Positions 1 to 64,000 of a stretch of DNA of 64,000 bases are shown here, one piece after another. The first letter of the stretch is position 1. Each line of letters begins with the position of its first letter. The notes beneath the pieces were generated by a model. That model was not told where the DNA came from, did no database searches, and saw only the letters and a list, made by a program, of their open reading frames with translations. A program made the position numbers and the translations under genes. Source of the stretch: Ascochyta rabiei. Taxonomy: Eukaryota; Ascomycota; Dothideomycetes; Pleosporales; Didymellaceae. The stretch covers positions 1,860,001 to 1,924,000 of the forward strand of contig NC_082409.1 in assembly GCF_004011695.2 (NCBI RefSeq). The letters are read 5' to 3'.

Positions 1-794
1 TCTGTTCGGTTGCCGCAGGGACAGCTCGACTGCTTGGAGAATCTGCCGCTTCTTGCGCTTGGACTTCAGCAACTGGATCCCACCTTGCGGCTACCTTCTT
101 CTCTACAAGCAACAACCGGAGCATGATGTCCAGCCCAATCAAGCCGTATGCCATACCAAAAACTGCGTCATACCCAGCATTGTCGAACACAACACCTCCT
201 AATAAGGGTGCTATGAGTATACCCAACGACATCCCTAGGCTCACGTAGCCCATGGCTTGGGCGAGATTCTCTTGAGGTACAGTGTCAGCTAATAAAGCCA
301 GGCCAATCACCCATCTAAACTTGATCAGCTGGATAGTTACCTCGGACCGCCGATAACTTACACAACAGCTGCAGATGCACCTTGTAAAACCCTCCCCGCG
401 ATGAGGATACCTGTCGAGTTGCCCACCTGAAGAAGTACAGTTGAACCTAGCAGCGCAAGCAGCCCAAGCAAAAGCGGAGACCGGCGAGATGATCCTCGAT
501 CCGCAAGCCAGCCACACACAGGAGAAAATGCCAGAAGTGAAGCTCCATAGATAGCAATCAAGACTGAAACCCAGTATTGTACCCTGTCTTGTTCGATATG
601 GCTGCGGCTTTGCAAAGCAAATGGAATCACCGGAACGATCACGCCGTAGAGGAACATATCCTGCGCAGAATCAGTCATTTTATGATACACTGAAGTCCAG
701 GTAGCGATCCTGATTCTGAGACCTTGCTTACGGTGAACACCGCCAACGCCACAGTCCCAATGATGAAACCATCCGAGCTCCTGAACTTTAGCAT
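1..794 (-). CDS. MFS transporter, DHA1-type (3' end beyond window)
   Basis: N-terminal half of a major facilitator superfamily drug:H+ antiporter-like membrane protein that would export small molecules at the plasma or vacuolar membrane. Exons read 794-732, 660-362 and 314-1. Introns 731-661 and 361-315 have GTAAG donors, CTGAT branch sites and CAG/TAG acceptors, and the phases match. The start at 794 gives MLKFRSSDGFIIGTVALAVF, typical of this family; the longer frame back to 972 reads through intron 1 and is not the gene. Visible are TM1 ending FTDMFLYG, the loop 2-3 motif A GWLADRGSSRR, and helix 4 motif GRVLQGASAA. Translation stays open to position 1, so roughly the C-terminal half is missing. 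Substrate unknown. No nearby biosynthetic cluster genes are seen. Confidence 0.88.
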
Positions 795-1339
795 AGCAGG
801 CGGCTTTTCGCTGTGTTGCGTCAAAGTCGCCAACCATTTCGGTCGCGCCATAATGCTGAGATCCAGCTCTGGAGTTGCTACGAACTCCGAAGCGCCTCGA
901 TGACAGAACTTCAGAAGACGAATTTAGAGATGGCAGAGGAACAATGACAACATCAAGGACGACGACCGTCACGCCAAGTGTAGTCCGTCCGCGGACGCCG
1001 TCCCGCCTTGGCTAGCTCCACATGACCCGTGTAGCTGATGAGACATCATAGCCCGCGATGTTGAGTGTTGTTATTACTTGATGAACATGAGACGGAAGAT
1101 TACGATATTGTCATTTGTATTCGTTGGACTGTAGGTTGAAAGACTCAGAGATTGATTGACGCAACACAAGTGCGGAACCAACTCCGCTCAAGCGAGGAAC
1201 GCACCTGACAAGTTTCCTGTTGCGCCTTCTTCAACATCACCAAACATCGAGACAGTCCAGCACTTCTTCTTTGCCAGCCCTCAATTGTCTGGGTCAATCC
1301 AAAGCCCACATCATCCATGGTTGCTCCTTCAACGATTCT
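795..1339. other. Intergenic, no gene seen
   Basis: Holds the promoter of the MFS gene and the 3' flank of the GH45 locus, both on the minus strand. Short open frames on the plus strand at 1156-1499 lie antisense to the GH45 tail and show no family features. Confidence 0.5.
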
Positions 1340-2079
1340 CTACTTCCTCTTGCATCTAATCTTATCTGTCAGAACCGCAGGGCACGTGACCGCCTTGAAC
1401 GTGACAACGGGGTTATGTGCATTCTTGAAACAGTCGAACCTCCAATTGCATCCAGCCTTTAGCTTCTCTGAGAAGGAGTTGCATTCGCTCTTCGACTAAA
1501 TTCCACCGTACTGCTGACCCCAGCCTGTGGAAGGAGCTCCGAATTCGGCGGTGCATCCGTTGAAAGCCCCGACACCTCCTCCTGGCATCTGCAGGTCGAA
1601 GTGGTTGTCCCCGAGATCACTGCCGGTGTTGGTAGCCTGGGCGATCATCTTCTTGCCCTTTACTGTGCCAGATGTGAAGGTCAATCTGGAACAAAGGCTT
1701 AGCGGTGAACTGTGACTGATTTGTGGATCTCGACTTACTCATAGCAGGCACAACACCAAGACGACTCACTTACTCCTGCAAGTTTAACAGCAGCGAAGCC
1801 ATAAGCAAAACTGTCATTGATGGCCCAAGGGCTTTGGTTGGTGCACATGAAAGCTTTTCCACCAGATTCGCATCCACTTTTGGCTGCCAAGTCTGCGATA
1901 GGATTGTCGCTTTTGTCGCAAATCTTGACGGGAAAGCTCACGGAAGCCTTGCCTGACCATCCGCACGATGGCTTGCAACAATCCCAGTATCTCGTTGTGC
2001 GACCAGACCCACTTTGAGCGTCTACGAGGGCAGTGCTCATCGTCAAGGTCAGCACTGCGAGTTGTTGAAGGAAAAGCAT
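1340..2079 (-). pseudogene. GH45 endoglucanase with in-frame TAG before the conserved C-terminal tail
   Basis: Secreted glycoside hydrolase family 45 endo-beta-1,4-glucanase (inverting, cellulose-degrading). Exon 1 is 2079-1739 and exon 2 starts at 1685; the 53-bp intron 1738-1686 has a GTAAGTC donor and CCAG acceptor. Residues 1-21 form a signal peptide. [14 protein letters not shown] follows, carrying the nucleophile-side Asp at residue 33, and later [18 protein letters not shown] carries the catalytic-acid Asp. After QQYGGI the frame meets TAG at 1498-1496, where homologues have Ser. The same frame then continues for 51 codons to a second TAG at 1342-1340. That tail is recognisable GH45 sequence (SKSECNSF, KAGCNWRFD, FKAVTCPA) with five Cys. 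Either a recent nonsense allele of an otherwise intact gene, or stop-codon readthrough. The product without the tail (176 aa) would lose disulfide partners. Confidence 0.85.
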
Positions 2080-3014
2080 TTTGGAGAAGGTGGTGGCAGC
2101 TTGAGGGGAACGCTGATTCTGGACTTCGGCACTTTATTGCTTCGACCTCAATTTGTACGCCGCCCAAAGCCCGTAAACTACCACACTACTCAACACCGGG
2201 TCTTCCTGTTGATCCTACGCGACCTACCTAGCTGGCTGGCAGATGTCTTCTGTAGCCCCACTAGCGCACAGATCCGGCTTGCAGCTTCTGCAGATGCTCT
2301 GCCGCAAATCTCCTTCAATTTCACCCTGTGGTACGGTGGCGCCCAGTCGTTGGACAATCTTCAGACCACTTGGCATAGTCGTTCCGGTAACGTCTGTACC
2401 TTTGGGTTCGGAAAGACCATCCGTAATACCTCGCCGCCTAATCAAGTGAGCACGTTTTGTTTTTGAGTCTTCACTTACGCAATTTACGCTTCATCTGGAA
2501 CGGCGGTAACGTGGGACGACTGGTTCTACCCGTCCGCCTGGTGCCCTATCTTCCACCGATTGTCGACAAGTAAGCGGCTCTCGGTAGAACGTAGCGGTCT
2601 GCAGGGGTTCGTGCATGATGCACGTCACATAACGTCCGACCCACGCAGTCGAGCCCTGGAGGCCTGGCCTTACTATGGTCTCCAGCAAAAGTAGAGTCCC
2701 ATGGCCAGTGCAACGTGGAGGGAAAGCAGAGGCTTGGCAAGTTCGACTTCCGAGGTTTTGTTAGCTTACACTAATTAGCAGACATCTTCTCTCTTTGTTA
2801 TCTGCAACAGCATCTGTGCGCACTTGTTATAAACATTGATAGGTGATTCTGCATAAGACTGGCCATGGGACACTACTTCTGCCAGAGGCCATAGTAGATG
2901 GTGGCACAGAGCACGCCCGACTCACTAGTGCGCTTATTTACAGTTGGAGTTTGAAATTGGTGAGAAACATCGCAGACGCCATTTCATGTTGGTGAGGAGT
3001 CGGTCCGCCTTTCA
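2080..3014. other. Intergenic, no supportable gene
   Basis: No family signature in either strand. On the minus strand a 41-bp intron-like segment (donor GTAAGTG at 2478, acceptor TTAG at 2438) is present, but no long frame joins across it, so no gene is called. The promoter of the GH45 locus lies at the left end. Confidence 0.4.
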
Positions 3015-3367
3015 ATGGACCCTTGTTCTCTATTCGAAACGCCAGTGCCAGATTACTTTGGCCGAGAACAACTTATTGTCATGCTTTGTCATACCTCAAT
3101 GCTGTTCAACGACAAAAGCCCCTGCACAGAGCAATCGGGTCTACAAAAAGGCTCGATTGGTGAGCAAGAGCTGACTGAACGTCAGTGGACAACATAAATT
3201 TTTCTGAGTCTCCAGCCGAGCCTGCACCTAGCCCCGAAGACGTTGCAGAGGGCCGAGCAAGTTTCCACAGACTGCAGCCTGAACTCGATCAACAAATACA
3301 CCAAAGCTTCAACCATGCACTTCGTCAAGCTCATTTGTATCTCCAGCGAAGGCTCAGCGCCTTTTAG
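3015..3367 (+). CDS. Possible small hypothetical protein (98 aa, one intron)
   Basis: Not recognised. Two open frames join cleanly by one intron: exon 3015-3159, intron 3160-3215 (56 bp, donor GTGAGC, internal CTGAC branch-like site, acceptor CCAG), exon 3216-3367 ending TAG. The phase-1 junction keeps the frame and gives 98 aa. The product starts MDPCSLFETP, has an acidic-proline stretch in the middle and ends in an amphipathic helix-like segment rich in Gln, His and Arg. No signal peptide or membrane segment. An upstream in-frame exon is possible, because the frame is open before the chosen ATG. Support is only the splice-compatible frame; it could be chance. Confidence 0.3.
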
Positions 3368-3537
3368 AGTTCATTTCTATCGCACAAAGCTAAGTCTATT
3401 CATCTCACAACGTTGAAATGTAGATATTAGAAGCAAAAAACTCGACTTTCATCCTCCTTTGGTGTACCATCCTTCTTTTGAGTGGCCTCCTTCTCTCATT
3501 ATCTCTGCAACAACCAACAGGCTCAGACACCACATGC

Positions 3538-4305
3538 TCACTCAACAAGGACCTCGAATCCACCTACCATCACCACCCTCTGCACACTCCTCTTCTTGTT
3601 CCACCCCTGGTACACAACACCCTTTCCATCAACGCCCAAATCACCCGGGCCACCCTTCTTAGCACCACTGCTCGTCCACGCCTCGTCGTTCAATTCACCC
3701 AATCTGCTGACCAAATCGTTGAACCTGCCCTCCTGGTATGTTCCCTGCCAATCCCTCGGGACCTGGACATCAAACCCATCAATGACAACCTCTTCACCCA
3801 GCGGCCTCGTGACCCAATTAATCCCATCCTCAGCCGGCGTGTCCGGTCCAAGGGGTCGCAAATCCGCGCGCTCCGTCTTACCCTCGCCAAACAGCGAGAA
3901 CAGCGTAAGCGCAAACGCACTGGGAACGTGTCGCTCGTCGAACAAGTTGGGGAAGAAAACCCCCGGCGCGGCTGCACTGCCGTTGGCGTTGTATCCCGCC
4001 CACGGCGCAGCGTCGCTATCAGGGTCACCGAAGTTGGTATCGCCGCCCACGGATCCGGGACCGTCGGCGCGCACGCTCAGCAGCACGCGCCGCCTGTTCG
4101 CCTGGCACGTTTGCACCTCGGCGCCCAGCGCCGTGCAGTTGAGCAGGCCCGGGGCTTGTGTCGCTTGGCGGCTGTTGGAGGTCAGGCAGCCCGGGAACCG
4201 CATGAGGCTTGGGTAGGCTGAGGGTCCGTAGAAGCGGTTTAGAATCGGCAGGGTGAGTTGGCGGACTGTGGGGTCGCGGCAGATGGAGCGCAGGGCTAGG
4301 AGGCC
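3538..4305 (-). pseudogene. GH18 class III chitinase-like frame, truncated, catalytic motif degenerate
   Basis: Resembles the N-terminal half of fungal class III (GH18) chitinases: a PILNRFYGPSAYPSL segment, then a paired Cys stretch with CTALGAEVQTCQ, then RRRVLLSVRA (strand beta-3, normally KVLLSLGG), then FALTLFSLFG, then RPLGEEVVIDGFDVQVP at the place of the active-site strand. In active enzymes this strand reads DGFDFDIE (DxxDxDxE). Here the third Asp is Gln and the catalytic Glu is Pro. About 55 residues later the frame stops at 3538, so barrel strands 5-8 with the usual AAPQCP and QFYNN motifs are absent, and none was found downstream. The N-terminus is unresolved: the frame stays open upstream of 4305 into a pyrimidine-rich promoter-like tract without a convincing ATG or YWGQ start. 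Either a decayed gene or a short inactive chitinase-like protein. Base composition is normal, so this is not RIP damage. Confidence 0.55.
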
Positions 4306-4625
4306 TGCAATTTGTGTGTTAGCGGGGAACTGCGCATATCGGTGCGAGGGACTGGTGAGGGATGTGCGGGGATATGAACAGTAAGAGAAAGAAGAGATGG
4401 GTAAAAGAAATGGAAAAGAAAAAAGAAGAAAAACGTTGCTCGCAGTTACTGCGAGCGCGCACAGAACGTTGTCTCATGTATTTGACTTGATTGAAGCGTG
4501 CTAAACGGTGCTATGTATGCCCACCGACATTCGACAAGTTTCATGAAGTCGCAAAATAAGACATTACGCGCGCACCCGCAGTGACTTTCCGAAAGCAAAC
4601 ACATCAAACCCTCTCCCAGGCTCGT

Positions 4626-6881
4626 CTACTGGGGGAAGGTAGGACGAGCGGGGAGGGCAGGACGAGCGGGGAGGGCAGGACGAGCGGGGAGGGCAGGACG
4701 AGCGGGGAGGATGGAGGGACGGGGGAGGTTGAGAAGGTTGGAGATGGCGGGAAGGTTGGGGAGAGTGGGGAAGAAGGGAAGAATCGAGGGCCGCACAACA
4801 GGCGCCACAGGCGCTACTGGAGCCGGCAAGATGGAGACGGTGGGAGCGACTGGTGCAACCGGCGCGACGGGGATGAGGGTCGCGGCGGGAGCAACAGGGG
4901 CGACGGGGACAACCGCAAGGGTTGTAGCCACGACGGGGGGTGCTGGGGCAACGGGGACCGGAACGACTGGCACGATTGGTGCAGTCTCCTCAGTCGGGGC
5001 AACGGGGACGATGGGGAGGATAACAGCAGGGGTAGGCTCCTCGACAGGCTCGACAGAGACAACAGGGACGATAGGAAGGGGAGTGGGCTCCTCAACGGGC
5101 AGTGTAGGGGGGATTGGCTGACCTGGAAACTCTACGATAGGAGCGTCCGTAGGAATAGGGTCGAAGATGGGCTCGACGGTTGTCAAGGTCTCGACGGGAA
5201 TGACGGGAAATGCAGTCTCGACGGGCGCGACGGTGAGGACCTCAGAAACCGAGGTGACGACAGCGATCGTCTCGGGAAGATCGGTGGCGACGGGAAGGAC
5301 AACCGAAAGAGTAGCCTCGGCGGTAGCGTTGACGGTGATGGTAATGTTGGGGAACAGAGCATCAGTGCTGTCGGGGCCGGGGACAACGACGATGGTGCCA
5401 GCGGGGGCAACAGCGGTCTCGACACCGGTTCCAAGGACTCCTGAAGGGGTAATGACATTGGTGACAGTCGTGGTGGTGGTGTTCACATATATCGCGTCGC
5501 TGGCGTCGCTGGCAATGGGAGCAGCGCTGATAGTGCCAACTGCCGGGGCAGTGCCGGTTCCAAGGACGAAAGTAGGCTCGACGACAACCTCAACGGCGGT
5601 GGTGGTGTTGGGGAACAGAGGTAGGGCGGTGTCGATAGGAGCGACGGCGACGCCGGTTCCTGTGCCAACGATGCCAGTGCCAAGGACAATCGTCTCAATG
5701 GGGGAGAACGAGGAGATCACGGTGCCGACCTGAATGCCCGTACCAATCACGATACCAGTGCCGATAGGAGCAACAGCTGTAGCGGCGTCAGATGTGCTGT
5801 TGGGGTACAGCGGACTGATGGGGTCAACTGCAATTGTGGGAATGATGGTACCGACAGACGCGCCAGTTCCGGTGACGAGAACAAGAGTAGGGGTGATGGC
5901 AGTCACGTTGGGGAACAAAGGCTCCTCGGTGAATGTGACGGGCAGGCCAGTTCCGACAGAAGCGACACCAGTGCCAATTAACGTGGGATCAATTGTGACG
6001 GTGACTTCAATGGTGCTGGTCGAGCTGACGGTGGTGTTGGCCTCAGCACTTCCGTTGATGCCAATGGGGCTGGAGATACCGGTGGGAATGATAACAACCA
6101 CAGGCACGTCGGTGCCAGGGAGAGCGGCCGGAAGAGTACCGTTGACGATGGGGAAGGGCGCATCCGTAGCAGAGGGTGCAACCTCGATTGGGCCGGTGAC
6201 AACTGGTGCGGTAACGAGGGGAGCAGTCACGACGCCAGTGGGCAGGACAATGACTACTTCGGTCGAGTTGGCCTCGAACGGTGGGACCACAACAACGACC
6301 TCAGTTGTCTCGGGGAGGAGCTCGGAAACCAACTCGGACGGAAGCGACACTTCTCCAGTGGGGAAGAGGTTGATGGCCGTGGTGATGGGGAAGATTGGCA
6401 GGATAGACATGATCGGGTCGTCTGTGGTGCTGGCTCCAGGAGCATCTGTGGTGCCAGGAGGGATGACTACAACAGGCTCGGTGACGCTTGCAATCTCGCT
6501 GATGAAGCTCTCGATGGCGCTGATTACGTTGATTGGTGTACCGGAGGCGCCTGGGGTGGGGACCACAATGACGGTCGGCTCATCATCGTTGTCGTTGTTG
6601 TCAGAAGACGGGTGGCCGCCGAAGAGCTTCCTGAAGAAGTCGGTGAAGACCTGCCATCCGTTGTAGCTCTTGAGTGTGTCGACGATAGCATCGAAGACAT
6701 TCTTGGGCTCGGTCTCTGCTGACTCCTGGCGGCGCTCGATGAGCGGCAGAGAAACTACCTGGCGAGCATCGGTGACCCTATGGAGGTGGGGGTGGGGAAC
6801 GGCTACTGCATTAACGAAAGTCTGCGCGAGGAAAAGCGCGACAACAAAACGAATGGCTGCTCGGGAGCTGTTGGGAGACAT
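4626..6881 (-). CDS. Secreted Val/Pro/Thr-rich repeat protein (751 aa), cell-wall type
   Basis: No named family recognised. Start chosen at 6881 because it opens with a clear signal peptide (about residues 1-27, [12 protein letters not shown] then a hydrophobic run ending VNAVA); the frame open to 7046 is leader sequence lying on the TATA box. A Kex2-like dibasic site (LIERRQ) follows near residue 50, then a short ordered-looking block ([27 protein letters not shown]), an acidic Asp/Asn linker, and about 600 residues of low-complexity sequence. The middle holds imperfect repeats built on GTG...GT and an N-glycosylation sequon context LFPN-x-T (PLFPNVT, PLYPNST, PLFPNTT, ALFPNIT). The last third is Pro/Val/Ala-rich and ends in four PALPAR units. 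No GPI tail or catalytic motif. Likely an extracellular wall or adhesion protein. Intronless. Confidence 0.8.
4641..4709. repeat. 18-bp tandem repeat, about 3.8 copies
   Basis: Unit AGGACGAGCGGGGAGGGC starts at 4641, 4659, 4677 and 4695, essentially identical between copies. In the gene on the minus strand each unit encodes six residues (ALPARP), so copy-number change would lengthen or shorten the protein C-terminus without a frameshift. Confidence 0.95.
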
Positions 6882-6974
6882 GATCACTCCAAACGCTGAT
6901 GAGCGTGGTAAACGAGTGACAAGTGGTGAAAGCTTGAGAACAATGAAGGAATGGGTGTTGAGTCCAACGAGTGG

Positions 6975-6981
6975 TATATAT
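6975..6981 (-). promoter_or_regulatory. Probable TATA box of the 751-aa secreted protein gene
   Basis: Reads ATATATACC on the minus strand, about 95 bp before the chosen ATG at 6881. Position and sequence suit a strongly expressed fungal promoter, and this supports the 6881 start rather than 7046. Confidence 0.55.
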
Positions 6982-7326
6982 GTGGTGCAGGTAAGGGAGT
7001 GGTAGACGCGTGAACATGGATGGGCAAGGGAGGAATGTGTGACCACAACGGATCATGCAGGTACCCATTGAAGCGGCAAGTGAAAAATTGCATGACCGAT
7101 GCGAGGATGGCTAAAATCTCATTGGGAGGTTTCGAGGGAGGCGCTGGCACATTGTGCGACAATTGACGCGATGCTTGCATTCCAGAGGCAAGATAGAGAG
7201 ATACTGTTTGAGCATTCCACGTTCGAGACTCACGCTTGCCGCATGCCAGCAGCTATCGTGGCAGGATATAACGAGGTGGTCGGACTGTGATCGTGACGGA
7301 TATTTCGGTATCGCCATTTGCTTTGA
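6982..7326. other. Intergenic, no gene seen
   Basis: Promoter side of the secreted protein gene. Short frames on both strands (7099-7375) have no recognisable features. Confidence 0.4.
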
Positions 7327-7512
7327 TCATGCTTGTCTAGCTCGCAGACGTGGGCTCGATGTGTCGTCAAAGTAGAGTTTAGTCTCGCTTACCGATGGCG
7401 CGCCTTGCGCCGGCAGAACTGCGAGGGCTTGCAGGACTTCACCCGCTCCGCTGTGGAACATGTTAGTTTGTAGATGTAGTATTTGTTGAGGGTCCGAATA
7501 GTTGATACTCAT
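7327..7512 (-). CDS. Weak candidate small protein (61 aa)
   Basis: Not recognised. An ATG at 7512 starts MSINYSDPQQILHLQ and the frame runs to 7327. Just upstream is a good intron-like segment (donor GTAAGG, acceptor TTTACAG, 46 bp) that would lie in the 5' leader. A second possible donor (GTAAGC) inside the frame suggests the 3' end may differ. No domain, signal peptide or homologue evident from sequence alone. Included because of the splice-like context; could be noncoding. Confidence 0.2.
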   Translation of the reverse strand: MSINYSDPQQILHLQTNMFHSGAGEVLQALAVLPAQGAPSVSETKLYFDDTSSPRLRARQA

Positions 7513-7822
7513 TTTGTTTGTGCTGTAAAGGACAGTTGTTGAGGACCGTCTATGTGAGGTGCCCTTACCTGGCCCGCGAACCTTGTCATACATGGACTCC
7601 TCCGACATCATCGCTATGGCAGCATACAGGGCTTCTCGCTGCTGACAACAGGGAGATCGTAAGCCTTGGCATAAAGGGCCTATAGGTCTCTTGTCCAAAA
7701 CCACCACTTGCTTCCACACTAACCTCCAAATGCCACAATCAAGGAAGGTGATTACCGCGCATGATGCGCAGCAATACTTCCCTCACTGCCGGCAATATTG
7801 AGTCTTATGACACGTCAGATCC
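7513..7822. other. Intergenic with the intron-like segment upstream of the 61-aa frame
   Basis: Contains the putative 46-bp intron described for the neighbouring small frame and the 3' flank of the SRA gene. Nothing else supportable. Confidence 0.3.
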
Positions 7823-9574
7823 TCAAATCTTGCCCTTGCACTTGTCGTACGCCTCCTCCTCGAACACCGTGGGTCGCTTTGCATCACCGTCAAATCGAAT
7901 CGGTTCCTGTCCAGGGATCCGCACAAGATGGAATCTGTAGGTCCGTTTCTTATTGTCAAGTTCCTTGTAGGACTTGACCTGGTACAGTCCGTCGTAACGA
8001 AGCCCGCAGCTTGGACGGTATCTGTTCGACTTCAGCAGCTGTGAGGAACGAATGACGCGGATATGGTTGCCGAGCTCCGCGCTCTTGATCATGGACAGCG
8101 TTGCGTCTGTGGCCTGGTAGTCTTTTCCATCAGTACCGCTATATTCAATGGTGTCACCGTCATCCTGATCATGGTACCCGCCACCAGAGAGCACGATGCT
8201 GTATGCGCCCTTGTCTTTGTCGCCGTAGATCCCTGCCTGAGAGTCAGCTGAACTGTTTGTAGGAGCGAGGCAAACCTTACCTCCTTGTGCTGCGCCGTGC
8301 ACTCCGTCACGAACGGTGCACAGTTGTGAGGGCCACCATTGACCAAGAACGACCCCCTCATCGCCGAAGAACTTTGGATCTCTGGGATGTTTAGTCGTAT
8401 AGGCCCGATCGAGGCGGTCACCGTTCCTGTCCTTGCCTTTGACAGTGACGATACCGCGGAGGATGTTTTGCTCAAAATCCTCGTTCATCCACCTCTCATA
8501 CAAGTACCATGCGTCGGCTTGGAGATCCCGTGGAAAATTGGTTCCCTCTTTGAAGATGCGGGGCAGTCCGGCTTCGGTCAGAATCCGCGTCTTTTTGACC
8601 TTGAACCTATCCATATCTAGTTTGATCTCAGCTTTGTGAACATGATGCCGTAGATCGTTGTACTCTTTGTTGAGCTTGATCTCATTCTGTTCTTGTTCAC
8701 ATCGTCTGATGCAGTCTTTGAGCGCGTCAATAGCGGCGAGCTCTTGTGGTCGTCTTCGGTCAAGCTGAATCATTCCTTGTGCTGATGAGGAGATGGAGGT
8801 GTACCACGCCGGCCAGGTGCGCCGAGTTGGGTATGGGTAGGGTTGTGGGACGGGGTCCAAGTTTGTGCGTGTAGTCGCTGCGGCTGCAGTCATTGCCTCA
8901 CGCCTGGCACCTGCCGCCGACGACTCTGCCATCGGTTGGAAGTCGTCAATCTCCATGAGTGATGCAGTTCCACTTGCACGGCCTGTTCGTCCTCTTCTTG
9001 CATTCTCTCTCGTCGTCTCTTTCTTTCGTCGTCGATCAACTCGGTTTTCGACCTGCGCTTGTCTAGTAGTAAGCGCTTTCGCGACCCCTCTACGCTGCGC
9101 TCGCGGAGATGATGGGGCAGAATGCGCTGTAGCTTGCGCAGCAGCTCCATTTCTTTGGGTTGAGAGATGTCCTTGAGGTTCTGGACTCGCGGATGTGCTG
9201 ACGGCAGAGCTAGGTGTAGTAGTCATTTCCGAGGCACTCACAGCCTTGGTGGACTTCGTACTTTGAACTGCACCTCCCATCTCCTCCACCGCCACCGCCA
9301 CCGCCACTTGGACTTCTTTTGGTCGCGGAGCAAGCTGAATGGGTAGTACTCTGTTCCTCGCCTCGGCCATGATCTCTGCAAAGGCGTCTGGGTCTTCCCC
9401 AGATTGAATCAAGTCTTCTCTTGCTACCTTGCCCACTTGATCCGGATGTTCACGCATGTACTGCAACTTCGTCAGGAAGGTTTCGTCTACAGGTACGGCT
9501 GAGCCCTTGTTTGCAGCGTCGAGCAGCCATTGCGGTGGTTTCCATGGTGTCCTTTTCTGTCCTGCGACAGACAT
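7823..9574 (-). CDS. SRA/YDG-domain protein (567 aa after splicing)
   Basis: The C-terminal third is an SRA (SET and RING associated, YDG) domain, the fold that flips and reads 5-methylcytosine, often hemimethylated CpG, in UHRF1 and SUVH proteins. Visible landmarks: FGDEGVVLGQWWPSQLC, DGVHGAAQGGIYGDKDKGAYSIVLSGG, DDGDTIEYSGTDG, SAELGNHIRVIRSS and the GLRYDGLYQV motif that names the domain. An in-frame 48-bp intron (8280-8233, GTAAGG donor, GCTGAC branch, GCAG acceptor) falls between AAQG and GIYG, and removing it restores the conserved spacing. The N-terminal 250 residues are Ala/Ser-rich and basic (RRRKKETTRENARRG) and look disordered. A charged helical block follows (about 270-330). No RING, PHD or SET domain accompanies it. 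Probably nuclear and chromatin-linked; exact role unknown. Confidence 0.88.
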   Translation of the reverse strand: MSVAGQKRTPWKPPQWLLDAANKGSAVPVDETFLTKLQYMREHPDQVGKVAREDLIQSGEDPDAFAEIMAEARNRVLPIQLAPRPKEVQVAVAVAVEEMGGAVQSTKSTKAVSASEMTTTPSSAVSTSASPEPQGHLSTQRNGAAAQATAHSAPSSPRAQRRGVAKALTTRQAQVENRVDRRRKKETTRENARRGRTGRASGTASLMEIDDFQPMAESSAAGARREAMTAAAATTRTNLDPVPQPYPYPTRRTWPAWYTSISSSAQGMIQLDRRRPQELAAIDALKDCIRRCEQEQNEIKLNKEYNDLRHHVHKAEIKLDMDRFKVKKTRILTEAGLPRIFKEGTNFPRDLQADAWYLYERWMNEDFEQNILRGIVTVKGKDRNGDRLDRAYTTKHPRDPKFFGDEGVVLGQWWPSQLCTVRDGVHGAAQGGKVCLAPTNSSADSQAGIYGDKDKGAYSIVLSGGGYHDQDDGDTIEYSGTDGKDYQATDATLSMIKSAELGNHIRVIRSSQLLKSNRYRPSCGLRYDGLYQVKSYKELDNKKRTYRFHLVRIPGQEPIRFDGDAKRPTVFEEEAYDKCKGKI

Positions 9575-10000
9575 GGTGTGGCAATATGTTGTAGCTGATG
9601 AACAGCTGTGGCGGTGTAAATATAGGCTACGTGTGGATGTGTTCGATGTATCGGAAGAGTGGATGTCAGGTGATGGGGCTGAGAGGTGTGATACCGCTTG
9701 AATATAATGAGTGATGTAAGTGACGATGCTGTGTTTGGTAACGCAGACTGATAGCTTCAGATCATTGTTGGTTGGAACAGGTTCAAAGGTCTTGAGGGTT
9801 CAAAGGCTGGACAGAGCTGCTCAGAAATCAATCACGAAGGACCAAGTCTCGCAGGCAACAACAGCAGTGGAAGGAGTGCAGTGCACGTGCAACGGGGTAC
9901 AGCTAAGTGCAATGTGGTGGTGGTTCTCATGGCAGAGTGCATCACAAGTGCTCGCTATTGCTAGAAGGCGCTAGAGCTGAGCGGGTGGCGCGTGATTGGC

Positions 10001-10039
10001 TGATCGTTGTTGTTTCAGCCGCTGACACAACAACGATCG
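10001..10039. repeat. Imperfect palindrome (hairpin-forming)
   Basis: Arms 10,001-10,019 and 10,021-10,039 pair at 17 of 19 positions around a TCAGC/GCTGA centre with almost no loop. The arms contain GATCGTTGTTGT. It lies between divergent genes, so it could be a regulatory site or a small element footprint. Confidence 0.7.
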
Positions 10040-10346
10040 CACTGCGCAGTGAAGAAGCCTGGGAGTCACGTGCAACCCCACCAATCAAAATTGCTGAAAG
10101 GTGGGTTTGGGCGGAGGTGGCAAAAATCGTGAGTCTCACACTACCAGGCGCGTGAGTAATCGCTTTTGAGAGCGCAAACAATTGTTTCTGGCAAAAATCC
10201 TGTCCAACGTCATCTCTCAATATTTCAACACGATGTGCGAGCCATGAGCGGATGATATAGGGTGTCAACTAGTGGTTTGAGCATCTCACCAACCGCTACG
10301 CTCATAGTGCCAGTGCATGGAGAGAAAAACTCGAGAAGGTGAAATG

Positions 10347-10382
10347 GGGTCGCACCCGCAGAAAGGGTCGCACCCGCAGAAA
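10347..10382. repeat. 18-bp direct duplication
   Basis: GGGTCGCACCCGCAGAAA occurs twice back to back (10,347-10,364 and 10,365-10,382), identical. Confidence 0.9.
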
Positions 10383-10817
10383 GAGGAAGTACGGACACAT
10401 ACGCAGGGTTGGCTTCGGCGGAGCTCAGACTGAGAAGAGGAACAAAGACGACGACTTGATGAGATTCAATGAAACAAGTGCAGAGTCTTGACCGCTGCAG
10501 CCGTGCATGCTGGGTGGCGGTCTGATAGTCGACTGGATTCGGCTAGCAATAGATCGTCGCATGACCGTTGCGAGCCGCGGTTGGCTCCGTCTCCACTGGC
10601 GTGGGCTGGCGTCTGGCGTCACAGATAAGCCAAGGCGTACAACAACACGGCCGCTTCACGAACTCAGTTTGGACGCCGGACTCTACCCCTCCGGTGCGCC
10701 AGAGAGTTGTGTGTAGCTGTTCGCTGTTACTTTCGTTGGGTTAGTGCTGAGAGCCGGACCTCGACAAGCACACACAACACAACACACAACGCAGCACACA
10801 ACGCAGCACACACCAGA

Positions 10818-10991
10818 ACCCAGACAGCACCACACGATCCAGCACAACCCAGACAGCACGATACGGCCCAGCATAACCCAGACAGTACGATACGGCCCAG
10901 CACAACCCAGACAGCACGATACGGCCCAGCGCAACCCAGACAGCACGATACCGCCCAGCGCAACCCAGACAGCACGATACGGCCCAGCACT
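10818..10991 (+). repeat. 29-bp minisatellite, six copies, upstream of Rab gene
   Basis: The core ACCCAGACAG recurs at 10,818, 10,847, 10,876, 10,905, 10,934 and 10,963, exactly 29 bp apart, with GATACGGCCCAGC between. Copies differ by only a few substitutions. The array ends about 24 bp before the Rab ATG, so it lies in the promoter or 5' leader. A shorter CACA-rich repeat precedes it (10,765-10,813). Confidence 0.93.
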
Positions 10992-11014
10992 ACACAATAC
11001 AGCACCACGCCAAC

Positions 11015-12067
11015 ATGGGGAGGAATCGAGCCACGTCCATTGCGTCGACGCGCAGTGGAGAAGCGCCCACGCAAGTAAGTACGGCCCACGCGCGGCAGAC
11101 GAGGACGGCCACTGACGGCGTGCAGGAGCTAGGGAGCATGTATGACTACCTAGCCAAGACGGTACTGCTGGGACCTAGCGGTGCAGGAAAGTGCGTATGC
11201 ACCACCCACCGAGACACGCCCGCCGCCTAACACACATCGCCCAGATCCTGCCTCCTCCACCGCTTTGTGCGCGACGAATGGCGCGTCCTCTCCTCGCAGA
11301 CCATCGGCGTCGAGTTCTCCTCCAAGATCGTCCACATCGCCGACCGCAAGTCGTCGTCGCTCTCGAACCGCAAGCGCATCAAGCTGCAGCTGTGGGACAC
11401 GGCAGGCACAGAGCGCTTTCGGTCCGTCAGTCGCTCCTACTACCGCGGTGCTGCCGGCGCCATCCTCGTCTACGATGTCAGCAGCTGGCGCAGCTTCGAG
11501 CAACTGCAGACTTTCCTGAACGATGCCCGTGCCCTGGCCGGTCCAGACATCACAATCATACTGGCGGGCAACAAGAGCGACGTGGTCGAGGGAGGCCCGC
11601 CACCCGCAGGATACAGCTATGCGAGCACACCAAGCTCAGAGTACGCACTGCCACCGCCTACCCCTTCGAGTCAGTCCTCGCTCAGCATGAACCTGAACAA
11701 CCACTACACAATCGCACCGGAAGGGAGAGAGGTGTCGCAGGAAGCCGCATCCAGATGGGCTAGCGCGAATGGAATCCCAGTCGCGGTCGAAGTCTCGGCG
11801 CTGAACGGAGAAAACGTAGAGGAGCTGTTCAGTCGACTGGCACGGATGATATTGACCAAGATTGAGCTGGGCGAGATTGACCCCGATGACCCACAAAGCG
11901 GCATTCAGTACGGCGATCTGGGGTGGGACGATGGTGCCAGCAGCATCAGGAGCGGGTACCCCGATGGCTCCGTCAGGTGGAGAGGAAGCAAGAAGAAGCC
12001 GAGGACAGAGTGGGAGGAGGTGTTCAGGTTAAGCGGTGGGACCAGAAGAGGAGGCGGCTGCTGTTGA
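11015..12067 (+). CDS. Rab4-like small GTPase
   Basis: Ras-superfamily GTPase of the Rab type that would recruit effectors to endosomal or recycling vesicles. Exons 11,015-11,074, 11,126-11,190 and 11,245-12,067. Intron 1 has a GTAAGT donor and CTGAC branch; intron 2 splits the P-loop Lys codon. Spliced motifs in order: P-loop GPSGAGKS, switch I TIGVEFSSK, WDTAGTERFRSVSRSYYRG (switch II, strongly Rab4/14-like), NKSD, VSALNGENVEELF, and a C-terminal GGGCC double cysteine for geranylgeranylation. Between NKSD and the SAL motif there is an extra Pro/Ser/Tyr-rich loop of about 45 residues not present in animal Rab4. The ATG at 11,015 gives a 20-residue N-terminal extension before the G domain. 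Family assignment is firm; Rab4 versus Rab14-like is by motif resemblance. Confidence 0.92.
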
Positions 12068-12888
12068 CACTACATCTGCTAGGCACTTTCTTTGGCTGCA
12101 TCGATTGGAAGCAGCGTAGTACAAGGACCTGCCATTCTTCCTGACATGGTGCTACCCCTCGTGCATGTATAAGCGAGCATGTTTCTCCTAATCTAATGTG
12201 TACTCTGCCAACCATCCCTCCAGATACTGCGCATGTACTCTCGGTAACAAATTCGAGGCTGGACTGGAGGCTGTCACATGTCAGCGCTGGCTGTCTAGCT
12301 AAGCCTAGCCTAGTCGTACCGATAAGCCAGATAAGGTTTCGTCATCCACAGAGCAGAACCACGGAATGCGGCTGTCAAAAAGCCCAGAGGCACACGACAC
12401 AACCAACTGGCACTTTGCCTTGTCCTCAAGATACCTTCCGAGCGCATCTATAGTCAGACACTACTGGATACGCAACGGATCACGTCAACCTCCGACCCCC
12501 GCTAGGATGCGCGTGCCTCGGCCGATGCAGATTTGACGCCACGCCAGCGTCGATGGTCGCGTGCCCTCGGACTGGTTCCTGGCCCTAGTGGCCACGAAAG
12601 GGCCATGGGTCTGCGACATTTGCGTCATGTCGATGTCTTTTCTTCTGTCCAGATTCATGCGCCTCTTTTCTCGTCTCTTCTCCTTCCTCTCTATTCATTC
12701 TACTTGCTACTCCTCATATACCCATTCTTCTGTCACCTTGTCCTGCATTCAAGCGCCACATCCTCAATTAGACTTTTAACCCACGCATAACAACCAAACT
12801 GTCGCTCACACGCGTCTTCCAGTCTCTCCGCTCCGCCGTCCCGTCTTCCTTGCCACCCAAGGGCGTAAATCCAGCGGCGCTCGCAAAC
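12068..12888. other. Intergenic between Rab and lipase genes
   Basis: 3' flank of the Rab gene and promoter of the lipase gene. A CT-rich tract at about 12,640-12,740 is typical of fungal promoters. Short plus-strand frames here have no protein features. Confidence 0.5.
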
Positions 12889-14478
12889 ATGACGTGGCTC
12901 AAGAACGTCAACCCTACCCCTTCGTTTCCAGCATACACGGGACCCCACAAAGTCGGCTCCATAGATGTGGAGATTCCTACGGGCGATCTGGAGAATCCTA
13001 GTGTCGATGGGCCGCCAGCGGATCTGCCCACTGTGGCGTTTAGAGTGTTCTACCCGTGTAGACAGGATAGCGAGCAGAAGCCTGTGAAGTGGATACCGAA
13101 CCCGCAGAGAGAATACGTCGCTGCATATGCGCGCTTTTTGGGGGCGAATAGCGCATTTGCTGGCATTTTTTCGTAAGTCTTGACTCGCAGCAGCGACATG
13201 GAAGCATTGGGTTGCTAACAACCGACTAGACTGTTTCCTCAGCTCTTGCAATACACCTCGATACCCGTTCACCAAAACGCCGATGTCCTCGAGCCCCCCA
13301 CAAAGTCCAAACGCTGGCCTGTAATGATGTTTTCCCACGGTCTTGGTGGCTCACGAAATGCATACTCACACATCTGCGGCTCGCTCGCCAGCCATGGAAT
13401 CGTCGTAGTAGCACCAGACCACCGCGACGGCAGCTCACCGATAAACTTCATCCACACGTCCGACGCGAAAGAGAAGCCCAAGCGCATAGATTACAGGCGA
13501 ATCGACCACAAGCCCTCAACCGACGTCTACAACGCCCGCGACGAGCAACTCCGCATTCGACTCTGGGAAATGGGGCTCATCCACGACGCGCTGCTCAAGA
13601 TCGACACACGTCAGCGGCTGAAAAATGTGGCCGAAGACGCAACCAAGAGCAGCGGAAAGGACATGCTCACAATGTTCTCGCACCTCCTGTCCGTCCACGA
13701 GCCAGGCTCCATCAGCTTCGCAGGCCACTCCTTCGGCGCCGCAACCACGGTGCAATTCGTCAAATCCGTCCACTACACGCCGGACAACGCGCCCGCATCC
13801 TACAAGCCACTCTTCGTCCCGCGCGTCTCATCCACGTTGAAACAGCAAATCACACCGCAAAACCCAGTCATCCTCCTCGACCTCTGGACCCTCCCCATAC
13901 AAAGTCCCAACACGGCCTGGCTGCGCAACAAACCCATGCCCTCGTACTCCTCCCCCGACGGCGGCACCAGCATTCTCGCCATCCTCAGCGAAGGCTTCTA
14001 CAAGTGGACCTCGAACCTGCACGAAACGAAGCGCATCATCGCCAAACCGCCCACCGCCCCTGCTTCCCAACCAGGCCCACACGTCTTCTACCCAATCGCG
14101 AGCGCGCACCTCTCGCAGTCAGACTTCGGCATCCTGTTTCCCTGGGCGACAGCCAAAGTCTTCGGCGCCAAAGAGCCAGAGCGCGTCCTACGCCTCAACA
14201 CCCGCGCCGTGCTGCAGGTGCTGCGCAACAGTGGTGTCGAGGTCGCGCGCACCAGCGTTGCGGATCTGGAGTTCGAGGGCGTCGAGCACGATAAGCCGAT
14301 TGACAATGACGATGGCATACTGAGTACCAGGCGCGATAGGGTTAGGGGGTGGGTTAATATTGGGGACCAGGCGCAAGGGGATGCTGGGTTAAGTGAGGCC
14401 ACTGTTGGTATGGGGCCTGGCGAGGCGATGCTGCAGGGTGAGGCGTTTGGGCAGGCGGTGGACGGCGGTGCGAGGTAA
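12889..14478 (+). CDS. PAF-acetylhydrolase-type lipase (510 aa)
   Basis: Serine hydrolase of the platelet-activating factor acetylhydrolase isoform II family (phospholipase A2 group VII-like), which hydrolyses short or oxidised acyl chains from phospholipids. Exons 12,889-13,172 and 13,230-14,478; the 57-bp intron has GTAAGT and CTAG ends. The ATG at 12,889 gives MTWLKNVNPTPSFPAYTGPH, typical for the family. The frame is open further upstream but has no ATG. Catalytic triad visible: nucleophile in GHSFGAAT (about residue 260), Asp in ILLDLWTLP, His in ASAHLSQSDF. The oxyanion region MMFSHGLGGSRNAYS is intact. No signal peptide, so probably cytosolic or peripheral. The neighbouring Hrd3 gene converges from the other side. 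Confidence 0.9.
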
Positions 14479-14782
14479 GATTTGTTTTTTCCGTCCTGGC
14501 TGGGTTTGCTGTTTGGTATTGGCATAGCGGGGAGTTTGGGTGTTGTGTTCACGGTAGGTATTTGCATAGCGTTGTGAATCTGAAGAATAGAATAAGTGCT
14601 CGTTCCATCTGAATTCGAGGACAGCTGTGAAGACTTTCCAATATATCGTTTGTACGCTCATACTTCTAGATACAGACATCCATACGACGCGGTACGTGGT
14701 TTCCTGGTCGGGACAAACGCTGATATTTGCCACTTCAAACGCCGTGCCATGCAATAACCCCAATACTCATCACACTACACAC
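14479..14782. other. Convergent 3' region
   Basis: Shared downstream region of the lipase gene (+) and the Hrd3 gene (-). No gene seen. Confidence 0.5.
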
Positions 14783-17454
14783 TCACAGGCCGGCGCCGCC
14801 ACCAGCCCAGAACATATTGTCTGGCTGGAATGCGGGATCCTGCTGCTGAGCAGGCTGGGCAGGAGCTTGGGGAGCAGCTGGCGCCAGGCCGTTCGCCTGC
14901 AGATGCTGCAACTGCTGTCTCTGCCGTTCCTCTTCCTGCCGCCGTTGACGCTGTGCACGATAATACAACAAGAATGCCAAAGCTCCACTGAGCGCAAGGA
15001 TGACAAGGCTCTCGAGTATGTCCGAGTCGATCTCGTCGCCGTAGTAGCCATCACCACCATCAATGTGATCTTCGTAGTCGTCGGGCTCGTAGTCGTCCCA
15101 GCCTGCGAGTTCGGCTTCCAGGAATGCGCTGAGCCATTCGGTGAGGGAAAAGTCTTTCTTGACGGCTATGATAGTGTTAGTGATCTTGCATTGCAGCAAA
15201 CAGGGCTGGAACCTACTTGGCTCGTCCTGGATGGACTTGATCTTTCCATTGGTAATGGTGTTCCACCAACTGCGGAATCTGAGCTTGTACAACGCCAGCA
15301 AAACTGGCAGGTGCGCCTCGCGAGGATTTGTCTCAAGCGCCAAGTCGTAGTGTCTCTTCGCCAGATGGAAGTCCTGGTCAACGCCAATACCGTTCTCGTG
15401 CATCCAGCCCAGATTCCACATTGATTGCGCACTCTGCAAAGTCTCGGCTGCGGCTTGGTAGCAAGCTGCCGCCTTCTCATAATCCGGAGATGTTCCGAAG
15501 CCTTGGAGATAATAGTCTCCCATCTTCACCATGGAGTCGACATTCTTCTGCTCGGCAGAACGCGTCCAGTAAATCAAGGCCAGGACAGCATCACTGGCAA
15601 GACTAGCTTTCCTCTGCACGAAAGGAACAAGCGAGCCGAGGGTGAACTTGGGCTTGACCTGGTCGAGCAAGTAGGCAACATTGGCCTGGCCAATCTCAAA
15701 GCCCTGCTCAGCAGCCATCATGTAGCGGACAAGTGCTGTCTCGAGATCTCCGTTAGCGTAGGCCTCGTTTGCTTCTGGAAAGGATGTTGAGATGAGTTCG
15801 GCCTTCTCCGCCACGATCTTGTAGTAAGCAGAAGCAACGTGGCAGGACTTGTCGCGGCCGACACCATGGTGTGCGAGCTCGGCCAGATAGTAATAGGCCT
15901 CGAGATGCCCATGTCGTGTGGCCAAGTCGAAGTACTTCATTGCTGTAGGAACATCGCCCTGGTCGAGGAAGAGTGCTCCGAGACGTACCTGAGCTACTGC
16001 TAGGTCATCGTCTGCTGCTGCACCGAACAGCTCAGCAGCCTTGACAGGATTCTCTGGCACTCCGAGTCCCTTCAGGTACATGATGCCCATTGAATACTGC
16101 GAAAGCGCATCGCCGTGCTCAATGCCCCGTTTAAACCACGTCCTGGCGATATCGAAGCTTTGTGGCATACCTTCGCCACGTAGGAACATACGACCCAAGT
16201 AGCCAGCGGCCTTCGCCGCCAGCTTCTCGGTGAGCGGGGACACGCCCTGCTTTGTCTTGCCGTTCTTGTCCCAGTACATGCGGGCAAGCTCCAAGAAACG
16301 CTTCTTTGCGGCAGGCAAATCTCGTTTCGAGGTTCTGGCGCCATCGTAGTTGAGCTTCGCCAAGTTGAAGCTTGCTCTTGCGTCGCCCTTCCTCGCTTGG
16401 AGGTCCATATACTCGACCACATCATCCAGAGAGGAGTAGGCGTCCGAGTGGACACTGGCTGTTTTGGCGTTGCGTCCTGAGCTGCTTGCGCTTGCGCCTT
16501 CCCCATAAACACCGCCCTCCTCGTCAGCGATTCTGAAAGACTCCCGCGGCATCGAGTGGCCTCCTGGTGGCCCAGATCGCATATACGCGATCGCCTTCTT
16601 GGCCACCTCCCGGTAAAAGTGTACAGCTTCGTCACAGTTTCGCGGTGTCGCTATTCCAGACGAGTGGCGGTACGCAATGGTCATTTCCGACCGCACATCC
16701 CCGCCTTCTGCTGCCAACGTGTGGTAGAGCATTGCCCTGGCCTGGTCCTGCTCAACGGCGCCTCCTATGCCTGTAGCATACATGAAGCCTACCATGTGCT
16801 GTGCAGAGGCATTTCCGTCAAGCGTCGCCAGTTCGTGGTATCGTCGGAAAGCCTCGGAGTAGTTGCGCGGATGCGAGTAGTTGCCGTAGAAGTTCAGTTC
16901 TGCAAGTGTGAAGATCGCGTCGGCATCCTTTTGCGCTGCTGCATCTTCCAGCAGCTGAACAGCTTGCGACAGAGGCTGACTGAGCTTCTTCGGTTGGGCG
17001 TCGGTCGTGAAAGGCTCAGGTCCGGCGGGACCGTTCATGAAAAGTAGGAAGAACAGCTCTTTTGCATAGTATGCGCCCGCTCCGACGATGCCAGCGTTCT
17101 TGTCAAAGTCCCACCAAGGTGCAGCCGCGGGTTTAACCTTGTGGAGCAGCGAAGTCGCCTCTTTGAACGCAGCGTTTCCTTTGCCCCGAGCTTCCCCCTT
17201 TTCTGCAGTGCCCCATCTTGACTTCCATGCCGGCTGTTCGCCTGACTGTGGTGATCCGGAAGGTACTGGACCCCTGCCTAGTGGTTTCTGTTGTGAATGC
17301 GTGTGCTCACTGCCGCCGAATTGCGCCGATGAAAAGGAAAGGAATGTCGATAGTATGACTGCGGTTCTGGTGGTCAGTCAGGGTGCTATCGTGGTACTTA
17401 GGATGTGAGCTTACCAAAGAGGAGCGGCACGAGCCGCTGCCACCGTAGGCTCAT
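14783..17454 (-). CDS. hrd3: Hrd3/SEL1L homologue, ERAD ubiquitin-ligase scaffold
   Basis: Lumenal substrate-recruiting subunit of the Hrd1 E3 ligase in ER-associated degradation. Exons 17,454-17,415, 17,358-15,217 and 15,165-14,783 (854 aa). Intron 1 is 56 bp (GTAAGC/CCGCAG); intron 2 is 51 bp with a CACTAAC branch. The first exon gives MSLRWQRLVPLLF and completes a signal peptide, which supports this start over the internal ATG at 17,038. The family block YYAKELFFLLFMNGP follows at about residues 115-130, then some ten Sel1/TPR-like repeats (MVGFMYATGIG, LGRMFLRGEGMPQ, SMGIMYLKGLGVPENP, NLGWMHENGIGVDQD). One transmembrane helix lies near the C-terminus (SLVILALSGALAFLLYY), with a Gln/Arg-rich cytosolic tail. 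An acidic Asp/Tyr linker precedes the helix. Confidence 0.95.
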
Positions 17455-17964
17455 CTTGCAGATACGCGGGTGTGAAAATGTGTCGAGATGGAAATGATCA
17501 TTGCGACATTTCACAAGCGCAGACACAGGCAGGGAAGCTCGCTACGGGGTGTCGTGGTGAGATTGTTTGCTTGAGGCCAGCTTTCATTCACAAGGTCGAC
17601 CGACCGCCGTCCGCTAGTCATCAAGCTCGACGGCCAATCAACGGCTACGTCACTACAACATGATACACTTTTGAGCCCATTGTCGCAACATCACCCATCG
17701 TGATGCTGTGTATTTGGGTTGTCTCTTCAATCGCAGCATCCTCAAGTGCCCAATCTCTGGTCTGTGTAGAACAGTGTAAAATCTGAGGGTGTTCACAGCC
17801 GTCAAACCTCGGTGCATCTCTGCCGCATTTGTCATCACTGTCATCTCAGCGGCAAGCACTGCGTCATCCTTACTGAACTTTGCTGTAGGCACGCGACATA
17901 TCTTCAACGACGCGTCTTGGGGCCGTCAATTGCTACTATCAGGCCTTCTCTTCAACCTTGCATC
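17455..17964. other. Divergent promoter, Hrd3 / MFS
   Basis: 510 bp between divergent genes. No RNA gene, repeat or protein frame that I can support. Confidence 0.5.
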
Positions 17965-19875
17965 ATGCCGATGCGACGAGATCAATACTACAGCAGTGTC
18001 CGAGAGCGGACTCCGCTCTTGCGTCGCATTACCGAAGAACCTGGATCACTGCTTCGCGGTTCTATTTCGAGTGCCTTGGAGGGACTTCGCCATGATGAGG
18101 AGGCACCCCTTTCGCGAACACGAGGCGGCTTCATAGTAGCATCTATTGGACTACTCATCTTTTTACAAGGTACTATACTCTTACATCTACAATCTACAAT
18201 CTACCGCTCCCAGTGAGACATGAAACATTGTGGCCCAGTCTTTGTATGCAAGACAGTCTGCGACTACTGGTTGTCTTGGACGACGTGTCTATCTTGGAGC
18301 TGTTATGTACTGACTATACACTAGCCACAAACATATCTATTCTGACAACAACGCAATCTGCTATCGCCGCAGATCTGGATGCTTTCGACAAAGTAACATG
18401 GCTCACCTCATCCTACCTGATCGCAATGTCATCGCTTGCGCCTTTGATGGGGCGCCTGTCTCAGGTTTTCAGCCCGAGACTCTGCATGTTCACATCGGTT
18501 GTTATTATTGCTGCGGGAACTCTCATTGTCGCTACCTCGAACACATTTGAGATGTTCATTGTGGGCCGTGTCATATCAGGAGCAGGTGCTAGCGGCATCT
18601 TCATTGTAGCCAGCATCATTACCATTCAGATGACCAGTCCAGAACGTCGTGGTCTGTTCATTGGACTTACCAACACTGGTATGACTGCAGGCATTTCGCT
18701 TGGCGCTGTCATCGCTGGTGCACTTGAGCCCAAGATTGGATGGGTAAACGGGCCACTTTCCCTGCCTCTAACAAAGCTGACCGTTCCAGAAACCGCTGTT
18801 TGGAGTTCAATCTCCATTGTGCCTTCTCGCAGGAATCGGGCTCCTCTTGTCGGTTCCTACAAACTACACGTCCAAGGGCAACGCCTACATGCAGTACTCT
18901 CTCAAACAGAAGCTCGCACGGATTGACTATTCCGGAGCTCTCCTATTGATTGCCACCATTGTCCTATTCCTCTTCGGCCTTTCTGGGCCCAGGATTCTCC
19001 CAGAACCACTCATTCTGTCAGCCTTCGCACTGCCGCTGTTCGTGCTCAACGAGATCTACGTAGCGAAGGATCCGGTCATTCCTGTCACCGTAATGAGGTC
19101 TCGTGGTACACTGCTTACTTGCCTTGCCACCGTCGGCTCCATGATGGCAAGATGGGCTGTCCTCTTCTACACACCGGTGTACGCTATTGCTGTCCGTAGC
19201 TGGGCTCCTGCGGCTGCTGGGTCCATCCTGATCCCTACGAACGTCGGCTTTGCAGCTGGCGGTATCATTGCGGGTGTATTCCACATCAAACGCGAAGGAA
19301 GCTTCTACGCGCACAGCGTCATCGCAATGGCGATATGGCCCATCACCATGGTTACCCTTGCACTGGTGTCCACACCGACAAGCTCCTGGGCACTGTACAT
19401 GCTGCTCGTGTTCTTGAACGGTCTCATTACTGGCGCTGCGCTCAACTACACTTTGGTTCATCTCCTGCACCTAACAATGCCAGAACTCCATCCCATCATC
19501 ATCTCCCTGCTCGCAACTTTTCGTGGCTTCGCTGGTAGTTTCGGCTCGGCGATTGGAGGCGGGCTCTTCGGGCGTGTTCTGCGTCAATCATTGGTGGACG
19601 GTTTCGCAGACGCGGGCTTGGAGCACCGCGGTGACCTAGTGAGGAAGTTGTTAGGCAGTCCAGCGCTTGTGGGTAGGCTTGAAGGCACAGAGAGAACGAT
19701 TGCCGTCGGCGCGTACCAGGACGCTATCAAAGCTTTGTTCTTCGCTGCCACTGGATTGGCGATTGTAGTCACGTTCGTGCAGGCTTGCACAGGCTGGAGG
19801 TCGCCAGTACCAAAGACTGAGCAGGAACCTGAGGAGATCATTTCGGGTGAAGAGGGAGTGATTGGAGGAACATGA
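17965..19875 (+). CDS. MFS transporter, DHA2/vacuolar basic amino acid-type, 14 TM (569 aa)
   Basis: Multi-spanning proton antiporter of the 14-TM DHA2 branch, which includes fungal multidrug exporters and Vba-type vacuolar amino acid transporters. Exons 17,965-18,169, 18,325-18,743 and 18,790-19,875; phases agree. Intron 1 is long for this window (155 bp, ends TACTGAC...ACTAG); intron 2 is 46 bp. The N-terminus MPMRRDQYYSSVRERTPLLRR has a dileucine-like acidic/LLRR context common in vacuolar members. TM1-2 read SIGLLIFLQATNISILTTT, with AADLDAFDKVTWLTSSYLI and GRLSQVFSPR (motif A position). Helix 4 has GRVISGAGASG, and helix 5 has TNTGMTAGISLGAVIAGAL. The C-terminal part continues to a hydrophilic acidic tail. 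Substrate not predictable. Confidence 0.9.
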
Positions 19876-20680
19876 ATCCCACCTGTGCGTGGAAACAGCA
19901 CATCCATCAGACTGCTTTGGACCTTTTTGTATCAGTGGCAGGTATAGCCTACCCGGTGCGCGTTCGATTCTGACACACTGGACCAGCGTCCTGGAGCTAT
20001 AGACAGTTACCCCATACTCAAGTGTATGCGCTTTGCCATACTCTAGAGGCTTCTGTAACAGTCTCCAGATCAATGCGTTACACCGTTATGCAGCCAGCCA
20101 CGACCCTCACCGTCTTCTCGCAGCAAACTTAGAGTGGACCAATCAATGTCCACTATCTTTCTCGTCTTCATCTTCATCCTCACTTGCTCTGCGGGCTGGC
20201 GCCTGGCTCTTCGCGTCTGTAGAATGACGCGTTGTGCTGCGCACGGGGCTCGTTGCTTCGCTCCTACCTTCTATCTAGTTCTCCCACATTACCTTCCTTC
20301 CCTCTCCCCCACAACACCTCACAATATCAACTGGTCGGACCGAGTTCAAAGAGCTCGTAGCAGCTGTGTTGTTGCTGTTGTATCTGAGCTTCAGCTTTTT
20401 CTTTTTCAAGCCAGTGAGTTCATCCTACCTTCTATTGTTGCATCTTCCTGCTGTCTCAGTCTGTTTGCTTTACAGCCTGATCTAGCCCACAACCAATTTC
20501 GCCGTTGATTCATCTGAGCTAGCACCCTGTGGAAGCAGCTGTGGCAGTGAGCTAGCACAGATGACAGAGACACGCGTTATACTCATCTGACTGTTAACAG
20601 TCGTTTCTCGTAAAACCTTTACTGACACCTTCACCAGTTCGACAGCTCTACACTGGCATTTGCCATCGCTCTCAGCAGCC
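19876..20680. other. Intergenic, no gene seen
   Basis: 3' flank of the MFS gene and promoter/5' leader of the zinc-knuckle gene, with CT-rich tracts at 20,150-20,330 and 20,390-20,460. A tRNA-like B-box string near 19,965 has no matching A-box or cloverleaf. Confidence 0.5.
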
Positions 20681-21870
20681 ATGGGGAAACACTCCAAGAT
20701 CCCCAATATGCCTCCGGGAATGGAGTCTCGCCCTTACAACCAGGCCAAAGAGCGATTGCCGGGCAAGACTCTGTGTGAGCTGTGCAACAAGGTACTTGAC
20801 ACGCCCCTTTGGTCTGTACACAAGAACTCGAAGAAGCACCGCGCTGCAGAGAGCGCTGAGAAGGCGAAGGAGAATGCCAAGGTCAACAACAACAACGGAT
20901 TCGACGGCCGCAGTGGCAAGGCATCTGGCTTTTCGCCCGAACTCGACTCTGGCTTTGACCTGGCTCCTCCTAGTACTGGCAACGACACTTGGGCCTCCTC
21001 TGGTAATGACGGCTGGGGCTCCTCTGGCGGCTTCAGCGTCGAGCCGAGCCACGGCAACAAGACTCGTGGTGGCGGAGGTGATCGTGCCTGCTTCGGCTGC
21101 GGCGAAATCAGTCATACGAAGCGCGACTGTCCCAAGGGTGGTTCTTCAGGAGGCCGTGCGTGCTTTGGCTGTGGTGAAGCTGGTCACACCAAGCGCGAGT
21201 GCCCCAAGGGTGGCTCTGGCGGCGGAGGACAGGCCTGCTTCAACTGCGGCATGGAGGGGTACGTTGTTGTCTAGGTGTCGAATGAACGTTACTGACATTA
21301 CCCAGTCACCGCAAGATGGATTGCCCTGAACACCTCAAGCCTCGTGGCGGCGGCGGCGGCGGCAGTGATCGTCTGTGCTTCAACTGTGATCAGCCTGGGT
21401 ATGTTCTTCGCATTGTTACTTATAAGCAACGCTGATCTTCTTCCAGCCACAACAAGGCCGACTGTCCCGAACCTCTCAAGCCTCGCAGCGGCGGTGGAGG
21501 TGGCGGTCGAGCCTGTTTCAACTGCCTACAGCCGGGCCACAACTCGTCGGACTGCCCCCAGCCTCGTGTCGAGCGCTGCCGCAACTGCGACGCAGAGGGC
21601 CATCACAGCCGGGACTGTGATCAGCCAAAGGACTGGAGCAGGGTCAAGTGCACCAACTGTTCCAAGTACGGCCACGGTGCAAAGCGCTGCCCTGAGCCTG
21701 CCGGTGGTGCTGATACGCACGGTGGTGGCGGTGGTTCATGGGATAACAACGGTGGCCCTGCCGCTGCTGCTGCGGGCTGGGACACTAGTAGTGGAGACAC
21801 TGCTGCTGCTGCTGCTCAGGAGTCATCTGGCAACTGGGCTGATGACATGAACGCTACCTCTTCGTGGTAG
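20681..21870 (+). CDS. U1-type zinc finger plus seven CCHC zinc knuckles, RNA/ssDNA-binding type (364 aa)
   Basis: Resembles the CNBP/Gis2/Byr3 group of single-strand nucleic-acid-binding, translation-linked proteins. Exons 20,681-21,258, 21,306-21,398 and 21,447-21,870, each intron splitting a Gly codon inside a knuckle. An N-terminal U1/matrin-like C2H2 finger reads CELCNKVLDTPLWSVHKNSKKH. After a Ser/Gly-rich linker come seven CX2CX4HX4C knuckles: CFGCGEISHTKRDC, CFGCGEAGHTKREC, CFNCGMEGHRKMDC, CFNCDQPGHNKADC, CFNCLQPGHNSSDC, CRNCDAEGHHSRDC, CTNCSKYGHGAKRC. Gly-rich RGG-like spacers lie between them, and the C-terminus is Ala/Gly/Trp-rich. Start 20,681 (MGKHSKIP) is used because the frame upstream has no ATG. 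The finger-plus-knuckle combination is the distinguishing point. Confidence 0.92.
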
Positions 21871-23566
21871 CCTTGTACTGTCATACCTCCAGGGCTTGTC
21901 TGAGCTTTGCTCCCAAGAGTGCAAGTCAGGAAGCATGTTCAACGACCAAGTCATACAAAGCAACAACTACTACGCCAAAGAATGAGCAACTGGTAGCTCG
22001 GACCTGGATGCATGGTCGGACACGGTTCACGACTTCTGACTTGAAGTCGACGCTGTTATTTCATCGCAGCTCGAGTCACGATCATGTACGCCAGGTAAAG
22101 TCGAGAAAAACAAATAGGTTTGGATGTCAAGTGCACCGTCGTTGCCATGTGACACTGTGATCAGTCCATGCCCAATTCATGCTACTACCGTGTGCTGTCC
22201 AATTTCGAGTGTATTCACCTTCTCTTCAGACCGGAATCTTCCTGACAGTCTTGTAGGAGCTGTTTAATTGAAGTCGTGTCCGCCATACCTACCAGGTTGA
22301 GAAGTGCGCGATGTGTGGGGTGGGATCATGGATGTCAGACGGACAGACGGCGGATGATTGGAAGCTGATCCCTCGTGTGTCAAGCAAGAAACCCAAACAC
22401 GCAATGCCAAACAAGCACAGCAACGCGATTCACGCCATGTGCATAAGCGTGCCGCACCCACCTGAGCCAAGGGCACACAGTGGCATTGTTCGCTGTTGCG
22501 CCCTTGCCGGCGGGACGAGGAGGCGATGTGGTGATGCGCCGGCAACCAGTAGTTCAGCGGCGTTCACATGCATGCTGGCGGGCTGCGGGTATACCGGCGA
22601 TTATTGGCTTATGCGCTACAGCGCACTCGCACACGTCTTGACAGCGAAGAAGGCAACCCATGTGCAGCGGAGTGGTGCAGTGGTGCAGTGGTGCAGTGGT
22701 GGTGCCGTGAAGCAGCGGTGCAGCGGTGCCGTCCGTTGTGCAGCAGTGCGACAGGCCTCCTCTGGCGTCGTCAGGCCTCGAGTCGCATGTCGCCGGTTCA
22801 AGCGAGCCAAGCGTGGTGCTGAATGGTCGCCGGTTTGGGACAGCCGGGGTTTTCACTGCATGGTGGACCCTGCCCCGGTCCAGAAGCACTGAGGATCTTG
22901 GACAAGAGTGTGGGTTGTCCCTGGACTAAATTGGACGAGTTGGCGGTGAGCTGTGCGTGCTATAGTGTTGCTGCCCCCCCCCTTTGCTGTTGGCTCCTTC
23001 CAAACGGCTTTCTCCTGCTGCCGCCCGCTTCTTTGTCCAACGACGGTGTTGTTCTTTCTAGACAGTCTGCCATCTGCGGCTGTGTGCAGAAGCAAGTCTC
23101 GAGCCGCCTCCCTGCCACGACCTGGGGTTCCCAGACTTGTTCCGATTTTAATCTCCCATCAAAACCGGGGCCCAGCTGAGCCGAACTCGCATCCTCTTTT
23201 CCAATTCTCGATCTGCACAAAGCGCATCTTTCACGACTCAGCAGGCGACAGTTTCCAAACACGATCCAACCCTGTGCCTTTCTCAGGCAGCGTTGTCCGC
23301 TGGATTTCCTCACGAGCGCCTGACTAGCAGAAGTTGACGGTCACGCTTCACTCTCCTGCAGAGAAGGCGCGAGACCGCACACCTCAGCGCAGCGACGTCT
23401 GCTTGCCACCCTCGGCCTGCCAACCTAACCACCAACCACCTCACCTGCGCGACAAAGGCGGCCATCTGCGAGCATCGCAAACAGGCGCTCCTCACACATC
23501 GCCTGCGCACCCCTACCCACAATCACTTCTGCCGTCTCTTGAGAGACGACCACCACAACCGCGACC
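21871..23566. other. Long intergenic stretch, no supportable gene
   Basis: 1.7 kb. Open frames at 22,311-22,892 (+) and opposite are low-complexity products of a TGGTGCAG-type repeat (22,671-22,701 and degenerate copies to 22,735). A run of nine C lies near 22,975. The right third (about 23,170-23,560) is CT/CA-rich and probably the promoter and leader of the next gene. Confidence 0.5.
22671..22701. repeat. 9-bp tandem repeat (AGTGGTGC-type)
   Basis: AGTGGTGC units recur with 9-bp spacing for three copies, followed to about 22,735 by diverged copies (AGCGGTGC). It is a short variable-number-type repeat in noncoding DNA. Confidence 0.8.
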
Positions 23567-24436
23567 ATGCACCGCAAAAACCCCATCTCCGTGCTGGTCT
23601 ACAACACACTCTTTCCCTCGCCCCTGCCAACAGACCCGCCCTCCTTTTCCGCGCACCTCTCCAAGAACCTCGTCGGCGAAGTCCGCATCGAGACGGCCAA
23701 CTTCTACGGCTCGCTCGACACCATCGAGGCGCGGTACCCCGGGCTGAACTACGCCCACGGACCCCACCGAAAGCGCCTCGGCCGCTTCCCGCACCACAGA
23801 CGCCTCTTTGACGCCTTCGACCGCCTTGGACTGACGGAGAGCGAAATCCAAGGGTTCTGCAGGTGGGAGGGCACGCTGTGGGCGCGCGAGCGGTACGAGC
23901 GCGACGAGGGCGTACGGGTAGTGGACACGACAGGCATGGAGATTGGCGCGTGGGTGGATAACCGACACAACCGACTCGCCAACCGGAAAGGGATCAACGT
24001 CAAGACGGATATTGAAGTGGAAATCGAACGCGTGCCTACTACTGCTGAAGGCGCAGGCGAGCCGCGACATGCGACCGCAGACACGGAGATGGCGGACACG
24101 GAGAGCGAGGACAGCGAAGACGACGCACAGGACCACCTCGACGCAAGCGTAGGATTCGAGCTGAACGCGCGGCTGCTCCACGCTGCGGCGCTGCGGGATC
24201 AGGGCGCGAACGTACCCATGGATCCCGAGTGGGAAGCCTACCTCAAAGAAGCGCAGGAGCGGGGCGAACTGAACATCGACGCCACAAGAGAGGCGCTGCG
24301 CACTATGGCCGGCCAGCTCGTACAGATGGGACAGCAAGCTGCTGCCGCCGCCGCCGCGAACGAGGGACAGGCGGCTGCAACACCACAGGATTTGGAGCAG
24401 CCACAGACGTTCCAGCACCCCGCTGCGCCGGCTTAG
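23567..24436 (+). CDS. Conserved-looking hypothetical protein (289 aa)
   Basis: No named family recognised. A single open exon starting MHRKNPISVLVYNTLFPSPL; the ATG follows a GCGACC context after a long CT-rich leader. The first 140 residues look folded, with a Trp/Arg-rich block (RRLFDAFDRLGLTESEIQGF, then CRWEGTLWARERYERDEG) and then DTTGMEIGAWVDNR. An acidic segment follows (about 170-195, DTEMADTESEDSEDD), then an amphipathic region MDPEWEAYLKEAQERGELN and an Ala/Gln-rich tail. No signal peptide, membrane segment or catalytic signature. Possibly a nuclear or regulatory protein, judging only from the acidic and Gln-rich parts. High GC third positions, like its neighbours, support coding. 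Confidence 0.75.
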   Translation: MHRKNPISVLVYNTLFPSPLPTDPPSFSAHLSKNLVGEVRIETANFYGSLDTIEARYPGLNYAHGPHRKRLGRFPHHRRLFDAFDRLGLTESEIQGFCRWEGTLWARERYERDEGVRVVDTTGMEIGAWVDNRHNRLANRKGINVKTDIEVEIERVPTTAEGAGEPRHATADTEMADTESEDSEDDAQDHLDASVGFELNARLLHAAALRDQGANVPMDPEWEAYLKEAQERGELNIDATREALRTMAGQLVQMGQQAAAAAAANEGQAAATPQDLEQPQTFQHPAAPA

Positions 24437-25174
24437 ACGGTCGGTCCACCTAGTAGCGAGGACACGCAGAGGGCGACGTGGGTTGCGTTGTTTGGACTCC
24501 CGTCCTTTCGTTCCACATGGACACCTCTTTAGGTCCGGTTCTTTTTTTTTTCCTTTCCCTTCTGCCCTGCGAGGATACATGCATATATACTGGCGTTTCT
24601 TTGCATCGAGGCGTTTTTCTTTTTCTTTTCTTTTCTTTGGCACAAGTGGGAGTGTTCTTCCCCATGGAGCTGCGGAAGCGTTGGATACCCCCAGGCCTCT
24701 CTCCTGGATGGGGTTGGTTCGGTTTCTTTTCGTTTCATTTCATTTCAATTCATTTCATGCACGGCGTTTTGCATGGCTCGAAATGCGTGTACATAGATTA
24801 TTTTGGATCGGTGACGACGGGCGGGGCTTGGGTTATTGAGTTGGGGTGGGGTGGGATTGGATTGGATATGAATAGGGATGGGGGAAGGGCTTGGTCATCG
24901 TGGCAAGGGTCACGCAAATAGTCACAGTGGTAATCGAGCATGCGTAGTCGGTGGGCCTTTGTGCATTGGGTCGTTTCTTGCGTTAGGTCGTGGCTTGTGG
25001 TGTGGTAGCTGGTCTACAGCAGCTGTAGCTGTATCTGACCCGAGGTAGCTACGGGCTGCTATCATGACATGCTTGTGCGTTTCTCGAGTGCTTGGTGTGT
25101 GGCTCTCGTCGTCGGCTGTCGTGGTGTGGAGGTCTTGTTTGAGACGTCTCGAGTCTTCCACGCGTTCAGCTCTG
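24437..25174. other. Intergenic, T-rich 3' region
   Basis: 3' flank of the hypothetical gene with long T/TTC runs (24,540-24,760), then the 3' side of the Csn7 gene. A 147-aa plus-strand frame (24,478-24,921) is hydrophobic only because of the T-runs and is not called. Confidence 0.5.
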
Positions 25175-26027
25175 CTACCTTCTTCCCCCGCCTCCCAAGG
25201 CGAACCCGCCAGCGCCTCTCTTCGACCCCCTCGTCACCCTGCCACTCCCACCCTCCTGATCTATGTCCATGGCATCGTCGTCCCCGAGCGCCACGGGGCC
25301 CTTCTTGCTCGCAGCTTTCTCATCGCTCGTCAGCACCTCGATCGTGCGCTCCTTCTTCCGCCTCAGCTTCTCGCGCTCCACGGCATCGCGCCGCACCGTG
25401 TCGACCTGCGCCTCCAGGTCGGCGAGCGCCGCGTCGCAGCGCTGGCTCCATGTCTGCAGCGTCGACTGCAGGGCGGGGAGCGAGCCGGGCGCGAGGTCAC
25501 GCAGGGGCGCGATGGAGGTGACGGAGACGAGGGAGTGTGCAGGGTCGAGGGTGGCGGTGATGAGGCCGGCGTAGATGGCGGTGGTGATGAGCTCTTCGAG
25601 GGCGCGGGCGGTGGGCAGGTCGAGCGCGGCCAGGAGGTGTTTGTAGGTAAGGGTGGCGTGGGAGCGCGAGAGGGGGAGCAGCGAGAGAAGCTGCAGCTTC
25701 TGGTGCTGGGTCGCGGAGAGCTTGGGCAGCTCAGGCCGTGCTGTTGTTGGTCAGTCGGGGCGCTTCCGGTGGTGGAGAGCGCGACGCACACTTGTAGTCC
25801 TCGCAGGTGCCCCAGGCGAAGAGTTCAAGAAGCGTCAGGTAGGGCGCATGCTCCGGGGAGCTCCGTAGGTTCTGGATGTTTGGTGTCTGCAGCAGCTCGG
25901 CGAAGACATAGGTGTTGGGTGCGCTTGTTGCCTGCACAACCAGGTCGGACGCCGCGCGCGGCGAGGTTGCTGATTTGCTGAGGGCGAGGAAAGGCTCGAG
26001 TGCATTGAGCGCCTTGGCTTGCTCCAT
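25175..26027 (-). CDS. csn7: COP9 signalosome subunit 7 (PCI domain, 267 aa)
   Basis: PCI-domain scaffold subunit of the COP9 signalosome, which removes NEDD8 from cullin-RING ligases. Exon 1 26,027-25,790 and exon 2 25,740-25,175. The 49-bp intron has a GTGCGT donor, CTGAC branch and CAG acceptor; only this donor keeps the frame, giving CEDYKSRPELPKLS. The ATG at 26,027 opens MEQAKALNALEPFLAL. The helical repeat part includes ELLQTPNIQNL and PYLTLLELFAWGT. The winged-helix part of the PCI domain reads ATLTYKHLLAALDLPTARALEELITTAIYAGLI, followed by the Csn7-like APLRDLAPGSLPALQSTLQTW. A coiled coil with a basic cluster (REKLRRKKERTIE) and a Gly/Arg-rich tail end the protein. Length is normal for fungal Csn7. 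Confidence 0.9.
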
Positions 26028-27365
26028 CGTCGCTGGCCGCGGTGGGAAGGGAAGGGAATTCACTGGGCGGTTGAGACGGGTTATGCGCAGCTGTGATGCG
26101 CAGCTATGGGCTCGCGTCGTGGTGGGGTGGATGGCAGGCAGCTACGCCGTTTTGGTAGGGAGGCGTTCAGGCGTTCAGCCTTCAGGGTTGCCTGGTGGCG
26201 CTGCCCCGCTACTCTACGATACCCCACGATTCGGCGCTGGAGTGACTAGGTACCCAGATGCAGATGCAGATGCAGATGCAGATGCGAATGCGAATGCGAA
26301 TGCAAATGCAAATGCAAATGCAAATGCAGCTCGCCATCCGAGTCAAAGTCCGTGTCCTTGTTCTCCCCGGTCACGTGCAAGCAGGCGAGAAATTAGAATC
26401 ATGTTCCTGTTTCGCGTCCTGTGCCTCGTGCCTCGTGCCTGAGGCTACCCGGAACATGAAACGTGCTCGTGGACGTGCTGCGAGATAGCCACGACAACAG
26501 GCCCACTCTGTACGAGGGCGGTGCTGTGCGTCAGCAAAGCTCGTGTATGGCAGGCAGTCTGCGCACGCTTCGTCTGCTTGTGGCAGCAGCACTCAACGCT
26601 ACTCAAGGCTCGCATACACCACCGACCACAGCAGCCAGCCAGGCACTGGCTTGACTCGACGGGCATGCAGCCTCTCCGCGCGAGCCTGGTCTGTTCGCGT
26701 GCAGTGCCGTGCTGAGGCTTCGCTCGTCTCAGCCGGGCATCGTCTGAGCTCTTCGACCGCCTTCCCGTTTCAGCTGCCCAGAGAGCACACACGCCACGCC
26801 ATCTTCGCCGGCAACGGTGGTGATGTAAGCAGCACACCGAACATGTACATGAGCACCTGAGCACCTAGCCACCTGGGCATTCACTCCCTGCCTCTCCGCA
26901 CCCATCCGCCTCCCTGGAGTAGATTTGCCCTCTGTCTGACTTGGGTCGACGCCATCACGCACACCTCAGCCGTGGCGATCCATCTATAGCAACCCAATCA
27001 ACGGCGTTCGGGAGCCCTGTCGTGTCCCCTCGGTATTCCCACTTGGCCGGCCCGCCTTCCTCAAGCTTGACTCGGCGCCGGAAGGGCTCTTTCTGCCCAG
27101 CGACACGTTAATCTATTTCGCCATCTCGCCCTATTGAAGCTGGTCTTCGCTTGTTCGACGCCCGTCCATCTGTTCTTTCCTTGTGCGCCCTCCTCCTGCG
27201 ACACGCCCCCTTTGTATGCTGCAATAAAACAGTCGATCCGCTCATTTTACGCTTCTCCGTTTCCCGACTCCGCCTCGTACGACGACTGTCCGCGCCGCGC
27301 TGACAGTCCGACCTGCACGACAAACGGTCAACCACAGCCGCGACACGCTTCCACCCACCCACACC
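26028..27365. other. Divergent intergenic region, Csn7 / Cu-ATPase
   Basis: Contains a hexanucleotide microsatellite (26,257-26,328) and the long 5' leader/promoter of the copper ATPase gene (about 27,000-27,365). Short frames on both strands at 26,445-26,962 show no domain. Confidence 0.5.
26257..26328. repeat. Hexanucleotide microsatellite with three ordered variants
   Basis: About twelve ATGCRR units in order: ATGCAG block, then ATGCGA block, then ATGCAA block, then a last ATGCAG. The clean blocks suggest expansion after single-base changes. Confidence 0.92.
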
Positions 27366-30300
27366 ATGGCTTCCACGAGCGCCGCCACGGCCCACATGGC
27401 GACGACGACGCTGAAGGTCGAGGGCATGACATGCGGCGCGTGTACCTCTGCCATCGAAACGGGCTTCCAGGGCGTACCAGGCGTAGGGAGTGCGTCTATC
27501 AGTCTGGTCATGGAACGCGCAGTCATCCAACACGACCCGAGCGTCATTTCCGCCGACGACGTCAAGGAAATCATTGAAGACAGGGGCTTTGACGCCGAGG
27601 TGCTGTCCACAGACCTGCCCGTCACCCACACCACCGACGACCATTTTCTGAGCGACTCAGACGACGAAGAGGAGGGCCTGCTCGCAAACGACGGCTGGTC
27701 GACAACCACGCTCTCCGTGGGAGGCATGACCTGTGGTGCCTGCACTTCTGCGGTCGAAGGCGCCTTCAAGGACGTTTCGGGAATCAAGTCCTTCAGCATA
27801 TCGCTGCTTTCCGAGCGCGCCGTCATCGAGCACTGGACCAAGATCATCACACCAGACCAGCTGGCCGAAACAATAGAAGACGTGGGCTTTGACGCAACCG
27901 TGCTGGAAACCGTGGCCGACACGCCCGCGCCCAAGAAGAGCAGGACTGCAAAGAAACAAAAGACAATGACGACAACGCTCGCTGTCGAGGGCATGACATG
28001 TGGCGCCTGTACCTCTGCCATTGAAAATGGTTTCAAGGACGTGCCTGGCGTGTACCAGTTCAACATCAGCTTGCTCGCAAACCGCGCGGTGCTCGTTCAC
28101 GACCCTGCCAAGCTCAGTGCCGAACAGATTGCCGAGACAATCGAGGATTGCGGCTTTGATGCCACCATTCTGTCGTCCGAGGATGCTAGCGTACACCACT
28201 CGTCGTCCAGCCAGGCGCCAATCCACCTCAAGATCTATGGTCTACCAGACATCGAAGCTGCACATGAACTAGAGTCTCTCCTCAGCAACCGGTCCGGCAT
28301 CACTTCCGTTCAGATCAATTTTGCAAACTCAAGAGCCATTGTCAAGCGCGAGCCTCAGGCCATTGGACTTCGAGCTGTAGTCGAAGCCATCGAAGCAGCA
28401 GGCTACAACGCCCTGGTCTCTGATTCCGATGACAACAATGCCCAGCTCGAGTCGCTTGCCAAGACAAAAGAGATTCAGGAGTGGAGACGAGCTGTTGTCT
28501 TTTCTGCTTGGTTCGCCGTCCCAGTCTTTCTCACCAGTATGATCTTTCCCATGTTCTTGCCGTTCCTTGACTACGGCAAGTTCAGTATACTTCCTGGCCT
28601 CTACCTTGGCGACATTGTCTGTCTTGCACTTACCATCCCTGTGCAGTTTGGCATTGGAAAGCGCTTTTACATCTCCGCATACAAGTCTCTCAGCCACGGC
28701 TCCCCAACCATGGATGTCTTGGTCGTTCTGGGTACATCGGCAGCCTTCTTCTTTAGCGTTGCTTCAATGCTCGTGTCCATCTTCGTCCCTCCTCACACCA
28801 AACCCACCACCCTGTTCGACACTAGTACTATGTTATTCACTTTCATCAGCTTAGGTCGCTTCCTCGAGAACCGGGCAAAGGGTCAAACCTCGAAAGCGCT
28901 GTCGAGACTGATGTCTCTAGCACCCTCCATGGCCACCATCTACGCTGATCCAATCGCTGCTGCGAAAGCTGCAGAGGGCTGGGGTGCCACTGACGGGAAA
29001 GATGGTCGTCCTTCCATGGACGTCAACGCTGCCGAAGAACGGGTGATTGCTACTGAACTTATCGAAGTTGGTGACGTAGTCATCCTGCGCCCTGGTGACA
29101 AGATTCCCGCCGACGGCACAGTCACTCGCGGTGAGTCCTACATCGATGAGAGCATGGTCACTGGTGAGGCTATGCCCATTCTTAAGAAAAAGGGAGCCCT
29201 GCTCATGGCTGGTACCGTCAACGGTGCGGCACGTATGGAGTTCATTGTCACGCGTGCTGGCCGTGACACGCAGCTCAGCCAGATTGTTCGACTTGTACAG
29301 GAGGCCCAGACCAGCCGCGCCCCAATTCAACGACTCGCAGATACCGTCGCGGGTTACTTCGTCCCTATCATCATTGCCCTTGGTCTAGCTACCTTTGTCG
29401 CTTGGATGGTCTTGAGCCATGTGCTGCCGTACCCTCCAAAGGTATTCCTCAACCACGCCAGCGGTGGCAAGCTGATGGTATGTGTCAAGCTCTGCATTGC
29501 TGTTATCGTGTTTGCGTGTCCTTGCGCCCTCGGTCTCGCAACGCCCACCGCCGTCATGGTCGGAACTGGTGTCGGCGCGGAGCAAGGTATCTTGGTCAAG
29601 GGTGGCGCTGCTCTGGAGACTGCTACCAAGATCAACCACGTCGTCTTCGACAAGACCGGCACACTCACTATCGGCAAGATGAGCGTCTCCAAGGCCGACA
29701 TTCAGGGCGAGTGGGCCAGCCAGAAGCACCTCTGGTGGACACTCATTGGTCTCGCTGAGATAGGCTCTGAGCACCCCATTGCCAAAGCGATTGTGCGCTC
29801 CGCGAAAGAACATCTCCGTCTTGGCCCCGACGGCATTCTCGATGGCGCAGTAGGAGACTTCGAAGTCGTGGTAGGCAAGGGCGTTACTGCCAATGTCGAA
29901 GCAGCCGTCACCGGCCCGCGCACACGCTACAAGGTCCTTATCGGCAACGCGACCTTCCTCCTCTCCAACGGTGTCAACGTACCGGACCTCATCGATGAAC
30001 CTCTCACTCCTAATCCCAATTCTCGCAACCCACAGAACCGCTCAGCAGGCATAACGACTATCCACACCGCAATTGGCACAACTTATACTGGCGCGCTCAG
30101 CCTCTCCGACACCATCAAGCCTTCCGCCCGCGCTGTCGTCCTTGCCCTCCAACGTCTCGGCATAAAATCATCCATTGTTACTGGTGACACTTCTGCCTCG
30201 GCTCTCGTCGTTGCAGCAGCAGTCGGTATCTCCTCCGAAGATGTACACGCCTCTGCCACTCCTTCCGACAAAAAGGCCATTGTCGCAGACATGCAATCGC

Positions 30301-30857
30301 GCGGCTTCGTTGTCGGCATGGTCGGCGACGGCATCAACGACTCCCCAGCCCTGGCTTCTGCAGACATTGGAATCGCGCTGAGCACGGGTACAGATGTAGC
30401 TATGGAAGCCGCGTCTATTGTGCTTATGAGCAATACCGACTTGCTTGCTATTCCGGCGAGTTTGTGTCTGAGCCGCGCAATCTTCTTCCGGATCAAGCTG
30501 AACCTTGCGTGGGCGTGTATGTACAACTTCGTCGGTCTGCCCTTCGCTATGGGTTTCTTTCTTCCCTGGGGCCTATCCTTGCACCCAATGGCCGCTGGCG
30601 CGGCAATGGCCTGCTCCTCTGTATCGGTCGTCTTGTCCTCGCTGCATCTCAAGTTTTGGCACAGGCCGAGTTGGATGAAGGTTAGTCTTTTGGATCCTGA
30701 TGCGGAGCTGCCGGAGAACGAGAAGGAGATCGAGAGGCTCGAGCAGGGTGGCGTCATCAGCATGGCAAGAGATTGGGTCATGGATAGCTGGGCTGCGTGG
30801 AGGAGGAATAAGGAGGAGGCAAGGTATGTGCCGTTGCAGGACATGGGCGAGCGCTAG
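27366..30857 (+). CDS. ccc2: P1B-type copper-transporting ATPase (Ccc2/ATP7 family, 1,163 aa)
   Basis: Pumps Cu+ into the late Golgi lumen to load multicopper oxidases such as Fet3-type ferroxidases and laccases. Single exon. Three canonical HMA metal-binding domains carry GMTCGAC at about residues 20, 119 and 209. A fourth HMA-like fold (about 278-350, IHLKIYGLPDIEAAHELES) lacks the CxxC. Then come eight TM helices with the actuator SMVTGEAMP (about 597), the ion-path CPC in FACPCALGLATPTA (about 718), the phosphorylation site DKTGTLT (about 762), the nucleotide-domain SEHP (about 802) and the hinge GDGINDSPALASADIG (about 986). Start 27,366 follows a CACACC context. It is the last host gene before the AT-rich compartment, ending only about 220 bp before it, yet has normal base composition and no RIP-type stops. 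Confidence 0.97.
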   Translation: MASTSAATAHMATTTLKVEGMTCGACTSAIETGFQGVPGVGSASISLVMERAVIQHDPSVISADDVKEIIEDRGFDAEVLSTDLPVTHTTDDHFLSDSDDEEEGLLANDGWSTTTLSVGGMTCGACTSAVEGAFKDVSGIKSFSISLLSERAVIEHWTKIITPDQLAETIEDVGFDATVLETVADTPAPKKSRTAKKQKTMTTTLAVEGMTCGACTSAIENGFKDVPGVYQFNISLLANRAVLVHDPAKLSAEQIAETIEDCGFDATILSSEDASVHHSSSSQAPIHLKIYGLPDIEAAHELESLLSNRSGITSVQINFANSRAIVKREPQAIGLRAVVEAIEAAGYNALVSDSDDNNAQLESLAKTKEIQEWRRAVVFSAWFAVPVFLTSMIFPMFLPFLDYGKFSILPGLYLGDIVCLALTIPVQFGIGKRFYISAYKSLSHGSPTMDVLVVLGTSAAFFFSVASMLVSIFVPPHTKPTTLFDTSTMLFTFISLGRFLENRAKGQTSKALSRLMSLAPSMATIYADPIAAAKAAEGWGATDGKDGRPSMDVNAAEERVIATELIEVGDVVILRPGDKIPADGTVTRGESYIDESMVTGEAMPILKKKGALLMAGTVNGAARMEFIVTRAGRDTQLSQIVRLVQEAQTSRAPIQRLADTVAGYFVPIIIALGLATFVAWMVLSHVLPYPPKVFLNHASGGKLMVCVKLCIAVIVFACPCALGLATPTAVMVGTGVGAEQGILVKGGAALETATKINHVVFDKTGTLTIGKMSVSKADIQGEWASQKHLWWTLIGLAEIGSEHPIAKAIVRSAKEHLRLGPDGILDGAVGDFEVVVGKGVTANVEAAVTGPRTRYKVLIGNATFLLSNGVNVPDLIDEPLTPNPNSRNPQNRSAGITTIHTAIGTTYTGALSLSDTIKPSARAVVLALQRLGIKSSIVTGDTSASALVVAAAVGISSEDVHASATPSDKKAIVADMQSRGFVVGMVGDGINDSPALASADIGIALSTGTDVAMEAASIVLMSNTDLLAIPASLCLSRAIFFRIKLNLAWACMYNFVGLPFAMGFFLPWGLSLHPMAAGAAMACSSVSVVLSSLHLKFWHRPSWMKVSLLDPDAELPENEKEIERLEQGGVISMARDWVMDSWAAWRRNKEEARYVPLQDMGER

Positions 30858-31676
30858 GTTGGGAAAGCATTTCGTTTGATCGCGTGTTGATTCTTGTTGT
30901 TGATTAGAGACATCGCCTCTGTCGAGAATTCCATTGTTGTCTTTAAATAGTAGTTTTGCTGAGTTACTGTATACATCAACAGACTCTAACATTTTCAAAA
31001 AAGACCTCGTGCTCTCACTGCGCCTTCACGGATCACATGAACGAGCTGGCATGTCGGCTGGCTATAGAGAAAATTTCGGCCGGCCATTAGATCCTCCTGT
31101 TTCGGCTAAAGAGAAAAAAATTACCAACAGAAATAGGTTTAAGCTCGGCTATACTTTTTTTTTTGGCTATATACAGTTCTTAGCTACTTGTATCTAACTC
31201 TGTTATATAAGAAAGTTTGTTAATAAAATAGTTAACGTACCCTACAGACGAGTGGAACACTAAGCGAGTGGAACACTCCATAATACTACTAAAGACTACG
31301 ATAATAACAACTCTTTATCTTAACAACCACCCTATGGAATTAACGTACCCCACAGGCAAGTAGAACACTAAGCAAGTAAAACACTCTAAAAACACCAAAC
31401 ACCAACTTTTCATAGTTAGAGAAAGGTTAATTTCTATCAATTTTTTATCCTAATATTACGAACATGCCTTTCTAACATCTATTTCTAGCGTCTGTTTTAT
31501 AGTGTAGGCGCTAGAACAGGCGCGCTAGCTATTATAAGCTAAACAGAGTAGTTATCTAGTCTTAGTTAAGATAAAATCTCTGTAATAGACTGTGCGCTTA
31601 AAGATTTAGACTAGTTAAAGGTATAATAAACAGAGAACTTCTAGCTATAGCTATTACCTGCCTAGTAATTACTATA
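30858..31676. other. Gene/AT-rich compartment boundary
   Basis: To about 31,080 the sequence is ordinary 3' flank. From there CA/TG dinucleotides drop out and A+T rises sharply. It contains the pair of 45-bp transposon-end-like repeats at 31,235 and 31,343. No gene seen. Confidence 0.7.
31235..31387. repeat. Two 45-bp direct copies of a pogo-type terminal repeat
   Basis: Copies at 31,235-31,279 and 31,343-31,387, each preceded by TA and starting ACGTACCC. The layout (ACGTAC, CTACAG, then two RAGYGGA-like motifs separated by 15 bp) parallels the ends of the 1,863-bp element, but with GTGGAACACT in place of GCGGATTAAAC. Probably the ends of a related, otherwise absent family, or two nested solo ends. 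Confidence 0.6.
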
Positions 31677-32237
31677 ACGTACTCTACAGGTAAGCGGATT
31701 AAACAGGTAAGCAGATTACTCTGCTAAGACCACACTAAACCTCTACCTTACTACGCAATGCCTTAATAACAACATTAATCTACGCCCTTAAGAGAAGCTG
31801 TAATACAGCTTACGCTCTAGGTAATTAAATAAGACGTAATACTTACCCTATAACGCACTATAGCTATATATAACACACCTTACAGTATACTATATACTTA
31901 ATATATAGGATAACCTATATAAGCTAATTATACGCTAGTTTAATAGATTATAGACTAGACTAAGAAGGACGTAATTACTAAGTATATCCTTAAGCTAGAT
32001 ATATTAGGATTTACTTCTTAGCTAGCTACTATAGCTAATATAGCTAATTCTTTATATACTAAGTATAATATAGGCTATGTTAGTATAAACTAGCCTAATA
32101 CGTTTATTAAGTACTACCCTAACCTTAAAGTAAGGTTTAATTGTAAGTATAACTATAAGAAAGCCCTCTATAAGAATCTAGACATTATTAGGGGCTAGTT
32201 TAGGCTTATAGTAAATGTTAAAGCTAAGTATAATATC

Positions 32238-32392
32238 TATTATAAACTAGCCTTAGGGTAGGATGTAATAAGGGTTAATATAGTATTATATCTCTTATAG
32301 AGGTAACACGTTACGTATCCTTCTAATATGTCTATAGGGCACGTAACTATCCTGTCTTACTTAAGGCTTAGATAAGGTCTAAGCCTATAATA
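32238..32392 (-). repeat. LTR of gypsy family 1 (3' LTR in coding sense)
   Basis: 155 bp, same length as its partner at 39,283-39,437. Starts TATTATA (TG decayed to TA) and ends CCTATAATA. Confidence 0.9.
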
Positions 32393-33019
32393 TACCTTCT
32401 TTCTCTATCTCCTCTAGGCTGTATATACTGTTATTAGGTCCTTTTTATATTTAGCGTAGCGTAGAAGATACTAGTAGTAGGTAAACTCTAGAGCTAGTTG
32501 TAGTTACGTAAGGGTCTAGCTCTTAGTAGTTAGCTACTTATCTAGTCTGTAGTTTACCTAGGGTAGTCCCTATATACACCTAGGTTGTTTTTATTTTACC
32601 TAGTACACCTACCTAAGTTAGACACTATACTACTCTATACTTCTACCTAACCTACCTATAATATACTTACCTAATTTTTTATACGTGTCTTTACCCTACC
32701 TACTATATCTATTATTACCTCTAGTTATAGCTATTAGGCTACTAGCTAAGAAGCTAGTAGTTCTTCTAGAGGGGGTAGTTGTAGTCTGCTATAGTCCCTT
32801 CCCTCTGCCTATAATATACCTCTAGTATATCTTATCTATAGTTTCTAATTTAGTTATAGAGCCTAACTATATATATAGAAAGCTTACTACTATTATATAG
32901 ATAACTATAAAGTTAAGGGTAACTTAGATAATAAGAACCTAGTCTCTGTCTCTGCTAGCGCTGTTCTATACTACCTCTACTACCTTCTTACTATCTTTAC
33001 TAGTTAGTCTTATAAATGC

Positions 33020-34040
33020 CTACGTCTATTATAAGTCTACTTACTTGCTAATTTCTTCTACAGCTAACTATGTTCTAGGCGCTAGTAAGATCTATTATAC
33101 CTACGCTAAGTATAAGTATATCTACGTCTATAATAACAACCTCTTTATTATAAACGCTAAGCTCTACTATACCTAGTGTAATTTTAAGTAGTATATTAAT
33201 ATATATATTTCTGTTCTAGCCCCTTATTTCTAACTAATAGTAGCTAAGGTATTAGCCTATACTAGTAACGCCTATATTAAGATACCTAGTACCTAAGGTA
33301 TAGGTAGTAACAAGGCTAACTAGAGGCGTTAGCCTGTGTTCTACTATAAGTTACCTTCTTATTACTACTATAGGTGTTTCTTTCTAATATAATATTTTTA
33401 CTAGGTACCTACTATAAGCACTAGTAGGTGTATAAGACTGTGCTTAACCTAGCCCTAGCTAACCCTACGCTAGTAAAGCAGTTAACCTCTGCTTATACTG
33501 CCTATTCCTCTACTAAGCCTAGTACTTAGGTTACTCTACCTACTATGCTGTTGTCTAGGCGTTATAGCAGTAACTAACTAGACACCTACCTCTAATAGTT
33601 TATAGCTACTATAGAGTTAGCCTTCTAGTTCTAGACTAAGCGTATAAACTATATAGAGGTAGTCTAGGCCTATACTACTATAAGAACTTCTATCTATATT
33701 AGGTATATAGCTAACTAGATCTAAAGAACACTATTAACTAAGTTAAGCACCTACTTACTACGCCCTACTACTACCTAGAGTACGCCCTATTATCCTACTT
33801 ATCCTACTACTACTACTCTAACTCCTCTAATAAGCGCTGCTTGTCTGTCTGCTAGCTCTACGTACTACCTTACTACTACTACTCTCCCTTCTCTATAGAG
33901 TTACCTACGCCTCTATGCTAGTGCTGCTCTCTCTCCCTTATAAGGTCCCCTACGCCCTCTTACTATTACTACTTCTTCTCCTCTATAGAGCTGCACGCGT
34001 ATACCTACTATTACTACTTACCTTCCTCTATAGAGCTATA
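33020..34040 (+). pseudogene. Antisense open-frame relic inside gypsy family 1
   Basis: Runs opposite to gag-pol, downstream of integrase. From about 33,460 a frame stays open for nearly 200 codons, interrupted only by TAA/TAG and never TGA, as expected if these were CAA/CAG/TGG before RIP. It includes short stretches such as TLPTMLLSRRYSS and LLTKLSTYLLRPTTT, and ends in a Thr/Pro/Tyr-rich tail. Upstream (33,080-33,240) a block with many Tyr codons at CxxC-like spacing could be a decayed Cys-rich finger (TGC to TAC is a RIP change). Not identified; possibly an accessory antisense gene of the retrotransposon. Confidence 0.4.
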
Positions 34041-37000
34041 TATACCTAACTATAACTTTAAGAAAATATTATAGTTAATATATAGTAGTACTATTAAGGT
34101 AGATATAGAGGGTGGCAATAATAACTATAAGGTTAACTACTACTGCTACAACGTGTAAAACTAGGCTCTAGACACAGCTACTACTACCTGTTATTCCCTA
34201 TCTATAAATAATAACATCTTTTTTAAGTTTTAAGGCTTACTACTAGTTACTAGGTAGTAGATATGTAAGGTAGTAGTATACTGTTACTATAAGGTCTCTA
34301 AGCTCTTCTATACTAGGCCTTATACTCTATATAGTATCTTCTAATAGAACTCTATAAGGGTTATTATAAATAATAAAAGTTTCTTCTTCTCTATATCTAC
34401 TTCTTATATACTATATATATTACTATAAAGGCCTTCTAGGCCTTTATATTCTATAACACTTCTAGTAGTTTCTATATTAGTTTTATATATCTCTTCTATT
34501 TTACTAGAACCTATAACTTATTCTACCTATAAGCCCTCTTTTCTTTTAGAATAGACTCTACCTTCTATTTAGCTAGGGTTAGGTTGTCCTCCTCTAGAAT
34601 AACTAGCAGGCCTAGTCTACTTTCCTATAGGCGCTATGTTAGTAACAGGTTAGAAGCTATATATTCTAGTAGGTTAACATATACTATCTTATAGAGGTTA
34701 CCTAATAAATCTAAAGTAACTATTAGAGGGGTAGGAAATATAACTACTGTATACTAGGCTTATAACTAGTTAAGCTTCTAGCTTAGCCTATTAGTTTTTA
34801 TATTATAGAGGGAAAACTACACTCTATCTTCTATATAGTACTACTCTATAGGCTAATAGCTATAGTCTATTACGTTCTAGGTATATTATTATACTTATAC
34901 TATAGCTACCTAGGTAAGCTCTATACCTTACTAGAGGTAGTCTAGAAAATAGACTACCTATCCCTGTAGTGTGTTCTAGCTAATAGTTAGTAGTACTATT
35001 ATCTGCAGAAGGTCTATATTATAACTGTAGAGAAGTAGGTTAGAACTAACCCTAGTAACTAAAGAGTTATAATTATTAAGTGCTAGTTAGTAGGCTAAAA
35101 GATAGTTAGGCTAGTTTTTCTATTTAAAGTTAACTATAACCTATAGGACTACCTACACCTCTTAGTTAGCACGCTCTATTCCTCTATCTGTCTAGAGGTA
35201 GTAGGCTGTAGAGAGTAGCTAGTCTACCCCTATAAGGCTATACAGTATTATCTAAAAATGTCCTAGCTAGTCTAAGCTATAGTCTAAGTATATAGAGCTA
35301 GAAAAGCCTTAGAACTACTACTACATGTTATAGAAGACCTTAGCGCAATATTCTATAGTTATAGAAGTTATTACCTTAAGCTATATATACTTAGAGAAGT
35401 AATCTATAATAACTAAGAGATAGCGAAGTGTATTCTTATAAGCCTAAGAGAGGTAAACTATAAAGTCTATAGAAATCTAGAACTAAAAACAGTTAGTAAT
35501 AGATAATAGCTAGAGTAAGCCTTACTATTAGCGCTATAATATATATGTACTAAAATAGTAGTAGTTATAGATATAACACTAAATATCCTATAATATCCTC
35601 TTTTAGTAGAAGTTACGTCTAATAATATAGAACGTAGCGTTAGTACCTAGATAGCCTATTAGGTTAGATTTATATACCCTTTAGATTATTATAGTTATAA
35701 GTAGCTTCTAATATAGAACCTACGTAACCCTATACTATAGTAGCGTGCTATAAGCACTAAGTATATAATCTATAATTTACTAAGTAGTCTTAGCCTTAGA
35801 AGAGAACTAGTAGGCCCTATTATAGATAGTAGATAGGCGCACTATATACTCTATATCCTGCTAAATACCTTTATTCTATAGTAATTATATATATATATTA
35901 ATAAAAAGTAGAGGTATACTAGAGCCTAGTGTACTAATTACTAATACTAAAACTAGGGTTATTATCCTATAGACCCCCCCTAACCTTCTATTATAGTCCT
36001 GTTCCTAGTAGCTTAGCGTATTAGGTTAGGCTGCTAGGCGTTCTAGACAGAAGCAAAGGTAGAAACAGAACTTTAACAGCTTCTCTGCCTATTAGTGCTA
36101 CCTCTTACTTAGCCTGCGCGCTATTATAAAGTACTAGAGGTTCTTATAGTTAGTTAGGATAGAAAATAGCCTAGTAATAGACCCTAATTTAGCTACCTAG
36201 ACCTCTAGGCACTTTATAACAGTAGTTAACTTCTTATTATAGATAGTGTAGTTCTGTTATTCTATTATAAGTATAGTAGAGTAGTACGCTACTAGGTAAA
36301 GCACCTTCCTATACTATTAAGAAAGGCAGCTACCTAGCGCCTTACTAGAGTAGTCTACCTCTAATAGTGTTTCTTACTTAGGTTTCTACTAGGCTAGGAC
36401 TAGTTCTGTTATAAATGCGTTCTTTAGCTAGTAGAACGCTGCATCCTTCTCCTACCCCTACCTAAATAGGATATCCTTCCCTATAAGTTAATTAAGTAGA
36501 GCAGTAATATTAGAGAAGGCTAGAATAAAGTTCTAGTAGAAGTTAGTAAACCTTAGGAAACTGCAGACTCTACGTAAAGACTGTAGAGCTTCCTAATTAT
36601 AGATTACCTTAACCTTCTTAGAATTAGAACAAACGTCCTTTCTAGCTTCTATAATATATCTTAGGTAGTATACTTCCTTTATTATAAATACGCACTTCTT
36701 AGAATCTAAATACAGCCCTATATTACGTAGAAGCGTAAGAACTCTACTAACCTTCTCTAGGTAGTCTGTCCTAGACCTACTACTGTAAATAAGAATATTA
36801 TTTAGGTATACAGTAGCATAATTACCTAATATCTCCTAAAGCGCGCTGTTAATGTAACGCTAGAAGGACACTAGTACTCTAGCTAGGCTAAACAGATAGA
36901 CTAGCTACTTAAAGAGCCTAAAACAGGTATAGAATGTAGTAAGGTGCTTATCTCCTTCTATAACACAAATCTAGTAAAATACTAAATAGATATTAACCTT

Positions 37001-39282
37001 AGAGAACTAGCAGGCACCCCCTAGTATACGTAAGGTTTCCTTAATAAGAGGAAGTAGGTACTAATTAGTAATTATAATACTATTAAGTGCGTAATAGTCT
37101 ATGCACATACGCTACCTACTAGAGAACTTCTTAACTAGTAGGACTAGGGCCCCTACTAGGGAAGAGGAGGCGTAGATCTACCCCTTATCTATTAGTACTA
37201 ACACCTATTTCTATAGCTTAAGTAGCTAGTCCCTTAGCATGTTATATAGAGGGCCCTAGAGTAGAAGCTTCTTCTTTTTAGACTAGTTACGTTATAACTA
37301 TATATAGTAATCTATCTAGCCCCTATATAGAGAAAGGCTAGAGGCCTTACTCTTATTAAATAGGTCCTAAAACTAGACTAACTTAGAGGGAAGAGGGTCT
37401 GCCTCCTCTGCTGTCCCTTACGCTCCTAGAGATTAAACTAAGAGGATCTTAGTAATGTTATAGAGGCTTATAGAGACAAACTAGTTCCTAGGCAGGCACT
37501 TCTAGAGCCTATTAGCTAGGGTCTTATTAAACTTAGTTACTAATAGAAGAGCTACGTAAACGTTTGCTATACACTATAAGGATTTATAGATAATAAGGTT
37601 CTCTACCTATTATATCCTTAGTATGCCCTTTTCTACGTCTAACACTACACCCTCTTATTAGAGCTAGGGTTTCCCTAAAATAACATCTTAGCTTAGACCT
37701 AGTACTACGTAGACTACTACCTATAAGTACTACCTATCTAAGTTATACCTAAACAGAACTAAACAGGAGATTATAGACTTTCTACTAGTGCCTACTACTT
37801 ACGCTAAGCGTTATAGCAGTACCTTAGTAAAGTCTCCTTCTAAGTATATAGTAAAGTTATTACTTACTATACTAAAGTATTTACACTCTAAGTCTACTAG
37901 CATATTAGCCTAAATTGCCCTATTAATAAATAATAGAACGTAGAATAGAGGCTTGTCTATAGAGTCTATAATAGCTTCTCTAGCAGCCTATAATACCCCT
38001 ATACTAGTAGTCTCCTCTACTACTTCTAACTTAGACTTATATTAGAAGTAGCTAGTTTCCCCTATATAAACTAGCTCTTTCTTACCTAAGATTATTACTA
38101 CCTATACTGTAGTTACTACTATATTAGTATAATTCTAGTAAATATATCCTTCTTTACTATAATAGGTATATAGGTTAGCCTTCTAGTGTTACTAAAATAC
38201 CTTATTAGGTACCTACGTAGCCTAGTTAGGAGCAGACTACTTCTAACCTCTATACTTAGCACTGCTGCTACTATAAACTATAGACATAACTATTATCTTA
38301 ATATTACTATTCTTATTACACTTAGGTAGTGCCTAGGTAGAAGTGTAGTGTAGCTAGTTTTCTATAGCTATAGTCTTAATATCTATAGTAATAGACTTAT
38401 ATTCTATAATAGCTATATTATAATCTATATAAGTTACTCCTTAGTTTATTACTATATTATAGATATTTGCGTTTAGAGCCTAGTAGAGCTTTAATAGGCA
38501 TTATTCTCTGTCCTAGTAGAGGCTGCTACTTTGCACTAGTAGCTGCTTAAACTAGATAAAAAAGTCTAAGAACTACTAGTTAGGACCTTAACAGACGCTT
38601 TCTAGCTTTACCTAGGCCTGTTCCTAGCTGTAGTAATTGCTGTAGCAGAATTCTAGGTATGCTAGGAAGTCCTCTAGGCTCTACACACCTTAGGTACCTC
38701 TAATCTTATAGAATAGAGCTATATCTTATTATATAGACGTACTAAGCTAGAACTATATAAAGGTAAATATGTTCTATAGCCTACTAATAAAGAATATGTC
38801 TACCTATAGCTTATATTCTATTATAACCTACTACGCCTTAAATAAGGATTTATTCCTAGTAAAGGCCTTACCTATAGAAAGAGGTTTTCTATAGGCTATA
38901 GACGTCTACATAGAGGTATATAGGCCTAAGGTAGATACTAAAAATAGTGCTTTATAAGGTAGGTTAGAGGCTAAGGTAGACGTTAATAGGCATAGCGTTA
39001 CTTCTAAGAAGGATAATAGAACTATAGACGCAGGTCTAGTATAGGCGTTAGCTATTTATACTAGAGACTCTATAAATACGCATATATTAGAGTTATTACG
39101 CTTAAGTAATACTATACGCTTATTAGTAGCTAATAAGGCTTACTATAAGTTTATTATAAACTATAATATCTAGGCTATAAATTTCTAAAGGGTTAAGAGA
39201 ACAGATTTATCTAAGAGGTTATTCTAGGAGTTAGCTGACATAGTATAAGTGCTAGCTGTTCTTCTAGAAGAAGAGCTATAAA

Positions 39283-39437
39283 TGTTATAGACTAGCCTTA
39301 GAGTAGAATGTAATAAGGGTTAATATAGTATTATATCTCTTATAGAGGTAATATATTACGTATCCTTCTAATATATCTATAGAGCATGTAACTATTCTAT
39401 CTTACTTAAGGCTTAGATAAGGTCTAAGCCTATAATA
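39283..39437 (-). repeat. LTR of gypsy family 1 (5' LTR in coding sense)
   Basis: 155 bp, begins TGTTATAG with the TG preserved. Differences from the other LTR look like RIP transitions. Confidence 0.9.
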
Positions 39438-40597
39438 GTATCTAGAATAATAATATATATACCTTTAATAAGATAGGCTTAATAATAGGCTAGATATTAA
39501 TAGGAGTAGTTATTATAGGCTTAAAGTGTTAAAGATAGCTAAAGGTAGTATAGTAGGGTAACTATAAGTAGATAATAGTTATATAAGGTATTAATAGTAT
39601 AGAGTAGGCTATTCTACCCTTTATTATCTTTAAAGGCTGTAACTACCTCTCTACCTAGTATAAAGAGGATAATCTGCCCTATAATTAGGTTATTAGAGTC
39701 TCTAAGAATAGATAGACTACTAATAAGCTTAGTCTAAACTAGTTAAAGCACTTTAATGCCTATATAAAGACGCGCACCTAAAAAGTATACTAGCTACTTC
39801 TTATTAATAGCTATAAGAGCTATAACTTCCTTAACTTCTAATAATACTATAAGAAAGTAAAGATTATTACACTATATATACCTCTATACTTATTATACCT
39901 CTTATAGCTACTAGATATAGGCTATTTTACTCCTTTAAAGAAGGTATATAAGTACTAAGCTAAGGATCTTATATATAACTATATTACTTATATTACTAAA
40001 ACTAAGTTTCTACTATACTCTATAGGCGCCTATAAGGAGATATTTACTTCTAGTAATATCTAAGAAGGCTTTTAAGGCGCTAGAATAGTCCCCTTTAACC
40101 TAGAACAGGTTATAATAGGTCTTAATGTCTGCCTACGTACCCTACTGCTACCTCCTATAGAAGATACTCCCTAGTAGTTCTAAACCCTAAGTAATACCCT
40201 ACAATTAGGATTATAATTAACACTAGTTTAAGAGAGGATTTAAAGGCATGCAAGTAGATTAATAACTTTAATAGTTAAGGCCTTTAAAAAGCTTACTAAA
40301 GGTGTAGCTATTATTGTATATAAGCTAGTATTAGCTAAAAAGAAGATTACTAGGCTTTAAATAGTAAATAAGGCTGCTATATAATGTAAATTAAATAAAA
40401 GAAAGTAGTTATAGGAGAAGGGGGTCCTAATAGCTAAGGAAGGCCTTTAATTAACTACCCTAACTAAGTTTAGGGCGTGTAGTAATAGTAAGAAGGTAAA
40501 GAAGTAAGTGCGTGCTAAAGGAGAGGAAGTAACCTAAAGATACTGTATAAAGTACTATAATATTAGACATAACTTATATATATATAAGAAGGCTATA

Positions 40598-42460
40598 ACG
40601 TACTCTACAGGTAAGCGAATTAAACAGGTAAGCAGATCACTCTGCTAAGACCACACTAAATTTCTACCCTATTATAGCTTATATTAGCCCACTTTAGCCT
40701 TATATACAGTAGTGCAGTACATAATATTATTTAGAAACATCTTCTACAGCCTTCTTACATGTACGCAAGTTATGTCTAATATTGTAGCACTTTGTACAGC
40801 GTCTTTAGGTTACTTCCCCTCCTTTAGCACGCACTCGCTTCTTTGCCTTCTTACTATTACTACGCGCCCTAAACTTAGTTAGAGTAGTTAATTAAAGGCC
40901 TTCCTTAGCTGTTAGGACTTCTTTCTACTGTAATTGTTTTCTTTTATGCGATTTACGTTGCGTAGCAGCCTTATTTACTGCTCAAAGCCTAGTAATCTCC
41001 CTTTAAGCTAACACTAGCTTATGCGCTACTATAGCTGCGCCTTTAGTAAGCTTTTTAAAGGCCTTAACTATTAAAGTTAGTAAGCTGCTTGCATGCCTTT
41101 AAATCCTCTCTTAAACCAGTGTTAATTGCGACCCTAATTGCAGGGTAGTGCTTAGGGTTTAGGACTGCTAGGGCTTATCTTCTACAGTAGGTAGCGGTAG
41201 AGTACGTAGGCGGACATTAAGACCTATTATAACCCGTTCTAGGTTAAGAGGGACTATTCTAGCGCCTTAGAAGCCTCCTTAGATATTGCTAGAAGTAAAT
41301 GTCTCCTTATAGGCGTCTATAAAGTATAGTAGGAACTTGGTTTTAGTAATATAAGTAATGTAGTTGTATATAAGATTCTTAGCTTAGCGCCTATATACCT
41401 TCTTTAGAGGGGCAAAATAACCTATATCTAGTAGTTGTAAGAGGTAAGATAAGTATAGAGGCATACACAGTATAACAATCTTTACTTCCTTATAGTATTG
41501 TTAGAAGTTAAGGGAGTTATAGCTCTTATAGCTGTTAATAAGGAGTAGCTAGTGTACTCCTTAGGTGCGCGTCTTTGTATAGGCATTAAAGTGCTTTAAC
41601 TAGTCTAGACTAAGCTTATTAGTAGTCTATCTGTTCTTAGAGACTCTAATAACCTAGTTATAGGGCAGATTGTCCTCTTTATACTAGGTAGAGAGGTGGT
41701 TACGGCCTTTAAAGATAATAAAGGGTGGAATAGCCTACCCTATGCCATTAATACCCTATATAACCGTTGTCCACTCTTAATTACCCTGCTACACTGCCTT
41801 TAGCTGTCCTTAACGCTCTAAGCCTATAATAACTGCTCCTGTTAATATCTAGCCTATTATAAAGCCTGTCTTATTAAAGTTGTACGTGTTATTGTCCTAG
41901 ATGCTATACTTAGCTTTAACATTTGCTATAAGCCTAAACCAGCCCCTAATAATCTCTAGATTCTTATAGAGGGCTCTCTTGTTGTTATACTTGCAATTAA
42001 ACCTTACTTTAAGGTTAGGGCGGCGCTTAACAAACGTGTTAGGCTAGTTTATGCTAACATAGCCTATATTACGCTTAGCACGCAAAGAATTAGCTATATT
42101 AGCTACAGCAGCCAGCTAAGGAGTAAATCCTTATGCATCTAGCTTAAGGATGTACTTAGTAATTACGTCCTCCTTAGTCTGGTCTATAATCTGTTAAACT
42201 GGCGTACAATTAGCTTGTGTAGGTTGTCCTGTGTATTGAGCGTGTAGTGTACTATAAGGCGCGTTATATATAGCTGCAGCGCGTTACACAGTAAGCGTTA
42301 CGTCTTGTTTAATTGCCTAGAGCGCAAGCTATATTACAGCTTCTCTTAAGGGCGTAGATTAATGTTGTTGTTAAGGCATTGCGTGGTAAGGTGGAGGTTT
42401 AGTGTGGTCTTAGCAGAGTAATCCGCTCACCCGTTTAATCCGCTCACCTGTAGAGTACGT
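40598..42460 (-). mobile_element. pogo/Fot1 element, copy B (1,863 bp), nested in copy A
   Basis: TA duplications at 40,596-40,597 and 42,461-42,462. Terminal inverted repeats of about 64 bp begin ACGTACTCTACAGGT and contain an internal GCGGATTA direct repeat. Transposase lies on the minus strand. This is the least RIP-mutated copy: it keeps many CA/TG steps, and blocks of the DDE transposase are readable (NFNKTGF, LRTAKGSVAG, FKGRNHLSTWYKEDNLPYN, LLLINSYKSYN, LQLLDIGYFAPLKKVYRR). Still interrupted by stops. Size and domain order fit the Fot1/pogo group; the 1.86-kb length resembles the Molly element reported in Parastagonospora nodorum, but identity is unchecked. Confidence 0.93.
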
Positions 42461-42611
42461 TAGAAGATATTTCTAAATAATATTATATCCTATACTACTG
42501 TATATAAGGCTAAAGTAGGCTAATATAAGCTATAATAGGGTATAGGTTTAGTGTAGTCTTAGTAGAGTAATCTACTTACCTATTTAATCTACTTACCTGT
42601 AGAGTACGTTA

Positions 42612-44071
42612 CAGCTATTACTTTATTATAAATACACCCTATTATAACTAGCTATACTAACCTCCTATACCTAGACAAAATTAACTAAGTAATAGCTTAA
42701 CCTACCCCTATAAAATTAACTAAGTAATAGCTTAAACCTATACCTAATATAAACACTATATTAATAAAGTAACAGCTCTCTCCTTAGGCCTATAGATACC
42801 TACTGCCTTAGTAAAGTAGTAGGTCTATATCCCTAGCTATATCCTATAAAATAAACTAAGTAATAGCTTAAACACCTCTAGTAGTCTACTACTAGTAATA
42901 GTAATAGATAAACAAATAACAATACAAAGACTATCTACTATAATAGTAATAGCTAGCTAGTAATAGACAATAATTAATAAACGCTAGAACTACCTACTTA
43001 TAGGATAGTTCTATACAACCCTAATTTAATAGAGTAATAGCTCTTCTTAATAACCTAGGGTATAGGCCCTTACTATTAGACTATAAATATATATTTACTA
43101 TCCCTTTAAACAAACATACTTCTTAAATTACTAGAGTAGCTGAACTACTCTTGTTTTATATAGTTTTAGACTTACACACAACGTTAAACTTATTGATTAA
43201 TTAATTAATTAACACTCTAAAAGCTTACTAAAAATCACAAACATTATAATTCCTTAATTTTATTAATTACCTTATTATTAGGACTTCTACTAAGGTAAAT
43301 GGTAACCTACTAGTATATTTTACAACCTACTAGCAGATTCTATTAACCCTAGTAGAACCTTTCTTTACTTACCTTTACTTTTACGTATAGAGAGTATAGG
43401 CCTTACTACTATAAGTAGGTCTCTTTCTCTACTCTCTTATAGCTTATTATCTACTATTTTATTTACTCCTCTTTTAAATCTATTAGTTTACTAGATTACC
43501 TCTTATAAACTTATAAAGTCTGCCTTATATAATAGTAAGCCTAACAGCTAAAAAATTTAGCTTTCTCTTAGACTTCTACCTTTATTAAGCTAGTAGTTAG
43601 CTACTACTACTTAAGGTTATACTAAAGTTTTCGTCTTATATACTATCTCTTTACTAAGTATTAGCTCTATTTAGAGTTCTTTTCTTAGTCTCTACCCTTA
43701 ACTAGCGTAGGTAGTAAGTGCCTGTTTTTAAGTATAAATTAGCCTTCCCTACACGTCTTCTAAGTACAAATTACCTATCTTTAACATTTAGTAGGCTAAA
43801 TTGTTAATTTTATTTTTTTATTTTTTTTTAATTTTTTTTCCTCTAGAGTACTAGCCTTTCGTTTTACCCCCTTACTAAGTAACACCTTTTAAGTAGTCTA
43901 GCGCCTTTCTTTAGCACCTTTTAAGTAGTCTAGCGCCTATTTTTTAATCTACTAGTGCCTTCTAAGAGGTCTAGCGCCCCTAAGTATCCTCTACCCCTTT
44001 ATTTTAAAAATACTTACTTCTTTATCTTTAACTAACACATAGCTCTTTTACTAAAATTTATCTTTTACTTA
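42612..44071. other. Unassigned AT-rich segment
   Basis: RIP-like composition but no match to the other families here. It contains three copies of a TTAACTAAGTAATAGCTTA string (about 42,685-42,740 and 42,850) and a roughly 33-bp tandem repeat ending TCTAGCGCC (about 43,886-43,978). Probably remnants of other repeats. Confidence 0.4.
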
Positions 44072-45934
44072 ACATACTCTATAGGTAAGTAGATTAAATA
44101 GGTAAGTAGATTACTCTACTAAGACTACACTAAACCTCTACCCTATTATAGCTTATATTAGCCTACTTTAGCCTTATATATAGTAGTATAGAACATAATA
44201 TTATTTAGAAATATCTTCTATAGCCTTCTTATATATATATAAGTTATATCTAATATTATAGTACTTTATATAGTATCTTTAGGTTACTTTCCCTTCTTTA
44301 GTATATACTTACTTCTTTACCTTCTTACTATTACTACACGCCCTAAACTTAGTTAGAGTAGTTAATTAAAGGCCTTTCTTAGCTGTTAGAACCCCCTCCT
44401 CCTATAACTGCTTTCTTTTATTTAATTTACATTATATAGTAGCCTTATTTACTATTTAAAGCCTAGTAATCTTATTTTTAGCTAACACTAGCTTATACGT
44501 AATAATAGCTACACCTTTAGTAAGCTTTTTAAAGGCCTTAACTATTAAATTTATTAAGCTACTTATATGCCTTTAAATCCTCTCTTAAACTAGTGTTAAT
44601 TAATTTCCTAATTGCAGAGTATTACTTAGGGTTTAGGACTACTAGAGAGCATCTTTTATAGAAGGTAGTAGTAGGGTACGTAGGCAGATATTAAGACCTA
44701 TTATAACCTATTTTAGGTTAAAGGGGACTATTCTAGCGCCTTAAAATCCTTCTTAGATATTACTAGAAGTAAATATCTCCTTATAGGCGCCTATAGAGTA
44801 TAGTAGAAACTTAGTTTTAGTAATATAAGTAATATAGTTATATATAAGATCCTTAGCTTAGTACCTATATACCTTCTTTAAAGGAGTAAAACAGCCTATA
44901 TCTAGTAGCTGTAAGAGGTATAATAAGTATAGAGGTATATATAGTATAATAATCTTTACTTTCTTATAGTATTATTAGAAGTTAAGAAAGTTATAGCTCT
45001 TATAGCTATTAATAAGAAGTAGCTAGTATACTTTTTAGGTGCGCGTCTTTATATAGGCATTAAAGTGCTTTAACTAGTTTAGACTAAGCTTATTAGTAGT
45101 CTATCTATTCTTAGAGACTCTAATAACCTAATTATAGGGCAGATTATCCTCTTTATACTAGGCAGAGAGGTAGTTATAGCCTTTAAAGATAATAAAGGGT
45201 AGAATAGCCTACTCTATACTATTAATACCCTATATAACTATTATCTACTTACAGTTACCCTACTATACTACCTTTAGCTATTCTTAACACTCTAAGCCTA
45301 TAATAACTACTTTTTTTAAAATCTAGCCTATTATAAAGCCTGTCTTATTAAAGTTATATATATTATTATTCTAAATACTATACTTAGCTTTAATATTTAC
45401 TATAAGCCTAAACTAGCCTCTAATAATCTCTAGATCCTTATAGAGGGCTCTCTTATAGTTATACTTATAATTAAACCTTACTTTAAGGTTAGGGCAGTAC
45501 TTAATAAATATATTAGGCTAGTTTATGCTAATATAGCCTATATTATACTTAGTATATAAAGAATTAGCTATATTAGCTATAGTAGCTAGCTAAGAGGTAA
45601 ATCCTTATATATCTAGCTTAAGGATATACTTAGTAATTACGTTCTCCTTAGTCTAGTCTATAATCTGTTGAACTAGCGTATAATTAGCTTATAAAGGTTA
45701 TTCTATATATTAAGCGTATAGTATACTATATAGCGTGTTATATATAGCTACAGCACGTTATAGAGTAAGTATTACGTCTTATTTAATTACCTAGAGCGTA
45801 AGCTATATTATAGCTTCTCTTAAAGGCGTAGATTAATATTATTATTAAGGTATTACGTAGTAAGGTAGAGGTTTAGTGTAGTCTTAGTAGAGTAATCTAC
45901 TTACCTATTTAATCTGCTTACCTATAGAGTACGT
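44072..45934 (-). mobile_element. pogo/Fot1 element, copy C (1,863 bp), strongly RIP-mutated
   Basis: Flanked by TA (44,070-44,071 and 45,935-45,936). Same length and colinear with copies B and D, but with nearly all CA/TG lost; even the terminal ACGTAC has become ACATAC at the left end. Transposase strand is minus. Confidence 0.93.
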
Positions 45935-45936
45935 TA

Positions 45937-46446
45937 TATATAGTACTTTTACTATAAGATATCTAGGCTCTACTATTACTTAAAGGCACTAAGAGCTCTA
46001 CTTCTCCTCTAACTACTTACTACTACTACTATTACCTTTACAGATATAACCTTTTACCTTTCTACTAACATCTTTATATATTACAGCTATATTACTAACT
46101 AATATAGATAATATTAAGCCTAACTCTATACTACCCTCTTAGCCTTCTTCTACTTCTATAAAGAAGACTTCTTATAATAAGTCTTACCTATACTACCTAG
46201 AAACTCCTATAGATTCTATGTTCTTTAATTATTAGAGTAGTAGTACTATTTCTAAATATATATAGGGCTTAAGCTATAAGGCACATAAAAAAGCTACTAT
46301 CTAGAAAACCTTTATTATACGTAGTAGCCTATTTACTTTATCTACTAATTAACTAAGGTCTTAGACATAGAAAGATAAGTAAGCTACTATTAAAATAGAG
46401 AATACTATTATAGAAATCTACTAGCCTATACTCTACTCCTTCTAGT
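45937..46446. other. Unassigned AT-rich segment
   Basis: 510 bp between pogo copy C and a reversed gypsy family 2 LTR. A plus-strand frame with few TAG stops (about 46,190-46,440) suggests a decayed coding fragment of an unidentified repeat. Confidence 0.35.
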
Positions 46447-47620
46447 TATAAAGGGTATATAAGGTAATTATAAGAGAAGATAGAGTTAAAGAGGATAGTA
46501 GGTGTATTAAGGTACGTAGTGTGTAGTAATAAGACTAATTACTAGAGTATTAGTAATAACCTCTAACACCTTAATATAGTCTAGGCTAACAAGATCTATA
46601 GTAGCTTACTAAGACTAGTAAAGGTACCTCTAGGCCTAGCGCCTAATAATACCTTCCTTCTCTAGATTATATAGCTTAAATAATAGTATAATTAGTAATA
46701 CTAAATTTTTTTTAACCTAGCTTTAGACTTATTTACTAATTCTGTCCTGTTATAGCTAATTCTAACTAAGTTTAGGCGTTTATAACACCTTATAAGGTTA
46801 GATAGAGCTTAATACTAATTCTACCTTTACCTAGTATAGGTTAAACAGAAATCCTCTCTTACCTCTTACTTTACCTCTAGGGTCTAAGTAGCTGTTTACG
46901 TAGGCTAAAGCTCTAACTAGAAGGCTAGTAGCATATAAGCTATCTATACCTCTAGTTTTATTAGTTACTACTACATCCTACTTTAATTTAGTAAGTACTA
47001 ACCTATTCTGTCTAGTATTTATGTAAGGATAGCTAAGAGATTTTCTAGGTCTTTCTAGCACGTTCTAATACGTTTTAGCAGATAGTACTACATAATACAC
47101 TCTAGTAACCTCTTTAGACTGTTTCTAACCGCTACTACCTACTACTAACTATTACTAACTATTACTGCCCACTACTAACTATTACTAACTACTACTAACT
47201 ACTATTTACTTTAGCTGTTATGTCTATACCTACTTACTATAAGATTAACATTACTAAGAATAGTAGGACTACTAAGTAGTGCTGTATACTCTGTCTCTAC
47301 TTTATTACTAATAGTAATGTTAATAGAGACTATCATTTCTCTACTAACCTAGCTTTATAGGGTAGCCTATGCTATAGGAACACTTAAGCCTACTACTATA
47401 GAGACTATTATAATAGTAATAAGAATTACCTATTAGTATGTGTTTTATCTTCTTTTAGCTTGTTTTAGCATTTTTTAAGATATTTAGGGCCCTAATAAGT
47501 ACGCTAACAGCTATTTTAGTCTTTCTAGTAATGTAGCGCGCCTTTACTTAGGTTAATATATAGTTACTACTACTTATACTACTATAATTAATATATCTAG
47601 CGTTAAGACTACTATTATAA
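46447..47620 (-). mobile_element. Ty3/gypsy family 2, 3'-terminal fragment (reversed)
   Basis: A 202-bp LTR at 46,447-46,648 and about 1 kb of adjoining internal DNA match 62,390-63,548 of the full element in reverse orientation. The match ends near 47,620, just before pogo copy D. The LTR is the 3' LTR of a minus-oriented copy. Confidence 0.85.
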
Positions 47621-47661
47621 TCTATAGAATATAGAAAGGATATAAGCTAATATAGTATATA

Positions 47662-49524
47662 ACGTACTCTATAGGTAAGCGGATTAAACGGGTAAGCGGA
47701 TTACTCTACTAAGACTACACTAAATCTCTACCCTATTATAGCTTGTATTAGCCTACTTTGGCCTTGTATACAGTAGTGCAGTATATAATATTATTTAGAA
47801 ATATCTTCTACAGCCTTCTTACATATACGTAAGTTATGTTAAATGTTGTAGCACTTTATACAGCGTCTTTAGGTTACTTCCCCTCCTTTAGCGCGCACTC
47901 GCTTCTTTGCCTTCTTACTATTACTACGCGCCCTAAACTTAGTTAGAGTAGTTAATTAAAGGCCTTCCTTAGCTGTTAGGACTCCTTCCTACTGTAATTG
48001 TTTTCTTTTATGCGATTTACGTCGCGTAGCAGCCTTATTTACTGCTTGAAGCCTAGTAATCTCCCTTTAAGCTAACACTAGCTTATGCGCTACTATAGCT
48101 GCGCCTTTAGTAAGCTTTTTAAAGGCCTTAACTATTAAAGTTAGTAAGCTGCTTGCATGCCTTTAAATCCTCTCTTAAACCAGCGTTAATTGCGACCCTA
48201 ATTGCAGGGTAGTGCTTGGGGTTTAGGACTGCTAGGGCTTATCTTCTACAGTAGGTAGCGGTAGGGTACGTAGGCGGACATCAAGACCTATTATAACCCG
48301 TTCTAGGTTAAGGGGGACTATTCTAGCGCCTTAGAAGCCTTCTTAGATATTACTAGAAGTAAATGTCTCCTTATAGGCGTCTATAAAGTATAGTAGGAAC
48401 TTAGTTTTAGTAATATAAGTAATGTAGTTGCGTATAAGATTCTTAGCTTAGCGCCTATATACCTTTTTTAGAGGGGTAAAACAACCTACATCTAGTAGTT
48501 ATAAGAGGTAAGATAAGTATAGAGGCATATACAGTATAACAATCTTTACTTCCTTATAGTATTATTAGAAGTTAAGGGAGTTGTAGCTCTTATAGCTGTT
48601 AATAAGGAGTAGCTAGTATACTTCTTAGGTGCGCGTCTTTATATAGGCATTAAAGTGCTTTAACTAGTCTAGACTAAGCTTATTAGTAGTCTATCTGTTC
48701 TTAGAGACTCTAATAACCTAGTTATAGGGTAGATTGTCCTCTTTATACTAGGCAGAGAGGTAGTTGCGGCCTTTAAAGATAATAAAGGGTAGAATAGCCT
48801 ACCTTATGCCATTAATGCCCTGTATAACCGTTGTCTACTCTTAATTACCCTACTGCACTACCTTTAGCCGTCCTTAACGCTCTAAGCCTGTAAAAACTAC
48901 TCCTGTTAATATCTAGCCTATTATAAAGCCTGTCTTATTAAAGTTATACGTATTATTATCCTAGATGCTATACTTAGCTTTAACATTTGCTATAAGCCTA
49001 AACTAGCCCCTAATAATCTCTAGATCCTTATAGAGGGCTCTCTTATAGTTGTACTTACGATTAAACCTTACTTTAAGGTTAGGGCGGCGCTTAACAAACG
49101 TGTTAGGCTAGTTTATGCCAACATGGCCTATATTGCGCTTAGCACGTAAAGAATTAGCTATATTAGCTATAGCAGCCAGCTAAGGGGTAAATCCTTATAT
49201 ATCTAGCTTAAGGATGTACTTAGTAATTATGTCCTCCTTAGTCTAGTCTATAATCTGTTGAACTAGCGTACAATCAGCTCGTGTAGGTTGTTCTGTGTAT
49301 TAAGCGTGTAGTATGCTATAAGGTGTGTTATATATAGCTACAGCGCGTTATAGGGTAAGCGTTACGTCTTATTTAATTACCTAGAGCGTAAGCTGTATTG
49401 CAGCTTCTCTTAAGGGCGTAGATTAATGTTGTTGTTAAGGCATTGCGTGGTAAGGTGGAGGTTTAGTGTGGTCTTAGCAGAGTAATCCGCTTACCTGTTT
49501 AATCTGCTTACCTGTAGAGTACGT
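47662..49524 (-). mobile_element. pogo/Fot1 element, copy D (1,863 bp)
   Basis: TA flanks at 47,660-47,661 and 49,525-49,526; inverted ends ACGTACTCTATAGGTAAGCGG and its complement. Moderately RIP-mutated, between copies B and C in severity. Transposase on the minus strand, interrupted by stops. Exactly colinear in length with the other copies. Confidence 0.93.
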
Positions 49525-49526
49525 TA

Positions 49527-49833
49527 GAGTACAGTAAGTATAATAAATTATTAGGTTTAGTGTAAGCAAATATAATAGCGTTAACACTTAGTAAAAGGCT
49601 AAGGATTACGTAATATAATTAGACTTAGTATTATTAATATAATTAGTTATTAGTATAATTAGTAATTAGTATAATTAGTAATTAGTGTAATTAGAGGATT
49701 CTTAACACTAATTAGTCTATATTACTACTACTATCCTTAAAGTATATAGTTAAGTAGGAACACAACCCTTATAGTTTATGTTTAACCTTATTAATTAAGT
49801 TTATCTTTAGAATCTTAACCTACGCTTAAACTA
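49527..49833. repeat. AT-rich spacer with a 16-bp-period tandem repeat
   Basis: Units of the type TAGTATAATTAGTAAT repeat between about 49,637 and 49,695. No coding or element signature elsewhere in the interval. Confidence 0.6.
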
Positions 49834-50325
49834 GATAGTCTACTCTATACTATTTATTACACTCTATCTTTATAAGCTTTGCTTAGTTAATAGCCCTAAC
49901 CAAACTACTAGTACTTATCCCTAAGAACTAATAGAATTAGTGCTTATAGTCTTTAACTAAAGTATAACTTTAATATTTTAAACACCTCTAAGATAAGTAC
50001 TATTAGATCTTATACTAACTCTAGTAACTCTATATCTAGTAACGTTAATATAGATATAACTATTACTACTAGTACTATAAATATTAATAAGCCTAACCTT
50101 TACTATAGAGATTATAGTAAGCTTAATAACTAGCTTATATAGTAGAACCTCTTCTTTACCTTCTAAGGTAAGAAGGTTCCTAAGGCTAAATAAGTAGTCC
50201 TTGCAGCTAGCTATATGCGTAGTAAAGTATTTACCTAAATTAAGCCCTCTATATAATAGTACTAATCTAGTAAGGCTCTAGACAACGTAGATAAATAAAT
50301 ATAAGACTTTAACCTATTTAAAGTG
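49834..50325 (+). mobile_element. Ty3/gypsy family 3, gag fragment (plus orientation)
   Basis: Matches the reverse complement of about 54,590-55,020, the gag end of the family 3 element. It starts without an LTR and is cut off where the LTR-like block at 50,330 begins, so it is a truncated second copy facing the other way. Confidence 0.75.
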
Positions 50326-50329
50326 TAAA

Positions 50330-50950
50330 AATTAGAAGTAATAGTTAAATTAATCAATTTTGTAACTATAGAGAGAGAGCTGTATTTATACTTTATAGTT
50401 TTAGATAGGCCTAGATCTAGTTTTTAGATAGGCCTAGATCGGGTTTTAGGTAGAACTAGATCCGGATTTAGAAAGGCCTAGATCCGGTTTTAGATAGGCC
50501 TAGATCTGGTTTTAGATAGGTTTAGATCTGGTTTTTTAGATAGGCCTAGATCTAGTTTCGGATAGAGCTAGATCTAGTTTTAGATCACCTCTTAGTAAAA
50601 CACTTAGTGTTTTAGATTTATTTTTAGTACTCTTATACTTAGAGTATCATAGTCTTATAGTTTTTATATACGCTTAGTCTTACTAGGTTTATTCTAGTAT
50701 TAGAGAAGAAACCTTAAAAACGCGTTTTGGCACGATTGCAAGCAAGGTGTCCAAAAGTTAGTTCAGAATAATTTATCACACTAGCGCTGTAAGTAGCATA
50801 GGCTTACTAATCTTAGATATTATGTATTAGCTAGTAATCTATCTAGTCTAAGATGCGCTAGTGTAATAAATAATACGTTACTCCTAACTATAAGGTTTTT
50901 ATTACAAATTTAGTAATTCCTTCTATTCCTTAACTTCTATTCTCTTTAGA
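50330..50950. repeat. LTR-like block of gypsy family 3 with 22-bp minisatellite
   Basis: Begins with an AACTATAGAGAGAGAG-type string shared with 55,060 and 56,035. It then has about eight imperfect 22-bp units (AGATAGGCCTAGATCTGGTTTT, 50,405-50,590), a TTAGTAAAACACTTAGTGTTTTAG palindrome-like string, and the 101-bp hairpin (50,771-50,871). The same order recurs at 55,060-55,354 and, inverted, at 55,355-55,980. Confidence 0.75.
50771..50871. repeat. 101-bp hairpin, MITE-like, 17-bp inverted ends
   Basis: Arms ATTTATCACACTAGCGC (50,771-50,787) and its complement (50,855-50,871) differ at one position, a C-to-T change. Interior inverted segments (ATCTTAGA / TCTAAGAT) extend the fold. A second, inverted copy is at about 55,565-55,665. 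It may be part of the family 3 LTR rather than an independent MITE. Confidence 0.6.
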
Positions 50951-50959
50951 GACTTAGTT

Positions 50960-53900
50960 AGGACTAGTAGAGCTTAGGTTATATTTTAATTTAGTTTATT
51001 AAGTGTATTCTACCTATTTACTAGGCTAATAAGTATTTCTAGACTTCTATAGCTTCTATTATAGCTTTAACTATATCTACTTAGAAATAGTTTATATTAT
51101 AATTTCTTTATTATAGTTTATTTAAGAAGTGTTCTCTTAGTTTTTATATTTGTAGTTATATTACTTACTTTTTTAAATTATTTTATATTAAACAAGTGTA
51201 GATAGTAAGTTCTAAGTAACTTTCTATATATAGGTACTAAAATTCTAAAGCTATTATAATTATTAGTAATTCTTTATTATATATATTATAACATTCTTTA
51301 GGTTCTAGAAACTTATATAAGTAGTAGGTAATAGAGTACTATAGTCTATTCTTTTCTTATATAAAATATACACCTAATATAAGATCTAAGGTATTAGTCT
51401 CTATATATATTAGTTTTCTACTATAAAATATAATTAATATAGAAGGTTAAGTATAGGCTTATCTAAGTGCCTTAATATATATTATATTCTTATCTCTACT
51501 TAAATAGTATATCCTTTAGCGTAAGCTTTATTAGCAGGATTATAATCTTAGAGTAGTCCTTAATAAAGCGTTAGTTAAAGTTAATAAATTCTAAGAACTC
51601 CTATATCTGTTTAACCTTTTTTTACGTCTAATAAGTCCTAAAGACTTCTACCTTTATTAGACTAATCTTAACTCTATATTATCCTATAATGTACCCTAGA
51701 AATTTAACTTCCTTCTTATACTATTTGTACTTTTTAAGTTTAAGCTATAGGTCTACCTACCTTAGGCATTCTAGCACTTCTATAACGTATTATCTATACT
51801 CTTCTAGTATCTTTAAGTATACTAGAATATTATCTAAGTACACTACTATTGTTTTTTTAAGGTGTACTCTTAAGACGTTGTTAATTAACTTCTAGTATAT
51901 TACTAGTGTATTTATTAGACTAAATAGTATACTAAGGTACTTATAGAGTCTATATTATGTTCTAAATACTATTTTTTATTCTTCTTCTTCTTTTATATGT
52001 ATAAGGTTATATTAGCCTTATAAGTCTAACACTATAAAGTACTAAGCTCCTACTAGCTAGTTCTACAACTCTATAATATTTAGGAGTAGGTAGAAGTTCT
52101 TAATAGTAATTTTATTAATCTTCCTAAAGTTAATATAAGGTTATAGCTTACTATCCTTCTTAGGAATAAATATAATTAGGTACCCTGTAGGTAATTCTAA
52201 TCTTCTAATAAATCCCTTCTTAAGGTTCTTCTTAATGTACTTATAAAGTACTTTTAGTTTCTTTTCTAATAACTTATATAACAGCCTAAAAGTTACTATC
52301 TTTCCTTTTTAGAGCTTAATCTTATAATCCTAGAGTTTATACTTAGGTAGAGCTTTTACCATAAGCTCTTTTCTAAATATCTCTACGTACTATCTATATA
52401 TATTAGGGATAGTAGAAGGTATACTTCTCTCTTTCTTAACTCTTACTTTATAATATATAGTGCGTTTAGTATCTATAGAGTTAACTACTATATCTTAGTA
52501 TATCTTATATATTAAAGAGATACTATTAATCTTCTTCTTATCTAATAGCTACTATATACACTGTGTAGGCTTAGATGTATTAGTACTATATTTATATCCT
52601 TCTAATAAAAGTCTTTCTTATACCTTATCTATCTTTAGGTTATACTTTTATAACTAGAAAAGTTCTAGTATAATATTATATATAGCTATTATAGAGATAT
52701 CTAGGTTTATTTCCTTATAGTGCCTCTATATATATAGGGATACTACTATTACTTTAAATATAATTAGTAGTTTATCTAGTATTAACTCTCTATTAGCTAC
52801 TTAGAGTAGGTAAGTGTTTTCCTTATAGTGTAATTTAAGTCTAGATTACTATATTACTATTCTAAATATATATCTTACTTATACTCCTAAGTCTAAAAAA
52901 TCTATTAAGGCTACTCTATTTATTTTAATAGGTAGCTTAATAAGGTAATTAGTTCTAATGTTATTAATAGATTAACTTATAGGGCTTATAGGCGCTACCC
53001 TAAGAAAATTCCCTCTTCACTAAACCCTTTAAACGCCTTAGTACTATAATGCTTATTATAATCTATATTAAGGTAGTTCTGCTAGTATATATTATAGTAA
53101 CTTCTATTAACTACTAGCTATATTTATATTATAGCCTATAGGTTAACTATTCTAGAAAAGTATACTTTCTAGTGTTTATTAATAAGATAAAGTTTATATA
53201 GTTTATTATAATATAAGTACTATTAACTATAATAGACGTCTTATTATAGGAGAAACTATTCTATACTAAACTTCTTATTATAGTATATTATATATTTATT
53301 CTTAGTGTATACTATCTATATAAGGTTTTAATATTTTAGGTTTTAGTAGTCTAGGCTATACTATAGTTATAGCCTAATTATTAGTAGTACTTCTTTCTAC
53401 TTCTATATACGTTCTAGGCTAAGCTATATTTCTTACTTACACTAAAGCTAGTCTTTAGCTTCTTCTAGGTTATTAGTAAATTATTTACTATTATTAATTT
53501 CTTTTCTAAACTAGTAAACAAGATGTTAGAGTTCTAGTTTTATTTTTGTAATTTTAGGTCCTTCTATAGAACTTATAAGTTCTTAACACATTAAGTAGTA
53601 GTCTACCTTATTACTATACTTCTTGTGTTATTAAGCTATATATTCTTATTTACAAATTACCTTTATTAATTTAGCTAAACTTTTATCCTAATATGTCTAG
53701 TAGGTTGTTTATCCTTTACTAGTTATTTTTAGAGTAGTACTCTGTTTCTTTACCTATCTAGGCGTTTTAGTAGAGTGTTACTACACTATTAGAGGTATAA
53801 TACAATTGTTATTATCCTCTAGACTAGACTCTAGGTCTTCTAGTAGTTTTTTAATATTTTTAGTAAGAAGTTTTTATTTTCTAGCATCTATATTATTATA

Positions 53901-55040
53901 ATTCTAGGTAGATATATTTAACTAATAATAAACCTTGTTTATCTAGCAGTCTCTAGTAAAGTAGCCTAGTTTGCTATAGTTAAAGTAGTCCTTACTACCT
54001 CTATGTTAGTTACCCCTATTAGGCTTCTTATTCTATTACTTTAGTAGTCTCTTATTAAGGTTTAAGAGGTCTATTACTTTAGGTCTATAGTATCTACTCT
54101 AAGTATTGCTGTATATATAATAACTAGTATTTAGCTAATTATAGCCTTCTTATTATCCTTAGTTTAAGTTATTACGCTACTAGATTCTTAGTAGTAGCCT
54201 ATTAGTAACAATAATAGTAGTACGTGCTCTAGGATTAACTTAAAGTTCTTACTAAAGTTTGTAGAGTTATATATTAATATTAATAGCAGTATTAATAAGC
54301 TTATTAAGGGTTTCTGTACTTGCGCTAGTGCGTATAAGTCCTTTCTTAACCTTAGGCTTTAATTATTTTTTAAAATATAGTAATTAGGGCAGTGTTATCC
54401 TAGTTAGTGTTAGTAGTAAGCTGCTAAAACTCTACAGCGTAGTTAGTAGCTAACTTATCCTATCTCATCTTCTAAATGCTATGTTAAGTAATGTGTAGTT
54501 TGTTAGAGACTCTAATAATTAGCTTAATCTTTTCTCTAAATAGGTTAAAGTCTTTTATCTATTTATCTATATTATCTAGAGCCTTACTAGCTTAGTACTG
54601 CTGTATAAAGGGCTTAATCTAGGTAAACACTCTACTACGTATATAGCTAGCTGCAAAACCTACCTATTTAGCCTTAGAAACCTTCTTATCTTAGAAGGTA
54701 AAGAAGAGGTCCTACTATATAAGCTAGTTATTAAGTTTACTATAATCTCTATAGTAAAGGTTAGACTTATCAACATTTATAGTACTACTAGTAATAGTTA
54801 TATCTATATTAATATTACTAGACATAGATTACTAGGGGTAGCATAGAATCTAATAGTACTTATCTTAGAGGTGTTTAAAATATTAAAGTTATACTTTAGT
54901 TAAAGACTATAAGCACTAATTCTATTAGTTCTTAGGGATAAGTACTAGTAGATTAGTTAGGGTTATTAACTAAGTAAAGCTTATAAAGATAGGGTGTAAT
55001 AAATAGTATAGAGTAGACTATCTAGTTTATAATATAAAAA
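50960..55040 (-). mobile_element. Ty3/gypsy family 3, gag to RNase H, integrase missing
   Basis: Minus-strand domains, seen through RIP stops: gag (about 55,020-54,200), a decayed zinc knuckle (near 53,950-54,000, KLGYFTRDC context), protease region, reverse transcriptase (about 52,200-51,690: INKITIKNFYLL, VVYLDNILVYLK with the YLDD box as YLDN), and RNase H (about 51,450-51,200, EPKECYNIYNKELL). The sequence then passes straight into the LTR-like block at 50,950; no integrase was found. Confidence 0.85.
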
Positions 55041-55044
55041 TTAA

Positions 55045-55980
55045 AAGTAATAGTTGTAGAAGTAATTTTATAACTACAGAGAGAGAGCAGTATTTATCCT
55101 TTATAGTTTTAGATAGGCCTAGATCTAGTTTTTAGATAGGTTTAGATCTAGTTTTAGGTAGACCTAGATCTAGTTTTAGATAGGCCTAGATTCGGTTTTA
55201 AATAGGCCTAGATCTGGTTTTTTAGACAGGCCTAGATCTAGTTTTAGATAGGGCTAGATCTGGTTTTAGATTACCCCTTAGTAAAACACTTAGTGTTTTA
55301 GATTTATTTTTAGTACTCTTATACTTAGAGTATTATAATCTTAGAGTTTTTATAGATATAGTTAAAGCTATAATATAAGCTATAGAAGTCTAGTAATACC
55401 TATAAGCCTAGTAATAGGTAAAAGATACGTAATAAACAAAATAAAAATATTACCTAAGCTCTACTAGTCCTAACTAAGCCTCTAAAAAGATTATTAGTTA
55501 AGGAATAGAAGAAACACAAAAATCTTATAATAAAACCCTTAGAAATAGGAGTAATATATTATTTATTACACTAGCGCCTCTTAGACCTAAAATATTACTA
55601 GCTAATGTATATAACCTAAGATTAGTAATCCTATACTACTAGCAGCGCTAGTGTAATAAATTATTCTAAACTAATTTTTTAATACCTTACTTACAATCGT
55701 GTTAAAACGCGTTTTTAAAGGTTTCTTCTATAATACTAGAATAAACCTAGTAAGACTAAGTAAAAATAGATTCTATAAGATTGTAATACTCTAAGTATAA
55801 GAAAAAACACCTAAAACACTAAGTGTTTTACTAAGGGCTAACCTAAAACTAGATCTAGGCCTATCTAAAACCGGATCTACGCCTATCTAAAACTAGATCT
55901 AGGCCTATCTAAAACTAGATCTAGGTCTATCTAAAACTAGAAGCTAATCTATCTAAAATTATAAGGAAAACACGTAGATT
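55045..55980. repeat. Family 3 LTR, truncated direct copy joined to an inverted copy
   Basis: 55,045-55,354 matches 50,325-50,660 in direct orientation. At about 55,355 the sequence switches to the reverse complement of 51,085 down to 50,390, crossing the RNase H/LTR junction. The 22-bp units appear in both orientations. Confidence 0.75.
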
Positions 55981-56185
55981 GTTTGTTCTAGATTCTTAAA
56001 TATTAGAAGTAATAGTTAAACTAATTAATTTAGTAACTATAGAGAGAGAGTAGTATTTATCCTTTCTAAGATTATATAATCTAGAATAAACAATCTCTGT
56101 GTTTTCCGTATAATCTAGGATAGATAGCTTCTAGTTTTAGATAGGTCTAGATCTAGTTTTAGATAGGCCTAGATCTAGTTTTAGA
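55981..56185. repeat. Further family 3 LTR fragment
   Basis: Direct-orientation start of the LTR-like block (AACTATAGAGAGAGAG string at about 56,035), then a short inverted repeat (GATTGTTTATTCTAGATT type, 55,970-56,115) and three 22-bp units, cut by the insertion of the family 2 element at 56,186. Confidence 0.6.
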
Positions 56186-56387
56186 TGTAAGGCGCTAGGC
56201 CTAGAGGTACCTCTACTAGTCTTAGCAAGCTACTATAGAGCTAGTTAGCCTAGACTATATAGAGGTGTTAGAGGTTATTACTAATACTCTAGTAATTAGT
56301 CTTGTTACTATATACTACGTACCTTAATATACCTACTATCCTCTTTAACTCTATTCTCTCTTATAATTACTTTATATATTTTTTATA
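56186..56387 (+). repeat. 5' LTR of gypsy family 2
   Basis: 202 bp, begins TGTAAGGCGCTAGGCC, ends TTTTTTATA. Confidence 0.9.
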
Positions 56388-59300
56388 TTCTAATTACTCT
56401 TATATTATAATTAAAGATAGACCTAAGCTACTATAAGTCTTAAACTAAATAATCTAGGCTTACTATCTTTAGAGAGGGACTAAGACAACCTACCTATAGA
56501 AGAGCTAGTAGAGCGTAAGGTAACACCTCTCTCTATAGATAAGGAGATACCTTAATAGACACTAAGTGTCTATAGTGCCTTAAGAAGATCTTTAGGTCCT
56601 CTAGGTAGTATACCTTACTCTAGAATTTATATCTATAGGGCAGCTTTAGCTAGAGAAGGCTAGAATAGCCTAGAAGTAGGTAACTAATAACAGGAGTTAG
56701 AAAACTTACGTAAATAGTAGTAAGAGACAAAAGACTATAAGGAACTTTTCTTTCTTTATAAACTTAGACGCAAATACAATAAAGGAGATCTAGTAATAAT
56801 CCTATCCTTCTAAACAGTACTAGAAGACATAGAGAAACTATAATTTTCCCTATCTATAAATCTTCTATAACCTAAACCCCTATAGAAGTATATAAAGCGT
56901 AACTACGCTAAATATAACTATTAGAAGAGAGATTATAAGGGATACTTTCTCTAATCTCTAGTTAATTTCCTTATAGAGGAATAAAAGATTAACTTTAGTG
57001 TAAGGTACCTCTTAGAGAACCTAAAGACGTTATAGTAGGCCTACTACACAACTAACTACTATAGTTAGCTAACCTAAGAACTAATATAGTAAGAGCTAAA
57101 AAGAATTATACTAGATACTCTAAGAATACTAGCTAAATATAAGTAAGTAGCGTATAAATCCTTAAAGTAATATATGTAGTAGAAATCTTAGTTCTCTATA
57201 TATCTGTTAGATTTTATACGTCTACTATAGAAGAAACTAGGTAACTTATATATATTAGAGCTTTAAATCCTAGAATATATTACTACACTACTCTCTAGTA
57301 TATAAAAGAACTTATTTCTTATCCTCTATAATTAAAGGAATATAATCCTAAAGGTAGAGAAACAAGCTAATATTATTAACTAGAGACTAGGTTATTATAG
57401 CTAATAGCTACCTAAGAAGACTCTAGCTAAGGGTAAGATAACTAACAAAGGACTACAGAAGCGCTAATTTAGTAACTCTAGGTTAGAGGGGAATATAAAA
57501 ACCCTAAAAAAGTTATTTTAAGTCTAAGAAGTCCTATAAGGAGCTAGTAAAGGGTAAAAAGGGCTAAGATAGGCTATATAAGGCCTAAGACGCATACCTT
57601 AAGTATAGAGAAACTAGTTACTACTACTCTAACTACCTAAAGCTAAAGTTAAACTAGAAAGACCCTGCTCTAGATAAGTTAGGAAAAGATAAGAGACCTA
57701 AGAGCTAATCTCCTCTCTTGTAGCCTATATTAAATTATCTAAAAAAAAGAAGAAGAATATCTCTCTTTATAAGGTAGTATACCTAGAATATATATACCTA
57801 CTTATAGTTAAAGTATCTATAGGTAACGTAGAGAATGTAAAAGCCTTAGTAGATAGAAAGTTATAACTAAACTTAATTTTAGTCCTTATAGTAAAGGAGC
57901 AGAATCTAGAGGTTATACTATGAAATAAAATAGTAGCTTAAGGTATAGGTAGAGTAGAATTGCCTATCTATAGAGTAACTATAGTAGAAGTATCTATTAT
58001 TAACTCCTATAGAAGACAGAAGGTCTAATAGATACCTTTTATAGTTATAGACCTATAAAGGTATAAGATATACCTTAGATTACCCTAGATTAACTAGATA
58101 AACCCTAAGCTAAGCTATTTAAGCTAGCGTATGCTCTTCTAAGGAAAGAATTATAGGGACTCTCCTAAACTAGAGAAAATAGTATTAGAAGATGCTAAAG
58201 AGTTTAAACGCACTATAAGAAGTCTCTTAGTAGACGTTTATATATATATAGTAAACTTAGTAGGTATATACAACCTAGTATCTACTAAAAAGAGCCTAAT
58301 TCTAGAAGTGTATTACAAATATAAGTACTTAGGATTAGAGGATAATACTTAGGTTCTACTAGAGTATAGAGAGTATAACCTAGTAATTAATACTATAGAA
58401 GGAGCTACTTTCCCCTACTAACTATTATACAGACTATCTACAACAGAATTAGAGATACTTAGAAAGTATCTAGCAGAATATCTATAATATAGCTAGATAC
58501 AACACTTAAGGTTGCTAGTAGAAGTACCTATTCTCTTTTTAAAGAAGAAAGATAGTAACCTATAACTGTATGTAGACTATAGAGGTCTAAATAAGATAAT
58601 AGTTAAAAACTACTATCTATTACTACTAATTATAGAGTTACTAGAATAACTAGCGTAAGCTAAGTTCTATACTAAACTAGATATACATAAGGTATATTAC
58701 TATATCTAAATTAAGAAAGAGGATAAGTAGAGGACTGCTTTTTAAACTAGGTATAGATATTTTAATTACATAGTAATGCTGTTTAGACTTATAAATACTC
58801 CTGCCTAATTTTAGGCTTATATAAATAAGGCACTGATAGGATTAGTTAATATAACTTATATTATATATCTAGATAATATATTAGTATACTCTAAGACAGA
58901 GGAAGACTACGTTAGATACGTTAAGAAGGTCTTAGAGAGGCTTTATAAGGTAAACTTCTATATACGCTTAGAAAAGTGTAAATAGTATTATTAATATATA
59001 GAGTACCTTAGGTATATAGTCTAACCTAAAGAGGTAAGTATTAACCTAGATAGAGTTAAAATAATCTAAGAATAGCTAATCCTGCGTATAGTTTATAATA
59101 TCTAAGTATTTATAGGCTTTATAAACTACTATTAGAGGTTTATTATAGGGTTTTCTAAATTAGCCTTGCTATTAACCTAATTAACCTAGAAAGGGCTAAA
59201 TTGAGCTAAATCTAGTTAAATAATAAGAAAGGAGGAGAGTTAGCCTCTTAAGCTAAGTAAAGAATCCCTATAAGCTTTCTAGAATATAAAGGATTTATTT

Positions 59301-61699
59301 ATTAACGTACCTATCTTAGTTTATTTTATACCTAGAAGACAGACTAGAATTAAAGTAGATACCTCTAGAGGCGCAATCTTAGAAATCCTTAGTTAACTAG
59401 TCCCTAGGGAGGGGAAGCTAGCCTAATAGAGGCCTGTAGACTTCTATTTAAAGAAGTTAATCTAAGTAGAGTATAACTATAATACTTATAACTAGAAACT
59501 TCTTATAATTATCTAGAGCCTATAGTATTAGTAAAGATATTTAGACAGTACCTTCTTTAAGATCTTAACAGATTGCTAAAACCTAAAATAGTTTATAGAG
59601 ATAAAGGTTCTTAGCTATTAGTAAGTAAGGGTATACTTAGTATTATCTAAGTTTAACTTTATAATTACTTATTACCTAGGGTCTATAAACCCTATAGATA
59701 GACCTTTATAGCGTCCTAATTATATAAGAGAGGTATAAGACCTCTTATAAAAGTATAATAAGGCTTTTATACAACTACTTTAGAAGATTCTAACTAGAAG
59801 AAACTCTAATACTTCTCTAGTAGTAGCTATAACTATTTATTTGTCTGTAAAAGAAAGAAATAATATAAGAGATCTTAAAAGATAAGAGTTAGGAGAGAAT
59901 AGTTATATAGAGCTAACAACAGACTTAGACAATATAGATAAACTCTCTAGTACTAAAAAAGAGTTAGGTAACGTTAAAATAGGATAAAATAACCTAGAAA
60001 AAGATAATATAGCTAAGAAGAGGCCTATCTTACTTATAAGGCTAAAAGATAAAGTGTAAGTTATTAAAAAACGTTATAATAACCTAATGTTAGAATACTT
60101 TAGAGCATAAAGGACCTTAGAGAAGATTTAGCACAGATATACCTAGAAGGGCATTAATAAGAATATATCTAACTACTACTACAACTACTTAGTATATAGG
60201 GGATTAACTACTACCTAATATAAACTATATAGGTTATTATAACCTTTACTAGTGCTAAGCTAACTATAGAAGAACGTAATAATAGATTTTATTAGAGAAT
60301 TACCCTCTAGTAAGGTAGCTAGGCTAGTGTATAACTCTATACTAGTAGTAGTGTATAAATTAACTAAAATATTATACTATATACTAGCTAGAGCTAACTA
60401 GAATAGAAAAGACCTAGTATATACCTAGATTAGAGAAATTATCTACTTATACAGCGCGCCAGCATAAATTATCTTAGATTAGGGGCTGCTAATAAACTTA
60501 AAGATGTAGGAAACCTTTAACTACTATTTAAACTTAAGATAAGTCTTAATGTTAGCCTATTATCCCTAGATAGATAGCTAGATAGAAATGTAAACTTAGA
60601 CTCTTAAACAGTACTTATATTACTATTATACTCTAGAATAAGATAATTAGGCCCTATAGATTTTAATTACAGAATTTATATATAATAATAGTATTTATAT
60701 ATCTATAAATATAACCCCCTTCTAAGCCTGTTATAGTATAGATCTAAGGAGTATAGATTAGCCTACTTTAGTATTAAAATATAGAGAATCTCCCCTTTAA
60801 AGGAATTAGCTACTAGAGTTATTACCTTATAGGCTACCTATAAAGTAAATATAGAAAAGTTAAACAAGTATTAAAAGAAACACTTAGATAAGAAATAACT
60901 ACTAGCACCCTTTAAAGTAGGCGATAAAGTACTAGTCTCTAGTAAGAGCATTAGGATAGTACGCCTAAAAAAGAAGCTAGACTAGAAATACCTAGAACCT
61001 AGAACTATTATAGTCTAGATTAGCCCTAGTATATATAGAGTAGGCCTACTAGAAATAAAAGAGATCTACCTAGTATTCTATACGTTACTGCTAGACCTAT
61101 ATATACTAAGAAGTTAACTTCTAATTATAAAGAAATAAATATAAGAACCTATAGTTAAAGGAGAAGAGAAGGTATAGAATGTAGAAAAAATCCTAGACAG
61201 AAGGTAACTAGATAACAGACAGTAGGAATACCTTATTAAGTAGGATAGATTCCCTAAATTAGAAAATTCCTAGGAAATTAGCACAAATCTTTCTAAAGAA
61301 GCGCTAAAATAATACTAGAAAATAATAAAGTAACTGCTTAGACTGCGTAATAAGACGTTAAGGTTAAAGTCTAAAAAAGAGGGCGACTAAAAAGGCTAAA
61401 TACCTTTACTTAATTATAAATTTTCCCTATAGGGGTTTTTTAATTAATAAGGATTTAATAGTTTACGCTAAGGGAAAATATAACTCTACCTTACCCTAAG
61501 AAATACAGACTAGCTAAAGTAGATATCTTCTAACCTATTATAGCTATTTCTAATATAAGAAGATAAAGAAAGTTATATACTATATTATATAGTTATAATT
61601 ATAAGTAAATATAGGAGAATTAGTATAGAAGAATTCCTTTCTAGTATTATTTAGACTATCTAAGAGTATAATACACCTAATTACTATATTAGCCTAAAA

Positions 61700-62750
61700 C
61701 TATCTACTAACTATAAACTTAGGTATTATTAATCTAAACCTTCTATTATAGAGAACATCTATTAACTATAACTACTACTATAGGTATAAGTAGTAGCCTT
61801 ATAACTACTATAAGGCTTCTTAGTAGTAGTAGTAGTAGCAGCAGTATTAGCAGCAGCCTGCTTAGTAGCCTCTTACTCCTCCTGCTCCTCTTAGAGCTAA
61901 CTAAGTGTCTTTCTAGTGCCTGTAATCTAGTACTTTAACTATAAAAGAAGTTAGATATTATTAAAATAGGTTAAAATATGCTATAATACCTTCTTATAGG
62001 GGGTAATAGGCGCGTCTAGATTCGACTTACTACTACTCTCCTCTAATATCTTATTTTGCTTCATCTTAGCCTTAACAGCGCTAGCCTTAGATTAATCTTA
62101 CTTCTTAATATAGATACTAGATAAGGTTAACTTATATATATAAGTATTACTATTATAGAGTGTAAGTAGCTCTTTCTACAGTTAATAGTTTCTATAAAGG
62201 TTAGATTATGCTATAATAAGCTAAAAAGAGACAGAACATACTCTTAAATTATACCTAGCAATAAGCTAGCCTAGTTAATAATAGACTTGCCTATTATAGT
62301 CTTCTTATTAATAGATATAAACGTAGTAGTAGTAGGTGTTATAGGGGTAGTCTTAACTCTAGTAGTATTAACAATAGCGGTATAAGTAGTAGTAACTAGG
62401 TAGTAACTAGAGTAAAGGCGCGCTATATTGCTAGAAAGCCTTAAATTACTATTAGCGTACTTATTAGGACCCTAAATATATTAATAGATGCTAAAATAAG
62501 CTAAAAGGAGATAAAACACGTACTAATAGGTAATTCTTATTACTATTATAATACTCTCTATAGTAGTAGGCCTAAGTGTTCCTATAATATAGGCTACCCT
62601 ATAAAGCTAGATTAGTAGAGAAATAACAGTTCTTATAAATATTACTATTAGTAATATAGTAGAGACAGAGCATATAGTAGTGCTTAGTAGTCCTACTATT
62701 CTTAGTAATGTTAATCTTATAGTAAGAAGGCATTAATATAACAGTTATAG
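61700..62750 (-). pseudogene. Antisense open-frame relic inside gypsy family 2
   Basis: Opposite strand to gag-pol, between integrase and 3' LTR. From about 62,330 down to 61,720 one frame is interrupted only by TAA/TAG (RIP-type) and gives natural-looking charged sequence (YYQLGQLIARYNLRV, KMKQNKILEESSSKSN, LDAPITPYKKVLQHIL), then a Gln/Glu coiled-coil-like part and a Thr/Ala/Tyr tail. Upstream, an ATG at about 62,735 starts MPSYYKINITKNSRTTK followed by a Tyr/Cys-rich block that may be a decayed finger. The reversed fragment at 46,649-47,620 has the same upstream part. Possibly two exons of one accessory gene. Not identified. Confidence 0.45.
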
Positions 62751-62827
62751 CGAATAGTAGTTAGTAATAGTTAGTAATAGTTAGTAGTAGGTGGTAGTAG
62801 TTAGAAATAGTCTAAAAAGGTTACTAA

Positions 62828-62960
62828 GGTGTCTTATGCGGTACTATCTGCTAAAACGTGTTAGAACGTGCTAGAAAGACCTATAGTAGTAAAAGGGTTA
62901 TTATGTAATACTATCTACTAAAACGTATTAGAATATACTAGAAAGACCTAGAAAATCCCT
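62828..62960. repeat. Tandem duplication of about 66 bp in gypsy family 2
   Basis: The string ACTATCTGCTAAAACGTGTTAGAACGTGCTAGAAAGACCT occurs twice here (second copy more RIP-mutated) but only once in the reversed fragment near 47,050, so this copy has duplicated it. Confidence 0.6.
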
Positions 62961-63346
62961 TAGCTATCCTTATAAAAGTGCTAGATAGAATAGGTTAGTA
63001 CTTACTAAAATAAAGTAGAATATAGTAGTAACTAATAAAACTAGGGGTATAGATAGCTTATATACTACTAGCTACCTAGTTAGAGCTTTAGCCTACATAG
63101 GCAGCTATATAGACCCTAGAGGTAAAGTAAGAGGTAAGAGAGAATTTCTATTTAACTTTTACTAGGTTAAGGTAGAATTAGTATTAAGCCCTATCTAGCC
63201 TTATAAGGTGTCCTAAACGCCTAAACCTAGTTAGAATTAGCTATAATAGGATAGACAGAACAAACACGTCTAAAGCTAGGCTAAAATAATTTAGTATTAC
63301 GAATTATACTATTGTTTAAGCTAAACAATCTAAAGAAGGGAGGTAT

Positions 63347-63548
63347 TATTAGGCGCTAGGCCTAGAGGTACCTCTGCCTGTCTTAGTAAGCTACTATAGG
63401 GTTAGTTAGCCTAGACTATATAAAGGGGTTAGAGGTTATTACTAATACTCTAGTAATTAGTCTTATTACTACACACTACGTACCTTAATACACCTACTAT
63501 CCTCTTTAACCCTATTCTCTCTTATAATTGCTTTGTACACTCTTTACA
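63347..63548 (+). repeat. 3' LTR of gypsy family 2
   Basis: 202 bp, less RIP-mutated than the 5' LTR (ends ACTCTTTACA with CA kept). Confidence 0.9.
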
Positions 63549-64000
63549 GAATCCCTATAAGCTTTCTAGAATATAAAGGATTTATTTATTAACGTACCTA
63601 TCTTAGTTTATTTTATACCTAAGAGGCAGACTAGAATAGAAGTAGATACCTCTAGAGGCGCTATCTTAGGAATTCTTAGTTAACTAGTCTCTAGAGAGGG
63701 GAAGCTAGCCTAATAGAGGCCTACAGACTTTATTTAAAGAAGTTAATCTAAGTAGAGTATAACTATAATACTTATAATAAGGAACTTTTTATAATTGTCT
63801 AGAGCCTACAGTATTAGTAAAGATACTTAGATAGTACCTTCTTTAAGATCTTAACAGATTACTAAAACCTAAAATAGTTTAAAGAGATAAAGGTTCTTAG
63901 CTATTAGTAAGTAAGGGCATACTTAGTGTTATCTAAGTTTAACTTTATAATTACTTATTACCTAGAGTCTATAAACCCTATAGATAGACTCTTATAGCGT
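63549..64000 (+). mobile_element. Gypsy family 2, second copy with internal deletion (runs off window)
   Basis: Immediately after the 3' LTR the sequence jumps to the RNase H region, matching 59,262-59,714 almost colinearly to the window end. The stretch equivalent to 56,388-59,261 (primer site, gag, protease, RT) is missing. Confidence 0.85.

Follow-up and report, generated by a model that had tools for sequence, protein, structure and literature searches.

Shared sequence tracts among neighbouring RIP-mutated pogo-type transposons, and a nested insertion, in Ascochyta rabiei

Molly, a Tc1/mariner element of Parastagonospora nodorum, is described as RIP-mutated and 1,862 bp long, with 40 listed copies of which 18 are full length (PMC3017866). 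Non-allelic gene conversion among transposable elements has been reported for human LTRs, Alu and Drosophila ISX (PMC4921805, PMC8230782, PMC4384637), and for the crapaud LTRs of Podospora either gene conversion or ectopic recombination has been proposed because 7 of 150 full copies carried mismatched LTRs (PMC10787394). For meiotic gene conversion in Zymoseptoria tritici, a median non-crossover tract of 539 bp is given, with 950 bp quoted for N. crassa, in tetrad work that disregarded SNPs in transposable elements (PMC10294615).

The family that we describe here from A. rabiei resembles Molly by description, both being RIP-mutated DNA transposons of near-equal length (1,863 bp here), although the species differs and the 40 listed Molly copies compare with 237 exact genome matches to the interior pattern of our family. 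As in the human and Drosophila cases, we propose that tracts were copied between dispersed repeats; what sets the present case apart is the use of RIP mutations as markers and the local character of the excess. Crapaud is likewise a RIP-affected fungal element with proposed conversion; its evidence consists of mismatched LTR pairs, whereas we rely on shared tracts and their relation to distance among copies of a DNA transposon. The tract spans found here (209–1,070 bp in ten near pairs) may be set against the Z. tritici median, which concerns allelic conversion with transposable elements excluded rather than exchange between repeat copies. Gene conversion is a known process; here it is measured in RIP-mutated repeats.

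The window under study comprises 64,000 nt of the forward strand of NC_082409.1 (GCF_004011695.2, positions 1,860,001–1,924,000), and all coordinates are window positions. Within it, a pogo-type copy (A) is split into three pieces by a Ty3/gypsy-type element and by a second pogo-type copy (B), as the initial annotation had proposed (Table 1). When aligned to copy B, the three pieces cover 1,863 of 1,863 columns with neither gap nor overlap, at identities of 88.1% (piece 1), 87.6% (piece 2, read from 39439) and 88.4% (piece 3); the lowest-scoring of these matches still has E = 5e-42, which excludes chance likeness. The pieces are colinear at both joins, subtraction of the two insertions returns for A the length of copies B, C and D, and target duplications flank both the gypsy element (ATATC/GTATC) and copy B (TA/TA), confirming the nest. 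The nest is in itself ordinary, and it does not fix the order of the gypsy element and B, since neither lies inside the other.

Table 1. Features of the nested insertion and of the neighbouring copies (window positions)
Feature	Position	Strand	Remark
Copy A piece 1, pogo-type	31677..32237	-	B columns 1303-1863; terminal 5 bp are gypsy target copy ATATC (32233-32237)
Gypsy target copy ATATC, end of A piece 1	32233..32237		
Ty3/gypsy-type LTR retrotransposon, RIP-mutated, 7,200 bp	32238..39437	-	inserted in copy A
Left LTR, 155 bp	32238..32392	-	
RNase H match in gypsy element	~36068-36451	-	profile search, stops read as X
RVT_1 match in gypsy element	~36656-37132	-	profile search, stops read as X
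Right LTR, 155 bp	39283..39437	-	12 differences from left LTR
Second gypsy target copy GTATC	39438..39442	.	B reads GCATC on A's strand
Copy A piece 2, pogo-type	39443..40597	-	B columns 148-1302
Copy B, complete pogo-type, 1,863 bp	40598..42460	+	at TA of copy A, TA both sides
DDE_1 in copy B transposase frame	~41270-41779	B's minus strand	profile search, stops as X
Weak HTH_psq in copy B transposase frame	~42221-42334	B's minus strand	profile search
Copy A piece 3, pogo-type	42463..42609	-	B columns 1-147
Copy C, complete pogo-type, 1,863 bp	44072..45934	+	RIP load rank 103/103 (highest)
Copy D, complete pogo-type, 1,863 bp	47662..49524	+	RIP load rank 68/103

Judged from its sequence, the family of A and B is a predicted pogo/Fot1-type DNA transposon (Tc1/mariner). 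Copy B carries a DDE_1 transposase match (PF03184, E 4.9e-16 with stops as X) and an HTH_psq match that falls below the cut-off (E 0.003); the family has terminal inverted repeats (~75-bp terminal matches, with 400 repeat ends genome-wide at ≤3 mismatches), and TA stands on both sides of all 57 ungapped copies of a first alignment, copy A not being counted. A single intact source copy was not recovered at L054 or L034, the two loci read, which lack an open frame of more than 72 codons; DDE_1 frames free of stops are present elsewhere in the genome as candidate relatives, none being singled out as source. The inserted retrotransposon shares with Ty3/gypsy elements its paired LTRs, 5-bp target duplication and the order RVT_1 (E = 4e-6, below its cut-off) then RT_RNaseH_2 (E = 2.1e-12), and differs in that a profile search of the three minus-strand frames of this RIP-mutated copy gave no integrase match. 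A 3.2-kb query from it found 39 further matches at 89–91% in the genome (40 of 160 candidates scored).

Copies A and B and the gypsy element are all RIP-mutated. In the 57 ungapped copies, 249 of 499 transition columns lie at CpA and 110 at CpG, and invariant C columns number 2 at CpA versus 264 at CpT, such that C-to-T transitions are biased to CpA on both strands. DNA_methylase profile matches, which may include a RID-type methyltransferase, occur at five places in the genome. All 12 differences between the two LTRs are transitions; the suggested dating of this pair after masking of RIP sites therefore yields no date, with 0 informative differences remaining.

The wider comparison used 103 copies (99 loci from L001–L123, together with copies A–D), fewer than half of the places counted by interior pattern, selected for their identity to B or because an end or interior pattern was preserved. 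We dropped gapped copies (L051, L074, L075, L081, L100 and L044, which are one copy, L106, L107, L117 and L120), ten partial loci (L053, L055, L077, L085, L086, L098, L109, L113, L122 and L123), two duplicates (L003 or L039; L046 or L092), the diverged L094, and L031, which aligned over 1–1854 only. Copy A ranks 101st of 103 by RIP load and copy B 56th. A's group stands at the greater transversion distance (A–B 21, A–C 16, A–L041 18), the median number of transversions to other copies being 21 for A and 3 for B. Together with the nesting, these values uphold the placing of A first, and RIP load and transversions support an age for A greater than that of B. The accompanying claim that B is the least mutated copy holds inside the window but fails genome-wide, and its mid-rank position does not support reading B's RIP load as a sign of late entry.

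Sharing of RIP sites between copies grows with proximity. With A, C, L040 and L041 left out, and with z above 0 denoting less sharing than expected, mean z was −3.1 for pairs within 10 kb (n = 18) and −1.9 for pairs at 10–100 kb (n = 47), values reached in 0 of 20,000 permutations in either class, versus +0.4 for pairs more than 100 kb apart on the same contig (n = 237) and −0.2 for pairs on different contigs (n = 4,549). Within 30 kb, 12 of 46 pairs share less than expected, five of these joining an old copy (A, C or L041) to a younger one. Differences in strand, context or regional RIP were considered as a cause and set aside, the distance effect persisting under a 16-class model.

Neighbours also share tracts that are identical or near-identical at RIP-variable sites. 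Of the 74 pairs lying no more than 100 kb apart, 10 carry such a tract, versus 6 of 5,179 others, at a threshold (99.9% of the null) that is expected to admit 0.1% of pairs. Among all 5,253 pairs, only five scored above the maximum of the first simulation (14.5), and the same five remained above the largest maximum of 40 simulations (18.0). B/L001 (13.5) and A/C (11.1) lie below the simulated maximum and qualify only when the comparison is restricted to the 74 near pairs; the case for B as a tract-sharing copy is suggestive only. Rare alleles, given as shared:discordant, follow the tract borders in L033/L083 (4:0 in the tract, 0:11 outside), L065/L066 (4:0, 0:8) and L015/L063 (2:0, 0:12), and the latter two pairs share two and one in-tract transversions, respectively, that are absent from all other of the 103 copies. 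Support within the tract is uneven elsewhere (L007/L022 0:1, L009/L017 0:4, L007/L015 0:1, L042/L043 2:2, B/L001 1:2). The 60-bp flanks of the nine tract pairs checked are only 22–38% alike, so the members of a pair are separate insertions. The shared-allele tracts are flanked by independent sequence.

Were each copy struck by RIP independently, with load ordering their ages and no exchange between them, the average independence of different-contig pairs and the agreement of RIP and transversions on A's age would be accommodated; the dependence of sharing on distance, the tract excess among neighbours and B's middling rank genome-wide are not, and we regard this account as improbable. An artefact of assembly, in which short-read polishing moved bases between near-identical repeats, gains some plausibility from the Illumina polishing described for ArME14, a probable relative of the reference (PMC7341154). 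Such errors should ignore chromosomal distance, yet tracts favour near pairs, and we consider this origin quite unlikely for evidence that is drawn from one assembly of one strain.

Sharing by descent would follow if copies already mutated by RIP had hopped locally, mobilised in trans by an intact relative, for which the RIP sites common to neighbours and the stop-free DDE_1 frames noted above could be cited. Descent predicts an even likeness along the element, whereas L007/L022 is patchy (observed/expected differences 0/6 and 0/8 in the centre, 7/9, 8/9 and 7/7 at one end, 5/9 and 5/8 at the other), leaving local hopping very improbable. Least probable is that RIP struck identical positions in neighbours that were paired with each other, no copying being involved: RIP makes only transitions, so the two private transversions within the L065/L066 tract, a pair sharing no rare allele outside it, count against such coincidence.

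We consider local ectopic gene conversion following RIP the best reading of the neighbour tracts. We place a probability of about 0.85 on a history in which A inserted, the gypsy element and B later entered A, RIP acted on all, and ectopic gene conversion followed among some nearby copies. Copy A would have integrated at a TA, with the gypsy element and B each entering it afterwards; RIP would have mutated all three, and post-RIP homologous recombination would have transferred stretches some hundreds of bp long from one pogo copy to another among some close neighbours. What the data show is the nest with its target duplications, the transition bias, the larger transversion distance of A's group and the excess of common tracts among neighbours; gene conversion as their cause, its meiotic or repair-related setting and the direction of copying are inferences.

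The pogo-in-pogo nests found so far, in a count that did not systematically cover partial copies, are in opposite orientation in 11 of 12 cases (9 of 10 where both sides were seen). A candidate scar of a lost direct nest at L093 found no support, the flanking pieces failing to connect. It is possible, and we offer this tentatively, that RIP-mutated repeats are recombinationally active among neighbours, conversion patching the copies and crossing over removing same-orientation self-nests while leaving inverted ones; RIP mutations might then serve as natural markers, so that a single assembly would suffice to measure recombination between repeats in AT-rich chromatin.

Because neighbouring copies share tracts, RIP load is no clean clock and is ruled out here as an age scale; with some copies probably patchworks, load alone is unsafe for ordering insertions. 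If neighbours do overwrite each other after RIP, insertion orders drawn from RIP load would be unsafe without a tract test, and such a test would offer a cheap measure of ectopic recombination in repeats, which the Z. tritici tetrad study omitted (PMC10294615).

The three pieces of copy A, a pogo-type element, together cover all 1,863 columns of copy B (a complete copy of the same kind) and leave none empty; their matches range from E = 5e-42 to 0.0, and chance matching is excluded. The gypsy element lying between two of the pieces has ATATC at one border and GTATC at the opposite one, copy B reading GCATC at this target site on the strand of copy A, and TA is found at both borders of copy B. 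With the three pieces complete and the flanking duplications present, the splitting of copy A by a gypsy element and by copy B, as proposed in the initial annotation, is borne out; the nest is real, and it is ordinary.

The predicted domains of copy B identify it as a pogo-type Tc1/mariner element, because its minus strand (stops read as X) matches DDE_1 at E 4.9e-16 and, weakly, HTH_psq. The element inserted into copy A fits a worn Ty3/gypsy element, since its minus strand gives RVT_1 (below its cut-off) and then two RNase H models, in order, and a domain scan of the minus-strand frames returned no integrase match. Stops number 237–319 in each frame of the gypsy element and 42 in the 621 codons of the copy B transposase frame, so that neither product could be made from these elements as they stand. 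Across the genome (23 contigs, 40,901,820 bases), a degenerate 35-place pattern from the pogo interior has 237 exact matches (119 forward, 118 reverse), the pogo ends have 400 matches with at most 3 mismatches, and at least 40 are known for a 3.2-kb stretch of the gypsy element, itself included, the best of the others at 91% (40 of 160 candidates scored).

The transitions among pogo copies carry the signature of RIP: 499 columns vary by transitions alone among 57 ungapped copies (249 at CpA, 110 at CpG), and invariant C columns number only 2 at CpA vs 264 at CpT. Methyltransferase matches are present in the genome, as RID-type candidates only. When 103 copies (99 loci elsewhere plus copies A–D) are ranked by RIP load, 103 being the highest, A stands at 101, B at 56, D at 68 and C at 103. 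Copy A differs by transversions at 21 columns from B, 16 from C and 18 from L041 (L-numbers denote pogo loci elsewhere in the genome), and the median transversion distance of copy B to other copies is 3. By RIP load and transversion distance, therefore, copy A is a member of an older cohort, which upholds the order in which A came first. The use of RIP load as a clock for copy B, from whose low load a later entry or RIP strike had been read, does not hold, B ranking only 56 of 103; dating of the gypsy LTR pair gave no age, since all 12 differences in 155 positions are transitions and the pair is undatable once RIP sites are masked.

Features of the window
Feature	Position	Strand	Remark
SAD/SRA-domain protein, predicted	7823-9574	minus	
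Copper P-type ATPase gene	27366-30857		adjoins AT-rich border
Compositional border, sharp	30001-32000		gene-rich ~55% GC to AT-rich ~24-36% GC
Copy A, three pieces	31677-32237, 39443-40597, 42463-42609	minus	88.1%, 87.6%, 88.4% identity to copy B (alignment)
Putative Ty3/gypsy element	32238-39437		
Copy B	40598-42460		
Copy C	44072-45934		
Copy D	47662-49524		
Inverted repeat, ~1.2 kb	46449-47620, 62339-63546		84.7% identity
Direct repeat, ~457 bp	59258-59714, 63545-64000		93.7% identity

The AT-rich block extends from its border to the window end, and the best named match of the copper ATPase is from Stagonosporopsis vannaccii (90%). The two copies of the direct repeat may be the LTRs of a further element.

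Orientation is opposite in 11 of 12 pogo-in-pogo nests (A/B, L039, L018, L092 inner, L092 outer, L065, L066, L076, L094, L100 and L109; p 0.006), L121 alone being in the same orientation. L092 outer and L109 are known from one side only, and without both the count is 9/10 (p 0.02); scoring the ambiguous L093 as same orientation gives 11/13 (p 0.02). The sample is not blind, because L121 was chosen from pattern matches hinting at same orientation and L100 and L092 were deliberately extended. L093 itself is a complete copy flanked on each side by pogo pieces of its own orientation (columns 1–109 at 72%, 1332–1581 at 87%), and these pieces do not join. Among 100 listed copies, neighbours have no clear orientation preference (same vs opposite 10 vs 4 at 2–10 kb, 14 vs 14 at 10–30 kb, 9 vs 7 at 30–100 kb). 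Recombinational loss of direct nests might, as a guess, cause the bias, on which we found no plain earlier report in the open-licence literature. A diverged pogo subfamily (~74% identity to copy B; L094 128–1991, also the L039 and L076 host pieces) occurs as host as well as insert.

RIP-site sharing between copies depends on their distance. A model fitted to 443 informative transition columns in 103 full-length copies, with effects of copy and of site in 16 classes, gave a mean z of -3.1 for pairs <10 kb apart (n=18), negative values meaning more sharing than under independence and this one far more, and a weaker -1.9 at 10–100 kb (n=47); different-contig pairs (-0.2, n=4,549) have hardly any excess and pairs >100 kb apart on one contig (+0.4, n=237) none, these means being computed without copies A, C, L040 and L041. 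Position shuffles matched the near values in 0 of 20,000 cases. Not every close pair shares in this way: of 46 pairs within 30 kb, 12 have more differences than expected, and 5 of these 12 join an old and a younger copy.

The excess is concentrated in tracts. L007/L022, L033/L083 and L009/L017 agree fully at informative sites across copy B columns 530–1049, 702–1100 and 614–1020, respectively, and outside differ roughly like independent copies (the left end of L007/L022 is intermediate). By a tract score, 10 of the 74 pairs that lie within 100 kb of each other pass the 99.9% level set by 40 simulated null data sets, vs 6 of 5,179 others (~5.2 expected among the latter), one of the six being L015/L063, on two different contigs (columns 957–1679, score 24.6). 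The highest maximum in the simulations, 18.0, is surpassed by 5 pairs only; L015/L063 is the sole non-local pair among the five strongest. Tracts of the window pairs B/L001 (columns 932–1288, 35 kb apart) and A/C (598–1087) score below 18.0 and are suggestive.

Rare alleles, an independent check made in the nine top pairs (shared, discordant inside the tract; shared, discordant outside), support copying in L033/L083 (4, 0; 0, 11), L065/L066 (4, 0; 0, 8), L015/L063 (2, 0; 0, 12) and L101/L102 (3, 1; 1, 31), and are neutral or weak in L007/L022 (0, 1; 0, 6), L009/L017 (0, 4; 2, 8), B/L001 (1, 2; 2, 15), L007/L015 (0, 1; 0, 5) and L042/L043 (2, 2; 6, 16).

The tracts are best read as ectopic gene conversion, in which neighbouring pogo copies, already RIP-mutated, would exchange sequence. 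Were the sharing due to the hopping of mutated copies, similarity should be even along the element, whereas tracts are seen. The 60-bp flanks of nine tract pairs are only 22–38% alike, and the pairs are therefore separate insertions rather than local duplications. Polishing errors would not be expected to follow distance, as tract sharing does. RIP striking both members of a pair could yield common transitions, but transversions are not produced by RIP, and private ones are held in common within tracts: L065/L066 share two found in no other of the 103 copies, together with an A-to-G change found in three copies, and L015/L063 share one. RIP alone is therefore insufficient as their maker.

In other organisms, copies of transposons are known to undergo gene conversion with one another (PMC4921805, PMC4384637, PMC8230782), and the process has been proposed for crapaud LTRs in Podospora (PMC10787394); in titles and abstract openings of the open-licence literature we found no report measuring such conversion among the copies of a RIP-mutated DNA transposon. 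What deserves following up here is the local exchange of tracts.
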